Source: an uncultured Lachnospiraceae bacterium
Lineage (GTDB): Bacteria > Bacillota > Clostridia > Lachnospirales > Lachnospiraceae
Length of the DNA: 62,442 nt
Assembly: GCA_944381405.1 (NCBI GenBank)
Contig: CALWLA010000012.1
Location: 1-62,442 of the forward strand
Direction: 5' to 3'
Shown: positions 1 through 62,442 of the stretch, one piece after another
Layout: every line of letters begins with the position of its first letter
How positions within the stretch are numbered: position 1 is the first letter of the stretch
The notes under the pieces: generated by a model
Seen by the model: only the letters and a program-made list of their open reading frames with translations
Databases searched by the model: none
What the model was told of the DNA's origin: nothing
Made by a program: the position numbers and the translations under genes

Positions 1-54
1 CGAGAATCCTTTGGTAATTCTTCGAGGTAATTTCCATGAGTGCCAGGCACGGAA

Positions 55-95
55 CCGTCTGCAGCAGAAAAAGGGTGCTGCAGGCGGTATTTTTA
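55..95 (+). terminator. Terminator of a gene upstream of the window
   Basis: An 11-bp stem (CCGTCTGCAGC at 55-65 pairing with GCTGCAGGCGG at 77-87, one wobble pair) is followed by TATTTTTAT. It probably ends a gene lying to the left of the window. I see no gene I can support in bases 1-54. Confidence 0.7.
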
Positions 96-132
96 TCTCG
101 GAATATTTTCTGAACTTCGTTGTACCCCTGGG

Positions 133-161
133 TTGATTGTTTTGAAATTTCTGCGTATAAT
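133..161 (+). promoter_or_regulatory. Promoter of rho
   Basis: TTGATT at 133-138 and TATAAT at 156-161 are separated by exactly 17 bp. The leader to the rho start is about 100 nt, long enough for the Rho-dependent autoregulation known for rho leaders in other bacteria, but no specific element is recognisable here. Confidence 0.75.
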
Positions 162-270
162 AGAGCAGTAGTTATAGAACACACGCGGCAGATCATATCT
201 TAAGATTGATGTTTAAAATCTTCATATCTTTCAGCCATATGATTTCTTTTCCAAATATTCGGGAGGTTTT

Positions 271-1680
271 ATGAGAGAAAAACTAAACACATTATCCGTA
301 CAGAAGCTGAGAGACCTTGCGAAATCCGCAGGCATTCCCTTCAGCGGTTTAAAAAAGTCGGAGCTGGTGGAGCTGTTATGCGCGGCGGCGGAAAGGGAAG
401 CTGCTGAGGATCAGCAGGAGGAAAGACCTGCGCCGGAGCACAGGAGAGTCGTTCACAGATCAGAGCACCGGGAGTACCCGGCTTCCAAATCTCCTTCGCC
501 CATCTTTCCCTTTGACAGTGAAACGGTACCGGATTTTTCCGCATTGGATTCCGGCATCGAGGCCAGCGGCGTGCTGGAGGTGGTGACCGACGGCAATTTT
601 GGCTTCATCCGTTCAGACCATTACCTGCCCGGAGATGACGACGTATATGTTGCCCCCAGCCAGATCCGGAAGTTCAACCTGAAAACAGGAGATATCGTCA
701 CCGGAAACCGCAGGGTCCGGAACTCCACCGAGCGTTTTGCGGCGCTGCTGTATGTGACCAGCGTCAACGGCTGTCCGGTGGACCGGATGGAAAGACGTCC
801 GGATTTTGAAGACCTGACGCCGATCTTCCCGAATCGGAAGATCCATCTTGCCGAGGGCAATCTAGCCAGCATCCCTCTGCGGATCATGGACCTTCTGGCG
901 CCCATCGGTCGGGGACAGCGAGGCATGATCGTTTCGCCGCCAAAGGCAGGAAAGACCACCCTGCTGAAGCAGGTGGCCAAGGCCATCCTCCAGTCGGAGC
1001 CGGATATGCATCTGATCATCCTGCTGATCGACGAGCGGCCGGAGGAGGTGACGGACATCCGGGAGGAGGTTACCGGCGACAATGTGGAGGTGGTGTACTC
1101 CACCTTTGACGAGATGCCGGAGCGGCACAAGCGGGTGGCTGAAATGGTGATCGAGCGGGCAAAGCGCCTGGTGGAGATGGGACAGGATGTGACGATCCTG
1201 CTGGATTCCATTACCCGTCTGGCCAGGGCCTGCAACCTGGTGGTACCCCCCTCAGGAAGGACCCTTTCCGGCGGACTGGATCCCACGGCCCTGTATATGC
1301 CGAAACGGTTCTTCGGCGCGGCCCGGAATATCCGGGAGGGCGGTTCCCTGACGATCCTTGCCACGGCGCTGATCGACACCGGCAGCCGGATGGACGACGT
1401 GATCTACGAGGAATTCAAGGGTACCGGCAACATGGAACTGGTACTGGATCGGAAGCTTTCCGAGCGGCGGATCTTCCCCGCCATCGATATCCTGAAGAGC
1501 GGAACGAGACGGGACGATCTTTTGCTGGAGCCTGAGGAGCAGGAAGTAGCAGCCCTGATTCGGAAGGCCACCGGCCTTCAGAAGCCGGAGGAGGTCGTGG
1601 AAAACGTGTTGAACGGCTTCTCCCGCACCAAAAACAACATGGAAGTAGTGGAGCTGGCCAAAAAGGGTCTTCTGGTATAA
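271..1680 (+). CDS. rho: Transcription termination factor Rho
   Basis: This is the hexameric RNA-dependent ATPase that unloads RNA polymerase from untranslated RNA. The 469-residue protein has an N-terminal SAP-like Rho_N segment (about 1-45), a charged linker rich in E/R (45-90), a cold-shock-like RNA-binding domain (about 95-170) and the RecA-type ATPase domain. The P-loop PPKAGKTT is near residues 222-229, followed by LLIDERPEE and the [10 protein letters not shown] segment of the Walker B region. The start has GGGAGG at 260-265. The length is slightly above that of E. coli Rho because of the linker, as is common in Clostridia. It is transcribed alone from its own promoter; no intrinsic terminator follows it directly. 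Confidence 0.98.
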
Positions 1681-1799
1681 GTTTAAAAAAGGGTTCCTGC
1701 TTTAATGATCTTTTAATGAAAAAGACCTACAATAAAGGCATCAGAAAGAAAAACAACGCCTGTGAAAAAACGGGCGAAGGAAAGACGGAGGAACCGGAA

Positions 1800-2492
1800 A
1801 TGAAAAAATATATCGTGATCGGAATCGTGGCAGCGGCGCTGGCAGGCTGCGGCAATCAGCAGCAGACGGCCATGACCCAGCCCATCGTAACAGAGGCCAT
1901 AAGCGCTCAGGCTCAGACGGAGCAGACGCAGGCGGAGACAGAGCAGGCTCAGGCGGACCAGTCTCAGACCGGGCAGCCCCAGACGGAACAGTCCCAGGCT
2001 GCGGCAGGCACAGAGGCAGCCTCCCTTTATACCGGAGATCCGGCAACGGACGAGGAAAACTACTACAGGATCAAGGCGGAAAAGGAAGCGGTGGATGTGG
2101 AGATCGACAGACTTGAGGCATCCTTCCGCATAGGCGATCTTGCGGCAGAGGAATTCCGGGCCCAGAAACAGGCGCTGGAACGCCAGGAAAATGAACTGGA
2201 ATACCAGGAAGAGCTTTTGGAGCATGCAGTGGATCTGGCATATATGCAGGCAGGGGAGGCGCTCCCGGAGGGAGATGTACGCACGCTCCTGCAGCAGGAC
2301 GCAGAGCTGGAGCGGCAGGAAAACGAGCTGGAGCTGGAGATGGACGCCCTGGAACGGTCTTACCGGAACAGCGAGATCCAGAGAGAGGACTTTATCAGCC
2401 AGATGACGGAGCTTCTGCGCAGCGAAGAGGAGCTGGAGCGGCAGGGCGACCGGATCGAGCGGGCGCTGGAACTGCAGGGCTTTGACGATTGA
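1800..2492 (+). CDS. Coiled-coil lipoprotein, function unknown
   Basis: The 230-residue protein starts at the ATG preceded by GGAGG at 1787-1791; an open frame extends 28 codons upstream but its leader is not signal-like. A short hydrophobic segment ends in the lipobox LAGC, with the lipidated Cys at residue 17. A low-complexity Gln/Thr/Ala/Glu linker follows (about 20-75), then heptad-like Glu/Leu/Arg-rich helices with repeated ELERQENELE-type segments (about 85-228), probably a coiled coil. It is therefore predicted to be anchored on the outer face of the membrane. I do not recognise a family. It stands alone between rho and a strong terminator. Confidence 0.75.
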   Translation: MKKYIVIGIVAAALAGCGNQQQTAMTQPIVTEAISAQAQTEQTQAETEQAQADQSQTGQPQTEQSQAAAGTEAASLYTGDPATDEENYYRIKAEKEAVDVEIDRLEASFRIGDLAAEEFRAQKQALERQENELEYQEELLEHAVDLAYMQAGEALPEGDVRTLLQQDAELERQENELELEMDALERSYRNSEIQREDFISQMTELLRSEEELERQGDRIERALELQGFDD

Positions 2493-2505
2493 TGAAACCA
2501 GGAAA

Positions 2506-2555
2506 GGGCCTTCGACGGCGGGGAGATATACCCGGCGGGTCGAAGGCCCTTTTTT
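2506..2555 (+). terminator. Strong intrinsic terminator after the lipoprotein gene
   Basis: A perfect 11-bp stem (GGGCCTTCGAC at 2506-2516 with GTCGAAGGCCC at 2539-2549) is followed by six T. It separates the rightward rho-side genes from the leftward hom-lysC-asd operon and may also act weakly in the other direction. Confidence 0.9.
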
Positions 2556-2598
2556 GCGCCCTATGGCGTTTTTTTAAGCAGGGGTCTGTGCTGAACCC

Positions 2599-3615
2599 TT
2601 ATTCGAACAGCAGTTTTGCGATCTGCACCGCATTGGTGGCGGCTCCCTTCCGGATCTGGTCTGCACAGCAGAAGAGGGAAAGGGAACGGTCATAAAGGGG
2701 TTTTGGAGCGGAGAGGTCTCTCCGGATCCGGCCCACATAGACCAGATCCTGATCGCTGGTGAGAAGGGGCATGGGATATTTCTGCTCCTCCGGCACATCC
2801 CAGAGCTTTACGCCAGGAGCCTCTGCCAAAAGCTCTCTGGCTTTTTCCGGAGTGATCTCCTTTTCAAATTCCAGGGTGATGCTTTCAGAATGGGAGCGGA
2901 GGATCGGTACCCGGACGCAGGTGCAGTTCACCAGCAGGCTGTCGTCGTGGAGCATCTTCCGGCCCTCGTTCTGCATCTTCATTTCCTCTGAGGAATAGCC
3001 CAGCTCGTCAAAGCCGCCGATCTGGGGGATCAGGTTGTAGGCGATGGGATACTGGAAGACCTTCTGGCTCAGGGGGGTTCCCTCAGCCATGGCGGTCACC
3101 TGGTTCAAAAGCTCGTCGATGCCGTCCTTTCCCGCGCCGCTGACCGCCTGATAGGTGGAGACGATCATCCGCCGGATGCGGGCATACCGGTGCAGGGCCC
3201 CCACCGCCGTCAGGGCGATGATGGTGGCGCAGTTGGGGTTTGCAATGAGGCCCTTGGCGCTTTTGACATCCTCGGGGTTGATCTCCGGAATCACCAGGGG
3301 AACCTCCGGATCCAGACGGAAGGCGCTGGAGTTATCCACCACCTGGACGCCCATCTCTGCCGCAAGAGGCAGATATTTTTTTGCGATGTCGTTTTCTGCA
3401 GCCCCCAGCAGAAGATCCAGCCCTTGGAACCGGGCGGGATCCGTTTCCTCTACGGTCCATTCCTGTCCAAAGGCGGAAAGACGGCTTCCGGCGCTGCGGG
3501 GGCCTGCAAAGAGCCGCAGGTCCTTGGGAGAAAAGCCCTGCTCCTGGAGGACCGTCAGCATCTGACGGCCTACGGCTCCGGTTGCTCCTAAAATTCCGAT
3601 ATTAAGCTGTTTCAT
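2599..3615 (-). CDS. asd: Aspartate-semialdehyde dehydrogenase
   Basis: It reduces aspartyl phosphate to aspartate semialdehyde with NADPH, the second step of the aspartate pathway. The 338-residue protein opens with the nucleotide-binding GATGAVG motif. The catalytic cysteine lies in the NPNCATI motif and the dimerisation domain has the SGAGKDG stretch. I chose the ATG at 3615 because AGGAGG lies on the minus strand at 3622-3627; a frame 17 codons longer lacks such a site. Its start overlaps the end of lysC by 14 nt, so the two are probably translationally coupled in the order hom-lysC-asd. Confidence 0.97.
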   Translation of the reverse strand: MKQLNIGILGATGAVGRQMLTVLQEQGFSPKDLRLFAGPRSAGSRLSAFGQEWTVEETDPARFQGLDLLLGAAENDIAKKYLPLAAEMGVQVVDNSSAFRLDPEVPLVIPEINPEDVKSAKGLIANPNCATIIALTAVGALHRYARIRRMIVSTYQAVSGAGKDGIDELLNQVTAMAEGTPLSQKVFQYPIAYNLIPQIGGFDELGYSSEEMKMQNEGRKMLHDDSLLVNCTCVRVPILRSHSESITLEFEKEITPEKARELLAEAPGVKLWDVPEEQKYPMPLLTSDQDLVYVGRIRRDLSAPKPLYDRSLSLFCCADQIRKGAATNAVQIAKLLFE

Positions 3616-4933
3616 GGCTGTCCTCCTGAATGAAATTATGATAGATGATGGAAATGGCTTTTTCAAAGTCCTTGTTTTCCACGCCCACGATGATGTTGAT
3701 CTCGTCGCTGCCCTGAGCGATCATACGGATATTGACGCCGCTGTTTCCCAGGGCGGCAAAGAGCCGTCCCGAGGTACCGGGCCTTGCGCTCATGTTCCGG
3801 CCTACGGTGGCGATCAGGGCGATGCCCTCCACCAGCCGGATGCTGTCAGGCTTTACGGTTTCTTTGATCTCCGCGATGATCTCATAGATGTTGCTGCGGA
3901 CGTCGCTGCCCTGTACGATGACGCTGAAGGAATCGATGCCGCTGGGAATATGCTCCACGCTGACGTTGTATTTTTCAAAGACGCTCAGGGTCTTCCGGAT
4001 GACGCCTACCGCGTTGGACATGTGCTTCTGGTAGATCTCCACCGCCACAAAATCCTTCTTTCCGGCGATACCGGTGATGAGGCTGTCCACAGGATCGTTC
4101 TCGATGGCGTCCATGATGATGGTGCCGGGATCCTGGGGCCGGTTGGTGTTGAGGATATGGATGGGGATATTGCGTTTCCTGATGGGGAAGATGGCGTCCT
4201 CATGCAGCACGCTGGCGCCCATGTAGGAAAGTTCCCGCAGCTCCTCGTAGGTGATCCGCTGGATGTTTTTCGGGTTCTTGACGATCCGGGGATCCGCCAT
4301 CAGGAAGCCGGAAACGTCAGTCCAGTTTTCGTAAACGTCCGCATTGAGGCACCGGGCCAGAATGGAGCCGGTAATATCGGAGCCGCCCCGGGTCATGACC
4401 CGGATATGGCCGTCCGGGGTGCTGCCGTAAAATCCAGGCATGACAAAATGCTGGTGCCGGGCCAGGATCGTCTTCAGCCGTTCCGAGGTGTCCTCATAAT
4501 TGAAGCTGCCGTCATAACGCATGGAGATCACGTCCCTGGCGTCCACGAAGGGAAAGCCCAGGTAATCCGCCATCAGCTTTGCGGTAAAGTATTCTCCGCG
4601 GCTCACCAGCTCATCCAGGGACAGCTCCGGAAGCCGCTCCTCCAGCTGCCGCAGCTCCCCTTCGATGGGAGTCGCAAGTTGAAGCTCCTGTTTGATCTCC
4701 AGGAAGCGCTCCTCGATCATGCGGAAGAGGGGCACATAGTCTACATGGTATTCGATATGGGCGTGGCAGAGGTACAGAAGATCCGTGATCTTATTGTCCT
4801 TGGCGTCCTTCCTGCCGGCGGCGGAAACCACCACAAAGCGTCTTGCGGGATCGCTTTCGATGATCCCTTTTACCTTCTGAAACTGGCTGGCGGAGGCTAC
4901 GCTGCTTCCGCCGAATTTTGTGATCTTGAGCAT
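3602..4933 (-). CDS. lysC: Aspartate kinase (monofunctional)
   Basis: It phosphorylates L-aspartate, the committed step toward Lys, Thr and Met. The 443-residue protein starts MLKITKFGGSS, the KFGGSS ATP-binding signature, continues with the catalytic kinase fold (TRGGSDITGS motif near the centre), and ends with two ACT regions (around VEHIPSGIDSF and GVNIRMIAQGS) that bind feedback inhibitors. The start at 4933 has AGGAG on the minus strand at 4945-4949. It lies 50 nt downstream of hom and overlaps asd. No lysine riboswitch is visible upstream of it or of hom, which suggests threonine- rather than lysine-responsive control; this is an inference. Confidence 0.95.
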   Translation of the reverse strand: MLKITKFGGSSVASASQFQKVKGIIESDPARRFVVVSAAGRKDAKDNKITDLLYLCHAHIEYHVDYVPLFRMIEERFLEIKQELQLATPIEGELRQLEERLPELSLDELVSRGEYFTAKLMADYLGFPFVDARDVISMRYDGSFNYEDTSERLKTILARHQHFVMPGFYGSTPDGHIRVMTRGGSDITGSILARCLNADVYENWTDVSGFLMADPRIVKNPKNIQRITYEELRELSYMGASVLHEDAIFPIRKRNIPIHILNTNRPQDPGTIIMDAIENDPVDSLITGIAGKKDFVAVEIYQKHMSNAVGVIRKTLSVFEKYNVSVEHIPSGIDSFSVIVQGSDVRSNIYEIIAEIKETVKPDSIRLVEGIALIATVGRNMSARPGTSGRLFAALGNSGVNIRMIAQGSDEINIIVGVENKDFEKAISIIYHNFIQEDSHETA

Positions 4934-4983
4934 GTCAGTCTGTTCTCCTGTTCTTCCGTCCCTGCCGGGGACGCGGTTATCGT

Positions 4984-6054
4984 TTATAAAGCGCATTCAA
5001 AGGCCAGGAACGTGCCAGCCTCCTTTGCGGCTGCGGCAAGCTGCGCCAGGGTACCCTCCCGCCGGCTTCCGTCAGCAAAGTAGCCGGTGCCTGTCAGAAG
5101 GTTTTCGTCGTAGATCAGCTTTTTGGAAAGCCGGACAGGTCTCTGGGTATGATCCCGCAGCTGGATCAGGTCCTGGATCACCGCGTCGGCGGTGGGATCG
5201 CCTCCGGCCCCCTGTCCGTAAAATTTCAGTTCTCCCACCACAGAGCCTGTGAAGGAAGCGCAGTTATAGTTTTCCCGGACGTTTGCCTCGATGCTGCCGC
5301 CGGGAAGCACTGCGGGGACCACCCCCACCGCATAGCGGCTGCCCTCTCTTCGGGACAGCATCATAAGCCTGAGGCTCTTGCCCTCCTGGTGGAACCGGTC
5401 CAGAATCTCCTTATTGAGCTGTTCCATGCCGCAGACCGGAAATTCCGTTTCGATGGGTCCGCCATAGGCCAGGGAGCAGGAGATCAGGGCTTTGTTGTAA
5501 ACGTCGAAGCCGCCGATATCCGCCGTGGGATCCGCCTCTGCGTAGCCCAGCTCCTGGGCCTTTTTCAGCACCTCGGCAAAATCCAGGCCGAACCGGTCCA
5601 TGGAGTCCAGGATATAGTTGCTGGTGCCGTTGAGGATCCCTTTCAGAGAAGTGATCTCATCAAAGAGCACCGCTTTTTTGATGCTTTCCAGCCAGGGGAT
5701 GCCGCCGCCGCAGCTGGCCTCAAAGAGCAGGGAAACCCCATGCTCCTCTGCCAGGGCGAGAAGCGCCGGAAAATCCGAGGCCAGAGCCGCCTTGTTGGCG
5801 CTGACCACATGCTTTCCGGCAGAAAGGGCTCTGCGGATATAGCTGCAGGCGGGCTCCGTGCCGCTTAATACCTCCACAACCGCTTCGATCTCCGGATCCT
5901 GCAGGATCTCCTCCAGGTCCTCTGTCATAAGCGGTCCCCGGGCCTTGCCGGCCCTCCGGAGTATTTTCTTTATTTCGATCCCGGCGGGATGAGCGGCAAG
6001 TAGCGCTTCCACGCTTTTGCCTACGGTTCCGTAACCAAGTAATGCGATCTTCAT
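4984..6054 (-). CDS. hom: Homoserine dehydrogenase, short form without ACT domain
   Basis: It reduces aspartate semialdehyde to homoserine, the entry to threonine and methionine. The 356-residue protein starts MKIALLGYGTVG (Rossmann NAD(P)-binding motif) and carries KGILNGTSNYIL and the catalytic-domain segment ADIGGFDVYNKALI. Classical Gram-positive homoserine dehydrogenases of about 430 residues end in an ACT domain; here the protein stops soon after the substrate domain, so that regulatory domain is absent. The start at 6054 is preceded by AAAGGA on the minus strand. It is the first gene of the leftward hom-lysC-asd operon. Confidence 0.95.
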   Translation of the reverse strand: MKIALLGYGTVGKSVEALLAAHPAGIEIKKILRRAGKARGPLMTEDLEEILQDPEIEAVVEVLSGTEPACSYIRRALSAGKHVVSANKAALASDFPALLALAEEHGVSLLFEASCGGGIPWLESIKKAVLFDEITSLKGILNGTSNYILDSMDRFGLDFAEVLKKAQELGYAEADPTADIGGFDVYNKALISCSLAYGGPIETEFPVCGMEQLNKEILDRFHQEGKSLRLMMLSRREGSRYAVGVVPAVLPGGSIEANVRENYNCASFTGSVVGELKFYGQGAGGDPTADAVIQDLIQLRDHTQRPVRLSKKLIYDENLLTGTGYFADGSRREGTLAQLAAAAKEAGTFLAFECAL

Positions 6055-6122
6055 AATCTGTCCTTTCATCCTGAGCTTTCCAGCGTTTGTGTTTCCCTTG
6101 TTTTCAAATGTTCTTGCAGAAA

Positions 6123-6182
6123 AAACACTTGTTTTTGTAACGCAAACATTGTATCATCTTGATAACAAAACCGCAAGTGTTT
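6123..6182. promoter_or_regulatory. Perfect 9-bp inverted repeat flanking the hom promoter
   Basis: AAACACTTG at 6123-6131 and CAAGTGTTT at 6174-6182 are perfect inverted copies with 42 bp between them, one arm overlapping the -35 element and the other just downstream of the -10 element of the hom promoter. The spacing (51 bp centre to centre, about five helical turns) would suit a regulator binding two sites on one face of the DNA. Confidence 0.5.
6148..6176 (-). promoter_or_regulatory. Promoter of hom-lysC-asd
   Basis: Read on the minus strand, TTGCGG (6176-6171) and TACAAT (6153-6148) are separated by 17 bp, and the -10 element carries the extended TGA. Confidence 0.7.
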
Positions 6183-6235
6183 GCCGGGAAATAAAGGGAG
6201 CGATGCGGCTTTTATACATCAAATGAATGGAAATG

Positions 6236-6244
6236 TGGTATACT
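6236..6244 (+). promoter_or_regulatory. Extended -10 promoter of thrC
   Basis: TGGTATACT (TG at 6236-6237, -10 at 6239-6244) fits an extended -10 promoter; no good -35 element is present. It is divergent from the hom promoter about 90 bp away. Confidence 0.5.
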
Positions 6245-6278
6245 TTGGAATATTACAACCAGGAAACGGAGACGGAAG

Positions 6279-7757
6279 ATGATTTATCACAGCACGAGAA
6301 ACAAAGAGGAAAGGGCGGACAGCCGCAGCGCAGTGCTGCAGGGCCTTTGCAGGGACGGGGGGCTTTTTGTCACGGATTCCCTTTCGGACTGCGGCCTGCA
6401 GGTGGAAGCGCTGCTTTCTCTTTCTTATAAGGAAACGGCAAAAAAGATCTTTTCCCTTCTGCTGGGGGATTATACGGAAGCAGAGCTTTCCGACGCGGTG
6501 GAAAAGGCCTATGGCAATACCTTTTCCGATCCGGCGGTAACGCCCCTTACAGCCATCGGGGACAGCTGGCTTCTGGAGCTTTACCACGGCCCTACGGCGG
6601 CCTTTAAGGACGTGGCACTCTGCATGCTGCCCCAGCTGATGTCAAAGGCTCTCGGGGGGACCGGCAGAAGGGCCATGATCGTCACAGCCACCAGCGGCGA
6701 TACGGGCAAGGCTGCTCTCAACGGCTTTCAGGATGTGAAGGATATCGGAATCGCCGTATTTTACCCCGAGGGCAAGGTCAGCGACATCCAGTGGCTGCAG
6801 ATGGTCTCTCAGGAGGGAAAAAATGTGGCGGTCTGCGGCATCCGGGGCAATTTCGACGATGCCCAGTCCGGGGTAAAGCAGGTTTTCGCCTCCGGTGCAG
6901 GAGAGGTCCTTTCCAAGGAGGGCATCTTCCTTTCCAGCGCCAATTCCATCAATATCGGACGGCTGGTGCCTCAGATCGTTTATTATTTTGAAGCCTACAA
7001 GGCGCTGCGCAGGAAGGGCACGATCGCCGAGGGGGAAAGGATCGACTTCTGCGTGCCTACCGGAAACTTCGGAGACGTGCTGGCAGGGTATTACGCAAAG
7101 CGCATGGGGCTTCCGGTCCGGAGGCTCATTGTGGCCAGCAACGCAAACAACGTGCTGACGGAGTTTCTTGCCACCGGCGTTTATGACCGGAACCGGCCCT
7201 TCCACAAGACCATTTCCCCCAGCATGGACATCCTGATCTCCAGCAACCTGGAGAGGCTTTTGTACGATGTGTCCGGCGGGGATACAGAGCTTGTGGCAGG
7301 GCTGATGGAATCCCTCGGAAAAACCGGCCGCTACGAGATCGGGCAAAAGCTCCTTTCCGCCATCCGGGAAACCTTTTTTGCAGGCTGCGCGGATGACGGG
7401 GAGACCCGGGAGGCCATCCGGCAGGCCTGGGAGCAGGAGGGACGCCTCATCGATCCCCACACGGCGGTGGGGTACCGGGTGATGCGGCAGCTGAAGGAAC
7501 CTGGCGTTCCCTGCGTGCTGCTGTCCACCGCAAGCCCCTACAAGTTCTGCCGGGACGTTTACGAGGCTCTCTACGGACCGCTGCCCGGCGAGGCAGGCGG
7601 CTTTGACTATATGGAGGCCCTGTGGCAAAAGACCGGGGAGGAACCACCAAAGCCCCTCCGGGAGCTTCGGGGCAAGCCGGTGCTGCATCGGGAGGTCATC
7701 GATCCCGGGGAGATCGGGGCCTATGTGATGGAAAAGGCCAGGGAAAAGCTGGCCTGA
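6279..7757 (+). CDS. thrC: Threonine synthase
   Basis: This PLP enzyme converts O-phosphohomoserine to threonine. The 492-residue length fits the long threonine synthase class. The PLP lysine is in GPTAAFKDVAL; the SGDTGKAAL stretch binds the cofactor phosphate; and a Thr-synthase N-terminal segment is present (SYKETAKKIF region). It is the first gene of a rightward run, divergent from hom-lysC-asd, so both halves of the threonine route are encoded around one 220-bp intergenic region. thrB follows 64 nt later after a GC-rich hairpin. Confidence 0.96.
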   Translation: MIYHSTRNKEERADSRSAVLQGLCRDGGLFVTDSLSDCGLQVEALLSLSYKETAKKIFSLLLGDYTEAELSDAVEKAYGNTFSDPAVTPLTAIGDSWLLELYHGPTAAFKDVALCMLPQLMSKALGGTGRRAMIVTATSGDTGKAALNGFQDVKDIGIAVFYPEGKVSDIQWLQMVSQEGKNVAVCGIRGNFDDAQSGVKQVFASGAGEVLSKEGIFLSSANSINIGRLVPQIVYYFEAYKALRRKGTIAEGERIDFCVPTGNFGDVLAGYYAKRMGLPVRRLIVASNANNVLTEFLATGVYDRNRPFHKTISPSMDILISSNLERLLYDVSGGDTELVAGLMESLGKTGRYEIGQKLLSAIRETFFAGCADDGETREAIRQAWEQEGRLIDPHTAVGYRVMRQLKEPGVPCVLLSTASPYKFCRDVYEALYGPLPGEAGGFDYMEALWQKTGEEPPKPLRELRGKPVLHREVIDPGEIGAYVMEKAREKLA

Positions 7758-7769
7758 GACCGCAAAAAG

Positions 7770-7796
7770 CTCCGGCCGGAAAACGGCGGGCCGGAG
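7770..7796 (+). promoter_or_regulatory. Intercistronic hairpin between thrC and thrB
   Basis: CTCCGGCC at 7770-7777 pairs with GGCCGGAG at 7789-7796. There is no T-run, so it is more likely an mRNA stability or processing element than a terminator. Confidence 0.45.
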
Positions 7797-7821
7797 GAAA
7801 ACAGGAGTTGGAGAAAACAGC

Positions 7822-8706
7822 ATGAAAAAATTTGTTGTACGGGTCCCGGCCACCAGCGCCAATCTGGGACCGGGCTATGACTGCATGGGGCTGGCCCTCT
7901 CCATGTATTCGGAATTTACCTTTGAGGAAGCGGAGTCCTTTTCTGTGACCGGCTGTCCGGAGGAATTCCAAAACGAAGACAATCTGGTGCTTGTGGCTTA
8001 CAGAAAGGCCTTCGGAGCGGCAGGAAAGGAACCCAGGCCGGTAAAGCTTTCTATCGCGGCAGACGTGCCGGTGGCCCGGGGTCTGGGCTCCTCCAGCACC
8101 TGCATCGCCGCAGGGGTCCTGGGGGCGGATGTGATGCTGGGCGGCCCCTTTACCCTGGAGGAAAAGCTCCGCATCTGCACGGAGATGGAGGGGCATCCGG
8201 ACAATGCGGCCCCCGCCCTTTACGGAGGCCTCACCGCTTCCTTCATGGAGGAGGGAAAGCCCTTTGTGGTGCCCTTTGGCTGCGATCCGGCTTGGCGCTT
8301 CGTGACCATCATTCCGGATTACGAGGTGCATACGGCGGAGGCCAGAAAGGCGGTGCCCCGGGAGATGGATATCTCCAAAAGCGTGTACACCACCTCCCAT
8401 GCCCTGGCCATGGCAAAGGCCCTGGAGACCGGGGATGAGAGGCTTACGGGGCTTGCGGCAAGGGACGTCCTGCACGAGCCCTACCGGAAAAAACTGATTC
8501 CGGACTATGAAAAACTCCGGAGCCTCTGCCTTGAGGCGGGGGCTGCGGCCTTTCTCATCAGCGGCTCCGGCTCCACCATGCTGGCTCTTACGAAGCAGGA
8601 GGACCAGGCGGAAAGCCTGGCCCGGACAGTGGGGAAGGCTTATCCCGCCTTTCAGGTCCATGTGCTCAGGGCCTGTCAGAAAGGCGCAGAGGTGCTGCCT
8701 GCCTGA
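7822..8706 (+). CDS. thrB: Homoserine kinase
   Basis: It phosphorylates homoserine to supply threonine synthase. The 294-residue protein is a GHMP-family kinase: VPATSANLGPGYDCMG at the N-terminus, the ATP-binding PVARGLGSSSTCIAAG motif near residues 75-90, and the C-terminal GSGSTMLAL glycine-rich motif. AGGAG lies upstream of the ATG. It follows thrC in the same direction and completes the aspartate-to-threonine pathway (lysC, asd, hom, thrB, thrC) inside this window. Confidence 0.97.
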   Translation: MKKFVVRVPATSANLGPGYDCMGLALSMYSEFTFEEAESFSVTGCPEEFQNEDNLVLVAYRKAFGAAGKEPRPVKLSIAADVPVARGLGSSSTCIAAGVLGADVMLGGPFTLEEKLRICTEMEGHPDNAAPALYGGLTASFMEEGKPFVVPFGCDPAWRFVTIIPDYEVHTAEARKAVPREMDISKSVYTTSHALAMAKALETGDERLTGLAARDVLHEPYRKKLIPDYEKLRSLCLEAGAAAFLISGSGSTMLALTKQEDQAESLARTVGKAYPAFQVHVLRACQKGAEVLPA

Positions 8707-8775
8707 GCTTCGGGCAGCGGAAATGTGAAAAACGGGCAGAAGGGGTCTTCCGATCCCTTCCCCAGGGAGGAAACC

Positions 8776-9201
8776 ATGGAGGAACAGGAAAAACAGCGGG
8801 AGCTTCAGGAGGCGGTTGCGGCGGGAAGCAGGGCCCTTATAAATCTGCGCAGGTCCCAGGAGTTTCTGGACAAGGCGGCAAACTGGGGCCTTTTTGATAT
8901 GCTGGCAGGAGGAATCTTTGCGACCCTGGTAAAGCACCAGAAGATCAAGGAAGCCCAGGAGGTCATGGAGGAAGCTAGACAGAGCCTCCGGGCCTTTGAA
9001 AAGGAGCTTCAGGACGTCAACCTGAACCTGAATCTGGATCTGGAGATCGGGGAATTCCTGACCTTTGCGGATTATTTTCTGGACAACGTGTTTGTGGATT
9101 TCATGGTCCAGAACCGGATCAACGAGGCCAGGGGCCAGGTGCGGGACGCCATCGTGGCGGTGCAGCAGATGCTGGCAGAGGTGAAAAAGTATCAGCAGTA
9201 G
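8776..9201 (+). CDS. Conserved hypothetical protein, helical
   Basis: The 141-residue protein starts at the ATG preceded by GGGAGG at 8765-8770; an open frame 17 codons longer has no such site. It appears almost wholly alpha-helical: an amphipathic N-terminus, a central small-residue hydrophobic segment (NWGLFDMLAGGIFATL) and Glu/Gln-rich helices. No signal peptide is visible, and I recognise no catalytic motif. It lies between thrB and serC, 23 nt before serC and in the same direction, so it may be co-transcribed with amino-acid synthesis genes. I do not know its function. Confidence 0.7.
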   Translation: MEEQEKQRELQEAVAAGSRALINLRRSQEFLDKAANWGLFDMLAGGIFATLVKHQKIKEAQEVMEEARQSLRAFEKELQDVNLNLNLDLEIGEFLTFADYFLDNVFVDFMVQNRINEARGQVRDAIVAVQQMLAEVKKYQQ

Positions 9202-9224
9202 GATATTAACATAGGAGGGTGTGT

Positions 9225-10316
9225 ATGAAACGGGTATATAATTTCAGCGCCGGACCGGCCTGTCTGCCGGAGGAGGTGCTTCGGGAAGCGGCGGAGGAAA
9301 TGCTGGACTACAAGGGAAGCGGCATGTCCGTCATGGAGATGAGCCATCGGTCAAAGGTGTTCCAGGGAATCATCGACGAGGCGGAGGCGGACCTTCGGGA
9401 GCTGCTGTCCATACCGGACAACTACAGGGTGCTGTTTCTGCAGGGAGGCGCCAGCCAGCAGTTTGCAGCAGTGCCCATGAATCTCATGAAAAAGGGCAAG
9501 GCGGATTACATCGTCACAGGCCAATGGGCAAAAAAGGCCGCCAAGGAGGCGAAGCGGTACGGAAAGGTGAACATCATCGCTTCTTCCGAGGACAAGACCT
9601 ACAGCTATATCCCTGATCTGGAAAACCTTGTCATCGACGAGGACGCGGATTATGTCTATATCTGCGAAAACAATACCATTTACGGAACCAAGTTCCACAG
9701 GCTTCCGGATACCAAGGGCAAGCCCCTGGTGGCAGATGTTTCCAGCTGCTTTCTGTCGGAGCCTGCGGACATTACGAAATACGGCGTCATGTACGGCGGC
9801 GTCCAGAAGAACATCGGCCCGGCAGGCGTGGTGATCCTCATCATCCGGGAGGACCTGATCCGGGAGGACCTGCCGGAGTGGGTGCCCACCATGCTGCAGT
9901 ATAAAACTCAGGCGGATGCAGGGTCCCTGTACAACACGCCTCCCTGTTACGGTATCTACATCTGCGGCAAGGTGTTCAAGTGGATCAAGGCCCAGGGCGG
10001 CCTTTCTGCCATGCTGGAACGGAATCAGAAAAAGGCGAAGCTTCTGTACGACTTCCTGGATCAGAGCAGCCTGTTCCATAACCCCGTGGAGCCCGGCAGC
10101 CGGTCTCTGATGAACGTGACCTTCGTTACCGGAAACGAAGAACTGGACAAGCTCTTTGTAAAAGAGGCGGAAGCGAAGGGGCTCGTGAATCTGAAGGGCC
10201 ACAGGACCGTGGGAGGCATGCGGGCCTCCATCTACAACGCCATGCCCTACCAGGGGGTAGAGGCTCTGGTGGCCTTTATGAAGGAATTCGAGGCGGCCCA
10301 CGGAGCAGATAAATAA
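9225..10316 (+). CDS. serC: Phosphoserine aminotransferase
   Basis: It makes 3-phosphoserine from 3-phosphohydroxypyruvate and glutamate, using PLP. The 363-residue protein starts MKRVYNFSAGPA, the family hallmark. The PLP lysine is in GGVQKNIGPAG and the phosphate-binding GGASQQF motif lies near residue 74. AGGAGGG at 9213-9219 sits 5 nt before the ATG; a GTG at 9219 is a less likely start. It is followed after 84 nt by serA, giving the first two enzymes of serine synthesis together. Confidence 0.97.
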   Translation: MKRVYNFSAGPACLPEEVLREAAEEMLDYKGSGMSVMEMSHRSKVFQGIIDEAEADLRELLSIPDNYRVLFLQGGASQQFAAVPMNLMKKGKADYIVTGQWAKKAAKEAKRYGKVNIIASSEDKTYSYIPDLENLVIDEDADYVYICENNTIYGTKFHRLPDTKGKPLVADVSSCFLSEPADITKYGVMYGGVQKNIGPAGVVILIIREDLIREDLPEWVPTMLQYKTQADAGSLYNTPPCYGIYICGKVFKWIKAQGGLSAMLERNQKKAKLLYDFLDQSSLFHNPVEPGSRSLMNVTFVTGNEELDKLFVKEAEAKGLVNLKGHRTVGGMRASIYNAMPYQGVEALVAFMKEFEAAHGADK

Positions 10317-10400
10317 AAGAAAAAGCTCCGGCGGACTGGCTCCGCGGGAAGAAGGAACTTCGGATAAAAGAAAAGCTTGGAGTGAGGAGAGAATAAGATC

Positions 10401-11579
10401 ATGAGAAAGGTATGCTGTTTAAATCCCATCAGCAAGGTGGGGACCGACAGGCTGGGGGAGGGCTACGCCCTGACGGAGCAGATGGAGGAGGCGGATGCGG
10501 TGCTGGTGCGCTCCGCAGAGATGAAGGAAATGGAGTTTTCCGGAAGGCTCCTGGCCATCGCCAGGGCTGGAGCCGGGGTCAATAACATTCCCCTGGACCG
10601 CTGCGCAAAGCAGGGAATCGCGGTGTTCAATACGCCGGGGGCCAATGCCAACGGCGTGAAGGAGCTGTTTCTGGCGGGGATCCTGCTGTCCGCAAGAGAC
10701 ATTGCAGGAGGCGTCCGCTGGTGCCGGGAGCACGCAGAGGACCCGGATATCGCAAAGGCCGCAGAAAAGGCCAAGAAGCAGTTTGCAGGAACGGAGATCC
10801 GGGGGAAAAAGCTGGGAGTCATCGGCCTTGGGGCCATCGGCTCCGAGGTGGCCAACATGGCTACGGCCCTTGGGATGGAGGTCTACGGCTATGACCCCTA
10901 TATCTCCGTCAACGCCGCCTGGAATCTGAACCGGGATGTGCGGCATATCACAAAGCCCGACAGCATTTACGCGGAATGCGATTATATCACCATCCATGTG
11001 CCGGCGACCCCGGATACCAAGGGGATGATCGGCGCAAAGGAGATCGGAGAGATGAAGGAGGGGGCAGTGCTTCTGAACTTCTCCAGAGACAGCCTCTGCG
11101 ATGAGGAGGCCGTGGAACAGGCGCTGCTTTCCGGAAAACTCCGGCATTATGTGACGGATTTCCCGAATCCCAGGTCCGTCCATATGAAAAACGCCATCGT
11201 GATCCCCCATCTGGGCGCTTCCACCGAGGAGTCGGAGGAAAACTGCGCCTGCATGGCGGCGGATGAGCTGCGGGACTACCTCGAAAACGGCAATATCAAA
11301 AATTCCGTCAACTATCCCAACTGCGATATGGGCGTCTGCCACGCAGAGGCCAGGATCGCGGTGCTGCATCAGAACATCCCCAATATGCTGGGCCAGATCA
11401 CCGCAGCCCTGGCGGGACAGGGGGCAAACATCGCGGATCTCATGAACAAGGTCCGGGGCGAGTATGCCTATGCCCTCATTGATCTGAACAGCGATCCCAC
11501 AGAGGAGACCGTGGAAAAGATCGCCGCCATTTCCGGCGTCCTGAAGGTGCGGGTGATCAAGGCGGCAGAGGGGAGGTAA
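10401..11579 (+). CDS. serA: D-3-phosphoglycerate dehydrogenase with C-terminal ACT domain
   Basis: It oxidises 3-phosphoglycerate to 3-phosphohydroxypyruvate, the first step of serine synthesis. The 392-residue protein has the substrate-binding RAGAGVNNIP motif, the NAD-binding GLGAIG motif, the catalytic arginine in NFSRDSL and the catalytic histidine in IPHLGAS. A C-terminal ACT domain (about 315-390) would sense serine. The middle ASB domain of long SerA forms is absent. The start has GAGGAGAG upstream. Only 2 nt separate it from the DUF1015 gene, implying one operon. Confidence 0.95.
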   Translation: MRKVCCLNPISKVGTDRLGEGYALTEQMEEADAVLVRSAEMKEMEFSGRLLAIARAGAGVNNIPLDRCAKQGIAVFNTPGANANGVKELFLAGILLSARDIAGGVRWCREHAEDPDIAKAAEKAKKQFAGTEIRGKKLGVIGLGAIGSEVANMATALGMEVYGYDPYISVNAAWNLNRDVRHITKPDSIYAECDYITIHVPATPDTKGMIGAKEIGEMKEGAVLLNFSRDSLCDEEAVEQALLSGKLRHYVTDFPNPRSVHMKNAIVIPHLGASTEESEENCACMAADELRDYLENGNIKNSVNYPNCDMGVCHAEARIAVLHQNIPNMLGQITAALAGQGANIADLMNKVRGEYAYALIDLNSDPTEETVEKIAAISGVLKVRVIKAAEGR

Positions 11580-11581
11580 CC

Positions 11582-12895
11582 ATGGCGCAGATCAGACCCT
11601 TCCGGGCGGTGCGTCCGGCAGAGGGCTATGAGGCCAGGATCGCGGCGCTGCCCTATGATGTGTACGACCAGGGGGAGGCCCGGCGGGCAGTGGCGGGCAA
11701 GCCCCTGTCCTTCCTTTGCATCGACAGGGCGGAGACCCAGCTGCCGGAGGGCACGGATCCTTACAGCCCGGAGGTGTACCGGAAGGCGGCGGCGCTTTAT
11801 GCCCAGGAAAAGGCGGAGGGATATTTTATCCAGGAAGAGACCCCCTGTTATTATATCTACCGGCTTACCATGGAGGGCAGGAGCCAGACCGGCCTTGCCG
11901 CCTGCTCCGCCGTGTCGGACTACCTGTCCGGCGTTTGCAAAAAGCATGAAAACACGGTGCAGAAAAAGGAAGAGGACCGGATCCGGCATGTCAGGGCCCT
12001 GGAGGCCCAGACCGGCCCCATCTTTCTGGCTTACCGGAAGGATGCGGTGATCTCGGAGCTTCTGGCAGGGGAAACGGAAAAAACGCCCCTTTATGATTTT
12101 GTTTCTGAAGACGGCGTGAGACATCAGCTGTGGCGGATCCAGGAGCCGGAAACCGTCAACGTTATTACGGAGCGTTTTGCAGAGGCGGTGCCCTGCACCT
12201 ACATCGCAGACGGGCATCACCGGGCGGCTTCCGCAGTCAAGGCGGCCCTGGCCCTACGGGAGGAAGCGGACCAGGCGGCGGCCGGAGCGCAGAGGCCGCA
12301 GGACGGAAGGGACCGGAAGGAAAACCCATATGATTATTTCCTTTCCGTGCTGTTTCCGGATGAGGAGCTTTGCATCCTGGATTATAACCGGGTGGTGAAG
12401 GAGTTGGGAGGCGGTCGCGCCGGGGAGCTGCTTTCGGAGCTTGCGAAAAGCTTCCGGGTGGAACCGCTTCCGGGAGGCGGAAAGCTTCCGGAGGAAGGGC
12501 CTTCGGAACCGGGGTGCTTCCACATGTATCTTTCCGGCAGCTGGTATGGCTTAAGGCTCAGGGAAGAGCTGCGCAGGGAACGGGCCCTGGATCCGGTAAG
12601 GTCCCTGGATGTTTCAGCCCTGCAGGAGCTGGTGCTGGAGCCCCTCTTTGGCATCGGAGATCCCCGAACCGATGAACGGATCGAATTTGTCGGGGGAATC
12701 CGGGGCAGAGGGATCCTTCAGGAAAAGGCGGACCGGTACGGGGGAGCGGCCTTTGCCCTGTACCCCACCTCGATATCCCAGCTGATGGCGGTGGCGGATG
12801 CAGGCAGGCTGATGCCGCCCAAATCCACCTGGTTCGAGCCAAAGCTTCGAAGCGGACTTTTGATTCACGAGTTGTTTGACGGAGAGAGGGATTGA
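11582..12895 (+). CDS. DUF1015 family protein linked to serine synthesis genes
   Basis: The 437-residue protein matches the DUF1015 family: N-terminal IRPFRAVRP, ALPYDVY, the KKHENTVQKKEEDR stretch and the central ADGHHRAASA motif that marks the family. Its enzymatic role is not established to my knowledge, and no signal peptide is visible. The gene begins 2 nt after serA and ends 1 nt before the next ATG, so it is almost certainly in the serC-serA transcript. This context suggests a role tied to serine or phosphoserine metabolism, which is inference only. Confidence 0.9.
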   Translation: MAQIRPFRAVRPAEGYEARIAALPYDVYDQGEARRAVAGKPLSFLCIDRAETQLPEGTDPYSPEVYRKAAALYAQEKAEGYFIQEETPCYYIYRLTMEGRSQTGLAACSAVSDYLSGVCKKHENTVQKKEEDRIRHVRALEAQTGPIFLAYRKDAVISELLAGETEKTPLYDFVSEDGVRHQLWRIQEPETVNVITERFAEAVPCTYIADGHHRAASAVKAALALREEADQAAAGAQRPQDGRDRKENPYDYFLSVLFPDEELCILDYNRVVKELGGGRAGELLSELAKSFRVEPLPGGGKLPEEGPSEPGCFHMYLSGSWYGLRLREELRRERALDPVRSLDVSALQELVLEPLFGIGDPRTDERIEFVGGIRGRGILQEKADRYGGAAFALYPTSISQLMAVADAGRLMPPKSTWFEPKLRSGLLIHELFDGERD

Positions 12896-12896
12896 C

Positions 12897-14729
12897 ATGA
12901 AGGAGTATTTCGCACAGAAAGCTGCAAAGGCCCTGATGCTTTTTGCAGCTGCAGGCGTCCTGATGGGAGCCGGGAGCCTTCCGGCCCTGGCTGCGGATCA
13001 GGACATCGTGATTCTGTTTACAAATGACGTACACTGCGGCGTCAATGACAATATCGGTTATGCGGGGGTATCCCTCTATGAAAAGGAGATGCGGAAGGAG
13101 ACCCCCTATGTGACCCTGGTGGATGCGGGAGACGCGGTGCAGGGAGCGCCCCTTGGCACCCTGTCCCAGGGAGAGGACATCGTCAGGATCATGAACGGGC
13201 TGGGATATGATTTTGCCATTCCGGGAAATCACGAGTTCGATTATGAAATGCCCCAGTTCCTGAATCTCGCGGAGCAGCTGGACTGCGGATATTACTCCGC
13301 GAATTTTACCGGGGCAGACGGCTCCCTGGTGTTCGCACCCTATAAGATGTTCCAGTACGGGGATACAAAGTTGGCCATGGTGGGCGTCACCACGCCGGAG
13401 AGCTTTACGAAGTCCACGCCGGCCTATTTCCAGGATGAAAACGGGAACTATATCTATGGCTTCCGGGAGGATGAGACCGGGGAGGCCCTGTACAGCGCCG
13501 TGCAACAGGCGGTGGATTCCGCCAGGGCAGAGGGAGCGGAGTTCGTGATCCTGGTGGGGCATCTCGGCATGAACTATGTGACGGAGCAGTGGTCCTCCAC
13601 GGCAGTGCTGGTCAACACCACCGGCATCGACGCCATGATCGACGGCCATTCCCATGAGGCCTATACCACCACGGTGAAAAACAAGAACGGGGAAGAGGTG
13701 CTGTTGGCCCAGACCGGCACCAAGCTGCAGAATCTGGGCAAGCTGGTGCTGACCCCGGAAGATACGTTTCAGGCGGAGCTGATCTTCGAGATCCCTGCAG
13801 CGGATGATCTGGCGGGCAGCTATACCGTGCAGCCCGGGGACAGCCTGTCCCGCATCGCAAAGGAACAGCTGGGCAGGGAAAGCGCCTGGGCGGAGCTTTA
13901 CAGCCTGAACCGCAGCAGGATCAAGAATCCTGACCGCATCCGGCCGGGCCTTGTGCTGACGCTGCCGGGGGCCTCCGTTGTCAATGAAGCAGGCAGGAAT
14001 GTGGATCCGGCGGCCCAGGGGCTGATCGACTCCATCGAGGCCCAGTTCAGCGAGACCCTCAAGACCCCCATCGGCCGTACCGACGTGACCCTTACGGTCA
14101 ATGATCCGGATACGGGCCTTCGGGCAGTGCGGAACGCAGAAACCAATCTGGGAGACCTGACGGCGGACGCCTACCGGGCAGTCACCGGCGCGGACGTGGC
14201 CTTTTCCAACGGCGGCGGCATCCGGGCGGATATTCCGGCGGGGGAGATCACCTATAACGACGCTTTGAGCGTGTTCCCCTTTGGCAACAGCGTCTGTATG
14301 GTGGAGGCTACGGGACAGCAGATCCTGGATGCGCTGGAAATGGGCGCGCGGGATCTGCCGGGGGAAAGCGGCGGCTTCCAGCAGGTGTCCGGCATGAAAC
14401 TCACCATCGACACCAGAAAGCCCTCCGGCGTGGAGCTTGACGGCAAGGGCAATTTTATCCGGGTCAATGGAGACTACCGGGTGCAGGACGTGACGGTAGG
14501 CGGAGAGCCCCTGGACTTATCCAGGACCTACAAGGTGGCTTCCCATAACTATATGCTCCTTTCCGGCGGAGACGGCATGACCATGTTTACCGGCTGCAAT
14601 GTGCTGATGAAGGACGTTTCCACGGACGTGGACGCGCTCTATACCTATATCAATCAGAATCTGCAGGGCGTTGTGGGAGCGGACTATGGGAATCCCAGAG
14701 GACAGGGACGGATCACGATCCTCAAATAA
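12897..14729 (+). CDS. Secreted 5'-nucleotidase/metallophosphatase with internal LysM domain
   Basis: The 610-residue protein starts at the ATG just after the DUF1015 stop (GGAGAGAGG upstream) and carries a signal peptide ending near PALAADQD. The metallophosphatase domain (about 38-300) shows TNDVHCG, DAGDAVQG, GNHEFDY, GHLG and DGHSHE, the metal ligands. A LysM module follows (about 309-358, YTVQPGDSLSRIA through LTLPG), then the 5'-nucleotidase C-terminal domain (about 380-605, SNGGGIRADIPAG). It probably hydrolyses nucleotides or sugar nucleotides outside the cell, held to peptidoglycan by LysM. Placing LysM between the two catalytic halves rather than at a terminus is unusual. No sortase motif is visible. 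Confidence 0.92.
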   Translation: MKEYFAQKAAKALMLFAAAGVLMGAGSLPALAADQDIVILFTNDVHCGVNDNIGYAGVSLYEKEMRKETPYVTLVDAGDAVQGAPLGTLSQGEDIVRIMNGLGYDFAIPGNHEFDYEMPQFLNLAEQLDCGYYSANFTGADGSLVFAPYKMFQYGDTKLAMVGVTTPESFTKSTPAYFQDENGNYIYGFREDETGEALYSAVQQAVDSARAEGAEFVILVGHLGMNYVTEQWSSTAVLVNTTGIDAMIDGHSHEAYTTTVKNKNGEEVLLAQTGTKLQNLGKLVLTPEDTFQAELIFEIPAADDLAGSYTVQPGDSLSRIAKEQLGRESAWAELYSLNRSRIKNPDRIRPGLVLTLPGASVVNEAGRNVDPAAQGLIDSIEAQFSETLKTPIGRTDVTLTVNDPDTGLRAVRNAETNLGDLTADAYRAVTGADVAFSNGGGIRADIPAGEITYNDALSVFPFGNSVCMVEATGQQILDALEMGARDLPGESGGFQQVSGMKLTIDTRKPSGVELDGKGNFIRVNGDYRVQDVTVGGEPLDLSRTYKVASHNYMLLSGGDGMTMFTGCNVLMKDVSTDVDALYTYINQNLQGVVGADYGNPRGQGRITILK

Positions 14730-14743
14730 AAACACAAAAAACA

Positions 14744-14821
14744 CAGCCCCATGAGAGGTGCCAGGAAAGTGGGGGCTGCGGAAAAAGAAAAACAGGACCG
14801 GGGCTTAACCCTGGTCCTGTT
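14744..14821 (-). terminator. Double terminator for the leftward PsiE-like gene
   Basis: Read on the minus strand, AACAGGACC (14821-14813) pairs with GGTCCTGTT (14799-14791) followed by a T-rich run; the stem overlaps the last codons of the gene. A second hairpin (14778-14771 with 14750-14744, CAGCCCC/GGGGCTG) is followed by another T-rich tract. The pair lies between convergent genes. Confidence 0.75.
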
Positions 14822-15317
14822 CCTTTGTTTCAGGAACTTTTTGTACCGGCGGCAGTGCCGCGGAGGCCGGTTCCGGCTGCGGTTCTTTTTTCAGCGGCTC
14901 TGGGCGGCTGTTTTTATCCAGACGGGAAACGTAGAGGTATTTCCGGACTGCAAAGAGCACTGCCACGGCCACCACGCCGAAGAGCATCTCCAGTACGGAC
15001 ATCCGCTCGATGATCAGCTCCCTGGTGACCGCCATCAGCAGGATCTCCACGATGGTATCCAGGGTCTGGTGACAGAGCACCCGGATCAGCTCCACCGCGA
15101 TGATGATGTTGATGACATATTTCAGAAAGCTGATGAGGCTTTCCGAGCCGATATCCGTCAGGGCGCTCAGCTGATGAGGCAGGCTCCAGAAGGAAATGAG
15201 GATGGCGATCACGATGGTGAGGGCCACAAAGTACTGGATGTAGACCGACAGGATGTAGCTCAGGTGCCGGATCTTTTCGATGCGCTTCTGTTCCTTTTCT
15301 GGGGTCTGATATGTCAT
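14805..15317 (-). CDS. PsiE-like (phosphate-starvation-inducible) membrane protein
   Basis: The 170-residue protein has four predicted membrane segments (about 23-45, 62-85, 90-115 and 122-142), then a soluble Pro/Glu/Lys-rich tail. The hydrophobic core, with a VTRELIIERMSVLEMLFGVV-like stretch before the last helix and an AVRKYLY end, resembles the PsiE family. That family is named from phosphate-starvation induction in E. coli but has no defined activity. I chose the ATG at 15317 for the AAAGGAG on the minus strand at 15323-15330. It is convergent with the nucleotidase gene; a phosphate-related link between them would be speculative. Confidence 0.7.
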   Translation of the reverse strand: MTYQTPEKEQKRIEKIRHLSYILSVYIQYFVALTIVIAILISFWSLPHQLSALTDIGSESLISFLKYVINIIIAVELIRVLCHQTLDTIVEILLMAVTRELIIERMSVLEMLFGVVAVAVLFAVRKYLYVSRLDKNSRPEPLKKEPQPEPASAALPPVQKVPETKEQDQG

Positions 15318-15509
15318 AGAAGCTCCTTTCTCTGCTTCTGCCATGCCCTCCATGGCTTAAGGGGATGCCCGCAGGGCGCTTTCTCTCTCTGTAATGTCCC
15401 CATTATATCAAAAAAAACGGGCTTTCACTATACGGAAAGGGCAAAATTGTGTAAAATAGGAACCATGCAAAGGGCCGCGGGAAAGCGGCAAAAGGAGGAA
15501 CCACCGGAG

Positions 15510-16640
15510 ATGAAATGGAAAAAATATACCATATATACCACCACGGAAGCAGAGGACATCATCAGCGCCATGCTGAACGAGCTGGGAGTGGAGGGGGTCC
15601 AGATCGAGGACAACATCCCTCTTTCAGAGGAGGATACCAAGGGTATGTTCATCGACATCCTGCCGGAGCTGCCTCCGGACGACGGGACCTCCCGGGTCAG
15701 CTTTTTCCTGCGGGAGCCGGAAGATGAAGCGGAACGGCGGCAGGCCCTGGCAGCGGCAGAGCTGCGGCGGCAGCAGGAAAATGGGCCGGCAGATGCCAAT
15801 GGGGCTCCGGAGGGGGAGGATCCCTCAGTGGACGGCTCCTATACGGTGAAGGACCGGATCTGGCTGCCGGAGGAGATCGCAGACCTGTTGGAGACGGTGC
15901 GGCAGGAGCTTTCGGAGATGAGGGCCTATACGGACATCGGAGAGGGGCGCATTGAGGAGGGAGAGACCCAGGACACGGACTGGATGAACAGCTGGAAGCA
16001 GTATTTCCGTCCTTTCCTGGTGGAAAACCTGCTGATCAAGCCTACCTGGGAGGAGATCCCGGAGGAATACCGGGAAGCGGTGGAGCGGCAGGAGATCATG
16101 GTGCTGGAGATGGATCCGGGAGCCGCCTTTGGAACCGGTTCTCATGAGACGACCCAGCTTTGCCTCCGGATGCTGAAAAAATATCTGCAGGGCGGCGAAC
16201 AGGTGCTGGACATCGGGACCGGCAGCGGCATACTGGGCATCGCGGCTCTGAAACTTGGGGCCAGTCAGGTGACCGCCACGGACCTGGACGAGGCTTGCCT
16301 GGAGGCGGTGGCGGAAAACCTTGCGGCAAATGAGATTCCGGAAGACCGGTTCCGCCTCCTCATCGGAAACGTTCTGGGAGATCAGGCTACGGAGGATGCG
16401 GTGGGCTATGGCTGTTACGACCTGATGCTGGCCAACATCCTGGCGCCGGTGATCGTGCTGTTGGCAGGACCCGGGGCGGCAGACCGGCATATCCGGCAGG
16501 GCGGTATCTTCATCACCTCAGGAATCATCGATACCAGGGAAGCGGAGGTGCTGGAGGCCTTTTCCCAAAACCCCGCCTGGGAGGTGCTGGAGGTGAATCA
16601 CCAGGGCGAATGGGTGAACGTGACGGCCCGCAGGCGGTAA
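15510..16640 (+). CDS. prmA: Ribosomal protein L11 methyltransferase
   Basis: It trimethylates ribosomal protein L11 using SAM. The 376-residue protein has an N-terminal L11-recognition domain (MKWKKYTIYTTTEAED onward) and a C-terminal Rossmann methyltransferase with GAAFGTGSHETT, the SAM motif VLDIGTGSGILGIAALKLGA and NILAPVI. AAAGGAGG at 15491-15498 fixes the start; the frame is open far upstream, but that stretch is antisense to the neighbouring gene. At 376 residues it exceeds the usual 300 or so because of an acidic insertion around residues 75-110 (QENGPADANGAPEGED region). Confidence 0.93.
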   Translation: MKWKKYTIYTTTEAEDIISAMLNELGVEGVQIEDNIPLSEEDTKGMFIDILPELPPDDGTSRVSFFLREPEDEAERRQALAAAELRRQQENGPADANGAPEGEDPSVDGSYTVKDRIWLPEEIADLLETVRQELSEMRAYTDIGEGRIEEGETQDTDWMNSWKQYFRPFLVENLLIKPTWEEIPEEYREAVERQEIMVLEMDPGAAFGTGSHETTQLCLRMLKKYLQGGEQVLDIGTGSGILGIAALKLGASQVTATDLDEACLEAVAENLAANEIPEDRFRLLIGNVLGDQATEDAVGYGCYDLMLANILAPVIVLLAGPGAADRHIRQGGIFITSGIIDTREAEVLEAFSQNPAWEVLEVNHQGEWVNVTARRR

Positions 16641-16711
16641 GGCGGCGGCCGGGCAGGCGGTGGAGCAAGGGATTGCAGGCCTGAAATGGAAAGCATGGAA
16701 GGGAGCGGCAG

Positions 16712-18397
16712 ATGTATATTACAGGAAGCTTTGCGAAAGAGATCGATCTTTACGCCATAAAGGAGCTAGGCATTCCTTCCCTGTCCCTCATGGAGCGGGC
16801 GGCGGAACAGGTGTGCAGGCATGCGGAGCTGGCAGCGGAAAGGATCTGCGGCCAGGCAGATCTTTCCGGGAAGAAACGTCCTGAAGCCTGCAGGAGGCCT
16901 CAGGATACGGCTGTCCTGATTCTCTGCGGCGCAGGAAACAATGGCGCCGACGGCCTGGCAGCGGGAGCCATGCTGTTGGACAAGGGCTTTCGGAATATCC
17001 GGGCCTTTTTCTGCGGCGACCCGGAGCGGGCTTCGGAGGAGTTCCGGTTTCAGCGGAACCGGTTTGAGCAGGCGGGAGGCAGGTTGCTTTCCGCAGAGCA
17101 GTATCAGGCGGCAGAAACGGAGCTGATCCTGGACGCTCTTTTCGGCATCGGACTTCACCGGCCCGTGGCGGGTCTGTACGGGGAAATGATCCGGGAGATC
17201 CGCAGGCTGCGGCAGGCTGGAGCCTATGTCATAGCCGTGGACATCCCCTCCGGCGTGGATGCGGACCAGGGCAGGAACATGTGCGCCCCGGGACTTCCGG
17301 TGGAGGCGGATGAAACCGTCACCTTCGGCTGGGCCAAGACCGGACATTTTCTGGGGGCAGGATATGGCAGCTGCGGCAGGCTGCAGGTTTATGACATCGG
17401 TTATCCGCCGGGAATCATTGAAGCGCTTTTGCAGCGGGACCTGGAGGCGGAGAAAGCCAACGCCTCTGAGGAACAGGCGGCAAAAGATGGGGGCAGCATC
17501 CCCGGAAAGGTGCTTTTGGATACGGAAACGGTGTTCCAGAAGCACCAGAGGGAATTTCAGGAAAGAAGACCCGCCGCCAACAAGGGGGATTACGGGAAGC
17601 TGCTGATCGCCGCAGGGTCGGAAGGGATGGCCGGGGCCGCGTATCTTGCCGGCCTTTCCGCTTACCGCAGCGGAATCGGCATGGTGAAATACCTGGGGCC
17701 GGAGGCAAACCGGGTGATCCTTCAGACCCTTCTGCCGGAGGCCATGTATCAGTCCTATCAGCCGGACAGAGATCCGGAAGGGCTTGCGGAAAGCCTGAAA
17801 TGGGCGGATATCCTGATCCTGGGCCCCGGGATCTCCAGAGGTCCTTATGGAATCATGCTTGTGGAGACGGTGCTCCGGGAGGCGGCAGAGGAACGGAAGC
17901 GCCGCAGGGAGCAGGGAGGCCATCTCTGGGGCGTCCTGGATGCGGATGCCCTGAACATCCTGTCGGAGCGCCGGGAGCTTCTGCAGTATCTGGATGAGGA
18001 AACGGTGCTGACGCCCCATCTGGGAGAGCTGGCCCGGCTGACAGGGCGCTCCATTCCGGAGCTTAAGGAAAACCTCTGGGAGAGCGCCGCGGCGTTGGCT
18101 CAGAGCCTTGGCACCAATATCCTGGCAAAGGACTGCGTGTCCCTTCTGGCAGGCCCGGAAGGGAACTGCCTGTTGAATAAAAGCGGCAGCGCCGCCATGG
18201 CCAAGGCCGGCAGCGGAGACGTGCTGACGGGGGTCATCGCAGGCTGTACCGGAGTGCTGGGAGAGATCTTTGCAGGAGCTGCGGCAGGCGCCTTTCTCCA
18301 CGGCAGGGCCGGCAGCCTGGCAGGGGCGGAGCAGGGCCTCCACAGCATCCTGGCCCGGGAGATCGGGGAACATATCGGCGCAGCCATGAGGGAGTAG
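16712..18397 (+). CDS. nnr: Bifunctional NAD(P)H-hydrate epimerase / ADP-dependent dehydratase
   Basis: It repairs damaged NAD(P)H hydrates. The 561-residue protein joins a YjeF_N epimerase domain (about 1-240; LCGAGNNGADGL and VDIPSGVDAD motifs) to a ribokinase-like dehydratase domain (about 285-555; GDYGKLLIAAGS, LGPGISRG, TPHLGELARL, KAGSGDVLTG). An insertion enriched in Gln/Lys around residues 240-290 links them. A GGGAG site precedes the ATG. It sits between prmA and rsmE in the same direction, a neighbourhood of housekeeping maintenance genes. Confidence 0.96.
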   Translation: MYITGSFAKEIDLYAIKELGIPSLSLMERAAEQVCRHAELAAERICGQADLSGKKRPEACRRPQDTAVLILCGAGNNGADGLAAGAMLLDKGFRNIRAFFCGDPERASEEFRFQRNRFEQAGGRLLSAEQYQAAETELILDALFGIGLHRPVAGLYGEMIREIRRLRQAGAYVIAVDIPSGVDADQGRNMCAPGLPVEADETVTFGWAKTGHFLGAGYGSCGRLQVYDIGYPPGIIEALLQRDLEAEKANASEEQAAKDGGSIPGKVLLDTETVFQKHQREFQERRPAANKGDYGKLLIAAGSEGMAGAAYLAGLSAYRSGIGMVKYLGPEANRVILQTLLPEAMYQSYQPDRDPEGLAESLKWADILILGPGISRGPYGIMLVETVLREAAEERKRRREQGGHLWGVLDADALNILSERRELLQYLDEETVLTPHLGELARLTGRSIPELKENLWESAAALAQSLGTNILAKDCVSLLAGPEGNCLLNKSGSAAMAKAGSGDVLTGVIAGCTGVLGEIFAGAAAGAFLHGRAGSLAGAEQGLHSILAREIGEHIGAAMRE

Positions 18398-18404
18398 AGA
18401 GCAT

Positions 18405-19199
18405 ATGCATCATTTTTTTGTGGATCATCAGCAGATCAGGGAAGGAAAGGTTTATATCACCGGCAGCGATTATAACCACGCGGTCCGGGTACTGCGGCTG
18501 CGGGCCGGAGAGGAGATCCTCATCAGCGATGAGGCGGGCAGGGACTATCTCTGCTGCGTGGAGGCTGCCGTGGAGACGGAGGCGGAAGGCGGGGACCAGG
18601 AGGTGCCGCACCTTCGGGCGGCCATCACCGAGGAACGGCAGGACAATCACGAGCTGCCTGCCCGGGTCTGGCTCTTTCAGGGGCTGCCAAAGTCCGACAA
18701 GCTGGAGCTGATCATTCAGAAGGCCACGGAGCTTGGAGTCAGCGACATCGTGCCGGTGGAGATGAAAAACTGCGTGGTGCGGCTGGATCAGAAAAAGGCG
18801 GAGGACAAGCGGAAGCGGTGGCAGGCCATTGCGGAAAGCGCAGCCAAGCAGTCCAAGCGGAGCCGGATCCCGAAGATCCATCCCCTGATGCGGTTTACGG
18901 AGGCCATCCGCATGTCCGAAGACTTTGCGGTAAAGCTCCTTCCCTATGAAAATGAAAGGGGCATTGCAGGCATGTGCGAGGCCATCGTGAATTTCCTGCC
19001 GGAGCGGGATATCGCGGTATTCATCGGCCCTGAGGGAGGCTTTGATCCCCTGGAGGTAAAGCTTGCGGAAAATCACGGGGTGCAGGCCGTGTCCCTGGGA
19101 AAACGGATCCTGCGGACGGAGACCGCGGCCATCGCCGTGCTGTCTTTGATCATGATCCGCCTGGAGATCGCAGCGGAAATGGGTTTTTTGGAGGAATAA
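18405..19199 (+). CDS. rsmE: 16S rRNA (uracil-1498-N3) methyltransferase
   Basis: It methylates U1498 of 16S rRNA in the decoding region. The 264-residue protein has a PUA-like N-terminal part (HHFFVDHQQI, NHAVRVLRL) and a SPOUT knot methyltransferase part with KSDKLELIIQKATELG, FIGPEGGF and LGKRILRTETAA, all characteristic of RsmE. It starts 7 nt after nnr and ends 6 nt before the cysteine desulfurase gene, so the three are likely co-transcribed with prmA. An acidic insertion (TEAEGGDQE area) is a minor family variation. Confidence 0.96.
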   Translation: MHHFFVDHQQIREGKVYITGSDYNHAVRVLRLRAGEEILISDEAGRDYLCCVEAAVETEAEGGDQEVPHLRAAITEERQDNHELPARVWLFQGLPKSDKLELIIQKATELGVSDIVPVEMKNCVVRLDQKKAEDKRKRWQAIAESAAKQSKRSRIPKIHPLMRFTEAIRMSEDFAVKLLPYENERGIAGMCEAIVNFLPERDIAVFIGPEGGFDPLEVKLAENHGVQAVSLGKRILRTETAAIAVLSLIMIRLEIAAEMGFLEE

Positions 19200-19205
19200 A
19201 AGCTT

Positions 19206-20360
19206 ATGGAGGTATATTTTGACAACGCCGCCACCACAAGGGTTGCCCCGGAGGTGGCGGAGCTTATGAGAAAGATCATGGAGGAGGACTATGGAAATCC
19301 TTCCTCCAGGCATGTGATGGGCATGCGGGCGGAAAACTATGTCAGGCATGCGGCGGAGCAGGTGGCGGCCACCCTCAAGGTTAAGCCTTCGGAGATCCTC
19401 TTTACCTCCGGCGGCACGGAATCCGACAACCTGGCCCTCATCGGCACTGCGCTCCGGAGACAAAAACGGGGCCGCCACATCATCAGCCTCGGCATCGAGC
19501 ATGCGGCCATTTACAAGACTCTGGAATTTCTGGAGGAGCAGGGCTTTCGGGTGACCTTCCTTCCGGTGGATGAAAAGGGTCATCCGGACCTTGGAGCCCT
19601 TGAGGCGGCCATCTGTCCGGATACCATCCTGGTCAGCATCATGTATGTGAACAACGAGATCGGCTCCATCGAGCCCATCGGAGAGATCGGCCGCATCGTC
19701 AAGGAGAAAAATCCGGAGTGCTATTTCCATACGGATGCCATCCAGGCCTATGGAAAGCTTACGATCCGCCCGAAAAAGGAGCGCATCGATCTTCTGTCCG
19801 TCAGCGGACACAAGCTCCACGGGCCCAAGGGCGTGGGATTTTTGTATATCGACGAGCATGTGCGGCTCCATCCCATCATTTTCGGCGGCGGCCAGCAGAA
19901 GGACATGCGCTCCGGAACGGAAAATGTGCCGGGTATCGCCGGCATGGGCCTTGCGGCGGAGCTTTACTACCGGGAGCATGAGAAAAAGACCGGGCAGCTG
20001 CTTCAGGTAAAGGACCGGCTCTTTGAGCGGCTTTCTGCCATGGAGGGGGTGCGAATCAATTCAGAACCGGGCAGCCTTTCTGCGCCTCAGATCTTAAGCG
20101 CCTCCTTTTCCGGCGTCCGGGCAGAGGTGCTGCTCCATGCCCTGGAGGAAAAGGGCGTATACGTTTCTTCCGGTTCCGCCTGCGCCTCCAATCATCCGGC
20201 GGTCAGCGGCACCCTGAAGGGCATCGGCCTGCCCAGGGAGCTTCTGGACAGCACCCTGCGTTTTTCCTTCGGCCTCTTCAATACGCCGGAGGAGGCGGAC
20301 TACTGCGCGGACTGCCTGGAGGAACTTTTGCCGGTGCTCCGGCGTTTCACCCGCCGTTAA
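19206..20360 (+). CDS. Cysteine desulfurase (NifS/IscS-like), probable sulfur donor for ThiI
   Basis: This PLP enzyme removes sulfur from cysteine as a protein persulfide. The 384-residue protein shows MEVYFDNAATT, TSGGTESDN, the PLP lysine in SGHKLHGPKG and the catalytic cysteine in SSGSACAS. In many Firmicutes a desulfurase of this type is adjacent to thiI and supplies sulfur for 4-thiouridine in tRNA; here thiI is 11.5 kb away with a catabolic locus in between. No iscU or other Fe-S scaffold gene is nearby, which favours the tRNA thiolation role, though other sulfur acceptors are possible. Confidence 0.93.
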   Translation: MEVYFDNAATTRVAPEVAELMRKIMEEDYGNPSSRHVMGMRAENYVRHAAEQVAATLKVKPSEILFTSGGTESDNLALIGTALRRQKRGRHIISLGIEHAAIYKTLEFLEEQGFRVTFLPVDEKGHPDLGALEAAICPDTILVSIMYVNNEIGSIEPIGEIGRIVKEKNPECYFHTDAIQAYGKLTIRPKKERIDLLSVSGHKLHGPKGVGFLYIDEHVRLHPIIFGGGQQKDMRSGTENVPGIAGMGLAAELYYREHEKKTGQLLQVKDRLFERLSAMEGVRINSEPGSLSAPQILSASFSGVRAEVLLHALEEKGVYVSSGSACASNHPAVSGTLKGIGLPRELLDSTLRFSFGLFNTPEEADYCADCLEELLPVLRRFTRR

Positions 20361-20386
20361 TGTTATGTTAAATGTATTATAATGTA

Positions 20387-20415
20387 TTGAAAAAACAAAT
20401 ATAATATGCTACAAT
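20387..20415 (+). promoter_or_regulatory. Promoter of the first SIS deglycase gene
   Basis: TTGAAA at 20387-20392 and TACAAT at 20410-20415 are separated by 17 bp, with an extended TGC before the -10 element. The -10 element overlaps the upstream arm of the terminator for the preceding gene. Confidence 0.8.
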
Positions 20416-20457
20416 CAGCCTGAAGGACAAAAGGAACCGAAGGGCTGATTGTTTTTT
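20412..20457 (+). terminator. Terminator of the cysteine desulfurase operon
   Basis: CAATCAGCC at 20412-20420 pairs perfectly with GGCTGATTG at 20443-20451, followed by six T. Transcripts entering from upstream would form it. Transcripts starting at the overlapping promoter (start near 20422) would lack most of the left arm and escape it. Confidence 0.8.
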
Positions 20458-20515
20458 GCCGGAGGTTCATCCATTTATCATCATTTATCTGGCCAAGGCC
20501 AAGGAGGAAAAGATC

Positions 20516-21511
20516 ATGCTGAATTTTGACGAGGCAAAGGTTCTCAAGGAGCATCAGAACGGAGTGGACATCATCCCGAAGGTAGAGGAGATCGTGGATC
20601 AGGTCTGCAAGGAAGGCTATTCCAACATCTTTTATGTAGGTATCGGCGGAACGGTGCTGTATGCAAACCAGATGCTGCACATCGCAAAGCAGCTGGGCTC
20701 CAAGCTTCCCCTGTATCTTGAGAACGCGGCAGATTTCTGCATCGTTGGCAATCCTTTCTTTGACAAAAATTCCGTTGTGGTGATCGAATCTGTTTCCGGC
20801 GACACCAAGGAAGTAGTAAAGGCGGTGGAAAAGGCCCATGAGGCGGGCGCAAGGGTCATCGGCTATGTGGAGACCCCGGGCACGCCCCTCTATGAGATGT
20901 GCGATCATCTGGTGACCACCGTTGGCGGCGGATATTATTTCTGGTATACCGTGACCCTTCGTTTCATGAAGAATGCGGGCATGTTCGACAAGTACGACAA
21001 GTTCTTCTCCGAGATCAAAAATATGCCGAAGAACGTGGTAGAGATCTACAAGGCCGCAGATGAGGATGCCAAGGCTTATGCGGAAAAATACTGCGACGAG
21101 CCCATCACCTATCTGGTAGGCTCCGGCAATCTGGAGGACTGGGCTACCTGCTATGGCATGTGCATCATGGAGGAGATGCAGTGGATGCGTACAAGACCGG
21201 TTTCCGCAGCAAACTTCTTCCACGGGACCCTTGAGGTCATCGAGCGGGATATCCCGGTGATCCTCATCAAGGGCGAGGATATGACCAGACCGGAAATGGA
21301 CCGGGTAGAGGCCTTTGTCAACAAGATCTCCGCAAAGGTGACCGTATTCGATACCAAGAAATTCAAGCTGGAAGGCATCAGCGACGAATTCAGAGGCATG
21401 CTGTCTCCCATCGTGATGCGTTCCGCATTCCAGAGAGTGAACGCTCATCTGGAGTACTGCAGAAGACATCCTCTGGCGATCAGAAGATATTACAGAAGAC
21501 TGGATTACTAA
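20516..21511 (+). CDS. SIS-domain sugar-amine deglycase, FrlB-like (copy 1)
   Basis: FrlB-type enzymes split 6-phosphofructosamines (for example fructoselysine 6-phosphate) into glucose 6-phosphate and the free amine. The 331-residue protein has two SIS folds: IFYVGIGGTVLYANQ with VVIESVSGDTKEVVKA in the first, and the AANFFHGTLEVI signature in the second, ending RRYYRRLDY. AAGGAGG at 20501-20507 fixes the ATG. It differs clearly from the two other SIS paralogues at 28.5 and 29.8 kb, which share MQWINS and FFHGPFEI-type motifs. It is the first gene of the locus, with its own promoter and terminator, so it is a single-gene unit. The exact substrate cannot be read from sequence. Confidence 0.85.
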   Translation: MLNFDEAKVLKEHQNGVDIIPKVEEIVDQVCKEGYSNIFYVGIGGTVLYANQMLHIAKQLGSKLPLYLENAADFCIVGNPFFDKNSVVVIESVSGDTKEVVKAVEKAHEAGARVIGYVETPGTPLYEMCDHLVTTVGGGYYFWYTVTLRFMKNAGMFDKYDKFFSEIKNMPKNVVEIYKAADEDAKAYAEKYCDEPITYLVGSGNLEDWATCYGMCIMEEMQWMRTRPVSAANFFHGTLEVIERDIPVILIKGEDMTRPEMDRVEAFVNKISAKVTVFDTKKFKLEGISDEFRGMLSPIVMRSAFQRVNAHLEYCRRHPLAIRRYYRRLDY

Positions 21512-21516
21512 CTCGG

Positions 21517-21542
21517 AAAAAGGGCAGTATGCCCTTTTTTCC
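21517..21542 (+). terminator. Terminator after SIS copy 1
   Basis: AAAGGGCA (21519-21526) and TGCCCTTTTTT (21530-21540) form a compact hairpin with a GTA loop and a six-T tail. Confidence 0.85.
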
Positions 21543-21574
21543 TTACAGGATATAAAAATACCTGGGATAACAGT

Positions 21575-21602
21575 TTGCGCCGGCCTGTAAATATGTTATA
21601 CT
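21575..21602 (+). promoter_or_regulatory. Promoter of the gntR-frlC unit
   Basis: TTGCGC at 21575-21580 and TATACT at 21597-21602 are 16 bp apart, with an extended TGT before the -10 element. Confidence 0.6.
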
Positions 21603-21612
21603 GAAGCCAAAA

Positions 21613-21628
21613 GATGTAATAATACATC
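21613..21628. promoter_or_regulatory. Candidate operator of the GntR regulator
   Basis: GATGTA at 21613-21618 and TACATC at 21623-21628 form a perfect inverted repeat with a 4-bp centre, located just downstream of the expected transcription start of gntR. This is the position expected for autoregulation by a HutC-type regulator. Confidence 0.5.
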
Positions 21629-21660
21629 CAGGGTTTTGTAAAGGTAGCAGGTATATCATC

Positions 21661-22413
21661 ATGGAAGAATTGTTAAAAAGACGGACAGACATCCCGCTGT
21701 ATCAGCAGCTGGCAGAAGAACTGAAGGAGCAGATCGCAAAAGGCGACATCAAGGAGAACGAACGGATCCTGACGGAGATGGAGCTTTCTGAAAAATACAA
21801 GATCAGCCGCATCACGGTGCGGAAGGCTCTGGAGCTTCTGGTAGACGAAGAGATCCTGACGAGGAAACGGGGCATCGGAACCTTTGTATCCGGAAAAAAA
21901 ATGCTGAGGAACATGAATCAGTTTATGGGATTTACGCAAAACTGCGAGCAGAACGGCCAGAAGCCAGGCACCAAGTTCCTTTCTGCAGAGATCCTGAAGG
22001 CAAAGCCCTCGGATCTGAAAAACCTGCAGCTGGGAGACGACGACCGGGTGATCTCCATCCGGCGCCTGCGCTACTGCGACGATATGCCGGTAATCATTGA
22101 AGAAAATCATTTCCCCAGAAAATACGCCTTCCTTCTGGCGGAGGATCTGAACGGCTCTCTCCATGAGATCCTGACGGCCCACGGGGTAAACCTGCGGGAG
22201 GGGATCAAAAAGCTTGGCGTCTGCCATGCCACCAGGGAAGAGGCGGCCCTTCTGGGAGTTGCGGAAAACGAGGCGTTGCTGTTTACAAAGGACACCACCT
22301 TTGATGAAAAGAACGAGCCGGTCTACTATGGAAAAAACATCATCAATCCGGAGCGTTATGAGTTCAGCATCGTAGCCAGCGGTTTCACCATGGGAGAAAG
22401 ACATGAAGCTTAA
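21661..22413 (+). CDS. GntR/HutC-family regulator (FrlR-like)
   Basis: The 250-residue protein has an N-terminal winged helix (about 10-75; IPLYQQLAEELKEQI, ISRITVRKALELLVDEEIL, KRGIGTFVSG) and a C-terminal UTRA effector domain (about 95-245). UTRA domains of this family bind small phosphosugars or amino sugars, which fits repression of the fructosamine genes relieved by a phosphorylated substrate; this is an inference. The start has only a weak GCAGG site. Its last 11 nt overlap the start of the frlC-like gene, so regulator and epimerase are coupled. B. subtilis and E. coli frl loci also have a GntR-type FrlR. Confidence 0.88.
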   Translation: MEELLKRRTDIPLYQQLAEELKEQIAKGDIKENERILTEMELSEKYKISRITVRKALELLVDEEILTRKRGIGTFVSGKKMLRNMNQFMGFTQNCEQNGQKPGTKFLSAEILKAKPSDLKNLQLGDDDRVISIRRLRYCDDMPVIIEENHFPRKYAFLLAEDLNGSLHEILTAHGVNLREGIKKLGVCHATREEAALLGVAENEALLFTKDTTFDEKNEPVYYGKNIINPERYEFSIVASGFTMGERHEA

Positions 22414-23239
22414 ACGAAATCAGATCGCGGTGATGAATATCCAGTACAAATATTTTCCCCTGAGCCGTTTCCTGGACGACGCTGTGGAAAACGGCGTGGA
22501 AAATATCGAGCTCTGGGGCGCCGCACCCCATTTCTATTTCCCGGAGATGAGCTTCCGGGAGATCCAGAACACCCGCCACGAGATCGAACGGCGGGGCCTT
22601 AAGCTCATTTGCCTGACGCCGGAGCAGTGCGTGTATCCGGTAAACCTGGCTTCGGAAAGCCGGGAGACCAGACGCCGGAGCCTGCGCTTTTTTGAAGACA
22701 GCATCCGGATTGCCGCAGAGCTTGGCACCAACAAGGTGCTGGTGACCACGGGAACCGGTTATTTTGACCAGAGCGACCGGCAGGAGGCTTGGAACCGGGC
22801 GGCGGAAAATCTCTACGCCCTAGGAGATGTGGCGGCCCATTACGGCGTTACACTGGCCCTGGAGGTGCTGCGGCGGGACGAGAGCAACCTGGTGTATGAC
22901 CTTGAGAGCCTGCGCCGGATGCTCTCTGAGCTTTCCCATAAGCAGATCGGGGGCATGATCGATACCATTCCCATGGCCCTGGCGGGAGAGAGCCCGAAGC
23001 AGTATCTGGATGCCCTTGGGGACCGGCTGGTGCACATCCATTTCATCGACGGCGCTCCCAGAGGCCATCTGGCCTGGGGAGACGGCGTCCTCGACATGCA
23101 GCAGTACCTGCAGGAGCTGGAGGCCTATGGCTATCAGAACTATCTGTCCCTGGAGATCACAGACGGCAGGTATTACATGGATCCCTCCGCTTCCGTCCGG
23201 CAGAGCATCGAAAGGCTGTTCGGAGCCATTTCCGAGTAA
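22403..23239 (+). CDS. Sugar phosphate isomerase/epimerase family protein, FrlC-like
   Basis: The 278-residue TIM-barrel protein resembles FrlC, which in E. coli interconverts fructoselysine and its 3-epimer psicoselysine. Metal-site residues can be placed in LALEVLRRDES (Glu), GGMIDTIPM (Asp), HIHFIDG (His) and LSLEITDG (Glu), the four-ligand pattern of AP-endonuclease-2-type epimerases. It overlaps gntR by 11 nt and is followed by a terminator, so it is expressed with the regulator rather than with the kinase. Other sugar epimerases of this fold cannot be excluded on sequence alone. Confidence 0.82.
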   Translation: MKLKRNQIAVMNIQYKYFPLSRFLDDAVENGVENIELWGAAPHFYFPEMSFREIQNTRHEIERRGLKLICLTPEQCVYPVNLASESRETRRRSLRFFEDSIRIAAELGTNKVLVTTGTGYFDQSDRQEAWNRAAENLYALGDVAAHYGVTLALEVLRRDESNLVYDLESLRRMLSELSHKQIGGMIDTIPMALAGESPKQYLDALGDRLVHIHFIDGAPRGHLAWGDGVLDMQQYLQELEAYGYQNYLSLEITDGRYYMDPSASVRQSIERLFGAISE

Positions 23240-23265
23240 AAACTGAACCAAAAGAAATCCTACGG

Positions 23266-23308
23266 GACAGCGGTTTGTTGAAAAAATCAACATCCGCTGT
23301 CTTTTTTG
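23266..23308 (+). terminator. Terminator after the frlC-like gene
   Basis: GACAGCGG at 23266-23273 pairs with CCGCTGTC at 23294-23301, with an inner TGTTGA/TCAACA stem, followed by six T. Confidence 0.9.
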
Positions 23309-23352
23309 TAAAATAAAATGTGGAAATTGGACAAAATTAACAAGATTCTGTA

Positions 23353-23381
23353 TTGATTTATTTTGCACATTATGTTATAAC
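23353..23381 (+). promoter_or_regulatory. Promoter of the frlD-like kinase and transporter unit
   Basis: TTGATT at 23353-23358 and TATAAC at 23376-23381 are 17 bp apart, with an extended TGT before the -10 element. The element also forms a 10-bp palindrome TGTTATAACA. Confidence 0.65.
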
Positions 23382-23437
23382 AATATGGAACAAAACGATA
23401 ACTGTTGTAAATTTTGCATCATGGGGAGGCGGTAAAG

Positions 23438-24367
23438 TTGATCAGAGTTCTGGGAATTGGAGATAACGTAGCGGATAAGTATCTGCACACGAAGACCATT
23501 TACCCTGGCGGAAACGCGCTGAACATCGCAGTCTTTGCAAAGATGTTCGGCACCGAGGCCGGATATCTCGGCACCTTTGGAGACGATGAGATCGGCAAGC
23601 ATGTTTACAGCGTCTGCCGGGAGCTGGGACTTGATCTTTCCCACTGCCGCCTGGAGATCGGCGAAAACGGCTGTGCCAGAGTGCATCTGGTGGACGGAGA
23701 CCGGGTGTTCCTGCAGGGCAACAAGGGCGGAATCTCCAGAACGAAGCCTCCGGTACTGACAGAACTGGATGAGGAATACATCGCAGGCTACGATCTGATC
23801 CATACCAGCGTCTACAGCTTTATGGAACAGGAGCTGCCGAAGATCCGCAGGGCCGGAAAATTCGTATCCATGGATTTTTCCAACCGCCTGGAGGACGCCT
23901 ACTTCCAGCAGTGCTGTCCCTACGTGGACTGTGCGGAGATCTCCTGCGGCGATATGCCGGAGGAGGAGATCCTGGAATGGATCCGGAAGATCACGGAGTA
24001 CGGCTGCAGGCATATCGTCATTGCCACCAGAGGCTCCAAGGGCTCCTTCGTCATGGTGGACGGCAAGACCTATGAGCAGTCCCCCTGCCTTATCAAGGCA
24101 AAGGACACCATGGGCGCGGGAGATTCCTTCATCACCTGCTTCCTGGTAAATTATCTGGAGGGCATCTCCTGGGCCACGGATTTCTCTGAGGCCTCCGGAA
24201 AGAGAGGGCTGACGGACGCAGCCTCCTACAAGGACATGCTGATCCGCACCTGCCTCTATAAGGCAGCGGTATTTTCCGCAAAGCAGTGCCAGCGGGACGG
24301 CTCCTTCGGATATGGCAAAGAAGTGGAGCTTACGGAGCGGGACAAAGAAGTGATGAAAACCGTTTGA
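23438..24367 (+). CDS. PfkB-family sugar kinase, FrlD-like (fructoselysine 6-kinase)
   Basis: It would phosphorylate the imported fructosamine at C6 to make the substrate of the SIS deglycases. The 309-residue protein has the PfkB N-terminal signature GGNALNIAVFAKMFG and the C-terminal AKDTMGAGDSF motif holding the catalytic Asp and anion hole. The probable start is TTG at 23438, with GGGGAGG at 23423-23429 placed 8 nt upstream; an ATG at 23414 precedes that site and is less likely. It is the only kinase in the locus, although three SIS deglycases are present. Confidence 0.85.
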   Translation: MIRVLGIGDNVADKYLHTKTIYPGGNALNIAVFAKMFGTEAGYLGTFGDDEIGKHVYSVCRELGLDLSHCRLEIGENGCARVHLVDGDRVFLQGNKGGISRTKPPVLTELDEEYIAGYDLIHTSVYSFMEQELPKIRRAGKFVSMDFSNRLEDAYFQQCCPYVDCAEISCGDMPEEEILEWIRKITEYGCRHIVIATRGSKGSFVMVDGKTYEQSPCLIKAKDTMGAGDSFITCFLVNYLEGISWATDFSEASGKRGLTDAASYKDMLIRTCLYKAAVFSAKQCQRDGSFGYGKEVELTERDKEVMKTV

Positions 24368-24384
24368 TATGACGGCGACAAAAG

Positions 24385-24494
24385 AAAGAAATACCCTTCG
24401 GGTATACCTCTATGTCGTGGAAGACACGACATAAATAAAGAAATACCCTTCGGGTATAACCTTTATGTCGTGAAGGACACGACAAAAATAAAGA
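24385..24494 (+). repeat. Tandem double-hairpin repeat in the transporter leader
   Basis: Two head-to-tail copies (from 24385 and from 24437, period 52 bp) share an identical first 22 bp and differ at a few later positions. Each copy forms two hairpins: ATACCC/GGGTAT with a TTC loop (24391-24405, 24443-24457), and TGTCGTG/CACGACA with a 5-nt loop (24412-24432, 24466-24484). Between hairpins the copies differ while pairing is kept. No T-run follows on the plus strand, so these look like RNA processing or stability elements rather than terminators. Confidence 0.8.
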
Positions 24495-24528
24495 AAGTGA
24501 GTGTAACAAACAAGAAAGGAGAAGTATT

Positions 24529-25917
24529 ATGAGGAAAAGAAGTTGGAAGAGACTGACGGCAGCGGTGCTGGCCAGCGTAATGGCCCTGTCCCTTGCAGCC
24601 TGCGGCGGCGGAGGAAGCGGCGAGACACAGGCAGCAGCTGAAGGAGAGACCCAGGCAGCTGGAGATACCGGTGCGGCAGACAGCGGAGAAGCCGCATCCG
24701 GAGATCAGATCACCATCAGCTTTATGCACAGATTCCCGGACGAGCCTTACAACAGCTTCATCAATGCAAAGCTGGCTGAGTATGAGGAGATGCATCCGGA
24801 GATCAAGTTCGACATCAACGCCACTGCAAACCAGGAGTACAAGGAGAAGATCAAAGTCGTAATGGGCGGCAACGAGAAGCCGGATATCTTCTTCAGCTGG
24901 GTAGGCGATTTCACCGAGCGTTTCATCAGAGAGAACCTGGTTCTTGATCTGACCCCCTATCTGGAGGAGGATCCGGAGTGGAAGGACTCCCTGATCGAAT
25001 CCCAGATCGCTCAGTACACCACCGATGACGGCATGGTTTATGGTATCCCCTTCCGTCTTGACTGCAAACTGTTCTTCTACAACACGAGAATCTTCGAGGA
25101 GAACGGACTTGAGGCTCCCACCACCTGGGACGAGCTCATGGACGTATGCGAAAAGCTGAAGGCAGCGGGCATCACCCCCATTTCCTTCGGTAACCAGGAG
25201 ACTTGGAGCGCATCCCACTACATCGGCACCCTGAACCAGATCTTTGTTCCGGACGATGTAAGAGCAAAGGACTATGATCCCACCTCCGGTGAGTTCACGG
25301 ATCCGGGCTATGTTGAGGCCCTTGAGTATTATCAGGCACTGCTTCCCTACATGACTGAGAACCCCAACGGCGTACAGCCGGATATGGGACGTACCATGTT
25401 CACCATGGAGCAGTCCGCAATGTATTTCGCAGAGCTGATCGAGATCCCCTACATGCAGGCGGATAACCCGAACCTGGAGTATGGTATGTTCAAGTTCCCG
25501 GAGGTTGAGGGCGCACCTGGCAACCAGGAGATCCTTACCGGCGCACCGGAAGGCTTTGTTATCTGCTCTGAGACCGAGCATCCCGAGGAGTGCGTAGAGT
25601 TCCTGAAGTGGTTCCTTGGACCGGAAGTTGGTAAAGAGCAGATCCAGGAGATCGGCTGGTTCAACGCAGCAAAGGGCACGACCGACGGCGTTACGGATCA
25701 GGCGCTGCTGGATGGCTATGACACCATCATGAACGCCACCGCTATGGGTCCCTGGCTTGACAACGCTCTGTACTCCACCGTATGCGACGAGTATCTGACC
25801 GCTGTATCCGACCTGACCAACGGCGATGTAACGCCTGAGGAGGCTATGGCAAGGATCCAGGCAAAGGCAAAGGAAGCCCAGACCCTTGTTGCAACCGGTG
25901 CAACTGAGGAAGAATAA
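24529..25917 (+). CDS. ABC transporter solute-binding lipoprotein (FrlO-like)
   Basis: The 462-residue protein has a signal peptide ending in the lipobox LAAC (Cys near residue 24), a Gly/Thr/Ala/Glu linker, and a family-1 extracellular sugar-binding fold (from about residue 62; MHRFPDEPYNS, QEYKEKIKVVMGGNEKPDIFFSW). A GAAAGGAG site precedes the ATG. It follows frlD after 161 nt of paired-hairpin leader and is followed by two permease genes, the B. subtilis frlONM order. Its codon use (GTT, GTA, GGT frequent) differs from GC-rich neighbours and resembles highly expressed genes. The ligand is inferred from context to be a fructosamine. Confidence 0.88.
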   Translation: MRKRSWKRLTAAVLASVMALSLAACGGGGSGETQAAAEGETQAAGDTGAADSGEAASGDQITISFMHRFPDEPYNSFINAKLAEYEEMHPEIKFDINATANQEYKEKIKVVMGGNEKPDIFFSWVGDFTERFIRENLVLDLTPYLEEDPEWKDSLIESQIAQYTTDDGMVYGIPFRLDCKLFFYNTRIFEENGLEAPTTWDELMDVCEKLKAAGITPISFGNQETWSASHYIGTLNQIFVPDDVRAKDYDPTSGEFTDPGYVEALEYYQALLPYMTENPNGVQPDMGRTMFTMEQSAMYFAELIEIPYMQADNPNLEYGMFKFPEVEGAPGNQEILTGAPEGFVICSETEHPEECVEFLKWFLGPEVGKEQIQEIGWFNAAKGTTDGVTDQALLDGYDTIMNATAMGPWLDNALYSTVCDEYLTAVSDLTNGDVTPEEAMARIQAKAKEAQTLVATGATEEE

Positions 25918-25959
25918 GCATAAAGCATAAGCTTCCGCTGAAAGACAGTAATCATTTGC

Positions 25960-25984
25960 GGGCAGGTATCGCGTATACCTGCCC
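25960..25984 (+). promoter_or_regulatory. Hairpin between binding protein and permease genes
   Basis: A perfect 10-bp stem (GGGCAGGTAT at 25960-25969 with ATACCTGCCC at 25975-25984) without a real T-run. Such hairpins after binding-protein genes usually protect the upstream mRNA and lower permease expression. Confidence 0.65.
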
Positions 25985-26007
25985 CCTTTCATAAAGGCGG
26001 TGAGACG

Positions 26008-26880
26008 ATGAAAACAAAGAAAAGAACACCTTATTTCTACATGCTGCCGGGTGTACTGATGGTACTTCTGTTCGTCTATATCCCGGTGCTGACAAACATT
26101 GTATACAGCTTTTTCAGACTGTCGTCTTATTCGGCCGGGCAGACCTTTGTGGGACTGGACAATTACCGCAGATTCTTTACGGATCCGGTCTTCCCGATCA
26201 TGCTGAAAAACAACATCCTTTACTGCGTGATCTCCCTGATCGTGCAGGTTGGATTCGGAACCTTCCTGGCCCTGGTGCTGGACAGCACCCTGATCAAGGG
26301 AAAGGCCAAGAATTTCTTCCGGAACCTCTACTACATGCCTGCGCTGATCTCTCTGACGGCGGTAGGTCTCATGTTTACATTCATCTATGAGCCCAATATC
26401 GGTTTCCTGAACAAGGTGCTGGAGATCTTCGGCCTGGAGGGACATTCCTGGCTGGGCGATTCCAAGCTGGCGATCTTTTCCATCATCGCCATGAGCCAGT
26501 GGCAGTTTACCGGTTATATCACCCTGCTGATGGTAGTGGCCTTCCAGAATGTGTCCCAGGATTACATCGAGGCGGCCAAGATCGACGGCGCGGGACCGGT
26601 GAAGCGGGCCCTGACCATCATGCTGCCCCTTGCAAAGGAACAGCTTCTGGTATGTACGATCATCACCGTTATCGGCGCATTCAAGCTGTATACGGAGGTA
26701 TATGCCACCACAAGCGGCGGACCTGGAAACAGCTCTCAGGTTCTCGGCGTATTCCTGTACCAGCAGGCCTTCCTGCATGACGACCTGGGTATGGCGGCAG
26801 TTACCGGCGTATTCATCTTCGTTGTAACGGTGGCCCTTTCCATTCTCCAGATCCGTATCACCAGATCCGGTGAGATTTAA
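26008..26880 (+). CDS. ABC transporter permease, MalF type (FrlN-like)
   Basis: The 290-residue inner-membrane protein has six predicted membrane segments (the first about 10-30) and the cytoplasmic EAA loop (YIEAAKIDGAGPVKR, about 190-205) that docks the ATPase. It lies 90 nt after the binding-protein gene and 14 nt before the second permease. Family: binding-protein-dependent carbohydrate permeases. No ATPase gene is present in the locus, as for several Firmicutes sugar importers that share one multitask ATPase encoded elsewhere. Confidence 0.92.
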   Translation: MKTKKRTPYFYMLPGVLMVLLFVYIPVLTNIVYSFFRLSSYSAGQTFVGLDNYRRFFTDPVFPIMLKNNILYCVISLIVQVGFGTFLALVLDSTLIKGKAKNFFRNLYYMPALISLTAVGLMFTFIYEPNIGFLNKVLEIFGLEGHSWLGDSKLAIFSIIAMSQWQFTGYITLLMVVAFQNVSQDYIEAAKIDGAGPVKRALTIMLPLAKEQLLVCTIITVIGAFKLYTEVYATTSGGPGNSSQVLGVFLYQQAFLHDDLGMAAVTGVFIFVVTVALSILQIRITRSGEI

Positions 26881-26894
26881 GGGGAGGTGAGATT

Positions 26895-27719
26895 ATGGCT
26901 AAAAGATCAGTCTGCAAATTTTTTGCATATGCCCTTTGTATTCTTCTCAGCATCATCATTCTGCTTCCGCTGGGATGGATCATTCTGAACTCCCTGAAGA
27001 CGAACCCGGAAATGTTCATGGATTCCCTGGCGCTGCCGGAGTCCGTTCAGTTCGTGAACTATGTGAACGCATGGAACAAGGGCCTTTATCAGTACTTCGG
27101 AAACTCCGTATTTGTCAGCGCAGTTTCCCTGATCATGATCCTGACCCTGTCCTCCCTTCTGGCCTATGGTATCACCAGATTCCGGGCCAAGGGAAGCACC
27201 TTGATCTTCCTGATCGTCCTTGGCGGTATGGCTCTTTCCGAGCAGGTGGCGCTGGTGCCCCTTTTTAAGATCCTGAACGCCACCGGACTTTACAACACCT
27301 ATGCGGCGGTCATCCTGCCCTACATCGCCTTCCGTATCCCGTTTACCGTATTCCTGATGCGGTCCTACTTCATCAGCATTCCTACGGAGCTGGAGGAGGC
27401 GGCCATCGTGGACGGCTATAACAGCCTGCAGATCTTCCTGAAGATCATCATTCCCATCAGTAAGCCGATCTTTGCGGCCTGCGCCATTGTCAATCTGAAC
27501 TTTGTATGGAACGAGTTCCTGTTTGCAAACGTGTTCCTGAATGACAAGACCCTGCAGACGATCCCCATCGGTCTGATGACCTTCAAGGGCGACCTGAGAA
27601 CGGATTATACCACGACGCTGGCAGGTCTTGTGATCGCATCCCTGCCGCTGATCATCCTGTTCTTCTGCATGTCCAAGCAGTTCGTAAAGGGCTTGACGGC
27701 AGGTGCAGTCAAGGGATAA
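26895..27719 (+). CDS. ABC transporter permease, MalG type (FrlM-like)
   Basis: The 274-residue membrane protein pairs with the preceding permease. Six hydrophobic segments are visible, and the EAA loop reads ELEEAAIVDGYNSLQIF (about 170-190). GGGGAGGTGAG lies upstream of the ATG. It ends the transporter unit and is followed by a GC-rich hairpin at 27742-27766. The set binding protein-MalF-MalG without ATPase agrees with B. subtilis FrlONM. Confidence 0.92.
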   Translation: MAKRSVCKFFAYALCILLSIIILLPLGWIILNSLKTNPEMFMDSLALPESVQFVNYVNAWNKGLYQYFGNSVFVSAVSLIMILTLSSLLAYGITRFRAKGSTLIFLIVLGGMALSEQVALVPLFKILNATGLYNTYAAVILPYIAFRIPFTVFLMRSYFISIPTELEEAAIVDGYNSLQIFLKIIIPISKPIFAACAIVNLNFVWNEFLFANVFLNDKTLQTIPIGLMTFKGDLRTDYTTTLAGLVIASLPLIILFFCMSKQFVKGLTAGAVKG

Positions 27720-27741
27720 TCTGTAACAGAAGGATTTTATG

Positions 27742-27770
27742 GGAAGACCCGGAAGCCGGGTCTTCCTTCT
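27742..27770 (+). terminator. Hairpin after the second permease
   Basis: GGAAGACCCGG at 27742-27752 pairs with CCGGGTCTTCC at 27756-27766, followed by TTCTTTCC. The T-run is interrupted, so read-through into the HAD gene is possible. Confidence 0.65.
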
Positions 27771-27802
27771 TTCCGGAGAAAACCAGAAAAAGGAGAGCTG
27801 CC

Positions 27803-28450
27803 ATGCGGAAAAAAGCGTTGATATTCGATATGGACGGAGTGATCATCGACAGCGAGGGGATCCATCTGCGGGCCCTGTATGAGTTCCTCAGATCCTTAAA
27901 GCCGGAACTACGGCTGGAGGAGCTGTATCAGGTGGTGGGACGCAGCCGGGAGGATGTCTGGAGCAGGATCCAGAGGGCGGTGGAAACGGACCTTCCCTGG
28001 GAGGAACTGCACCGCATCTATAAGGAAGAGTGGACCCCGGTCCACCCCAAGGAGCTGGATTACCGGTCAATCTACCGGCCGGAAACCGGGGAGATGCTGG
28101 CCCGGGCAAGAGCCGCGGGGCTTCGGACTGCCGTGGCCTCCTCCACCAAATATGAGGTGGTGATGGAGGTGATGCGGGAGGTGGGCATCGACAGCCAGCT
28201 GGATCTGGTGATGAGCGGAGAGTTCTTTGCCCGCAGCAAACCGGACCCGGCGATCTATCTGAAGACCTGCGAGATGCTTTCGGTGTCTCCTGCGGACTGT
28301 CTGGTGATCGAGGATTCCACCGTGGGGATCCGGGCGGCCCATGACGCCGGCGCGGAGGTGGCGGCGCTGATCGACGACCGCTACGGCTTCGACCGGAGGC
28401 TTGCGGATCACGAGATCAGCCGGATCTCCGAGCTGTGGCAGTACCTGTAA
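27803..28450 (+). CDS. HAD-family phosphatase/phosphomutase (beta-phosphoglucomutase type)
   Basis: The 215-residue protein has HAD motif I FDMDGVIIDSE (nucleophile Asp9, acid/base Asp11), motif II Thr/Ser in VASSTK, motif III Lys in SKPDPAIYL, and motif IV VIEDSTVGIRAA. A C1-type helical cap lies between motifs I and II. The cap and the DGV(I)IDSE signature resemble beta-phosphoglucomutase and small sugar phosphatases; the substrate cannot be fixed. AAAAGGAG precedes the ATG. Placed after the transporter, it may act on a sugar phosphate produced in the fructosamine pathway. Confidence 0.85.
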   Translation: MRKKALIFDMDGVIIDSEGIHLRALYEFLRSLKPELRLEELYQVVGRSREDVWSRIQRAVETDLPWEELHRIYKEEWTPVHPKELDYRSIYRPETGEMLARARAAGLRTAVASSTKYEVVMEVMREVGIDSQLDLVMSGEFFARSKPDPAIYLKTCEMLSVSPADCLVIEDSTVGIRAAHDAGAEVAALIDDRYGFDRRLADHEISRISELWQYL

Positions 28451-28482
28451 AAAGACCCGGCCGCTTAAGCGGCCGGGTCTTT
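28451..28482. terminator. Bidirectional terminator between convergent genes
   Basis: A long stem AAAGACCCGGCCGC (28451-28464) pairs with GCGGCCGGGTCTTT (28469-28482) around a TTAA loop. A/T flanks on both sides let it serve the HAD gene and the convergent SIS gene. Confidence 0.85.
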
Positions 28483-28542
28483 GATTCCATAGGTGCGCCC
28501 TGGTCCCAGGGGCCAGGGGAGCTGCTGCTCCTTTGCCAAAGA

Positions 28543-29505
28543 TTAGTATGCGAACTTCCACATATATCTTCTGACGCTTAAGGGATGATTTCTCACATCT
28601 GCCAGAAGATTGTTGAAGACGCGAATCACGTTGGTGTGGAAGAAAGCGTCCAGATACTCGGACAGCTCTCCCAGCTCGTCCATGCCGTAATCCTTGGGGT
28701 CGATGACCATGATGCGGTCGTTGAACTTGTGCATGAAAGCAAGGGCTCTGTCATCCAGCTCTCTGGTGCGTCCGGTGGACTTCATCATCAGGAAAGCGGT
28801 GTTCTTGTCCGTGATCTCGAAGGGACCGTGGAAGTATTCGCCGGAATGGATGACGCTGGAGTTGATCCACTGCATTTCCATGAAGATGCAGATGGCTTCC
28901 TGATGAGCGCTGCCCCAGGCAGAACCGCTGCCCATGGTGTAGATCACCTTATCATCCTTGAACTCCCAGGCATACTTGATGGCATAGGGAACCAGCTCCG
29001 TCTTTGCCCGGTCGATGATGCCGTTCAGCTTTGTAAGAGCGGCGATCATATCCTCGTAATGCGCATAGCCTTCGATGCGGTTCAGGAATTCCAGCGCCAG
29101 CTTCATGGCATAGGAGGACTTCTGATTCTCTACAGCGGAGTCGTCTCCGAACTCATAGTGAATGACATACTCTGCAGCCTCGGAAAGGGGTGACGGAACC
29201 TCGAAGGTCAGGCCGATGGTGGAAGCGCCAAGCTTTCTTGCTACCTTGCAGGCCTCTACGGTCTCGGGGGTGTTGCCCCGCTGGGAAGCCACGATCACGA
29301 CGCAGCTCTCGTTGACCTCCTTCGGCGTGGTGTGTACGAACTCGTTGGAATTCATGTATCCGGTACGGATCTCCTTTGCCTCGCAGTTCAGGAAATACTT
29401 GGCGGGGAAGAAGCCTACCAGGGAGCCGCCGCAGCCTACGAAATAGACGGTTTTCACCGGTCCCTTTTCCAGAATGGAATCAACGATTTCCTTTACAACC
29501 TTCAT
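28543..29505 (-). CDS. SIS-domain sugar-amine deglycase, FrlB-like (copy 2)
   Basis: The 320-residue protein has two SIS domains: VYFVGCGGSLVGFFPAKYF and the phosphosugar loop VIVASQRGNTPETV in the first, and MEMQWINSSV with GEYFHGPFEIT in the second, ending RRYMWKFAY. It is much closer to copy 3 than to copy 1. AAAGGAGG precedes the ATG on the minus strand. It is transcribed leftward from its own promoter, divergent from copy 3, into the shared terminator with the HAD gene. Expected activity is cleavage of a phosphorylated fructosamine; which amine is unknown. Confidence 0.85.
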   Translation of the reverse strand: MKVVKEIVDSILEKGPVKTVYFVGCGGSLVGFFPAKYFLNCEAKEIRTGYMNSNEFVHTTPKEVNESCVVIVASQRGNTPETVEACKVARKLGASTIGLTFEVPSPLSEAAEYVIHYEFGDDSAVENQKSSYAMKLALEFLNRIEGYAHYEDMIAALTKLNGIIDRAKTELVPYAIKYAWEFKDDKVIYTMGSGSAWGSAHQEAICIFMEMQWINSSVIHSGEYFHGPFEITDKNTAFLMMKSTGRTRELDDRALAFMHKFNDRIMVIDPKDYGMDELGELSEYLDAFFHTNVIRVFNNLLADVRNHPLSVRRYMWKFAY

Positions 29506-29533
29506 TTGAATTTGCCTCCTTTGGATTGTGTTG

Positions 29534-29559
29534 TATTGAAATGTACTATAGCTTCAATA
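29534..29559. promoter_or_regulatory. Inverted repeat at the copy-2 promoter
   Basis: TATTGAA at 29534-29540 and TTCAATA at 29553-29559 form perfect 7-bp arms 12 bp apart, overlapping the -10 element and start region of the leftward promoter: a candidate operator. Confidence 0.5.
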
Positions 29560-29584
29560 TAAGCCACCTGGGGTAAAAAGTCAA
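29556..29584 (-). promoter_or_regulatory. Promoter of SIS copy 2
   Basis: On the minus strand, TTGACT (29584-29579) and TATATT (29561-29556) are 17 bp apart. Confidence 0.75.
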
Positions 29585-29632
29585 TTGTTTCTTTAAGGAA
29601 AATACAAACTGCTTTCCGAGCCTGGAAAGCGA

Positions 29633-29661
29633 TTGACAAAAGTTCATATTTGTATTATATT
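29633..29661 (+). promoter_or_regulatory. Promoter of SIS copy 3
   Basis: TTGACA at 29633-29638 and TATATT at 29656-29661 are 17 bp apart. The two divergent -35 elements lie about 50 bp apart. Confidence 0.8.
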
Positions 29662-29750
29662 GTCTTATAGATAAAAGCCTTGCAAAAGGCTTTATGAAAT
29701 AAAGAAGAACTACAGCAATCTCATCATATTTTTCAGGAGGACAATCTATT

Positions 29751-30719
29751 ATGGAACCGAAACAGATCATTGAAGCCATTAAGAAAGAAAGACCGGAGAT
29801 CAAGAGCGTCTACTTTGTAGGCTGCGGCGCATCCAAGGCTGAGCTTTATCCCGGCAAATATTTCCTGGATGAAAACGCAAAGGTGCTCCGTACCGGCCAC
29901 TACAGCGCCAACGAATTCCTGCATGCCACACCGGCAGCGGTGGATCAGACGGCCATTGTCATCACCTGCTCTCTGGGCGGAACCACTCCCGAGACGGTAG
30001 CGGCTTCCAAAAAGGCCATGGAGCTGGGTGCAAAGGTCATCGCAGTGACCCACGCAGCGGATTCACCTCTGGCAAAAAATGCCCACTATGTGATCGTACA
30101 CGGCTTTGAGGCCAATTATGCGGCAAAGCTGGAAAAGATGACCAACGTGCTGATGCTGGCAGTAGAGATCCTGAATCAGTATGAGGGCTACGATCATTAT
30201 GAAGAGATGCAGCAGGGCTTTGCAAAGATCTACGGGCTCATCGAGCAGGCGGTTTCCTTTGTGGTACCGGCAGCCCAGCAGTTTGCCCAGGACTATAAGG
30301 ACGCTCCGGTGATCTATGTTATGAGCTCCGGCGCGACCCAAGAGGTGGCATATGCCTTCTCCATCTGCCTGCTGATGGAGATGCAGTGGATCAACTCCGG
30401 TTCCTTCCACGACGGCGAGTTCTTCCATGGTCCCTTCGAGATCGTGGACAAGGGCGTTCCCTTCATCCTGCTGATGAACGAGGGAAGGACCAGAGCTCTG
30501 GACAGCCGCGCCCTGGATTTCCTGAACCGCTTCGATGCCAAGACCACCGTTGTGGATGGCAAGGATTTCGGCGTAGGTTCTGAGATCCCCGCAGCAGTCT
30601 GCGAGTATTTCAATCCCATGGTGCTGACCGCAGTGCTCAGAGTCTATGCAGAGCAGCTGGCCATCGTTCGCTGCCATCCGCTGACCATGAGACGCTATAT
30701 GTGGAAGCTGGAGTATTAA
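29751..30719 (+). CDS. SIS-domain sugar-amine deglycase, FrlB-like (copy 3)
   Basis: The 322-residue protein has two SIS domains: VYFVGCGASKAELYPGKYF and VITCSLGGTTPETVAA in the first, MEMQWINSGSFHDGEFFHG in the second, ending RRYMWKLEY. It is a diverged paralogue of copy 2 and shares its overall architecture. TTCAGGAGG lies before the ATG. It is a rightward single-gene unit. The phosphosugar loop SLGGTTPET differs from SQRGNTPET of copy 2, which suggests a different substrate preference rather than redundancy. Confidence 0.85.
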   Translation: MEPKQIIEAIKKERPEIKSVYFVGCGASKAELYPGKYFLDENAKVLRTGHYSANEFLHATPAAVDQTAIVITCSLGGTTPETVAASKKAMELGAKVIAVTHAADSPLAKNAHYVIVHGFEANYAAKLEKMTNVLMLAVEILNQYEGYDHYEEMQQGFAKIYGLIEQAVSFVVPAAQQFAQDYKDAPVIYVMSSGATQEVAYAFSICLLMEMQWINSGSFHDGEFFHGPFEIVDKGVPFILLMNEGRTRALDSRALDFLNRFDAKTTVVDGKDFGVGSEIPAAVCEYFNPMVLTAVLRVYAEQLAIVRCHPLTMRRYMWKLEY

Positions 30720-30819
30720 ACCAGATCAAAACAGGCGTGCAGTGCTGAAAATTTAGAACAAGGCCTGCAGGACTGAAACCTGCAGCCGGATATTGACGGA
30801 TGTACTGAAGGGGGACTTT

Positions 30820-30850
30820 GGGCCGGGACAGAAGAGTCCCGGCCCATTTT
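30820..30850 (+). terminator. Hairpin between SIS copy 3 and the yitT-like gene
   Basis: GGGCCGGGAC at 30820-30829 pairs with GTCCCGGCCC at 30836-30845, followed by ATTTTG. The stem ends only 15 nt before the next ATG. Confidence 0.65.
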
Positions 30851-30860
30851 GACGAAAAAG

Positions 30861-31742
30861 ATGAAAAAACAGATTTATCATGAAGCAGGGCATATTTTCC
30901 AGTCGCTTTTCGGGGTGTTGCTGTTTGCAGCGGCCTACCGGCTGTTCATCGTGCCCCAGGGGCTTTACAGCGGCGGCTTTACGGGAATCGCCCAGCTGAT
31001 CAAGCTTTTTCTGGAGTGGGCCTTCCACTTTGACCCTGCGGGAGTGGACCTGACAGGCGTGATCTTCTGGTGCCTGAACGTTCCGATCCTGCTGTTTTCC
31101 TACCGGGGGCTTGGGCGGGGATTTTTCCTGCGGACCATCCTCTGCGTATGCGTTCAGTCGGTGCTGATGGCACTGATCCCCACTCCGAAGGAGATGATCC
31201 TGTCGGATCCTCTGCTGAACAGCATCGTGGGCGGAGCCATCTCCGGCTTCGGCGTGGGAACGACCCTGCGGGCAGGAGGCTCCGGCGGAGGAAACGACGT
31301 GGTGGGCATGTACTGCGCCAAGATGCATCCGGGCTACAGCGTAGGAAAGATCAGCAACGCCATCAACGCCTTTATCTATGTGTTTGCAGCGGTGATGAAC
31401 GACATCGACGTGGCGGCCTATTCCATGCTGTTTTCCGCTGCGGCAAGCCTTGTGATGGACCGGGTGCATACCCAGAATCTGAAGGTGAGCCTCCTGGTGA
31501 TCTCCAAAAAGCCGGAGCTTGGAAAGCGGCTTACGGAGGCCATGCACCGGGGCGTTACCAGCTGGCACGGCGTGGGGGAGTATACGGGAGAGCAGACCTT
31601 CATCAGCTTTGTGGTGGTGGATCAGTACGAGCTTTACCGCCTGAAACGGCTGATCAGGGAGCTGGATGAGCACGCCTTTTCCACGGTGCTTTCTCCCAGG
31701 GAGGTGCTGGGGAATTTTCAAAAGAGGCTGGAAGTATCTTGA
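30861..31742 (+). CDS. YitT family membrane protein (DUF161/DUF2179)
   Basis: The 293-residue protein has five or six membrane segments (first about 13-30) with the glycine-rich ISGFGVGTTLRAGGSGGGNDVVG motif region of the YitT family, and a soluble C-terminal DUF2179 domain (about 205-290). The family has no agreed function; a transport or signalling role is suspected. No Shine-Dalgarno site is visible before the ATG at 30861, nor before a TTG at 30849; a strong hairpin occupies that position instead. It is the last gene before thiI. Confidence 0.85.
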   Translation: MKKQIYHEAGHIFQSLFGVLLFAAAYRLFIVPQGLYSGGFTGIAQLIKLFLEWAFHFDPAGVDLTGVIFWCLNVPILLFSYRGLGRGFFLRTILCVCVQSVLMALIPTPKEMILSDPLLNSIVGGAISGFGVGTTLRAGGSGGGNDVVGMYCAKMHPGYSVGKISNAINAFIYVFAAVMNDIDVAAYSMLFSAAASLVMDRVHTQNLKVSLLVISKKPELGKRLTEAMHRGVTSWHGVGEYTGEQTFISFVVVDQYELYRLKRLIRELDEHAFSTVLSPREVLGNFQKRLEVS

Positions 31743-31825
31743 CAAATGGCTGCAATTAAGCAAAAATGAATGGAAATGCTGAAAGAAAGGACCGGAGCAT
31801 TCCGGCAGCCAAAGAGGAGATACAC

Positions 31826-33007
31826 ATGGAGTATCAGAGTTTTTTGATCAAATATGCGGAGATCGGCACCAAGGGAAAGAACCGTTATATCTTTGAGGAC
31901 GCCCTGATGCAGCAGATCCGGCTGCACCTGGAAAAGGTGGAGGGCTCCTTTGCCATTCAGAAGGAGCAGGGCCGCATCTACGTCAACGCAAAAACCGAAT
32001 ATGATTTCGACGAAACCATCGGAGCCCTGACAAAGGTCTTCGGCGTAACGGGCATCTGCCCCATGATGCAGATGGAAAAATGCGGCTTTGAGGAGCTGCG
32101 GGAAAAGGTGCTGGCCTTTGTGAAGCGGGAGCATCCGGAGGGAGGCTTTTCCTTCAAGGTCCGGGCAAAGCGGGCGGACAAGCACTATCCCGTCACCTCG
32201 GACGAGATCAACGCGGAGGTGGGCCACGATATCCTGGAGGCCTTCCCGGATTCCCATGTGGATGTGCATGACCCGGATTTCATCGTGTACATCGAGATCC
32301 GCCAGCATGTGAACGTGTATACCAGGACCATCAAAGGAGCCGGCGGTATGCCCATCGGCACCAACGGAAAGGCTATGCTGCTGCTGTCCGGCGGCATCGA
32401 CAGCCCGGTGGCAGGCTATATGATCGCCAAAAGAGGCGTCCGGCTGGAGGCGGTCTATTTCCATGCGCCGCCATATACCTCGGAGCGGGCAAAGCAGAAG
32501 GTGGTGGACCTGGCAAAGCAGGTAGCCCAGTATGCGGGCCCCATCCGTCTGCATGTGATCAATTTTACCGAGATCCAGCTTTATATCTATGAGCAGTGTC
32601 CCCATGACGAGCTGACCATCATCATGCGCCGGTACATGATGCGCATTGCGGAGCGGCTTTCCGAGGCCTGCGACTGCATCGGCCTGATCACAGGGGAATC
32701 CATCGGACAGGTGGCCTCCCAGACCATGTTCTCCCTGCGCACCACCGACGAGGTCTGCCAGCTTCCGGTCTACCGGCCGGTGATCGGCTTTGACAAGCAG
32801 GAGATCGTGGATCTTGCGGAAAAGATCGGAACATACGAAACCAGCATCCTTCCCTATGAGGACTGCTGCACCATCTTTGTGGCAAAGCACCCCGTTACAA
32901 AGCCCAATGTAAAATCCATCAAAAAATCGGAAACAAAGCTTGCGGAAAAGATCGAAGAAATGGTGGATACGGCTGTCCGGACGGAAGAAGTGATCTGGTG
33001 CAGCTGA
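31826..33007 (+). CDS. thiI: tRNA 4-thiouridine synthase ThiI
   Basis: It adenylates U8 of tRNA and installs sulfur to give 4-thiouridine. The 393-residue protein has an N-terminal ferredoxin-like region, a THUMP domain (about 60-165) and the PP-loop ATPase motif LLSGGIDSPVAGYM (near residue 192). The C-terminal rhodanese domain of E. coli ThiI is absent, as in Bacillus, where the desulfurase hands sulfur over directly. AGAGGAGA at 31813-31820 fixes the ATG. Its expected partner, the cysteine desulfurase, is at 19.2-20.4 kb. Confidence 0.96.
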   Translation: MEYQSFLIKYAEIGTKGKNRYIFEDALMQQIRLHLEKVEGSFAIQKEQGRIYVNAKTEYDFDETIGALTKVFGVTGICPMMQMEKCGFEELREKVLAFVKREHPEGGFSFKVRAKRADKHYPVTSDEINAEVGHDILEAFPDSHVDVHDPDFIVYIEIRQHVNVYTRTIKGAGGMPIGTNGKAMLLLSGGIDSPVAGYMIAKRGVRLEAVYFHAPPYTSERAKQKVVDLAKQVAQYAGPIRLHVINFTEIQLYIYEQCPHDELTIIMRRYMMRIAERLSEACDCIGLITGESIGQVASQTMFSLRTTDEVCQLPVYRPVIGFDKQEIVDLAEKIGTYETSILPYEDCCTIFVAKHPVTKPNVKSIKKSETKLAEKIEEMVDTAVRTEEVIWCS

Positions 33008-33055
33008 TCTGAAGACCGGACCAGCCTGCCCCATGTGCGGAGCGACCGCCCGCCC

Positions 33056-33089
33056 GGCGGATCATGCGGCCCTGCCGGGCGGATCATGC
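33056..33089 (+). repeat. Short direct repeat downstream of thiI
   Basis: GGCGGATCATGC occurs at 33056-33067 and again at 33078-33089 (22-bp period) in a GC-rich stretch. Meaning unknown; possibly chance in biased sequence. Confidence 0.4.
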
Positions 33090-33122
33090 TGTCCGGCCAG
33101 GCGGTTTTGCTGCAAGAAAAAA

Positions 33123-33145
33123 ATGCCCGGCTTCCGGGCATTTTG
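33123..33145. terminator. Bidirectional terminator between thiI and the HPr-like gene
   Basis: ATGCCCGG at 33123-33130 and CCGGGCAT at 33134-33141 with a CTT loop, an A-run on the left and T-run on the right, so it can end both convergent transcripts. Confidence 0.85.
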
Positions 33146-33183
33146 CAACCTGCAGGACAAATGCGCGCACCCGCTGCCTGCAG

Positions 33184-33417
33184 TCAGCTTACGATGTACG
33201 GGGTCAGGATCTGCATGATCTCCTCAAGGTCTTTATCCGCGTGGATATTGAGGGTGATCGGCTTGGAAAGATCCAGGGAAAAGATTCCCATGATGGACTT
33301 GGCGTCGATGATGTAACGCCCGCTCACCAGGTCAAAATCGCAGTCAAACCGGTTGATATCGTTGACAAAGGATTTTACCTTGTCGATGGAGCTTAAGGAA
33401 ATTTTAACGGTTTTCAT
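33184..33417 (-). CDS. HPr-family protein lacking the catalytic histidine (Crh-like)
   Basis: The 77-residue protein keeps the HPr fold signature AKSIMGIFSLDL, in which Ser41 corresponds to the regulatory Ser46 of HPr. The segment where HPr has His15 in HARPA reads SSIDKVKS, so there is no phosphocarrier histidine. This combination (regulatory Ser kept, catalytic His lost) is that of B. subtilis Crh, which acts with CcpA in catabolite control. AGAGGAGG precedes the ATG on the minus strand. It is a leftward single gene convergent with thiI. A regulatory role is inferred; many Clostridia encode such short HPr-like proteins. Confidence 0.85.
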   Translation of the reverse strand: MKTVKISLSSIDKVKSFVNDINRFDCDFDLVSGRYIIDAKSIMGIFSLDLSKPITLNIHADKDLEEIMQILTPYIVS

Positions 33418-33445
33418 GAATGAATACCTCCTCTTTATAAAACAA

Positions 33446-33473
33446 ATTTTACCATGTTGGAACATAAAGTCAA
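33446..33473 (-). promoter_or_regulatory. Promoter of the HPr-like gene
   Basis: On the minus strand, TTGACT (33473-33468) and TAAAAT (33451-33446) are 16 bp apart. The promoter overlaps the first codons of the divergent mtaB frame. Confidence 0.6.
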
Positions 33474-34887
33474 GCCTATGTTAATGGATAAAAACAAAAA
33501 CCTGCCTGCCTTTGCCATCCATACCCTGGGATGCAAGGTGAACACCTACGAATCCGACGCCATGGCCGGCGCCCTCAGACGGGCAGGCTTCCGGGAAGTG
33601 GCTTTTTCCGAGCCTGCAGACGTCTATATCATCAACACCTGCACCGTTACGAATATCGCGGACAAAAAATCCCGCCAGATGCTGCACCGGGCCAGAAAAC
33701 AGAATCCGGAGGCCCTGGTGGTGGCGGCGGGCTGCTATGTGGACGCCGCCCTGCAGAACCCGCAGATGCAGGCAGTGCTCAGGGACAGTGCCATCGACCT
33801 TCTGGTGCCCAACCGGGACAAGGGCAGGATCGCGGAGCTGATCGCAGAACGCCTCTTTGGCGGCGGGGAGAGCCGGGAACAGAAGGGCCAGGGCCAGGAC
33901 GGCCTTTTTGTGACGGAGCTGGACGGCCATACCCGGGCTTTTGTAAAGGTGCAGGACGGCTGCAATCAGTTCTGCTCCTATTGCATCATCCCCTATGTCC
34001 GGGGACGGATACTGTCCCGGCCGGTGGAGGACTGCGTTGCGGAGATCCGGAATCTGGCCCAGCAGGGCGTCCGGGAGGTGGTGCTGACCGGGATCCATCT
34101 GAGCTCCTACGGAAAGGATCTTCTGCAGCATAAGACCTCCGGCGGCACAGCAGGGCCGGAGGCCAGGAAAAGCGACGACATCATGAACGGTGGGGACGCT
34201 CCGCTGCTTCAGCTGATCCGGGCAGTGCAGGAGATCCCGGAGCTTCGGCGGATCCGCTTGGGCTCCCTGGAGCCAAGGCTCATGAGCCCGGAGTTCGTGC
34301 AGGCCCTTTCCGCCATGGAAAAGGTATGCCCTCATTTTCATCTTTCCCTGCAGTCCGGCTGCGGGGAGACCCTGCGGCGTATGAACCGGCACTATACGCC
34401 GGAGGAATACCGGCAGAGCTGCGAGACCCTGCGGCGCTATTATGACCATCCGGCCATCACCACGGATGTGATCGTGGGATTTCCGGGAGAGACGGAGGAG
34501 GAATTTGCGGAAAGCAGGCGCTTTGCGGAGGAGATGGGCTTTTACGAGATGCATGTTTTCAAGTATTCCAGACGGGCCGGGACCCGGGCGGACCGGATGG
34601 AGGGACAGGTGCCGGAGACGGTCAAGGAGGAACGGAGCCGGGAGATGATCCGGCTTTCCGAGGAGATGTCCCGCAGCTTCCGGGAGAGCTTTCTCGGAAA
34701 GGAAGTGGAATTCCTCTGCGAGGAAGAGGTGGAGATCGGCGGAGAGACCTACGGACAGGGCTTTACCAGAGAGTATGTCCGCTGTCTGAAAAAAGGACGG
34801 GGCTTTCAGAAAAATGAACTGGTCCGGGGCGCCGCGTCAGAAATTTTTAAGGAAAAAGCTGTTTACGAAAGCCTGATTTTGCGATAG
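33454..34887 (+). CDS. mtaB: tRNA (N6-L-threonylcarbamoyladenosine-37-C2) methylthiotransferase MtaB
   Basis: This radical-SAM enzyme converts t6A37 to ms2t6A37 in tRNAs reading ANN codons. The 477-residue protein has an N-terminal UPF0004 domain with cluster cysteines in GCKVNTYES, NTCTVTN and GCYV, the radical-SAM motif CNQFCSYC (residues near 170), and a C-terminal TRAM-like region. The start is uncertain: ATG at 33454, 33478 or 33484 all lack a good Shine-Dalgarno site. Its substrate t6A is made by the TsaB/TsaD/TsaE enzymes also encoded in this window (56.8-61.1 kb). Confidence 0.93.
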   Translation: MLEHKVKPMLMDKNKNLPAFAIHTLGCKVNTYESDAMAGALRRAGFREVAFSEPADVYIINTCTVTNIADKKSRQMLHRARKQNPEALVVAAGCYVDAALQNPQMQAVLRDSAIDLLVPNRDKGRIAELIAERLFGGGESREQKGQGQDGLFVTELDGHTRAFVKVQDGCNQFCSYCIIPYVRGRILSRPVEDCVAEIRNLAQQGVREVVLTGIHLSSYGKDLLQHKTSGGTAGPEARKSDDIMNGGDAPLLQLIRAVQEIPELRRIRLGSLEPRLMSPEFVQALSAMEKVCPHFHLSLQSGCGETLRRMNRHYTPEEYRQSCETLRRYYDHPAITTDVIVGFPGETEEEFAESRRFAEEMGFYEMHVFKYSRRAGTRADRMEGQVPETVKEERSREMIRLSEEMSRSFRESFLGKEVEFLCEEEVEIGGETYGQGFTREYVRCLKKGRGFQKNELVRGAASEIFKEKAVYESLILR

Positions 34888-34920
34888 AATAAGGTATCGT
34901 TGGAAAAGGACGTGAAAGAC

Positions 34921-35184
34921 ATGAGCGATTTACAGAACACACAGATCATTGGACACATCAAGGAGATGGCAAAGCCGAACGTCAGCGATGTGCTCGCACA
35001 GGTATACAGCGCTCTGGTCGAAAAGGGATATAATCCGATCAATCAGATCGTGGGGTATATCATGTCGGGAGACCCGACCTATATCACAAGCCATAAGAAC
35101 GCCAGAAGCCTGATTATGAAGGTGGAGCGTGACGAGATTCTGGAGGAACTGATGGCTGCCTATGTGGAGAGCAGGCTGAGCTGA
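34921..35184 (+). CDS. ireB: IreB family regulatory phosphoprotein (UPF0297)
   Basis: The 87-residue protein matches the UPF0297/DUF965 family: [38 protein letters not shown] followed by [18 protein letters not shown] (each shown only in part of a longer conserved stretch). In Enterococcus the homologue IreB is phosphorylated on threonines by the Ser/Thr kinase IreK and tunes cephalosporin tolerance; the N-terminal threonine here (LQNTQII) is a candidate site. It is the first gene of the conserved ireB-ruvX-DUF1292 set (yrzL-yrrK-yrzB in B. subtilis). Confidence 0.93.
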
Positions 35185-35336
35185 CGGGTTTTCTGCGGCA
35201 GACCGGAACCTTCGGCGGCGGGAGCGTTTTCTGCGCTTCGGCCGGAAAACAAAACAGGTTTTATTTTGCAACATGCCGGCATGGGCGGAATACTGTGCTG
35301 ACATGTTGTTTATGTGCTTTGATTTCGGAGGAAACG

Positions 35337-35780
35337 ATGGGAAGAATCATGGGACTGGATTTCGGGTCGAAAACCGTGGGGGTAGCCCTCTCTGATCCGA
35401 TGCACCTGATCGCCTCCCCCCTGGAGACCATCAAGCGGGACAAGGAAAACAAGCTGCGGCCTACGCTGCGGCGGCTTGAGGAGCTTGCGGAGACCCAGGA
35501 GGTGGAGCTGGTGGTGCTGGGGCATCCCCTGAACATGGACGGGACCGCTGGAGAACGGGCCTTAAAGACAGAGGCCTTCCGGGAACAGCTTTCCTACAGG
35601 CTCATGGGCCTTGGCAGGGAGATCCCGGTGATCCTCTGGGACGAGCGGCTTTCCACCATGTCGGCGGACGAGATCCTGGAGGAAACAGGCGTGGAACAGG
35701 GCAGCCGCAAGCAGTATATCGATAAGATCGCGGCAGCGCTGATTTTGGAAGATTATATGAAAAACGGAATGGAGAATTGA
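35337..35780 (+). CDS. ruvX: Holliday junction resolvase-like protein RuvX/YqgF
   Basis: The 147-residue RNase H-like protein carries LDFGSKTVGVALSD (catalytic Asp), LGHPLNMDG and LWDERLSTMSA, the three YqgF motifs. Family members are linked to 16S rRNA 5' end maturation and to Holliday junction resolution. GGAGG at 35327-35331 selects the ATG at 35337 over a longer frame. It ends 2 nt before the DUF1292 gene. Confidence 0.94.
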   Translation: MGRIMGLDFGSKTVGVALSDPMHLIASPLETIKRDKENKLRPTLRRLEELAETQEVELVVLGHPLNMDGTAGERALKTEAFREQLSYRLMGLGREIPVILWDERLSTMSADEILEETGVEQGSRKQYIDKIAAALILEDYMKNGMEN

Positions 35781-35782
35781 CA

Positions 35783-36052
35783 ATGGATGAAGAAAAGATC
35801 GTGATGCTGATGGACGACGGCAGCGAGGTGGAGTTTACGATTCTGGAAAAGACCACTCTTGGAGGCAGCGACTATATCCTGGTAACCGATGCGCCGGAGG
35901 GCGAGGACGGGGAGTGCTATGTCATGAAGGACGTATCCGAGGCAGGTACCGAGGAAGCGATTTATGAATCCGTAGAGGACGATCAGGAGCTGGATGCGGT
36001 TTTCCGGATCTTTGAGGAGATGCTGAAGGACGAGATGGACATTGAGCGGTAA
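35783..36052 (+). CDS. DUF1292 family protein (YrzB-like)
   Basis: The 89-residue acidic protein has the DUF1292 pattern: MDDGSEVEFTILEK near the start, YILVTDAPEGEDGE in the middle, and DDQELDAVFRIFEEML at the end. No function is known. It starts 2 nt after ruvX and so belongs to the same transcript. RNase J follows 39 nt later. Confidence 0.9.
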   Translation: MDEEKIVMLMDDGSEVEFTILEKTTLGGSDYILVTDAPEGEDGECYVMKDVSEAGTEEAIYESVEDDQELDAVFRIFEEMLKDEMDIER

Positions 36053-36091
36053 TCGCCGCTTTGGACAAGGAAAGAAACAGAAGGAGGATCA

Positions 36092-38116
36092 ATGACAGAA
36101 GAACAGAATAAAAAGGAAAAGGCTGTGAAAGAGGCCGGAGAAAACGGCGGGAACGGAAAGAACACAGCCCAGGGAAGGCTGCAGCGGGCAAGGCGCAGGC
36201 TGCCTCAGGCCGGCAAAAAGGAGGCCGAAAAAAAGGAGGCTCTGAAAAAGGAGCCGGAAAAGAAGACCAGGACCAGAGAGCCGAAGCGGACGGAACGGAA
36301 AAAGACGGAAAAGCTGGCGGACAGGATCCAGGCCATGCTGTCTCTGAAGGCGGCAGAGGACGCCGCTGCGGAAAAGGCGGAGGCTTCCCAGGAGAAAACC
36401 GCTGAAAAAACGAAGGCCGGAGGAACGAAGACCCGGCGTCAGACCGGCAGACGGCAGAAAAAGAAAGCGGAGCACATCCGCATCATCCCCCTGGGGGGAC
36501 TTGAGCAGATCGGCATGAACATCACTGCCTTTGAGTACAAGGACAGCATCGTGGTGGTGGACTGCGGCATGGCCTTCCCGGAGGAGGACATGCTGGGCAT
36601 CGATCTGATCATCCCGGACGTGAGCTATCTGAAGCAGAACATCAATAAGGTCAAGGGCTTTTTCATCACCCATGGACATGAGGACCATATTGGCGCCCTG
36701 CCCTATATCCTGCGGGAGATGAACCTGCCGGTTTACGCCACCAGGCTCACCATCGCCCTCATCGAAAACAAGCTTCGGGAGGCGGGCATCCTGGAGAGCG
36801 CCAAGCTCAACATCGTTTCCTATGGAGACGTGATCAAGGCGGGAGATTTCCAGATGGAGTTCATCAAGACAAACCACTCCATCCAGGATGCGGCGGCCCT
36901 GGCCATCCACTGCCCGGCGGGAGTGATCCTGCACACGGGAGACTTCAAGGTGGACTATACCCCGGTATTCGGCGACGCCATCGACCTGCAGCGCTTTGCA
37001 GAGCTGGGAAAGGCAGGGGTGCTGGCCCTGATGGCGGACTCCACCAATGCCCTGCGGCAGGGCTTTACCATGTCGGAAAGCTCTGTGGGACGTACCTTTG
37101 ACGCGATCTTCGCGGAGCATGCGGACCGCAGACTCATCGTGGCTACCTTTGCCTCCAACGTGGACCGGGTGCAGCAGATCATCAACGATGCGGAAAAATA
37201 CGGCAGGAAGGTGGTCATCGAGGGCCGTTCCATGGTGAACGTCATCGGGACCGCCGCAGAGCTGGGCTACATCAAGATGAAGCAGGGGACCCTCATCGAC
37301 ATCAACCAGATCAAGGATTATCCGGATGAAAAGGTGGTGCTGGTGACTACCGGCAGCCAGGGAGAGTCCATGGCGGCGCTGTCCCGTATGGCCAGCGGAC
37401 AGCACAGAAAGGTGACCATCGGCCCAAAGGACGTGGTGGTGTTGAGCTCCAACCCGATTCCCGGCAACGAAAAGGCGGTGGCCAAGGTCATCAACGAGCT
37501 TTCTCAGAAACAGGCCAAGGTGATCTATCAGGATACCCATGTATCAGGACACGCCTGCCAGGAGGAGCTGAAGCTGATCTACGCCCTGGTACATCCGAAA
37601 TTTGCCATCCCGGTACACGGAGAGTATCGCCACAGGCTGGCCCAGAAGGATGTGGCCGTGGCTCTGGGCGTGCCCAAGGACAACGTGCTGATCGCGGAGA
37701 CCGGCGACGTGATCGAGCTTTCGGAGGAAAGCTGCAAGATCGTGGACAAGGTACAGGCAGGTCCCCTGATGGTGGACGGCCTTGGCGTAGGCGACGTGGG
37801 CAACATCGTGCTGCATGACCGGCAGAATCTGGCCCAGAACGGTATCATCGTGGTGGTGCTTTCCCTGGAGCGTTATTCCGGCAGACTGGTGTCCGGTCCG
37901 GACATCGTAAGCCGCGGATTTGTCTATGTGCGGGAAAACGAGGACCTGATGGAAGAGGCAAGGCTGGTGGTGCTGGATGCAGTGGACGACTGCCTGGTGC
38001 ATCATGTCAGCGACTGGTCGAAGATCAAGAACATCATCCGGGACACCCTGAGCGATTTCCTCTGGAGAAGGCTCAAGCGGAACCCGGTCATCCTTCCGAT
38101 CATCTCGGAAGTATAA
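36092..38116 (+). CDS. rnj: Ribonuclease J with long basic N-terminal extension
   Basis: RNase J is a metallo-beta-lactamase-fold endo- and 5'-exoribonuclease of mRNA decay and rRNA maturation. The 674-residue protein has an N-terminal Lys/Glu/Arg-rich, low-complexity extension (about 1-127), then the catalytic domain with THGHEDHIGALP (His194, His196, Asp198, His199), the beta-CASP domain (GRSMVNVIGTA, TGSQGESMAALSRMA) and the C-terminal domain. AGGAGG precedes the ATG. Typical RNase J is about 555 residues, so the extension accounts for the excess; its composition suggests an RNA- or degradosome-binding tail. Confidence 0.95.
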   Translation: MTEEQNKKEKAVKEAGENGGNGKNTAQGRLQRARRRLPQAGKKEAEKKEALKKEPEKKTRTREPKRTERKKTEKLADRIQAMLSLKAAEDAAAEKAEASQEKTAEKTKAGGTKTRRQTGRRQKKKAEHIRIIPLGGLEQIGMNITAFEYKDSIVVVDCGMAFPEEDMLGIDLIIPDVSYLKQNINKVKGFFITHGHEDHIGALPYILREMNLPVYATRLTIALIENKLREAGILESAKLNIVSYGDVIKAGDFQMEFIKTNHSIQDAAALAIHCPAGVILHTGDFKVDYTPVFGDAIDLQRFAELGKAGVLALMADSTNALRQGFTMSESSVGRTFDAIFAEHADRRLIVATFASNVDRVQQIINDAEKYGRKVVIEGRSMVNVIGTAAELGYIKMKQGTLIDINQIKDYPDEKVVLVTTGSQGESMAALSRMASGQHRKVTIGPKDVVVLSSNPIPGNEKAVAKVINELSQKQAKVIYQDTHVSGHACQEELKLIYALVHPKFAIPVHGEYRHRLAQKDVAVALGVPKDNVLIAETGDVIELSEESCKIVDKVQAGPLMVDGLGVGDVGNIVLHDRQNLAQNGIIVVVLSLERYSGRLVSGPDIVSRGFVYVRENEDLMEEARLVVLDAVDDCLVHHVSDWSKIKNIIRDTLSDFLWRRLKRNPVILPIISEV

Positions 38117-38161
38117 CAACAGTCCGGCCATGCCGGAGGTATTAAGGAACAGTAAGGACTT

Positions 38162-38764
38162 ATGAAAGAAGAGAAATCGGCACTGGCGAAAATAACGGGA
38201 TTGCTCGGAGGGCTGGCAGGCCGCGTGATCATCGCGGCGCTGCTGATCCTGCTGACTTTTGAGGGGCTTCGGTTCTGCTTTGATTTCGGCCATGCCATTT
38301 TCTATCAGCAGCCGGTGGAAGCAGCGCCGGGCACGGATCATGTGGTGACCCTGCAGGAGGACGCCACCATGCAGAGCGTGGCTCAGGACCTGAAGGAGGA
38401 GGGGCTGATCCGCAACGAAACAGCCTTTATCATTCAGGGACAGCTTTATCAGATCAATCTGTTTCCTGGGGAATATACCCTGAACACCTCCATGACCACC
38501 AAGGAGATCCTGGAGGCGTTGAATACGGATCCTGAGGAATACGCGGCCCAGGTGAAGGAATCCGAGGCGGAACGTCAGGATGCCGCAGAGGAAACAGAGG
38601 CCGCAGTCATCGGCGGCGGCGATGAGCTGGTGGATGCTGAACAGGCGGCAGCAGCTGCAGAGGGCGGCATCCAGGTAGAGACGGAAGCGGTATCCACCGA
38701 GGCGGCCTCAGAGACCGGCGCGCCGGAAGGAGAAACCGGGGCGGAGGCCGGAGCTGGAGCCTAA
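38162..38764 (+). CDS. MltG/YceG-like membrane protein without the transglycosylase domain
   Basis: The 200-residue protein has one membrane helix (about 20-42), then a LysM-like subdomain typical of the MltG N-terminus (VTLQEDATMQSVAQDLKEEGLIRNE; GEYTLNTSMTTKEIL), and ends in an acidic Glu/Ala-rich tail. The catalytic domain of MltG, which has a key Glu, is absent. B. subtilis yrrL (MltG-like) occupies the equivalent position before yrrM (trmR), supporting the family assignment. It may localise or regulate cell wall synthesis without cleaving glycan. A weak AAGGA precedes the ATG. Confidence 0.8.
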   Translation: MKEEKSALAKITGLLGGLAGRVIIAALLILLTFEGLRFCFDFGHAIFYQQPVEAAPGTDHVVTLQEDATMQSVAQDLKEEGLIRNETAFIIQGQLYQINLFPGEYTLNTSMTTKEILEALNTDPEEYAAQVKESEAERQDAAEETEAAVIGGGDELVDAEQAAAAAEGGIQVETEAVSTEAASETGAPEGETGAEAGAGA

Positions 38765-38798
38765 GGGGCTGCCCGCAAGGCCCGAAGGAGCGATTGCC

Positions 38799-39488
38799 AT
38801 GGAACACAACAGAATTTCCGAATACCTGCTGTCTCTGGAGCGGGAGGAGGATCCACTTCTGCGGGAGCTGCGGAGCTTTGCCGCTGAAACAGAGGTCCCC
38901 ATCGTGCGGCCGGAAACCGAAAGCCTGCTGCGGACCCTGGTGGCGGCAAAGCGGCCCGGCCGGATCCTGGAGATCGGAACCGCCATCGGCTACAGCACCA
39001 TTCTGTTGGCCAGGGCTGCGGGAGCGGGAGCCGGAGGCTGCCGCGAGTTCATCACGGTGGAGAGCTGGGAAAAACGAATCCCCCTGGCGGAGGAAAACCT
39101 GCGCCGGGCAGGCCTTTCCCAGAGCGTGCAGCTCCTTCATGCAGACGCGGGGGAGGTGCTCCGGCAGCTCTGCGCCGGGGGCGATCACGATCCGGCCCGG
39201 GAGCAGGGCTTTGATCTCGTTTTTCTGGACGCGGCAAAAGGACAGTATATCCGGTGGCTTCCGGACATCCTGTCCCTGCTGAACCAGGGAGGGATTTTGG
39301 TGGCGGACAACGTGCTGCAGGACATGACGGTGCTGGAGCCCCGCTTTACCCTGCCCCGCAGGGAGCGGACCACCCACGCCCGGATGCGGGAATTCCTATA
39401 TGAGATCAAGCACCGGGAGGAACTGGAGAGCGCAGTGCTGCCGGTGGGAGACGGCGTCAGCATTTCCGTAAGGAGGAAACAGCAATGA
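38799..39488 (+). CDS. SAM-dependent O-methyltransferase, TrmR-like (tRNA 5-hydroxyuridine)
   Basis: The 229-residue class I methyltransferase has motif I ILEIGTAIGYSTILLA, an acidic residue in TVESWEK for SAM ribose and the metal-site region VFLDAAKGQY with VADNVL. It resembles YrrM/TrmR, which methylates 5-hydroxyuridine to 5-methoxyuridine at tRNA position 34. It overlaps the next gene, a U32 family protein of the type that makes 5-hydroxyuridine, by 4 nt (ATGA), as expected of a two-step pair. An assignment as a generic catechol-type O-methyltransferase is less likely given this context. Confidence 0.85.
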   Translation: MEHNRISEYLLSLEREEDPLLRELRSFAAETEVPIVRPETESLLRTLVAAKRPGRILEIGTAIGYSTILLARAAGAGAGGCREFITVESWEKRIPLAEENLRRAGLSQSVQLLHADAGEVLRQLCAGGDHDPAREQGFDLVFLDAAKGQYIRWLPDILSLLNQGGILVADNVLQDMTVLEPRFTLPRRERTTHARMREFLYEIKHREELESAVLPVGDGVSISVRRKQQ

Positions 39489-40717
39489 AAAAACCGGAGC
39501 TTCTGATACCGGCAGGGAATCTGGAGACCCTCAAGACTGCGGTCATCTACGGCGCAGACGCCGTTTATATCGGCGGAGAGGCCTTTTCCCTGCGGGCCAA
39601 GGCGGATAACTTTGACCGGACCTCCATGGAGGAGGCCATCCGTTACTGCCATGACCGGGGAAAAAAGCTTTATGTAACAGTGAATATTTTTGCCCGCAAT
39701 CAGGACCTTCCCAGGGCGGAAGCGTACCTTGCGGAGCTTTCTGAGCTCGGGCCGGATGCGCTGATCATATCCGATCCGGGCCTCTTCATGCTCTGCAGAA
39801 GGATCGCTCCGGAGATGGAGATCCACATTTCCACCCAGATGAACAACACCAATTACGAAACCTTCCGGTTCTGGTACGGCCTTGGGGCAAAGCGGGTGGT
39901 GACGGCCCGGGAGCTGTCCCTGAGGGAGATCCGGGAGATCCGGGAGCAGATTCCTCCGGATATGGAGATCGAGTCCTTTGTGCACGGGGCCATGTGCATC
40001 TCCTATTCCGGCCGGTGCCTTTTGTCCAGCTTCATGGCAGGCAGGGACGCCAACCGGGGCGCCTGCACCCATCCCTGCCGGTGGCGCTACAGCCTCATGG
40101 AGGAGAAACGTCCGGGAGAATATTTTCCCGTGGAGGAAACAGAGCAGGGCACCTATATCCTGAATTCCAAGGATCTGTGCATGATCGAGCACATTCCGGA
40201 AATGGCGGAGGCGGGCATCGACAGCCTGAAGATCGAGGGCCGGATGAAAACGGAGCTTTATGTGGCTACGGTGGCCCGCGCCTACCGGAAGGCCATCGAC
40301 GACTGGTTTTCCTCTCTGGAGCTTTACCGGGACAATCTTCCCCTCTATCGGGAGGAGATCGCAAAGGGCACCTACCGGGAGTTTACCACCGGCTTTTATT
40401 TCGGAAGGCCCGGGGCAGAGGCCCAGATCTATGACAGCAGTACCTATATCCGCAGCTATGTATACCTGGGCTCCGTGGAGGCGCTTTCCGGGGAGTTCGC
40501 CCTGATCGAACAGAAAAACAAGTTCTGCGTAGGGGACAGGATCGAGATCATGCGTCCGGACTTTACCAGCCCCGAGGCAGAGGTGCTGGAGATCAGGGAT
40601 CTGGAGACCGGCGCATCCATGGAATCCTGCCCGCATCCCAAGCAAAAGCTTCTGATCCGGCTGTCGGAGCCCCTCCGGCAGCATGACATTTTACGGGTAA
40701 GAGCAGAGGAGCCATAA
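39485..40717 (+). CDS. U32 family protein, TrhP-like (tRNA 5-hydroxyuridine formation)
   Basis: Despite the peptidase name, U32 proteins of this class hydroxylate U34 of tRNA using prephenate. The 410-residue protein shows PELLIPAGNLETLKTAVIYGADAVYIGG at its N-terminus (only in part), VHGAMCISYSGRCLLS and RGACTHPCRW, giving the four conserved cysteines that ligate a cluster, and SLKIEGRMKTELYVA. Downstream is a beta-barrel-like C-terminal part. It overlaps trmR by ATGA. A gene split into two (yrrN/yrrO) in B. subtilis corresponds to this one. Confidence 0.88.
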   Translation: MKKPELLIPAGNLETLKTAVIYGADAVYIGGEAFSLRAKADNFDRTSMEEAIRYCHDRGKKLYVTVNIFARNQDLPRAEAYLAELSELGPDALIISDPGLFMLCRRIAPEMEIHISTQMNNTNYETFRFWYGLGAKRVVTARELSLREIREIREQIPPDMEIESFVHGAMCISYSGRCLLSSFMAGRDANRGACTHPCRWRYSLMEEKRPGEYFPVEETEQGTYILNSKDLCMIEHIPEMAEAGIDSLKIEGRMKTELYVATVARAYRKAIDDWFSSLELYRDNLPLYREEIAKGTYREFTTGFYFGRPGAEAQIYDSSTYIRSYVYLGSVEALSGEFALIEQKNKFCVGDRIEIMRPDFTSPEAEVLEIRDLETGASMESCPHPKQKLLIRLSEPLRQHDILRVRAEEP

Positions 40718-40720
40718 ACT

Positions 40721-41509
40721 ATGGAAGCGTTATTTGCCTTTCTTTGCGTCGTATGCGTGATCTATTTTATCGTCATCACGGTTTACAGCGGCCTTTCCGC
40801 AAGCTATCTTGTGTGGATCTTTTTTGCGGTCATATTCGGCTTTATGGCCTGGTTCTGCGGCCACAGGCAAAATATCAAAGGCGGCCTTCCCGCAAGGCTT
40901 CCGGTGTTCGTGTTCACCACCTTTGCGGCGGCGGTGGCGGTCTTTGTCTGCCTGATGACGCCGGTGCTGCGGACTGCTTCCGCAAAGCCCCAGCAGGGAC
41001 TTTCCTATGTGATCGTGCTGGGGGCAAAGGTGTATCCGGACCGGCTTTCCAGCTCGCTGGTAAAGCGGCTGGATCAGGCCTGGGAATACTATCAGGACAA
41101 TCCCCGGACGGCCTTTGTGCTGTCCGGAGGGCAGGGTCCCGACGAGCCGGTGCCGGAGGCGCTGGCTATGTACAATTATCTGTATGGCAGAGGCGTGCCT
41201 GCAAGAAATATGATGATCGAGATCTTTTCGGAAAATACGGAGGAAAACATCCGTTTTTCCATGGCGCAGATCGCCAACGACGAGAGGCATAAGGTGCGGG
41301 GGGAAGGCCCTGAGGCCATGGGGATCGGCATTCTCTCCAGCGATTTTCATGTATACCGGGCCATGGCCATCGCCCGGCATGCAGGCTATGAAAACATCAG
41401 TCCCATTGCGGCACCCTCGGATCCGATCCTGTTCCTGCATCTTTGCGTGCGGGAATGTGCGGCGATCCTGAAGGACCATATCATGGGCAATCTATCCCTG
41501 GCAGGGTAA
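40721..41509 (+). CDS. DUF218/YdcF-like membrane protein
   Basis: The 262-residue protein has three membrane segments (about 5-22, 28-46, 62-84) followed by a DUF218 (SanA/YdcF) domain: YVIVLGAKVYPDRLSSSLVKRLD, FVLSGGQGPDE, ENTEENIRFS and LSSDFHVYRAMAIAR. The domain's activity is not settled; SanA-type members affect cell-envelope barrier function. It starts 3 nt after the U32 gene and lies 22 nt before the M16C peptidase gene, so it is likely co-transcribed. Confidence 0.86.
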   Translation: MEALFAFLCVVCVIYFIVITVYSGLSASYLVWIFFAVIFGFMAWFCGHRQNIKGGLPARLPVFVFTTFAAAVAVFVCLMTPVLRTASAKPQQGLSYVIVLGAKVYPDRLSSSLVKRLDQAWEYYQDNPRTAFVLSGGQGPDEPVPEALAMYNYLYGRGVPARNMMIEIFSENTEENIRFSMAQIANDERHKVRGEGPEAMGIGILSSDFHVYRAMAIARHAGYENISPIAAPSDPILFLHLCVRECAAILKDHIMGNLSLAG

Positions 41510-41531
41510 AAACAAGGAGGTTTCTGAAAGA

Positions 41532-44477
41532 ATGAAGGCGTTTCAGGAGTGTTACGAGCTTTTGGAGGAAAAGGAGATACCGGAATGCGGCGGCGTGTCC
41601 CGGTGCTACAGGCATAAAAAGACCGGCGCACAGGTCTTTACCATCAAAAATCAGGATAAGAACAAGGTGTTTTACATCGCCTTCCGGACGACTCCCGGAG
41701 ATGATACGGGCGTGGCCCATATCCTGGAGCATTCCGTCCTCTGCGGTTCTGAGAAATTCCCTCTGAAGGATCCCTTTGTGGAGTTGGCAAAGGGCTCCCT
41801 CAACACCTTCCTGAACGCCATGACCTATCCGGACAAGACCGTGTATCCCGTGGCCTCCTGCAACGACAAGGATTTCATGAACCTGATGGACGTTTACATG
41901 GATGCGGTGCTGCATCCCAACATCTATGAGGAAAAAAAGATCTTCCAGCAGGAGGGCTGGCACTATGAGCTTTCCGAGACAGGAGAGCTCAGCTATAACG
42001 GAGTGGTATATAACGAAATGAAGGGGGCCTTTTCCAATCCGGAGTCCCTTCTGGAGCGGTACACCATGCACGCCCTGTTCCCCCATACCACCTACGGCTT
42101 TGAATCCGGCGGCGCTCCGGAAAGCATTCCCGACCTGAGCCGGGAGGCCTTTCTGGATTTTCACCGGAAATACTATCATCCATCCAACGCCTATCTCTAT
42201 CTGTATGGAGATATGGATATGGAGGAAAAGCTTTTGTGGCTGGACAGCCGGTACCTTTCCGCCTATGAGGAGATCCGGGTGGATTCCCAGGTGGGAGAGG
42301 AGCCGGCCTTTGCCGCGCCGAAGGAAGAGCAGATCTTTTATCCTCTGGGAGAACGGGAGTCCCTTTCCGGCAGGGCCTATCTTTCCGAAAACTATGTCAC
42401 CGGCGGAGAGCTGCAGCCGGAGCTCTACATGGCCTGGCAGCTTCTGGAGTTCGTGCTGCTGGATGCGCCGGGAGCGCCCTTAAAGGAAGCCCTGATCAAG
42501 GCAGGAATCGGAGAGGATATCCTGGGAGGCTATGCTTCGGGAATCCGGCAGCCTTATTTTTCCATCGTTGCGAAAAACGCCAGGGAAGAGGACCGGGAGC
42601 GGTTCCATCAGATCATCCGGGACACCCTGCAGAGGCTCTGCCGGGAGGGCATCGACCGGAAGCTGCTGCGGGCGGCGCTGAACTACATGGAATTCAAATA
42701 CCGGGAAGCAGATTATGGCCGGATGCCGGCGGGACTGGTCTATGGACTGAACGCGCTGGATTCCTGGCTTTACGGGGAAAAACCCTATCTGCATCTTCTG
42801 TACGGAGACGTGCTCCTGAAGCTTCGGGAGCAGGTGGAAACGGGATTTTTTGAGGAGCTTCTGCAAAAGAGCATCCTGGACAATCCCTTCTGCGCCCGGG
42901 TGGACGTGCTGCCGAAAAAGGGCCTTTTGGAGGAACGGGAGGCAGCCCTTAAGGAACGGCTTGGGGAATACAGGGCCTCTCTTTCCCAGGAGCAGCTGGA
43001 AGCCCTCCGGCAGGAGGCAAAGGCCCTGCGGGCATATCAGGAGGAGCCTTCCTCCCAGGAAGCCCTTAAGAGCCTGCCGCTTCTCGAGATCGGGGATATC
43101 GGACGGGAAGCGGAAAAGCATCCCATAAAGCTCGGGGAACGGGGCCGGCTTCTGTGGTCAGAGCTTCCCACCAACGGCATCGCCTATATCCGGGTGCTTT
43201 TCGATACGAAGGAGCTTTCCAGCGAAGAGCTGCAGTTTGCCTCCTTCCTGAAATATCTGTTTGGCGAGCTGGATACCAAAGACCACAGCTATCAGGAGCT
43301 GACCAACGAGGTGCTGCTGAACACCGGCGGGCTGGAGTTCGATCTTTCCGCATTTCCGCTGGTCCACGAGCCCGGCAGCTATCAGGGACGCTTTTATGCG
43401 GAGCTGCGGGTGCTTTCCGGAAAAGTGGAAACAGGGCTTTCCCTGCTTTCCGAGATCCTGAACGGGACCCTCTTTGAGGACGAGGACCATATCGGAGAAA
43501 AGCTGCTGGAGGCCAAGAGCCGGATGCAGATGAAGCTGGACGGCGCTTCCCACAGCGCTGCAGTGCTGCGGGCCGGTTCCTATTTCCGGGCGGACCAGCG
43601 GTATGAGGATCTGACCGGGGGCATCGCCTTTTACGATTTCCTTTCCGCCGCGGTAAGGTTTTATCAGCTTCCCAACAAGCGGAAGCATTTTATCAAGTCC
43701 CTCAGGGCAGTAGCGGAAAAATTGTTCGTCAAGAAAAACCTCCAGGTATTCCTGGGAGGCGGAAAGGCGGAAAAACGGGAGCTTTCAGCGGCGCTGAAGA
43801 GCTTTGTAGAGGCCTTTCCGGCGGCAAAGCCCAGGCGGCCCCTGTCTGAGGCGGCCCTTGCCCAGCGGTCCCGGCAGGCGGTCTGCGCCCAGGGCCGGGT
43901 CAACGAAGGCTTCAAAACCACCTCGGAGGTCAACTATGTGGCCCGCTGCGGAAGCTTTGCAGAGGAAAAGCTCCTCTATACGGGAGCCCTGCTGGTGCTG
44001 AAGGGGATCCTGAATTACGGTTATCTCTGGCAGAATCTCCGGGTAAAAGGAGGCGCCTACGGCTGTATGTCCGGCTTTGCCAAATCCGGACGGGGGTATC
44101 TGGTATCCTACCGGGATCCTCAGATCGGCGGCACGGAGGCGGTCTACCAGGCTCTGCCGGAGTGGCTTTCCCGGCTGGAGCTTACGGAACGGGACAGAAC
44201 GAAATACATCATCGGAGCGGTGGCGGAGCTGGATCAGCCCGTAACCGTTTCCATCCGGGCGGCCCGCTGCCTTTCCGCTTACCTGTCTGGTATTACGGAA
44301 GAAGATTTCCAGAGGGAGCGGCAGGAAGTGCTGGATTGTACCGGGGAGAAACTGAGAGAGCTTTCCGCTTATATCCGGGCGATTCTGGCAGGGGATTATC
44401 TCTGTACCATCGGAAACGCCGGACAGATCGCGGAGGAAAAAGGATTGTTCCAGTCCGTCAGGGAGCTTTATTCCTGA
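41532..44477 (+). CDS. M16C family zinc metallopeptidase (presequence protease-like)
   Basis: The 981-residue protein has the inverted zinc motif HILEH (His63, Glu66, His67) followed by VLCGSEKFPLKDPF and GSLNTFLNAMTYPDKT, hallmarks of M16C peptidases such as presequence protease and falcilysin. Four M16 repeats fit the length, with an M16C-associated linker around the centre (residues 450-550). No signal peptide is present, so it is cytoplasmic and probably degrades oligopeptides. AAGGAGG lies upstream of the ATG. Era follows 42 nt later. Confidence 0.93.
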   Translation: MKAFQECYELLEEKEIPECGGVSRCYRHKKTGAQVFTIKNQDKNKVFYIAFRTTPGDDTGVAHILEHSVLCGSEKFPLKDPFVELAKGSLNTFLNAMTYPDKTVYPVASCNDKDFMNLMDVYMDAVLHPNIYEEKKIFQQEGWHYELSETGELSYNGVVYNEMKGAFSNPESLLERYTMHALFPHTTYGFESGGAPESIPDLSREAFLDFHRKYYHPSNAYLYLYGDMDMEEKLLWLDSRYLSAYEEIRVDSQVGEEPAFAAPKEEQIFYPLGERESLSGRAYLSENYVTGGELQPELYMAWQLLEFVLLDAPGAPLKEALIKAGIGEDILGGYASGIRQPYFSIVAKNAREEDRERFHQIIRDTLQRLCREGIDRKLLRAALNYMEFKYREADYGRMPAGLVYGLNALDSWLYGEKPYLHLLYGDVLLKLREQVETGFFEELLQKSILDNPFCARVDVLPKKGLLEEREAALKERLGEYRASLSQEQLEALRQEAKALRAYQEEPSSQEALKSLPLLEIGDIGREAEKHPIKLGERGRLLWSELPTNGIAYIRVLFDTKELSSEELQFASFLKYLFGELDTKDHSYQELTNEVLLNTGGLEFDLSAFPLVHEPGSYQGRFYAELRVLSGKVETGLSLLSEILNGTLFEDEDHIGEKLLEAKSRMQMKLDGASHSAAVLRAGSYFRADQRYEDLTGGIAFYDFLSAAVRFYQLPNKRKHFIKSLRAVAEKLFVKKNLQVFLGGGKAEKRELSAALKSFVEAFPAAKPRRPLSEAALAQRSRQAVCAQGRVNEGFKTTSEVNYVARCGSFAEEKLLYTGALLVLKGILNYGYLWQNLRVKGGAYGCMSGFAKSGRGYLVSYRDPQIGGTEAVYQALPEWLSRLELTERDRTKYIIGAVAELDQPVTVSIRAARCLSAYLSGITEEDFQRERQEVLDCTGEKLRELSAYIRAILAGDYLCTIGNAGQIAEEKGLFQSVRELYS

Positions 44478-44519
44478 TGGAGCTGGATGGAAACGCTTAA
44501 GGAATAAAGGTTTGAAGAT

Positions 44520-45464
44520 ATGAGATCAGGATTTGCAGCGCTGGTGGGACGCCCGAATGTGGGGAAGTCCACCTTGATGAACCGGCTGATCGGACAGAAG
44601 ATCGCCATCACCTCAAAACGCCCCCAGACCACCAGGAACCGGATCGAAACGGTTTATACCGATGAACGGGGACAGATCGTTTTTCAGGATACCCCGGGGA
44701 TCCACAAGGCAAAAAACAAGCTGGGGGTCTACATGGACACGGTGGCGGAAAAGGCCTTTGCCGACGCCGACGTGATCCTGTGGCTGGTGGAGCCGGTGAC
44801 CCATATCGGCGCAGGAGAGGAGCGGATCGCAGAGCTGCTTGGGAGGCTTAATCGTCTGCCGGAGGCGGGAAAGGAACGCCAGGCAGGCGGCAGCGGCAAT
44901 AAAAAGCCGGTGATCCTGGTGATCAACAAGGTGGATAGCCTCAAGGACCAGGGCGCGCTCCAGGCGGTGATGGAGGCCTATAAGGAAAAGGCGGTATTCG
45001 ACGAGATCATCCCCGTATCCGCCCAGGAGGGCACCAATACGGACCGGCTCATGGAGGCGATCTTCCGGTATCTGCCGGAGGGCCCCATGTATTACGATGA
45101 GGAGACCGTCACCAATATCCCCTTAAGGAGCATCGCAGAGGAGCTGATCCGGGAGCAGGCCCTGCGGCTTCTGAAGGACGAGGTGCCCCATGGCATCGCG
45201 GTGACGGTGGAAAAATTCCGGGAACGGCCCGACGGGATCTATGACGTGGAGGCGGATATCATCTGCGAGCGGGACAGCCACAAGGGCATGATCATCGGAA
45301 AGGGTGGCAGCATGCTGAAACGCATCGGCACAAACGCCCGTCTGGAGATCGAGGATCAGCTGGGGGCCCATGTCAATCTGCGGCTTTTTGTAAAGGTACG
45401 GAAGGACTGGAGAAACAACGAGAGCTTTGTAAAGAGCTACGGATACGATATCCGGAAGCTGTAA
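44520..45464 (+). CDS. era: GTPase Era
   Basis: This GTPase assists 30S assembly by binding the 3' end of 16S rRNA. The 314-residue protein has G1 GRPNVGKST, G2 in SKRPQTTRNR, G3 DTPGIHK, G4 NKVD and a KH domain with GKGGSMLKRIG (about 245-255) and LFVKVRKDWRN. A short insertion between G3 and G4 (EAGKERQAGGSGN, about 115-130) is not usual in Era. It is followed by recO after 28 nt, the common era-recO pairing. Confidence 0.97.
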   Translation: MRSGFAALVGRPNVGKSTLMNRLIGQKIAITSKRPQTTRNRIETVYTDERGQIVFQDTPGIHKAKNKLGVYMDTVAEKAFADADVILWLVEPVTHIGAGEERIAELLGRLNRLPEAGKERQAGGSGNKKPVILVINKVDSLKDQGALQAVMEAYKEKAVFDEIIPVSAQEGTNTDRLMEAIFRYLPEGPMYYDEETVTNIPLRSIAEELIREQALRLLKDEVPHGIAVTVEKFRERPDGIYDVEADIICERDSHKGMIIGKGGSMLKRIGTNARLEIEDQLGAHVNLRLFVKVRKDWRNNESFVKSYGYDIRKL

Positions 45465-45492
45465 CCCCGGCAACGGAGTGGAAAAGGAAAGC

Positions 45493-46188
45493 ATGGAACG
45501 GAAGGAAACAGAGGTCAAGGGAATGATCCTGCGGGCGGCCCCCCAGGGAGAATACGGAAGAAGGCTCTCGGTGTTGACGGACCGCTATGGAAAGGTCTGC
45601 GTTTTTGCCCAGTCGGCGGCAAAGCCGGGCTCCCATCTTGTGGGGGTCACCAGGCCCATGGTCTGCGGGACCTTCCGGCTGGCCAGGGGCCGGAATGCCT
45701 ACAACCTGCACGGCGTCGCCCTGATGGAGGACTTTTCCCGCATCCTGACAGATTTTGAAGCCTCCTGCCTGGGGGCTTATTTTCTGGAGCTTGTGGACTA
45801 TTTTTCCCAGGAGGGCATGGAGCCCCAGGAGGCCCGGCAGCTTCTGAACCTTTCCTATTTGGCCCTTTCGGCCCTGCAGGAGGGCCGTTTTGCGGCGGAA
45901 TACGGCAAGGAGGTCTCGGAACGGCTTTTGCGGAGCATCTTCGAGCTGCGCATCCTGGTGACGGAGGGAGAATACACGGAACGGCCCCAGCGGGGAGGCG
46001 GAGAGGAGCTGCTCCGGCTGTGGCGTCATGTGACGGGGGAAAGGCTCTCCCGGCTGTTTTCCAGGGAAGCCTATCAGGGAATTCCGGCGGAGGTCCTCCA
46101 GGATTTTTTCCTGGAGACGGAATCGGCGGTCCGGCGTTTCGCTCCCGGGAAATTTCATGCACTGGAAGTCTTGCGGGAACGGGCATAA
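45493..46188 (+). CDS. recO: DNA repair protein RecO
   Basis: RecO loads RecA and anneals single-stranded DNA in the RecFOR pathway. The 231-residue protein has an N-terminal OB fold (KGMILRAAPQGEYGRRLSVLTDRYGKVCVFAQSA region) and a helical C-terminal part. The zinc-binding CxxC set of some RecO proteins is not seen. The ATG at 45493 has AAAAGGAAA upstream; a frame five codons longer is less likely. Its 3' end carries the promoter of the glycyl-tRNA synthetase gene. Confidence 0.88.
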   Translation: MERKETEVKGMILRAAPQGEYGRRLSVLTDRYGKVCVFAQSAAKPGSHLVGVTRPMVCGTFRLARGRNAYNLHGVALMEDFSRILTDFEASCLGAYFLELVDYFSQEGMEPQEARQLLNLSYLALSALQEGRFAAEYGKEVSERLLRSIFELRILVTEGEYTERPQRGGGEELLRLWRHVTGERLSRLFSREAYQGIPAEVLQDFFLETESAVRRFAPGKFHALEVLRERA

Positions 46189-46199
46189 TCATGTATACT
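46171..46199 (+). promoter_or_regulatory. Promoter of the glycyl-tRNA synthetase gene
   Basis: TTGCGG at 46171-46176 and TATACT at 46194-46199 are 17 bp apart; the -35 element lies inside the end of recO. The leader is too short for a T-box. Confidence 0.65.
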
Positions 46200-46257
46200 T
46201 AACACCATAGTACAAAATAAAACATGCGGAGCAATTGGGGCCGCAGGGGGGAGTTTT

Positions 46258-47658
46258 ATGGACAGAGAAAAAAAGACTATGGAAAAAATCGTGGCACTTG
46301 CGAAATCCCGCGGTTTTGTATATCCGGGTTCCGAGATCTACGGAGGCCTGGCAAACACCTGGGATTACGGCAACCTGGGCGTTGAATTGAAGAATAACGT
46401 CAAGCAGGCCTGGTGGAAAAAGTTCGTGGAGTGCTCAAAGCTCAACGTTGGCGTTGACTGCGCCATCCTCATGAATCCGCAGACCTGGGTAGCTTCCGGA
46501 CATCTGGCAGGATTTTCCGATCCGCTGATGGACTGCAAGCAGTGTAAGGAAAGATTCCGGGCAGACAAGCTCATCGAGGAGTTCTGCGAGGCAAACGGCA
46601 TCGCGCTGCCCAACAACTCTGCAGACGGTATGAGCTCCGAGGAGATGCAGAACTTCATCAGCGAGCACAAGATCGCCTGCCCCACCTGCGGCGCCCATGA
46701 CTGGACGGATATCCGCAGCTTCAACCTGATGTTCAAGACCTTCCAGGGCGTAACCGAGGACGCAACCTCCACCATCTATCTGAGACCTGAGACCGCACAG
46801 GGTATTTTCGTAAACTTCCGGAACGTGCTCAGGACCTCCAGAAAGAAACTGCCCTTTGGTATCGGTCAGATCGGTAAGTCCTTCCGTAACGAGATCACGC
46901 CGGGCAACTTCACTTTCCGTACCAGAGAGTTCGAGCAGATGGAGCTGGAGTTCTTCTGCAAGCCGGGAACGGATCTGGAGTGGTTCGCTTACTGGAAGCA
47001 GTTCTGCACCGACTGGTTAAAGGATCTGGGCCTTAAGGAAGACGAGATCCGTGCCCGGGACCACAGCCCGGAGGAGCTGAGCTTCTATTCCAAGGCTACC
47101 ACGGACCTTGAGTTCCTGTTCCCCTTCGGATGGGGCGAGCTTTGGGGCATCGCAGACCGTACCGATTACGATCTGAGCCAGCATCAGATGGTCAGCAAGC
47201 AGGATATGAGCTACCAGGACGACGAGACCAACGAGAAGTACATCCCGTATGTGATCGAGCCCTCACTGGGCGCAGACCGTGTGACCCTGGCGTTCCTCTG
47301 TTCTGCATACGACGAGGAAGAGCTGGAGGGCGGCGACGTGCGTACCGTGCTGCACTTCCACCCGGCACTGGCTCCGGTGAAGATCGCCGTTCTGCCCCTG
47401 TCCAAGAAGCTGAACGAGGGCGCAGAGAAGGTATTCGACAGCCTGCTTAAGAAGTATTACTGCGAATTCGATGACAGAGGAAGCATCGGTAAGCGTTACC
47501 GCCGTCAGGACGAGATCGGAACGCCCTTCTGCATCACCTACGACTTCGATTCCGAAACGGATCAGTCCGTAACCATCCGTCACAGAGACAGCATGGAGCA
47601 GGAGCGGGTTGCCATCGCCGATCTGCCTGCATATTTCGCAGATAAATTTGATTTTTAA
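46258..47658 (+). CDS. glyQS: Glycyl-tRNA synthetase, single-chain alpha2 type
   Basis: It charges tRNA-Gly. The 466-residue class IIa synthetase has motif 1 near the N-terminus, motif 2 [20 protein letters not shown] (near residues 205-225), motif 3 [12 protein letters not shown] (about 340-352), and a C-terminal anticodon-binding domain ([11 protein letters not shown]). GGGGGGAG precedes the ATG. The codon pattern (CGT, GGT, GTA) is that of highly expressed genes. It is followed by a hairpin and then a two-component system. Confidence 0.96.
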
Positions 47659-47680
47659 ACACAAGCCTTGTGTGTGAGAG

Positions 47681-47712
47681 CAGTCCGGAGGCCGCGGCTT
47701 CCGGACTGTCTG
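47681..47712 (+). terminator. Terminator after the glycyl-tRNA synthetase gene
   Basis: CAGTCCGGA (47681-47689) pairs with TCCGGACTG (47700-47708) with further inner pairs, followed by TCTGTTTAT. The T-run is imperfect, so some read-through is likely. Confidence 0.65.
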
Positions 47713-47731
47713 TTTATAGAGGTAAAACGAA

Positions 47732-48772
47732 GTGAAGCTGTTTACAAGACTTGCGGTGCTGTTTCTGGTATCCACAGCCCTGCCCTTGTTTCTCCTGAAT
47801 ATGCTGATCATGGGAAAGATCCGCTATAACGTCAGTATCATCATCCTGATCGCCGCGGGCTTTCTGCTGCTGTCCTGGGTCTACGCGTCGATCCTGCGGC
47901 CCTTGGACGAGCTGCGGCGGGCCACGAAAAAGATCAAGGACGGAAATCTGGACTTTACCCTGGAGGCGGAGGACGACGATGAGATCGGGCAGCTGACCCA
48001 GGACTTTGAGGAAATGCGCCTGAGGCTCAAGGAGTCCCAGGAGGAAAAGCTGCGGTCGGACCGGGAGTCGAAGGAGCTCATCAGCAACATCGCCCACGAT
48101 CTGAAGACCCCTCTGACCGCCATCCAGGGCTATTCCGAGGGCATCCTGGACGGCGTGGCCAGCAGCCCGGAAAAAATGGAAAAATACATCCGGACCATTT
48201 ACAACAAGGCCAACGATATGGCAAGGCTCATCGACGAGCTGAATTTCTACTCCAAGATCGAAACCAACCGGATCCCCTACCATTATACCAGGCTTAATGT
48301 GCGGGAGTATTTTGACGACTGCGCCGAGGAGATCGGCTTGGACATGGAGGGAAAGGGCATCGGTTTTTCCTATCAGAATACGGTGGAGCCGGACATCCTC
48401 GTGATCGGCGATCCGGAGCAGCTGCGCCGGGTCATCAACAACATCGTCGGAAACTCCGTGAAATATCTGGATAAGACCCCGGGACGCCTGGCCATCCGGG
48501 TCCGGGACGCAGGAGATTTTATCGAGTGCGCCATCGAGGACAACGGCCGGGGCATCGCAAAACAGGATCTTACCAGGATCTTTGAGCGGTTTTACCGGAC
48601 GGATTCCAGCCGCAATTCCAGCCTTGGAGGCAGCGGCATCGGCCTCAGCATCGTCAAAAAGATCATCGAGGACCACGGCGGCAGGATCTGGGCCTCCAGC
48701 GTGGAGGGCAGCGGCACCACCATACATTTCCTGCTGCGGAAATACATCGAGGTAGAAGCGGAAAAAAACTAA
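47732..48772 (+). CDS. Sensor histidine kinase with very short extracytoplasmic loop
   Basis: The 346-residue protein has two membrane helices (about 5-26 and 34-52) with only about eight residues between them, a HAMP domain (about 53-105), the DHp motif AHDLKTPLTAIQGY with the phosphorylated histidine, and a HATPase domain with NNIVGNSVKY, DNGRGIAK and GGSGIGLSIVKKI. A GTG start at 47732 follows AGAGG. The tiny external loop means sensing is probably in the membrane or through a partner protein. Its response regulator is encoded 47 nt downstream, reversing the more common order. Confidence 0.93.
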   Translation: MKLFTRLAVLFLVSTALPLFLLNMLIMGKIRYNVSIIILIAAGFLLLSWVYASILRPLDELRRATKKIKDGNLDFTLEAEDDDEIGQLTQDFEEMRLRLKESQEEKLRSDRESKELISNIAHDLKTPLTAIQGYSEGILDGVASSPEKMEKYIRTIYNKANDMARLIDELNFYSKIETNRIPYHYTRLNVREYFDDCAEEIGLDMEGKGIGFSYQNTVEPDILVIGDPEQLRRVINNIVGNSVKYLDKTPGRLAIRVRDAGDFIECAIEDNGRGIAKQDLTRIFERFYRTDSSRNSSLGGSGIGLSIVKKIIEDHGGRIWASSVEGSGTTIHFLLRKYIEVEAEKN

Positions 48773-48819
48773 GGAAGCGCCCGTGTATGCCGTAAGGGGC
48801 ACGGCGGGAAGGAGAGGAT

Positions 48820-49512
48820 ATGGAGAAAAAAATACTCATCGTAGAGGACGAGGTCAGCATCGCGGAGTTGGAAAAGGACTATCTGGAGATCTCCGGTTTT
48901 GCGGTGGACATTGAAGGAAACGGAGAGGAGGGCCTTAAGGCCGCCCTGGAAAAGGACTACGACCTGATCCTTCTGGACATCATGCTGCCGGGCATGGATG
49001 GTTTTGAGATCCTGAAGCGGATCCGGGAGAAAAAAAATACGCCGATCCTGATGGTGACGGCCAAAAAAGAAGACATCGACAAGATCCGGGGGCTTGGGCT
49101 TGGGGCGGACGATTATATCACAAAGCCCTTCTCCCCCTCAGAGCTGGTGGCCAGGGTGAAGGCTCATCTGAACCGGTACGAGCGGCTGACAGGGGCGGAA
49201 AAGGAGCACAACGACATCATCGAGATCCGGGGCCTTAAGATCGACAAGACTGCCCGCAGGGTATGGGTGGACGGAACGGAAAAGCCCTTTACCACCAAGG
49301 AGTTCGACCTGCTGAGCTTTCTGGCGGAGCATCCCAATCGGGTGTTTTCCAAGGAGGAGCTGTTCCGGGAGATCTGGGATATGGACAGCATCGGGGATAT
49401 CGCCACGGTAACGGTGCACATCAAGAAGATCCGGGAAAAGATCGAGTACAATACGGCAAAGCCTCAGTACATCGAGACCATCTGGGGCGTAGGGTATCGA
49501 TTCAAGGTGTAA
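48820..49512 (+). CDS. OmpR/PhoB-family response regulator
   Basis: The 230-residue protein has a receiver domain with acidic ED at residues 9-10, phospho-acceptor Asp53 in LLLDIMLPGMDG, Thr in MVTAKK and Lys in YITKPF, then a winged-helix trans_reg_C domain (about 130-228; FTTKEFDLLSFLAEHPNRVFS, TVHIKKIREKI, GVGYRF). It is the partner of the preceding kinase. Targets are unknown. No gene lies within 360 bp downstream; that region holds a promoter, palindrome and hairpin. Confidence 0.95.
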   Translation: MEKKILIVEDEVSIAELEKDYLEISGFAVDIEGNGEEGLKAALEKDYDLILLDIMLPGMDGFEILKRIREKKNTPILMVTAKKEDIDKIRGLGLGADDYITKPFSPSELVARVKAHLNRYERLTGAEKEHNDIIEIRGLKIDKTARRVWVDGTEKPFTTKEFDLLSFLAEHPNRVFSKEELFREIWDMDSIGDIATVTVHIKKIREKIEYNTAKPQYIETIWGVGYRFKV

Positions 49513-49568
49513 AGCGGCTGCCGCTTCAGAGCCGGATGAAAAAGTTTGAAAAAAATCAAAAAAAATCG

Positions 49569-49597
49569 TTGACAGTAGGGAAATCATCGTGTATACT
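49569..49597 (+). promoter_or_regulatory. Near-consensus promoter with no gene directly downstream
   Basis: TTGACA at 49569-49574 and TATACT at 49592-49597 are exactly 17 bp apart. The predicted start (near 49604) falls in a perfect inverted repeat. Confidence 0.85.
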
Positions 49598-49603
49598 GTC
49601 GAT

Positions 49604-49621
49604 AGTTAGTAAGAACTAACT
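49604..49621. promoter_or_regulatory. Palindromic operator candidate at the transcription start
   Basis: AGTTAGT at 49604-49610 and ACTAACT at 49615-49621 form a perfect inverted repeat with a 4-bp centre, located at +1 of the preceding promoter. The half-site TTAG and CTAA resemble the outer part of DtxR-type metal-regulator boxes, but this is a visual resemblance only. Confidence 0.6.
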
Positions 49622-49710
49622 CAAATATTTCCCTATACCTAATGATATAATGACAGTTATTTTTTCCGAGAACACCGCCGAAGCAAACCCGGCGGTGTTT
49701 CCCGTTGTAT
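49604..49710 (+). ncRNA. Possible short RNA from an orphan promoter (or ppdK leader)
   Basis: A transcript starting near 49604 would reach the hairpin AACACCGCCG (49671-49680) / CGGCGGTGTT (49690-49699), followed by TTCCCGTTGTATTTT, after about 100 nt. No open frame with a ribosome binding site is present in it. It could be a small regulated RNA, a remnant of a deleted gene, or an attenuator in the leader of ppdK. Confidence 0.35.
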
Positions 49711-49757
49711 TTTGCTGTTTTTTTAACAAACTTTCCCTTTATTTCAGGAAGCAAATG

Positions 49758-49766
49758 TGTTAGAAT
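49758..49766 (+). promoter_or_regulatory. Extended -10 promoter of ppdK
   Basis: TGTTAGAAT (TG at 49758-49759, -10 at 49761-49766) lies about 107 bp before the ppdK ATG, with a weak TTTATT -35 element 17 bp upstream. Confidence 0.5.
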
Positions 49767-49872
49767 AGACGAGGATATTCCGGAGGGGATGAGACAGCAG
49801 AGGCTTATGCAGCAGGACTTCCGGAAGATCAGAGAAAAAAACAGTTGCGAACATTTAAGGAGGTAGTACAGC

Positions 49873-52509
49873 ATGTCACAGAAATGGGTGTATATGTTTA
49901 AAGAAGGTAACGCAGAGATGCGCAACCTCTTGGGCGGCAAGGGTGCCAACCTTGCGGAGATGACCAACCTTGGTCTGCCGATCCCGCAGGGCTTTACTGT
50001 CACCACGGAAGCCTGCACGGATTATTATACCCAGGGCGGCAAAATATCTGATGAGATTCAGGAGCAGATTTTTGAAGCGCTGAAGAAGGTGGAGGAGATC
50101 AACGGGAAGAAGTTCGGAGACAACGAGGATCCGCTTCTGGTTTCGGTTCGTTCCGGCGCCCGGGCATCCATGCCTGGTATGATGGATACCATTCTGAATC
50201 TTGGCTTAAATGACGTTGCAGTAGAGGGATTTGCGAAGAAGACCGGCAATCCGCGTTTCGCATACGATTCCTATAGAAGATTTATCCAGATGTTCTCCGA
50301 CGTGGTAATGGAGATTCCGAAGTCCACCTTCGAGAAGATCATCGACGAGGTAAAGGAAGCAAAGGGCGTAAAGTTCGACGTAGAGCTGGACGCTGACGAT
50401 ATGAAGACCCTGATCGTACGGTTCAAGGAGTACTACAAGGAGCAGAAGGGAACTGATTTCCCCCAGGATCCCAAGGAGCAGCTGATGGAGGCTGTCAAGG
50501 CAGTATTCCGTTCCTGGAACAACCCCCGCGCCATCGTATACCGCCGCATGAACGACATCCCCGGCGACTGGGGCACCGCAGTCAACGTACAGACCATGGT
50601 ATTCGGTAACATGGGCAACACCTCCGGTACCGGCGTTGCGTTCACCAGAAACCCCTCCACCGGTGAGAAGGGTATCTACGGCGAGTACCTGATCAACGCA
50701 CAGGGCGAGGACGTTGTAGCAGGCGTTCGTACCCCGCAGCCCATCTCCAAGCTGGAGGAGGATCTGCCGGAGTGCTACAAGGAGTTCATGGATCACGCCA
50801 TGGAGCTTGAGAACCATTACCGCGATATGCAGGATATGGAGTTCACCATCCAGGAAGGAAAGCTGTACTTCCTTCAGACCAGAAACGGAAAGAGAACCGC
50901 TCCTGCAGCCATCAAGATCGCCTGCGATCTGGTAGACGAGGGCAAGATCTCTCCCGAAGAGGCTGTTTGCCGTATCGACGCAAAGTCTCTGGATCAGCTT
51001 CTGCATCCCACCTTTGACCCGGCTGCCCTCAAGGCAGGCACCGTCATCGGTTCCGCACTTCCCGCTTCCCCGGGCGCTGCAGCAGGTAAGGTATACTTCA
51101 CCGCTGACGAGGCCAAGGAAGCTCACGAGAAGGGCGAGAGAGTTATCCTTGTAAGACTTGAGACCTCTCCGGAGGACATCGAGGGTATGCACGCTTCCCA
51201 GGGTATCCTGACGGTAAGAGGCGGCATGACCTCTCACGCAGCCGTTGTTGCCCGCGGTATGGGAACCTGCTGCGTATCCGGATGCGGCGAGATCAAGATC
51301 AACGAAGAAGAGAAGTATTTCGAGCTGGGCGGACACACCTATCACGAGGGAGACTACATTTCCCTGGATGGCTCCACCGGTAAGATCTACGATGGAGATA
51401 TCAAGACCCAGGATGCAACCGTTGGCGGAGACTTCAAGCGCATCATGGACTGGGCTGACCAGTACAGAGAGCTTGGCGTACGTACCAACGCAGATACCCC
51501 CAAGGATACCCAGAACGCAGTAAGCCTTGGCGCAGAGGGCATCGGCCTTTGCCGTACCGAGCACATGTTCTTCGAGCCGGATCGTATCCCGAAGATCAGA
51601 AAGATGATCCTTTCCGAGACCGTTGAGGCCCGTGAGGAGGCTCTCAACGAGCTGCTTCCCTTCCAGAAGGGCGACTTCAAGGCAATGTACAAGGCTCTGG
51701 ACGGAAAGCCCATGACCATCCGTTACATCGATCCGCCGCTTCATGAGTTCGTTCCCAAGACTGAGGAGGAGATCGCTCAGCTGGCTAAGGACATGAACCT
51801 CACCGTAGAGCATGTAAAGGCAGTCTGCGACAGCCTGCACGAGTTCAACCCCATGATGGGCCATCGTGGATGCCGTCTGGCAGTGACCTATCCGGAGATC
51901 GCAAGAATGCAGACCAGAGCCGTGATGGAGGCAGCCATCGAGGTTCAGGAGGAGACCGGCAAAGAGATCGTTCCCGAGATCATGATTCCGCTGGTTGGCG
52001 AAAAGAAAGAGCTGAAGTTCGTTAAGGACGTAGTTGTGGAGACTGCAGAGGCAGTTAAGAAGGAAAAGAATTCCGACATGCACTACAAGATCGGTACCAT
52101 GATCGAGATCCCGAGAGCAGCTCTGATGGCAGGCGAGATCGCAGAGGAGGCAGAGTTCTTCTCCTTCGGTACCAACGACCTGACCCAGATGACCTTCGGC
52201 TTCTCCCGTGACGACGCAGGCAAGTTCCTGGATGCTTACTACAAGGCAAAGATCTACGAGTTCGATCCCTTCGCAAAGCTGGATCAGGCAGGCGTAGGCC
52301 AGCTGGTAGAGATGGCGGTGAAGAACGGCCGGGCAACCAGACCGGAGCTTAAGTGCGGTATCTGCGGCGAGCATGGCGGAGATCCCTCAACTGTAGAGTT
52401 CTGCGATAAGGTAGGTCTCAACTATGTATCCTGCTCACCGTTCCGTGTGCCGATCGCAAGACTGGCAGCAGCCCAGGCAGCGCTTCACAGAAAGGGCATC
52501 GTAAAATAA
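49873..52509 (+). CDS. ppdK: Pyruvate, phosphate dikinase
   Basis: It interconverts PEP, AMP and PPi with pyruvate, ATP and Pi, a reversible glycolytic step common in anaerobic Clostridia. The 878-residue protein has the ATP-grasp domain (LLGGKGANLAEM, SVRSGARASMPGMMDT, GTGVAFTRNPSTGE), the swivelling phosphohistidine domain (GGMTSHAAVVARGMG, catalytic His) and the PEP-binding TIM barrel (GLCRTEHMF, GTNDLTQMT, CGICGEHGGD). AAGGAGG precedes the ATG. Codons such as CGT, GGT, GTA and GCA are enriched relative to neighbours, as in strongly expressed genes. Confidence 0.98.
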   Translation: MSQKWVYMFKEGNAEMRNLLGGKGANLAEMTNLGLPIPQGFTVTTEACTDYYTQGGKISDEIQEQIFEALKKVEEINGKKFGDNEDPLLVSVRSGARASMPGMMDTILNLGLNDVAVEGFAKKTGNPRFAYDSYRRFIQMFSDVVMEIPKSTFEKIIDEVKEAKGVKFDVELDADDMKTLIVRFKEYYKEQKGTDFPQDPKEQLMEAVKAVFRSWNNPRAIVYRRMNDIPGDWGTAVNVQTMVFGNMGNTSGTGVAFTRNPSTGEKGIYGEYLINAQGEDVVAGVRTPQPISKLEEDLPECYKEFMDHAMELENHYRDMQDMEFTIQEGKLYFLQTRNGKRTAPAAIKIACDLVDEGKISPEEAVCRIDAKSLDQLLHPTFDPAALKAGTVIGSALPASPGAAAGKVYFTADEAKEAHEKGERVILVRLETSPEDIEGMHASQGILTVRGGMTSHAAVVARGMGTCCVSGCGEIKINEEEKYFELGGHTYHEGDYISLDGSTGKIYDGDIKTQDATVGGDFKRIMDWADQYRELGVRTNADTPKDTQNAVSLGAEGIGLCRTEHMFFEPDRIPKIRKMILSETVEAREEALNELLPFQKGDFKAMYKALDGKPMTIRYIDPPLHEFVPKTEEEIAQLAKDMNLTVEHVKAVCDSLHEFNPMMGHRGCRLAVTYPEIARMQTRAVMEAAIEVQEETGKEIVPEIMIPLVGEKKELKFVKDVVVETAEAVKKEKNSDMHYKIGTMIEIPRAALMAGEIAEEAEFFSFGTNDLTQMTFGFSRDDAGKFLDAYYKAKIYEFDPFAKLDQAGVGQLVEMAVKNGRATRPELKCGICGEHGGDPSTVEFCDKVGLNYVSCSPFRVPIARLAAAQAALHRKGIVK

Positions 52510-52534
52510 TCGATAAAAACCAAGGTTTTTCATG

Positions 52535-52569
52535 CCGGGGCGGAGGAAACTTCGCTCCGGTGTTTTTTT
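52535..52569 (+). terminator. Terminator of ppdK
   Basis: CCGGGGCGGAG (from 52535) pairs imperfectly with CTTCGCTCCGG (to 52560) around GAAA, followed by TGTTTTTTT. Confidence 0.8.
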
Positions 52570-52690
52570 ACGGAAAATATAAAAAGGTTTAAGAAAATTG
52601 CAAACCGGAACAGGCAGCATGAATGATATATTATGGGTTATAGGAATGCATGTTTTTTCGCGAAAAGACAGGTGAATGACGGAGGAAGAT

Positions 52691-53125
52691 ATGGGTAAAA
52701 AATACGCACGCTGGTTTTGGCTCATTTTTGCAATGGTATGTGCGGTGGTCGCTTTTGCATGCCTTAAAATCTGTACGGCCCCTCTGGCGAATACAGGCGT
52801 ACAGGAGTTTTCGGAAAAAGCGTTGTACCAGATTCTTTTGATCAATCTGTTGATTTTGCTTTTCTTTCTGGCAAAAGGCAGACAGATCTCCCATGGGATG
52901 CTTTTGCTGGTCATAGCGCAGTTTGTCCTTACGCACCTGTGCATGGAGGTGTATTTCAATAACCTGTTGGCGGTGTCCCAGGAGGTTTATAACGATACTC
53001 CCGAGATCGACCGGCTGCTTTTTTGCAATCTCGGAGTTGCGGCGGCCTCCTTCCTGTATTTTTTTATTCGTTTGATGATCAATTCCTTTGGAAGAAACAA
53101 GGGAGATGCGGGCGACGGGAGTTAA
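52691..53125 (+). CDS. Small membrane protein, unknown
   Basis: The 144-residue protein has four predicted membrane helices (about 7-26, 43-62, 67-88 and 108-130) and a charged C-terminus. GGAGGAAG precedes the ATG at 52691. The base composition looks more A/T-rich than neighbouring genes (codons such as TTT, TTG and AAA frequent), which may indicate acquisition. I recognise no family. It is followed 13 nt later by the deleted GNAT gene, so the two may be remnants of one acquired unit. Confidence 0.65.
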   Translation: MGKKYARWFWLIFAMVCAVVAFACLKICTAPLANTGVQEFSEKALYQILLINLLILLFFLAKGRQISHGMLLLVIAQFVLTHLCMEVYFNNLLAVSQEVYNDTPEIDRLLFCNLGVAAASFLYFFIRLMINSFGRNKGDAGDGS

Positions 53126-53138
53126 AGAAGAGAAAATA

Positions 53139-53423
53139 ATGACAATTACAGAAGTAAAAAGCCGGACGCCGGATTTGATCGATCAGCTGTTGGAAGTGTG
53201 GGAAGGTTCTGTGCGCGCCACCCACCTGTTCTTGTCAGAGGATGAAATCAAGCGCATCAGAGAATATGTTCCGCAGGCCAAAGGGTTTTATGAACACATG
53301 GGCTTTCAGGTTTACAAACGGACAGACCTTGACGAACAGGGGAGCCCTTACCCGTTGTTATATATGAGGCTTACCCATAAGCCTGTGGGGCGTCAGGGCA
53401 ACAGGACCCTGAATCAGAGCTGA
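53139..53423 (+). pseudogene. GNAT-family acetyltransferase with internal deletion
   Basis: The 94-codon frame joins the N-terminal end of a common GNAT acetyltransferase (DLIDQLLEVWEGSVRATHLFL, EIKRIREYVPQA; longer run split here) directly to the C-terminal end (KGFYEHMGFQVYKRTDLDEQG, PYPLLYMRL). The middle 70 or so residues, which hold the acetyl-CoA binding motif, are missing, so the product should be inactive. The join falls at CCGCAGGCC (53271-53279, Pro-Gln-Ala), consistent with deletion between two short copies of that sequence in an intact gene: VPQA early and NPQA before GFYEHMGF. This is inferred from recall of the family. Confidence 0.8.
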
Positions 53424-53471
53424 ATCAGAAAGAACCGGCATCTTCCTTTTTTCTGCGTTTTATACTATACT

Positions 53472-53525
53472 GAACAGAAATGCTGATCCCGGTCAAGTTG
53501 AACAGAAATACCGGATCCCGGTCAA
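53472..53525 (+). repeat. Imperfect direct repeat upstream of the symporter remnant
   Basis: Two copies, 53472-53496 and 53500-53525, share GAACAGAAAT and GATCCCGGTCAA around a variable core (period 28 bp). They lie between a -10-like TATACT and the truncated symporter frame. Confidence 0.6.
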
Positions 53526-53617
53526 AAGGAGAGGAGAGCACATGTTTAAACAAACCTATCCCGCTCGCTGCAGGTTGTCTCTGCCATCATGCAGGACGTG
53601 GAGGCGGCGCTCCAGTG

Positions 53618-54256
53618 ATGGAGCTGCCCATGGCCGCCGCCCAGGAAACGGCCCAGATGGAAAGCGTGTCCATTTTGAACATCATCGTGAACATCGTGCC
53701 GGACAACATCGTCACGGCCTTCCAGAATGCGGATATGCTGCAGGTGATCTTCATCGCCGTGCTGTGCGGCATCGCGGTGGGGGCCATCGGGGAACAGGGC
53801 AAGGTGCTGCGGGACATTTTCAACGCCTGCAATGAGCTGTTCCTCCGGATCACCCGGATGATCATCAGCCTGGTGCCCGTTGCGACCTTCTGCGCCATCA
53901 CCTCTCTGGTGGCTACCACAGGACTTGAGATGCTGAAGATGCTGGCCAGCCTGGTGGGAACGATCCTTCTGGGACTGATCGTGCTGATCCTGGTATACGG
54001 CCTGCTGATCTTTCTTTTTATCCCGGAAAGTCCCTTTACCTTTTACCGGAAATATTCGCCCTGTATGCTGCTGGCCTTTACCCTTTCCAGCAGCAATGCG
54101 GTGATGCCTTCTACCATAGAGTACTGCGAAAACAAGCTGGGGGTTCCGCCTAAGATCGCCTCCTTTTCCATCCCTCTGGGTTCCACCATCAACATGGACG
54201 GAAGCTGCGTGTATCTGGCAAACGAGCGATCGCAAGAAAGTGATTTTGGAATATGA
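53618..54256 (+). pseudogene. Dicarboxylate/amino-acid:cation symporter fragment, truncated at both ends
   Basis: The frame contains the middle of a DAACS-family sodium/proton symporter: IVNIVPDNIVTAFQNADMLQV, IIRDIFNACNELFLR-like stretch (KVLRDIFNACNELFLRITR), the serine-rich loop SSSNAVMPSTIEYCENKLG, and GSTINMDGSCVYLA. Full-length members have about 400 residues. Here the first four or so helices are absent and the frame leaves the family just after GSTINMDGSCVYLA (54220), running into ANERSQESDFGI and a stop. Upstream sequence in other frames looks like fragments of other genes. It is not expected to transport. The stop overlaps the ATG of the nuclease by 4 nt. Confidence 0.85.
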
Positions 54257-54924
54257 GCAAGAAACAACAGGACCTGATCGACAGAGAGCTGAACAGGACC
54301 TCTAAAAAACTGCTTCGGAAAAGCAAAAAACAGCCGGCGGCCCTGATCCTGGTACTGCTGATCGCGGCAGTCCTTTATGTCAGGGAAAATGATTTCCTCA
54401 CGGAAGCATCCGGCGGCAGTCCGGCAGTGGAAACGCTCCAGGACACCGAGGCGGAGGAAGCGGAGCTTCTGCGGGTCACCGACGGGGATACCATCTGGGT
54501 GCGGCTTTCGGGAGAAAAGGAAAAGGTGCGGCTCCTGGAGATCAACACGCCGGAATCCGTGCACAGCGACGAAAGCCGGAATACGGTTTTCGGAGAGGAG
54601 GCCTCAGACTATCTGAAGTCTCTTCTGGAGGATGTGGAACAGGTGTACCTCACCAGGGACAGCTCTGACCGGGACCAGTACGGAAGACTCCTGCGGATGG
54701 TATGGCTGGAAGCTCCGAAGGACCCCATGGACGAGACGGAGCTTCGGGAAAAATGCGTAAACGCCAGACTGATCCTTGCGGGCTACGCCCTGCCGGTGGA
54801 GTTTGACGACCATTCCTACGTGGCCCTGTTCCGGGAGTTCCAGCAGGAGGCCATGGACGAAGAGCGGGGGCTCTGGGGACAGGAGGCCTGGTGGGAATAC
54901 TACCGGAAAAATTACCGGGAATAA
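54253..54924 (+). CDS. Membrane-anchored thermonuclease (SNase-like)
   Basis: The 223-residue protein has one membrane helix near the N-terminus (about 28-46) and a staphylococcal nuclease-like domain: VTDGDTIWVR (metal ligand Asp), VRLLEINTPES (catalytic Arg and Glu region), GEEASDYLK and DQYGRLLRMVWL (second catalytic Arg). It would degrade DNA or RNA on the outer face of the membrane. Its ATG lies right at the junction with the truncated symporter, with no clear ribosome binding site. Its original upstream region may have been lost in the same rearrangement. Confidence 0.88.
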   Translation: MSKKQQDLIDRELNRTSKKLLRKSKKQPAALILVLLIAAVLYVRENDFLTEASGGSPAVETLQDTEAEEAELLRVTDGDTIWVRLSGEKEKVRLLEINTPESVHSDESRNTVFGEEASDYLKSLLEDVEQVYLTRDSSDRDQYGRLLRMVWLEAPKDPMDETELREKCVNARLILAGYALPVEFDDHSYVALFREFQQEAMDEERGLWGQEAWWEYYRKNYRE

Positions 54925-54972
54925 TCCGGGAATAATAAGGAAAGCATTTTCTGAGGACGCAGGAAAGAAGCT

Positions 54973-55914
54973 ATGGAGAAACGGGAAGGAAAAAGAGCAT
55001 ATTTTTTTGTGAAATGGCGGCATTTTTTTCAGGCTGCCTTTTTCGCCCTGACCAACGGATATGTGCAGGGCTTTCTGACGGGAAGGATCTACCAGGGAGC
55101 TTCAAAGCAGCTTTGCGTGCCGGGCCTTAACTGCTATTCCTGCCCGGGAGCCCGCTTTGCCTGCCCCGTGGGGGCGCTGCAGGCGGTCTTAAGCTCCGGC
55201 CAGTATCGGGTGAGCCTCTATGCCCTGGGACTCATGGCGGCCTTCGGACTCTTTCTGGGCCGCTTTGTCTGTGGATGGCTCTGTCCCTTTGGCCTGGTGC
55301 AGGATCTGCTCTATAAGATCCCTCTGGGGAAAAACCGGAAGGGAGTCTCGCGAAAAAAGAAAAACCTGCCGGGGCACCGGTATCTCATCTGGCTGAAGTA
55401 TGTGGTGCTGGCGCTTTTTGTGGTGATCCTGCCCATGACCGTCACCAATATCGTGGGCATGGGGGATCCCTGGTTCTGCAAATACATCTGCCCCAGCGGC
55501 ACCCTTCTGGCGGGCATCCCCATGACGGCCTTGAACGAGGGGCTTCGGGAGGCGGCGGGGCTTTTGTTCCGCTGGAAGCTTCTGGTGCTTTTGGCCATCC
55601 TGTTTCTGGCGGTGAAATGGTACCGGCCCTTCTGCAAGTATCTCTGCCCCCTGGGCGCATTTTACGGCTTTTTCAACCGGATCGCCCTGTACCGGCTTCA
55701 GGTAAACGGGGATAGGTGCATCCGCTGCGGACAATGCCAGACAGCCTGCGGCATGGATATCCGGGTCTGGGAAGATCCCAACAGCATGGAATGTATCCGC
55801 TGCGGAGCGTGCAGAAGCGCCTGTCCTGCGGAGGCCATCACCTCCACCATGGAGGAGCTGCTTTCCGGCATCGGCATGAAAAAGGAGAGAGGGGAAGGAA
55901 GGGAGCATGTATAA
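54973..55914 (+). CDS. 4Fe-4S membrane protein (NapH/NosR-like)
   Basis: The 313-residue protein has five or six membrane helices and the repeated cytoplasmic-loop cluster motifs CGWLCPFG, CKYICPSG and CKYLCPLGA of NapH/NosR/RdxA proteins, plus CYSCPG and CPVGA near the N-terminus. It ends in a ferredoxin-type domain with two CxxCxxCxxxC sets (CIRCGQCQTACG, CIRCGACRSACP). It probably passes electrons across or along the membrane; the acceptor is not identifiable. Its end overlaps the next gene by 8 nt. Nothing here indicates nitrate reductase, so the NapH name is by similarity only. Confidence 0.88.
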   Translation: MEKREGKRAYFFVKWRHFFQAAFFALTNGYVQGFLTGRIYQGASKQLCVPGLNCYSCPGARFACPVGALQAVLSSGQYRVSLYALGLMAAFGLFLGRFVCGWLCPFGLVQDLLYKIPLGKNRKGVSRKKKNLPGHRYLIWLKYVVLALFVVILPMTVTNIVGMGDPWFCKYICPSGTLLAGIPMTALNEGLREAAGLLFRWKLLVLLAILFLAVKWYRPFCKYLCPLGAFYGFFNRIALYRLQVNGDRCIRCGQCQTACGMDIRVWEDPNSMECIRCGACRSACPAEAITSTMEELLSGIGMKKERGEGREHV

Positions 55915-56257
55915 TCTTTTCGGCTTCAACATCTATACAAAGGAAGAGCGGAGAAAGCGGGAAAAGCTGTACCGGGAACGGATGTTCCCCGGCGGCAAGG
56001 AAGAGAAAAAAGCCGTGCTGGAAAAGCTGCGGACCGTGCTGCCAAAGGAAGAGGACGAGATCCTGCTGTATATGTATATCGTGCTGCGGGAGCGGCATCT
56101 GCGGGACGGCAAGGATTACGAGGAACTTTTGCGGATCCAGGCCCTGCCGGTGAAGCTCTCCGCAAGAGAACGGCAGGAGCTGGCAAAGATCCTGCAGGAG
56201 TCTCCGGAGCCGGAGGGCTTCCGGAGAGAGGAACCGGCGGAGCCGGATCTGTGGTAA
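55907..56257 (+). CDS. Hypothetical soluble protein downstream of the Fe-S protein
   Basis: The 116-residue, highly charged protein starts at the ATG overlapping the Fe-S gene (GGAAGGGAG upstream). It is Lys/Glu/Arg-rich and predicted helical, with no hydrophobic segment, cysteine or known motif. Translational coupling with the Fe-S membrane protein suggests a shared role. I do not recognise a family. Confidence 0.65.
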   Translation: MYNLFGFNIYTKEERRKREKLYRERMFPGGKEEKKAVLEKLRTVLPKEEDEILLYMYIVLRERHLRDGKDYEELLRIQALPVKLSARERQELAKILQESPEPEGFRREEPAEPDLW

Positions 56258-56262
56258 AAAAA

Positions 56263-56291
56263 GACAGCGCCCTGTTCCCGGGAACGCTGTC
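56263..56291. terminator. Shared terminator of convergent genes
   Basis: GACAGCG (56263-56269) pairs with CGCTGTC (56285-56291); an inner palindrome GTTCCCGGGAAC lies at 56274-56285. The minus strand has seven T after the stem, the plus strand CTTTTTAT. Confidence 0.85.
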
Positions 56292-56299
56292 GGATCTTT

Positions 56300-56686
56300 T
56301 TATGGAGCCATGATCCTGGAAAATTGCTCCAGGCTCAGGCCGCTTTGGGTGAGGATCTGGGTAAAGAGCTGGGTCCATTGCCTGCCATAGACCGGATCCC
56401 GGATGACCTCATAAAACCCCAGCAGGGTGATGTAGTAAAAGAGGCTCAGACCCAGGGAAAGGGCGCAGAGGATGATGCCGGGCACCGAAGCCCTGCCGGA
56501 AGCCCGTTTTGCCACCACGCCGCAGGCCAGACCTACGGCGCCGCAGAAAAAGCCCATGTACATGCCTGCAGGGAAAAAGAACATCAGCAGGATCAGTCCG
56601 CAGACACCGGCGATGACGCTGTATTTCCCGTAATTCGGGGAAACGGGAGCTCCCTGTGAATTGTCTGAAGGGTCGTAATATCTCAT
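56300..56686 (-). CDS. Small membrane protein (DUF4190-like)
   Basis: The 128-residue protein has three hydrophobic segments (about 22-44, 46-62, 72-95) after a polar N-terminus and ends in a soluble C-terminal part. The AGVCGLILLMFFFPAG and GVVAKRASG segments resemble DUF4190-type membrane proteins. It is leftward and convergent with the preceding genes. A TATAAC -10-like element lies 6 nt before the ATG with only AGGG between, so the transcript may be nearly leaderless. Function unknown. Confidence 0.7.
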   Translation of the reverse strand: MRYYDPSDNSQGAPVSPNYGKYSVIAGVCGLILLMFFFPAGMYMGFFCGAVGLACGVVAKRASGRASVPGIILCALSLGLSLFYYITLLGFYEVIRDPVYGRQWTQLFTQILTQSGLSLEQFSRIMAP

Positions 56687-56786
56687 AACCCTGTTATAGT
56701 AACATCCTTTTTCGGGACATGCAAGGGGTGTTTTCCCCGGAAAGGCCTGATCCGGCGGCGCCTGCGGCGATTTGCGGGACTGCGCC

Positions 56787-56815
56787 TTTACGAATTGGAA
56801 TTCCTATTATATAAT
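56787..56815 (+). promoter_or_regulatory. Promoter of tsaE
   Basis: TTTACG at 56787-56792 and TATAAT at 56810-56815 are 17 bp apart. The -10 element lies only 11 nt before the tsaE ATG, leaving almost no leader. Confidence 0.65.
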
Positions 56816-56826
56816 ATGAAAACGCT

Positions 56827-57249
56827 ATGATGATAAAAGAAACACATTCAGAAAAAGAAACCTTTGATTACGCCATGGCTCTGGGGCAAAAAGCGCAGCC
56901 TGGCAGCATCTACTGCCTGGACGGAGATCTGGGGACCGGAAAAACCGTCTTTGCAAAGGGCTTTGCCAGAGGCCTCGGCATAGAGGAGCCTGTGACCTCG
57001 CCCACCTTTACCATCGTAAAGGAATACGAGGGGGGAAGGCTTCCCCTCTATCATTTCGACGTATACCGGATCGCCGATCCGGACGAGATGTATGCCATCG
57101 GTTATGAGGATTATTTTTACGGAGAGGGCGTCTGCCTTGTGGAGTGGAGCCAGCTGATCGAGGAGCTTCTGCCGGAGCAGGCGGTGCGCATCCGTATCGA
57201 AAAGGATCCGGAAAAGGGCTTCGATTACCGCCGGATCTGTATCGGATAA
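56827..57249 (+). CDS. tsaE: tRNA threonylcarbamoyladenosine biosynthesis ATPase TsaE
   Basis: It is the ATPase that drives the TsaB-TsaD complex in t6A37 synthesis on ANN-decoding tRNAs. The 140-residue protein has the P-loop DGDLGTGKTVFAKG, VTSPTFTIVKEYEG and YHFDVYRI, and VEWSQLIEELLP. No Shine-Dalgarno site is visible and the -10 promoter element is immediately upstream; a second ATG at 56830 is possible. It begins the tsaE-tsaB run. Confidence 0.94.
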   Translation: MMIKETHSEKETFDYAMALGQKAQPGSIYCLDGDLGTGKTVFAKGFARGLGIEEPVTSPTFTIVKEYEGGRLPLYHFDVYRIADPDEMYAIGYEDYFYGEGVCLVEWSQLIEELLPEQAVRIRIEKDPEKGFDYRRICIG

Positions 57250-57263
57250 GGAAAGGAAACACA

Positions 57264-58109
57264 TTGAAAATTCTTGGAATAGAGGCCTCAGGCCTGGTCG
57301 CTTCCACCGCTCTGTGGGAGGACGGGGTGCTGCGGGCCGAGTACACAGTCAACAACAAGCTGACCCATTCCCAGACCCTGCTTCCCATGACGGAGGATAT
57401 GCTGAACCGGGAGGGAACAGCGCTTTCGGAGCTGGACGCCATAGCGGTATCCGCAGGCCCCGGTTCTTTTACGGGACTGCGCATCGGGGCGGCTACAGCC
57501 AAGGGGCTGGCCTTGGCTCTGGACCTGCCGGTGATCTCCGTCTCCTCCCTGCGGGCGCTGCGGGAAAATCTGGCGGAGACGGATGGCGTGATCGTTCCCA
57601 TCATGGATGCCAGAAGAGGCCAGGTATACTGCGGCGCATGGCAGGGGGAGCAGGCTCTTTTTCCGGAGCAGGCCCTTCCGGTGGAAGAACTGCTGGCGCT
57701 GCTTGGGCAGAGCCTGCAGCAGGGCCCGGAGGAGCTGAAGGGGTGCTGCGTGACCTTTCTGGGGGACGGGGTACCGCCCTATCGGGAAAAAATCGAAGCC
57801 GGCGCTGATTTCAGGATCCGCTTCGCCTCCGGAGCCAACGGCAGGCAGCGGGCGGCTTCCACCGCTCAGCTGGGAGGAAGGCTTTATGCGGAATGGCTTT
57901 CGGAATGCGGCCTCTCTGCCCGGGAGGCAAAGGCGCTGGGAGCCCTGGAGCTTGAGAGACGGGGGCTTTTTACGGAAACGGTCATGCTTTCCGACAGACT
58001 GACGCCCAGTTATCTGCGGAAGCCCCAGGCGGAACGGGAAAAGGAGGCGGGCCTTCTGGAGGACGCGGGCCAGAAGAGCCTCCGGAAGATCGCCAGAGGG
58101 GATAAATAA
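57264..58109 (+). CDS. tsaB: tRNA threonylcarbamoyladenosine biosynthesis protein TsaB
   Basis: TsaB is the ASKHA-fold partner of TsaD in t6A formation. The 281-residue protein starts (TTG at 57264, GGAAAGG upstream) with KILGIEASG and carries AGPGSFTGLRIGAATAKGLA and VPIMDARRGQVYCG. The frame is open far upstream, but that part lies inside tsaE. The C-terminal 60 residues (from about 220) extend past the usual fold and include SYLRKPQAEREKE. It follows tsaE after 14 nt; NfeD-like and rimI genes follow. Confidence 0.93.
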   Translation: MKILGIEASGLVASTALWEDGVLRAEYTVNNKLTHSQTLLPMTEDMLNREGTALSELDAIAVSAGPGSFTGLRIGAATAKGLALALDLPVISVSSLRALRENLAETDGVIVPIMDARRGQVYCGAWQGEQALFPEQALPVEELLALLGQSLQQGPEELKGCCVTFLGDGVPPYREKIEAGADFRIRFASGANGRQRAASTAQLGGRLYAEWLSECGLSAREAKALGALELERRGLFTETVMLSDRLTPSYLRKPQAEREKEAGLLEDAGQKSLRKIARGDK

Positions 58110-58119
58110 GGCCCCGGGA

Positions 58120-58190
58120 ACAGACTGAGATGCGTAAGGTTCTGTGAAGAGACTGATATGCGTAAAGCCCGGGGACAGACTGACATGCCG
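58120..58190 (+). repeat. Three imperfect direct repeats between tsaB and the nfeD-like gene
   Basis: ACAGACTGAGATGCGTAA (58120-58137), AGAGACTGATATGCGTAA (58148-58165) and ACAGACTGACATGCCGG (58175-58191) recur at 27-28-bp spacing in the short gap between the genes. Confidence 0.65.
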
Positions 58191-58215
58191 GAAACGGCAG
58201 GAGAAAGGAGACGCT

Positions 58216-58686
58216 ATGGGATTTGATTCCATCGGCTGGATCATCGTAATGGTAATCGCCGCTGTGGCGGAGCTTCTGACGGCGGCCATGGTTTCCGTCT
58301 GGTTCGTGGCGGGAGCGGCAGCAGCCTTTCTGCTGAGCTTTTTTCCGGTGCCGCCTCTGGGACAGTGGCTCTGCTTTGCCCTGGTATCCCTGGCGGTGCT
58401 GCTTCTGTTCCGCAAAAAGGCGGTGCAGCGGATTCAGGAAAAACATGTGGCCACCAACGCGGACAGCCTGGTAGGCCAGATATTGACGGTGCAGGAAACC
58501 GTGGACAATGAAAAAGAAACCGGACGCATCGGCTTCCGGGATCAGGAGTGGATGGCCAGGACCGAAACGGCGGGCCAGATCATTCCCGCAGGAAGCCGGG
58601 CACAGGTGCTCAGGATCGAGGGCGTCCGGCTCATCGTAAAGCCTGCGGAGGAGCAGGCGGAAACTCATGGAACGGACAGAGCGTAA
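58216..58686 (+). CDS. NfeD-like membrane protein
   Basis: The 156-residue protein has two or three membrane helices (about 8-27, 30-46, 52-70) and a C-terminal OB-fold domain (about 85-150; LVGQILTVQETVDN, TGRIGFRDQEW), the arrangement of NfeD1b proteins that partner with flotillin-type proteins in membrane organisation. AAAGGAG precedes the ATG. It is inserted between tsaB and rimI, genes that are usually adjacent, and overlaps rimI by 20 nt. No flotillin gene is nearby. Confidence 0.85.
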   Translation: MGFDSIGWIIVMVIAAVAELLTAAMVSVWFVAGAAAAFLLSFFPVPPLGQWLCFALVSLAVLLLFRKKAVQRIQEKHVATNADSLVGQILTVQETVDNEKETGRIGFRDQEWMARTETAGQIIPAGSRAQVLRIEGVRLIVKPAEEQAETHGTDRA

Positions 58687-59140
58687 GGAAGGACTGCGGT
58701 ATTTTGCCCTGGGGGCTTCGGAGGCAGAGGCCTGGCTGCCGCAGCTTACGGCCCTGGACGAGCTGATCTTTCCGGGACATCCCTGGGGGGAGGAGACCTT
58801 CCGGAAAAATGCGGAAAACAGCTATGATACATTGTTGTTATGCGCAGAAGCGGACAGGCTGCTGGGCTTTGGCATCCTGCGGCTCTTAGGGGATGGAGAG
58901 ATCCTTCTGATCGGCGTGGAGCCTGCCGAAAGGCGGCGGGGCATCGGAAGGCGGCTTTTGGAGGAACTTCTGGAACGGGCCGGAGAGGCTGCGGTTTTTC
59001 TGGAGGTGCGGGAAAGCAATAAGGGGGCGAAAGCCCTTTACGAGAGCTGCGGCTTCCGGGTGACCGGCCGCAGAAAAGACTACTATGAGCATCCCAGGGA
59101 GGATGCGGTTTTGATGGAAAGAAGGGGCGGAGGCCCCTGA
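58667..59140 (+). CDS. rimI: Ribosomal protein S18-alanine N-acetyltransferase
   Basis: The 157-residue GNAT protein has the acetyl-CoA loop RRRGIGRRLLEELL (about 86-99), LEVRESNKGAKALYESCGF and GRRKDYYEHP, typical of RimI, which acetylates the N-terminal alanine of ribosomal protein S18. Its position in a tsaB-rimI-tsaD cluster is common. It overlaps the nfeD-like gene by 20 nt, so the two are translated in a coupled way. Confidence 0.9.
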   Translation: MERTERKEGLRYFALGASEAEAWLPQLTALDELIFPGHPWGEETFRKNAENSYDTLLLCAEADRLLGFGILRLLGDGEILLIGVEPAERRRGIGRRLLEELLERAGEAAVFLEVRESNKGAKALYESCGFRVTGRRKDYYEHPREDAVLMERRGGGP

Positions 59141-59184
59141 TGGAGAGACAGGGCGCAAGTCCCTGAGAAAAAGGAGGACAGGAC

Positions 59185-60105
59185 ATGCTGGATGTTTGCT
59201 TGCTGGGAACAGGCGGGATGATGCCCATGCCGAAGCGCTGGCTCACCTCCCTGATGCTGCGGTGTGACGGCTCCAATCTGCTGATCGACTGCGGCGAGGG
59301 GACCCAGATCGCCATGAAGGAGGTGGGATGGTCTCCCAAGCCCATCGACGTGATGTGCTTTACCCATTACCATGCGGATCATATTTCAGGGCTTCCGGGC
59401 ATCCTCCTGTCCATGGGCAACGCTGACCGGAGGGAGCCGGTGGTGATGGTGGGACCCAAGGGCCTGTTCAATGTGGTAAGATCCCTGCGGTCCATCGCGC
59501 CGGAGCTGCCCTTTGAGCTCCGGTTCGTGGAGCTGGATCAGAATACAGAGCAGTACCGGCTGGGACCCTATATCCTGAACTGCTTTAAGGTCAACCACAA
59601 CATCAGCTGTTACGGTTATTCCGTCACCATTCCCAGAAAGGGCCTGTTTGACGCGGCTGCGGCAAAGGAAAAAAACATCCCTCTGAAATTCTGGAACCGT
59701 CTCCAGCATGGAGAGACGGTCAAGGATCCGGATACCGGCATTACCTACCGGCCGGAGATGGTGATGGGCCCTGACCGGAAGGGAATCAAGGTGACCTACA
59801 CCACCGACAGCCGCCCCTGCGACAATATCCGGAAGGCGGCGGCGGAGTCGGATCTGTTTATCTGCGAGGGCATGTACGGGGAACCGGGCATGGAGGAAAA
59901 GGCCAGAGGCTACAAGCATATGACCATGTATGAGGCGGCCCGGATGGCCCGGGAGGCGGAGATTCCGCCCAAGGAGCTGTGGCTGACCCATTACAGCCCT
60001 TCCATGCTGCATCCGAAGCAGTATCTGGAGGAGGTCAGGAAGATCTTCCCCAATACGAAATGCGGAAAGGACGGCATGCAGACGGAGCTGTTGTACGAGG
60101 ACTGA
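59185..60105 (+). CDS. rnz: Ribonuclease Z
   Basis: It cleaves the 3' trailer of tRNA precursors that lack encoded CCA. The 306-residue metallo-beta-lactamase-fold protein has [14 protein letters not shown] (zinc ligands), [32 protein letters not shown] and LTHYSPSM. Both tRNA-Ser genes at the end of this window lack an encoded CCA, so they would be substrates. It lies between rimI and tsaD; AAGGAGG precedes the ATG. Confidence 0.92.
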
Positions 60106-60109
60106 TGGG

Positions 60110-61147
60110 ATGATGGAAGAAAAGGAAAAAAAGGATCTTTATATACTGGGCATCGAAAGCTCCTGCGATGAGACGGCGGCTGCGGTGGTGAAAAACGGAC
60201 GCCAGGTGCTGTCCAATGTCATTTCCTCCCAGATCGACATCCATACGATCTACGGAGGCGTGGTGCCGGAGATCGCATCCCGTCTCCATTGCGAAAACAT
60301 CAACGGCGTTATCCGCCTGGCCTTAAAGGAGGCGGGAATGGATTTTTCCGGCATCGACGCCATCGCGGTGACCTATGGCCCGGGTCTTGTGGGGGCGCTT
60401 TTGGTGGGGGTTTCCGAGGCAAAGGCGCTGGCCTATGCCCTGGGGAAGCCTCTGGTGGGAGTGCATCATATCGAGGGACATGTGGCGGCAAATTTCCTGG
60501 AGTATCCGGAGCTTGAGCCACCCTTTGTATGCCTGATCGTTTCCGGAGGACATACCCACCTGGTGATCGTGCGGGATTACGGAAGCTTTGAGATCATCGG
60601 CAGGAGCCAGGACGACGCGGCGGGAGAGGCCTACGACAAGGTGGCCCGGGCGGTGGGCCTGGGTTATCCCGGGGGCCCGAAGGTGGACCGGGCGGCCAGA
60701 GAGGGGAATCCCTATGCCATCGTCTTCCCAAAGGGGGAGGTGCGGGATCATCCCTACGACTTTACCTTTTCAGGCCTGAAATCTGCGGTACTGAATCACA
60801 TCAACAAGGCACATATGACAGGGGAGGAGATCAACGTGGCGGATCTTACGGCCTCCTTCCAGTATACGGTGGTGGAGGCGCTGGTATCCAGGACCATAGA
60901 TTGCGCCAAAGCCTACGGCTTTCACAAGGTGGCCATGGCCGGCGGCGTTTCCGCCAACAGCGCCCTGCGGAAAGCCATGCAGGAGGCCTGTGAGAAAAAC
61001 GGCATGAGCTGCTATTATCCTGCGCCGGTGTTCTGTACGGACAACGCCGCCATGATCGCGGCGGCGGGATACTATGAATATCTCAAGGGCAGCCGGGCGG
61101 GCACGGACCTGAATGCGGTGCCGAATCTGAAGCTGGGAGAGCGTTAA
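60110..61147 (+). CDS. tsaD: tRNA N6-adenosine threonylcarbamoyltransferase TsaD
   Basis: It transfers threonylcarbamoyl from its AMP ester to A37 of tRNA. The 345-residue ASKHA protein shows [27 protein letters not shown], the metal-binding [29 protein letters not shown] and [13 protein letters not shown] at 60110 or 60113 follows rnz by 4 to 7 nt. With TsaE and TsaB this gives all but the TsaC-type synthase, which is not in the window. Confidence 0.97.
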
Positions 61148-61234
61148 AAGAAACGGGCGAGCCGGGCCGAAAAAAAGCGCGCCGGGCCGAAAATGGCCTT
61201 GCATACCGGGGATGAGGAAAACAGGGGGTTACAT

Positions 61235-61981
61235 ATGGCAGAGGAAATGGAGAAAAAACCGAAATACACGGCCATCGTGCTGGCGGCAGGAAGCGGGACC
61301 CGTATGGGATCGCCGGTGAAGAAACAGTACATGGAGCTTTGCGGGCTCCCTGTGGTGGTACACAGCCTGCGGCAGTTTGAAGAAAATCCTCAGATATCCT
61401 CCGTTGTGCTGGTGACAGGCAAGGAGGATCTGCAGTACGCCCTTTCCATGAGCCTGAAATATGAACTCCACAAGGTGAAAAACATCGTGGAGGGCGGAGA
61501 CATGCGTTTCCGTTCGGTCTATAACGGCCTGAGGGCCGTGGATCCGGATACGGACTATCTGCTGATCCACGACGGCGCCCGTCCCATGCTGAGCCAGGAG
61601 CTCATCGACCGGTGCTGCCGGGAGGTGGCCATCGCAAAGGCCTGTGTGGCGGCGGTCCCCGTAAAGGACACCATCAAGCGGGCGGACAAGGAGGGCTTTG
61701 CGGCGGAGACCCTGGACCGCTCCGCCCTTTACAGCGTCCAGACGCCCCAGGCGTTTTCCTATCCGCTGTTTGTGGAGGCCTACCGGAAACTGCTGCATAC
61801 CATACAGGAATACCATCCGGACGTGTCCAAGATCACGGACGATGCCATGATCGTGGAAGGGATGACGGACCGGAAAATCCGGCTGATTCCAGGGGACTAC
61901 CGGAACATCAAGATCACTACGCCGGAGGATATGCTGGTGGCAGAGGCCTTTCTCCAGTGGAAAAACACCCTGGAATCTTAA
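61235..61981 (+). CDS. ispD: 2-C-methyl-D-erythritol 4-phosphate cytidylyltransferase
   Basis: IspD activates MEP with CTP in the non-mevalonate isoprenoid pathway. The 248-residue nucleotidyltransferase has AIVLAAGSGTRMGSPVKKQY (substrate loop), LLIHDGARPML, VPVKDTIK, QTPQAF and TDDAMIVE. AGGGGG at 61223-61228 selects the ATG at 61235. Just upstream are two copies of GCCGGGCCGAAAA (within 61157-61194). A close homologue, bifunctional cytidylyltransferases for polyol phosphates, is less likely. Confidence 0.9.
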   Translation: MAEEMEKKPKYTAIVLAAGSGTRMGSPVKKQYMELCGLPVVVHSLRQFEENPQISSVVLVTGKEDLQYALSMSLKYELHKVKNIVEGGDMRFRSVYNGLRAVDPDTDYLLIHDGARPMLSQELIDRCCREVAIAKACVAAVPVKDTIKRADKEGFAAETLDRSALYSVQTPQAFSYPLFVEAYRKLLHTIQEYHPDVSKITDDAMIVEGMTDRKIRLIPGDYRNIKITTPEDMLVAEAFLQWKNTLES

Positions 61982-62009
61982 AAGATTGTGGAAAAACCAG
62001 AAAAAGTGC

Positions 62010-62038
62010 TTGACTTTTCCGGAAAGCTCAATTATTAT
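62010..62038 (+). promoter_or_regulatory. Promoter of the tRNA-Ser genes
   Basis: TTGACT at 62010-62015 and TATTAT at 62033-62038 are 17 bp apart, 37 bp before the first tRNA. Confidence 0.75.
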
Positions 62039-62075
62039 ATTTTAGCACGCTTTCGAAAGGCGGGCTTTCAAATAT

Positions 62076-62161
62076 GGAAAGGTATCGAAGTGGTCATAAC
62101 GAGGCGGTCTTGAAAACCGTTTGTCCGCAAGGGCGCGTGGGTTCGAATCCCACCCTTTCCG
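62076..62161 (+). tRNA. tRNA-Ser (anticodon TGA)
   Basis: The acceptor stem GGAAAGG (62076-62082) pairs with CCTTTCC (62154-62160), with discriminator G at 62161. The anticodon loop CTTGAAA places TGA at 62111-62113; a long variable arm (TTGTCCGCAAGGGCG region) and the T-loop GTTCGAATCC are present. CCA is not encoded. Confidence 0.96.
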
Positions 62162-62212
62162 TCTCGCGGACCATTACCGGCACGCGGTAAATATTGATAC
62201 ATCATTTATTCA

Positions 62213-62301
62213 GCAGAAGTACCCAAGTGGCTGAAGGGGCTCCCCTGGAAAGGGAGTAGGCTGTTAATAGCGGCGCGAGGGTTCAAATCCCTCCTTCTGC
62301 G
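62213..62301 (+). tRNA. tRNA-Ser (anticodon GGA)
   Basis: The acceptor stem GCAGAAG (62213-62219) pairs with CTTCTGC (62294-62300), discriminator G at 62301. The anticodon stem CTCCC/GGGAG holds the loop CTGGAAA with GGA at 62247-62249; the long variable arm and GTTCAAATCC T-loop fit class II serine tRNA. CCA is not encoded. Confidence 0.97.
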
Positions 62302-62351
62302 CTCCGGTTTTCAGAGCTTCAAAAAAGTTTTGAAAATCGCAAAAAAAGTCC

Positions 62352-62442
62352 TTGACAAAAGGGAGAGCGAAGTGCTAAGATAAGCGGGCTGTCCGAAAGG
62401 AAAAGGACAGAGCACCTTGAAAAGAGAAGATAGAAACAGTTA
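62352..62442 (+). promoter_or_regulatory. Strong promoter and leader, probably of an rRNA operon
   Basis: TTGACA at 62352-62357 and TAAGAT at 62376-62381 (18-bp spacer, extended TGC) are followed by a leader hairpin CTGTCC (62389-62394) / GGACAG (62405-62410) and GAGCACCTTGAAAAG, which resembles rRNA operon leaders of Firmicutes. No coding frame begins before the window ends, so the rRNA identity is an inference. Confidence 0.5.

Follow-up and report, generated by a model that had tools for sequence, protein, structure and literature searches.

We describe a locus in which three FrlB-like SIS deglycases, here named SIS1, SIS2 and SIS3, stand together with one kinase and one importer in a 62,442-nucleotide stretch of DNA from an uncultured Lachnospiraceae bacterium (the whole of this stretch is the window). 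Because the pair of SIS1 and SIS3 recurs in other bacteria, we read the locus as probably an uncommon form of an established pathway and not as a new pathway. SIS1, SIS3, the kinase, a regulator and the importer form a conserved core, often with a YitT-family gene, to which SIS2 is an addition.

Gene content of the locus

SIS1 lies at 20516 to 21511 on the plus strand (the ATG at 20516 is a possible start, and the ORF lister picks a TTG at 20456). It is followed on the same strand by a regulator with Pfam GntR and UTRA domains (21661 to 22413), the GntR family being also that of FrlR, by a FrlC-like 3-epimerase, P0003, a xylose-isomerase-like TIM barrel (22403 to 23239; best NCBIfam match NF007360 at 139 bits, under the cut-off of 305), and by an FrlD/FraD-like PfkB kinase, P0004 (23414 to 24367), named from NCBIfam, Pfam and kinase identities. 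The importer genes encode a solute-binding lipoprotein (24529 to 25917; Pfam SBP_bac_1) and two permeases (26008 to 26880 and 26895 to 27719; both BPD_transp_1), all on the plus strand, as is a HAD-family sugar-phosphate phosphatase or phosphomutase (27803 to 28450; TIGR02009, beta-phosphoglucomutase family, 105 bits, below the cut-off of 153). SIS2 occupies 28543 to 29505 on the minus strand, an orientation that the earlier sequence-only reading of the locus had omitted, and the plus strand continues with SIS3 (29751 to 30719) and a YitT-family membrane protein with a DUF2179 domain (30849 to 31742; Pfam). Outside the system, the flanks on the plus strand are a NifS/IscS-type cysteine desulfurase (19206 to 20360; named by reading, Pfam Aminotran_5) and ThiI (31766 to 33007; Pfam); in most congeners, NifS and ThiI genes stand side by side.

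The one transporter of the sequence-only reading was borne out in its binding protein and two permeases, and no ABC ATPase was found among the ten locus proteins scanned with NCBIfam and Pfam; a search for the MalK OB-domain type found one such gene in the genome, on contig C25. Base composition dips across the cluster, which is poor evidence of foreign origin, since similar dips occur in the window at 48-50 kb and 52-54 kb.

The claim of one kinase stood for the locus and failed for the genome, which carries three FrlD-like kinases and four FrlB-like deglycases. With SIS2 as the query, FrlB-like genes were found on contigs C12 and C1 only, a GlmS-sized frame on C38 being a separate weak match; the SIS protein of the C1 locus is 51% identical to PDB 3EUA. 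Among the four kinases compared, P0004 is nearest to Salmonella FraD (40%), followed by the C1 kinase (36%), E. coli FrlD (32%) and the kinase on contig C19 (29%). Against the FrlD fructoselysine 6-kinase model (NF007321, cut-off 247), P0004, for which this is the best NCBIfam match, scores 173 bits and the C1 kinase 206, both below the cut-off, and the C19 kinase passes it with 252.9 bits.

Branches and residues of the three deglycases

In the ORF list with its translations, SIS1, SIS2 and SIS3 are each intact over the full gene, and each encodes an SIS protein of about 320 to 350 residues related over its full length to a characterized member of the FrlB/FraB/GfrF deglycases. The phosphosugar loops reported earlier are all present, SVSGDTKEV in SIS1, SQRGNTPET in SIS2 and SLGGTTPET in SIS3, and the stated closeness of copies 2 and 3 was confirmed, SIS2 and SIS3 being 45% identical, versus 29% over 267 residues for SIS1 and SIS3 and 23% for SIS1 and SIS2. 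In NCBIfam, each matches best the fructoselysine-6-phosphate deglycase model NF008481, an equivalog for the E. coli-type FrlB (90, 108 and 102 bits for SIS1, SIS2 and SIS3); these scores are far under its cut-off of 430, and we therefore call the three proteins, on sequence grounds, FrlB-like and not FrlB. A relationship of two of them to NagB or GlmS, the glucosamine-6-phosphate deaminase and isomerase families, was rejected since all three match FrlB better than any other family. In the alignment, the three proteins keep the catalytic Glu/His pair of FraB (E214 and H230). In FraB, the E214A variant is described as catalytically inactive (PMC12755824).

Phylogeny was inferred from 102 rows, namely 89 SIS ORFs from related loci, 10 references and the 3 window proteins; of the 127 SIS ORFs in these loci, 12 duplicated window or reference proteins and were set aside, and a filter at 88% identity took out 26 of the other 115. 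Judged by this tree, SIS1, SIS2 and SIS3 belong to three separate FrlB-like subfamilies, so that they are distinct, as first claimed, and do not group with one characterized activity; the idea of three copies of one activity was rejected on the same branching.

SIS1 falls in a clade of 13 rows (100/100) within a branch of 71 rows (100/100) that also holds Salmonella GfrF and the E. faecium protein in the GfrF position, to which it is 37% and 41% identical. Its top PDB match, 2A3N, corresponds at 99% identity to the final gene of a Salmonella regulator-PTS-SIS-SIS operon with the gfr arrangement, and gfrF is described as encoding the fructoselysine-6-phosphate deglycase (PMC12675984). By identity, tree and catalytic pair, SIS1 is a putative GfrF-type fructosamine-6-phosphate deglycase, predicted to be of the epsilon-fructoselysine-6-phosphate type. 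Its substrate may nonetheless differ from that of GfrF because of the 37 to 41% identity, the absence from its clade of about ten residues of one loop, and an N at the position where most others have the E of (G)EFFHG. SIS2, 49% identical to both PDB 3FKJ and FraB, groups with 3FKJ (100/86) and with FraB (98/82); PDB 9OU6 is 98% identical to the chromosomal Salmonella FraB. SIS3 belongs to a clade of 14 rows (100/100) that includes a PTS-linked protein of E. faecium, and is 64% identical to a protein of locus L094 and 86 to 87% identical to two Enterocloster records. Identities and tree predict an alpha type for both SIS2 and SIS3. Six residue columns distinguish FraB and B. subtilis FrlB, which are alpha enzymes, from GfrF and E. 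coli FrlB, which are epsilon enzymes, a test weakened by two other splits of the four references that fit 5 and 3 columns; in these six, SIS1 is epsilon-like in 3, alpha-like in 1 and neither in 2, and SIS2 and SIS3 are each alpha-like in 4, epsilon-like in none and neither in 2.

Recurrence and upstream sites of the deglycase pair

Recurrence was followed mostly in the best 80 of 494 confirmed loci (L011 to L090), ranked by similarity to SIS1 and hence not a random sample; each of the 80 is included in the ORF and tblastn tables, and together they give the counts out of 16 and 64 below. SIS3 is present in 11 of the 16 SIS1-clade loci and in none of the other 64, and the YitT gene, which adjoins SIS3 or SIS1 in relatives, in 7 of the 16 and again none of the 64. 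Of the 16 SIS1-clade loci, 11 have in their stretch a kinase sharing at least 50% identity with P0004, and 8 of the 11 loci with both SIS1 and SIS3 have exactly one kinase there. The window has both clades in one locus with kinase and importer, and so belongs to this clostridial module. A third SIS gene was found with the pair only in L016 and in the genome of L019, where it lies just outside the locus stretch; for several of the remaining loci the stretch is short. L018 and L025, each with a full stretch, have a SIS1-clade gene but neither SIS3 nor a close kinase nor YitT. Three SIS genes in one locus are seen in three Bacillaceae records (Neobacillus, Bacillus) and two clostridial ones, and a Collinsella record has three SIS genes with a PTS. 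Both this recurrence and Salmonella gfr, described as having two deglycases behind one transporter (PMC12675984), contradict the uniqueness that the sequence-only reading had implied.

Among 291 genomes of the class searched with SIS3 (E<1e-25; in many of them no more than 7 candidates were scored), matches occur in 7, and the window's genome is the only one with more than one. With SIS2 as the query (E up to 1e-20), 12 of 61 relatives have a match, including one with four (G000), one with three that are far apart on its contig (G057) and the close relative G006 with two. At the corresponding site of G006, SIS1 stands alone, and the sole FrlD-like match to the C19 kinase (E up to 1e-15) is the kinase of another locus. 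Thirteen chosen genomes gave 47 deglycase-like versus 30 kinase-like matches, a count that is only suggestive because queries and thresholds differed, one fragment was counted and PTS routes were ignored.

A palindromic motif was derived from one half of a set of 13 relative loci and scored on held-out regions against dinucleotide shuffles. Upstream of SIS1, SIS3 or the kinase, 16 of 29 regions scored above the 95th percentile of shuffles, compared with 6 of 33 upstream of other locus genes; the two training halves yielded motifs with different centers, ATAT and ACGT. In the window, where eight regions were tested, the motif is good for SIS1 (AT-rich palindromic operator-like sites at 20357 to 20393; region score reached by 1/200 and 0/200 shuffles), modest for the kinase (23364 to 23383; 9/200 and 10/200) and inconsistent between the two motifs for the SIS2-SIS3 region (3/200 and 31/200). 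Motif scanning placed promoter-like sites before SIS1 (TTGAAA-17-TACAAT, 20387 to 20415, plus strand), SIS2 (TTGACT-17-TATATT, 29556 to 29584, minus strand) and SIS3 (TTGACA-17-TATATT, 29633 to 29661, plus strand), among 15 such sites in the region, versus 9.0 +/- 2.8 in shuffles. A known RNA element as the regulator was rejected, Rfam giving no match at gathering threshold in 19000 to 33500.

A proposed pathway and its relation to known systems

We propose a model that we regard as reasonably probable, in which glycated amino acids (fructosamines, or Amadori products) would be degraded by an inducible pathway, with a broad kinase feeding deglycases of complementary specificity and toxic dead ends being avoided. 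The ABC importer would take up several fructosamines, energized by a MalK/MsmX-type ATPase encoded elsewhere and presumably shared, the FrlC-like epimerase would recover C3 epimers, and the kinase would accept more than one fructosamine and phosphorylate it at C6. From the resulting 6-phosphates the deglycases would release glucose 6-phosphate and the amino acid, each enzyme handling some of the kinase's products, with SIS1 probably taking epsilon-linked fructoselysine-like substrates and SIS2 and SIS3 alpha-linked ones; the YitT protein may transport the freed amino acid. Extra deglycases would be of benefit, since fructosamine 6-phosphates that stay unsplit once formed are toxic, as described for fraB mutants (PMC12755824). 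Their specificities may overlap, since a Salmonella gfrF mutant is described as still growing somewhat on fructoselysine (PMC12675984), and they may partly serve other kinases, since the genome has two further FrlD-like ones. A wider version of the model is possible and rather doubtful: in a conserved clostridial module of a broad kinase and two (here three) complementary alpha/epsilon deglycases, under one operator, the extra deglycases would act as insurance against toxic fructosamine 6-phosphates, YitT would move the freed amino acid, and in this genome products made by the C19 kinase from imported glycated peptides would also be taken.

We consider it unlikely that the deglycases are instead divided among several kinases, SIS1 acting mainly on fructoselysine 6-phosphate made by the C19 kinase, and SIS2 and SIS3 on products of the local one. 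The C19 kinase, which passes the NF007321 cut-off, adjoins an M20 dipeptidase passing the Sapep-family cut-off and an Opp/Dpp/Nik-type ABC transporter whose binding protein is below every NCBIfam cut-off, and has no deglycase beside it; together with the restriction of FrlB-like genes to C12 and C1 in the SIS2 search and the GfrF type of SIS1, this would fit such a division. However, the SIS1-clade loci mostly carry their own kinase close to P0004, and G006 has SIS1 without a close C19-type kinase (best match 30%). Still less likely, SIS2 and SIS3 would do the same alpha-fructosamine 6-phosphate job, so that SIS2 would be a later gain or serve gene dosage and the locus would really have two activities. 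Their identity and like scores in the residue test, the opposite strand and own promoter-like site of SIS2, and the third SIS in 2 of 11 SIS1+SIS3 loci agree with this, but SIS2 is not a recent duplicate of SIS3, since its partners in the tree are 3FKJ and FraB instead of SIS3.

It is very improbable that one of the SIS proteins acts on Heyns compounds (glucosyl-amines, e.g., glucoselysine 6-phosphate), even though the gfr operon is described as splitting labor in this way between two SIS proteins, with GfrE acting on Heyns compounds (PMC12675984). All three are distant from GfrE. Only SIS2 appeared among the 12 best rows shown for Salmonella GfrE, at 23% over 234 residues. With the E. faecium protein that occupies the GfrE position, SIS2 and SIS3 share 22 to 26% identity over 179 to 265 residues and SIS1 aligns over 17 residues. 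In the tree, GfrE is a very long branch. The loop shortening and E-to-N change of the SIS1 clade, and its occurrence alone in L018 and L025, could also be read as SIS1 being no fructosamine deglycase and acting on another phosphorylated amino sugar; this reading is hardly credible given the kept catalytic pair, GfrF as the nearest characterized relative, and the frequent pairing with SIS3 and an FrlD-like kinase.

The proposed model of a broad kinase bears on the gut, which glycated amino acids from heated food reach. Surveys of bacterial users are described as searching for kinase and deglycase genes (e.g., PMC4697335, PMC9749803); should the kinases be broad and the deglycases decide which substrates can be used, counts of one deglycase per pathway would misjudge a bacterium's degradative capacity. 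The recurring pair, two deglycase subfamilies with a single kinase, lends itself to direct testing. Moreover, the locus offers side-by-side enzymes for the determinants of alpha versus epsilon specificity, which a 2022 paper on FraB/FrlB inhibitors treats as unresolved (PMC9609667).

The nearest counterparts are the clostridial SIS1+SIS3 loci (L012, L014, L015, L017, L022, L023, L024 and others), which share the pair, regulator, kinase, importer and often YitT, whereas 10 of 11 have no third SIS in the stretch and some lack FrlC or HAD. The literature listings contained no description of three deglycases with one kinase; a 2018 paper on fructose-asparagine users may describe related clostridial loci. 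E. coli frlABCDR (fructoselysine) shares a FrlC-like epimerase and FrlD-like kinase but has one deglycase, whose identity to SIS1, SIS2 and SIS3 is only 23 to 28%, and the permease FrlA. B. subtilis frlBONMD-frlP, whose FrlB and FrlD are described as acting on alpha-glycated amino acids, resembles the locus in its ABC importer with a shareable ATPase, FrlD, FrlB and regulator FrlR (PMC12632257), and differs in its single deglycase and an ATPase gene within the operon; its closer counterpart in this genome is the C1 locus. The fructoselysine genes of Intestinimonas AF211 are likewise proposed to combine ABC transporter, kinase and deglycase, with one deglycase named (PMC4697335). Salmonella fra (fructose-asparagine) has the kinase closest to P0004 among those compared and a deglycase 45 to 49% identical to SIS2 and SIS3, but one deglycase rather than three, and a C4-dicarboxylate-type transporter and asparaginase that are not among the proteins scanned here. 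Salmonella gfrABCDEF (fructoselysine/glucoselysine) is like the locus in placing more than one SIS deglycase, including the GfrF type of SIS1, behind one transport system. It uses a mannose-family PTS where this locus has an ABC importer and a separate kinase, and in place of GfrE and PTS, neither found among the ten proteins scanned, the locus has two FraB/FrlB-type deglycases beside its GfrF type.

The nifS-to-thiI gene cluster and its three predicted deglycases

On the best-supported reading, the cluster is a locus for fructosamine catabolism that pairs a broad kinase with several deglycases, with substrates that are predicted. Its left neighbour is the gene for a NifS-type cysteine desulfurase (19206-20360), its right neighbour thiI (31766-33007), and it runs through SIS1 (20516-21511, + strand), a GntR/UTRA regulator, a FrlC-like epimerase, the FrlD/FraD-like kinase P0004 (23414-24367, + strand), an ABC solute-binding protein, two permeases, a HAD protein, SIS2 (28543-29505, opposite strand), SIS3 (29751-30719, + strand) and, directly 3' of SIS3, a YitT-family membrane protein (30849-31742). 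In the gap between kinase and solute-binding protein (24381-24496), a unit of ~53 bases stands in two tandem copies with two short hairpins each. The GC content of the cluster is 0.51 to 0.55 versus 0.58 to 0.61 in the preceding 8 kb, with comparable dips elsewhere in the window.

All three SIS proteins claimed by the sequence-only reading are intact, and their relationship is the one it described, since SIS2 and SIS3 share 45% identity and SIS1 only 23 to 29% with either. The phylogeny with characterised deglycases that it called for, a maximum-likelihood tree of 102 rows, places them in three separate branches. The clade of SIS1 (13 rows, 100/100) is nested in a branch of 71 rows (100/100) that also includes Salmonella GfrF and the Enterococcus faecium protein at the GfrF position. 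Another clade (14 rows, 100/100) unites SIS3 with a plasmid-encoded E. faecium protein adjoining a mannose-family PTS (L094), and SIS2 joins PDB 3FKJ (100/86), then FraB (98/82). Placement of Escherichia coli FrlB and GfrE is unsure, due to their very long branches. We take 3FKJ to be Salmonella STM0572 and 3EUA to be Bacillus subtilis FrlB. PDB 9OU6 and the FraB of a Salmonella fra locus share 98% identity. PDB 2A3N matches, at 99% identity, the final gene of a Salmonella operon with the order regulator-PTS-SIS-SIS, which is the gfr arrangement as given in PMC12675984, the Salmonella record itself not carrying the name gfr. In that paper, figure legend and text disagree on GfrE and GfrF; we followed the text, where gfrF encodes the fructoselysine-6-P deglycase.

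FraB residues E214 (numbering of the 325-residue form) and H230 are kept in SIS1, SIS2, and SIS3, and E214A is described as catalytically inactive in the abstract of PMC12755824. Six alignment columns part FraB and B. subtilis FrlB, acting on alpha-linked substrates, from the epsilon-acting GfrF and E. coli FrlB, a number that is not telling because the two alternative pairings of these references are still fitted by five and by three columns. With this same limit, SIS1 is epsilon-like at three columns, alpha-like at one, and neither at two, while for both SIS2 and SIS3 the tally is four alpha-like, none epsilon-like, and two neither. The two most suggestive columns, both chosen post hoc, are F or L beside the HGP motif (FraB 239 in the 331-residue form, 233 in the 325-residue form) and M or Y in the C-terminal tail (326 or 320, respectively). 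The kinase P0004 is 40% identical to FraD, 36% to the kinase on contig C1 of the same genome, and 32% to E. coli FrlD.

Recurrence and origin of the cluster

The uniqueness implied for a multideglycase locus did not hold. Among the best 80 of 494 confirmed loci, 16 carry a SIS1-clade gene (at least 60% identity), and 11 of these 16 also have a SIS3-clade gene, compared to 0 of the 64 others. A YitT gene, beside SIS3 or SIS1, occurs in 7 of the 16 and in 0 of the 64; the Fisher values for the two contrasts (4e-10 and 4e-6) are inflated because the sequences are related. In 11 of the 16 there is a kinase that shares 50% identity or more with P0004. As for the five SIS1-clade loci without SIS3, L020 and L021 end near SIS1, L018 and L025 are full stretches, and in L066 SIS1 is in two pieces. 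These L066 pieces (10001-10860, a Clostridium clostridioforme strain) are tblastn matches without a full open reading frame (ORF), adjoined by kinase and importer matches. In the stretches examined, the 11 loci with SIS1 and SIS3 have exactly one kinase in eight cases, two in L013, and none in L011 and L016.

For the 56 loci covered over at least 20 kb in the same best 80, deglycase plus kinase ORF counts are 1+1 in 41, 2+1 in 7, 1+0 in 4, 3+1 in 3 (Neobacillus L064 and L079, Bacillus L075), and 2+2 in 1. Three SIS genes are also present in L016, whose contig holds no kinase, in the L019 genome (with two kinase matches, within 14 kb), and in a Collinsella aerofaciens record (L149, 3611-11948) with a mannose-family PTS and an epimerase. 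One of the L149 genes is 28% identical to GfrE, and two are GfrF-like and mutually 93% identical. Within the genus, FrlB/GfrF-like genes (E up to 1e-15) are found in 9 of 25 genomes, the window's genome (four) and its close relative G006 (two) being the only ones with multiple such genes; a genome of the same order but another genus (G057) has three, far apart. On an E. faecium plasmid, a truncated SIS1-like piece (L095, 2755-3372; 67% over 205 residues) adjoins an IS1216 transposase, and seven plasmid records have a best match of 60 to 80%.

The cluster looks like an insertion, since 18 of the 22 congeners in which thiI was matched have the NifS gene no more than ~180 bases from it (for 3 of the 22, the examined stretch yielded no NifS gene) and SIS1 stands alone between the two in G006. 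The whole cluster interrupts this junction in the window (20360-31766). In G006, whose ThiI is the closest (92%), the lone SIS1 gene (75%) occupies the junction (L135, 7375-10909); either the remainder was lost there, or the cluster arrived stepwise. The one FrlD-like match in G006 (E up to 1e-15, searched with the C19 kinase) is the kinase encoded in the C1-type locus there, and thus a deglycase of the GfrF type need not lie beside a kinase gene.

Candidate regulatory sites

A promoter-like site precedes each of SIS1, SIS2, and SIS3, the region total being 15 versus 9.0 ± 2.8 in shuffles. In relatives, SIS1, SIS3, and the kinase share an upstream palindromic AT-rich motif. When it was learned from one half of 13 loci and scored on the other, 8/12 and 8/17 target regions exceeded the 95th percentile of dinucleotide shuffles, versus 3/15 and 3/18 other regions. 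As its centres differ between the two training halves, its sequence is like that of a -10 element, and the method itself forces a palindrome, the motif may partly reflect promoters. With all loci included, a score of at least 9 is reached at five window positions: four upstream of SIS1 (three overlapping) and the kinase, and one at 56801. With eight intergenic regions tested, shuffles reach the score in 1/200 and 0/200 for SIS1, 9/200 and 10/200 for the kinase, and 3/200 and 31/200 for the SIS2-SIS3 region. Seen by eye, and outside the terminator list (loop limit of 8), an inverted repeat of nine bases with a run of six T after it resembles an intrinsic terminator at 20412-20457. It overlaps the SIS1 promoter-like site and could stop transcription arriving from nifS while sparing transcription from the start of SIS1 itself.

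Fructosamine genes elsewhere in the genome and proposed mechanism

The sequence-only reading spoke of one kinase, which stands for the window cluster but not for this 2.0-Mb genome, where C1 and C19 also encode FrlD-like kinases. The fourth deglycase (51% to 3EUA) belongs to a further frl-type locus, a complete one, on C1 (L096, G000:C1:84000-101000, 4350-11158), with a GntR regulator, a PHP-type (HisJ family) phosphatase, a kinase, an importer, and this B. subtilis FrlB-like deglycase. On C19 (L097, G000:C19:22000-38000, 25-10159), a GntR gene, an Opp/Dpp/Nik-type ABC transporter, and an M20 Sapep-family dipeptidase adjoin the third kinase, the only one of the three to exceed the NCBI cut-off for FrlD (fructoselysine 6-kinase). 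No FrlB-like gene turned up on C19 when the genome was searched, and no close match to this kinase locus was found in 24 congeners (best, 39%). L097 could possibly serve import and use of glycated peptides, relying on a deglycase encoded elsewhere. A single MalK OB domain gene was found in the genome, on C25; this would fit a shared ATPase, an arrangement reported for B. subtilis FrlONM in PMC12632257.

According to the abstract of PMC12755824, 6-phosphofructose-aspartate is toxic and accumulates in some fraB mutants. We propose that every phosphate made by a broad kinase would need to be split, a toxic one building up otherwise, which would be the reason for more than one deglycase in a locus that belongs to the fra/frl/gfr kind.
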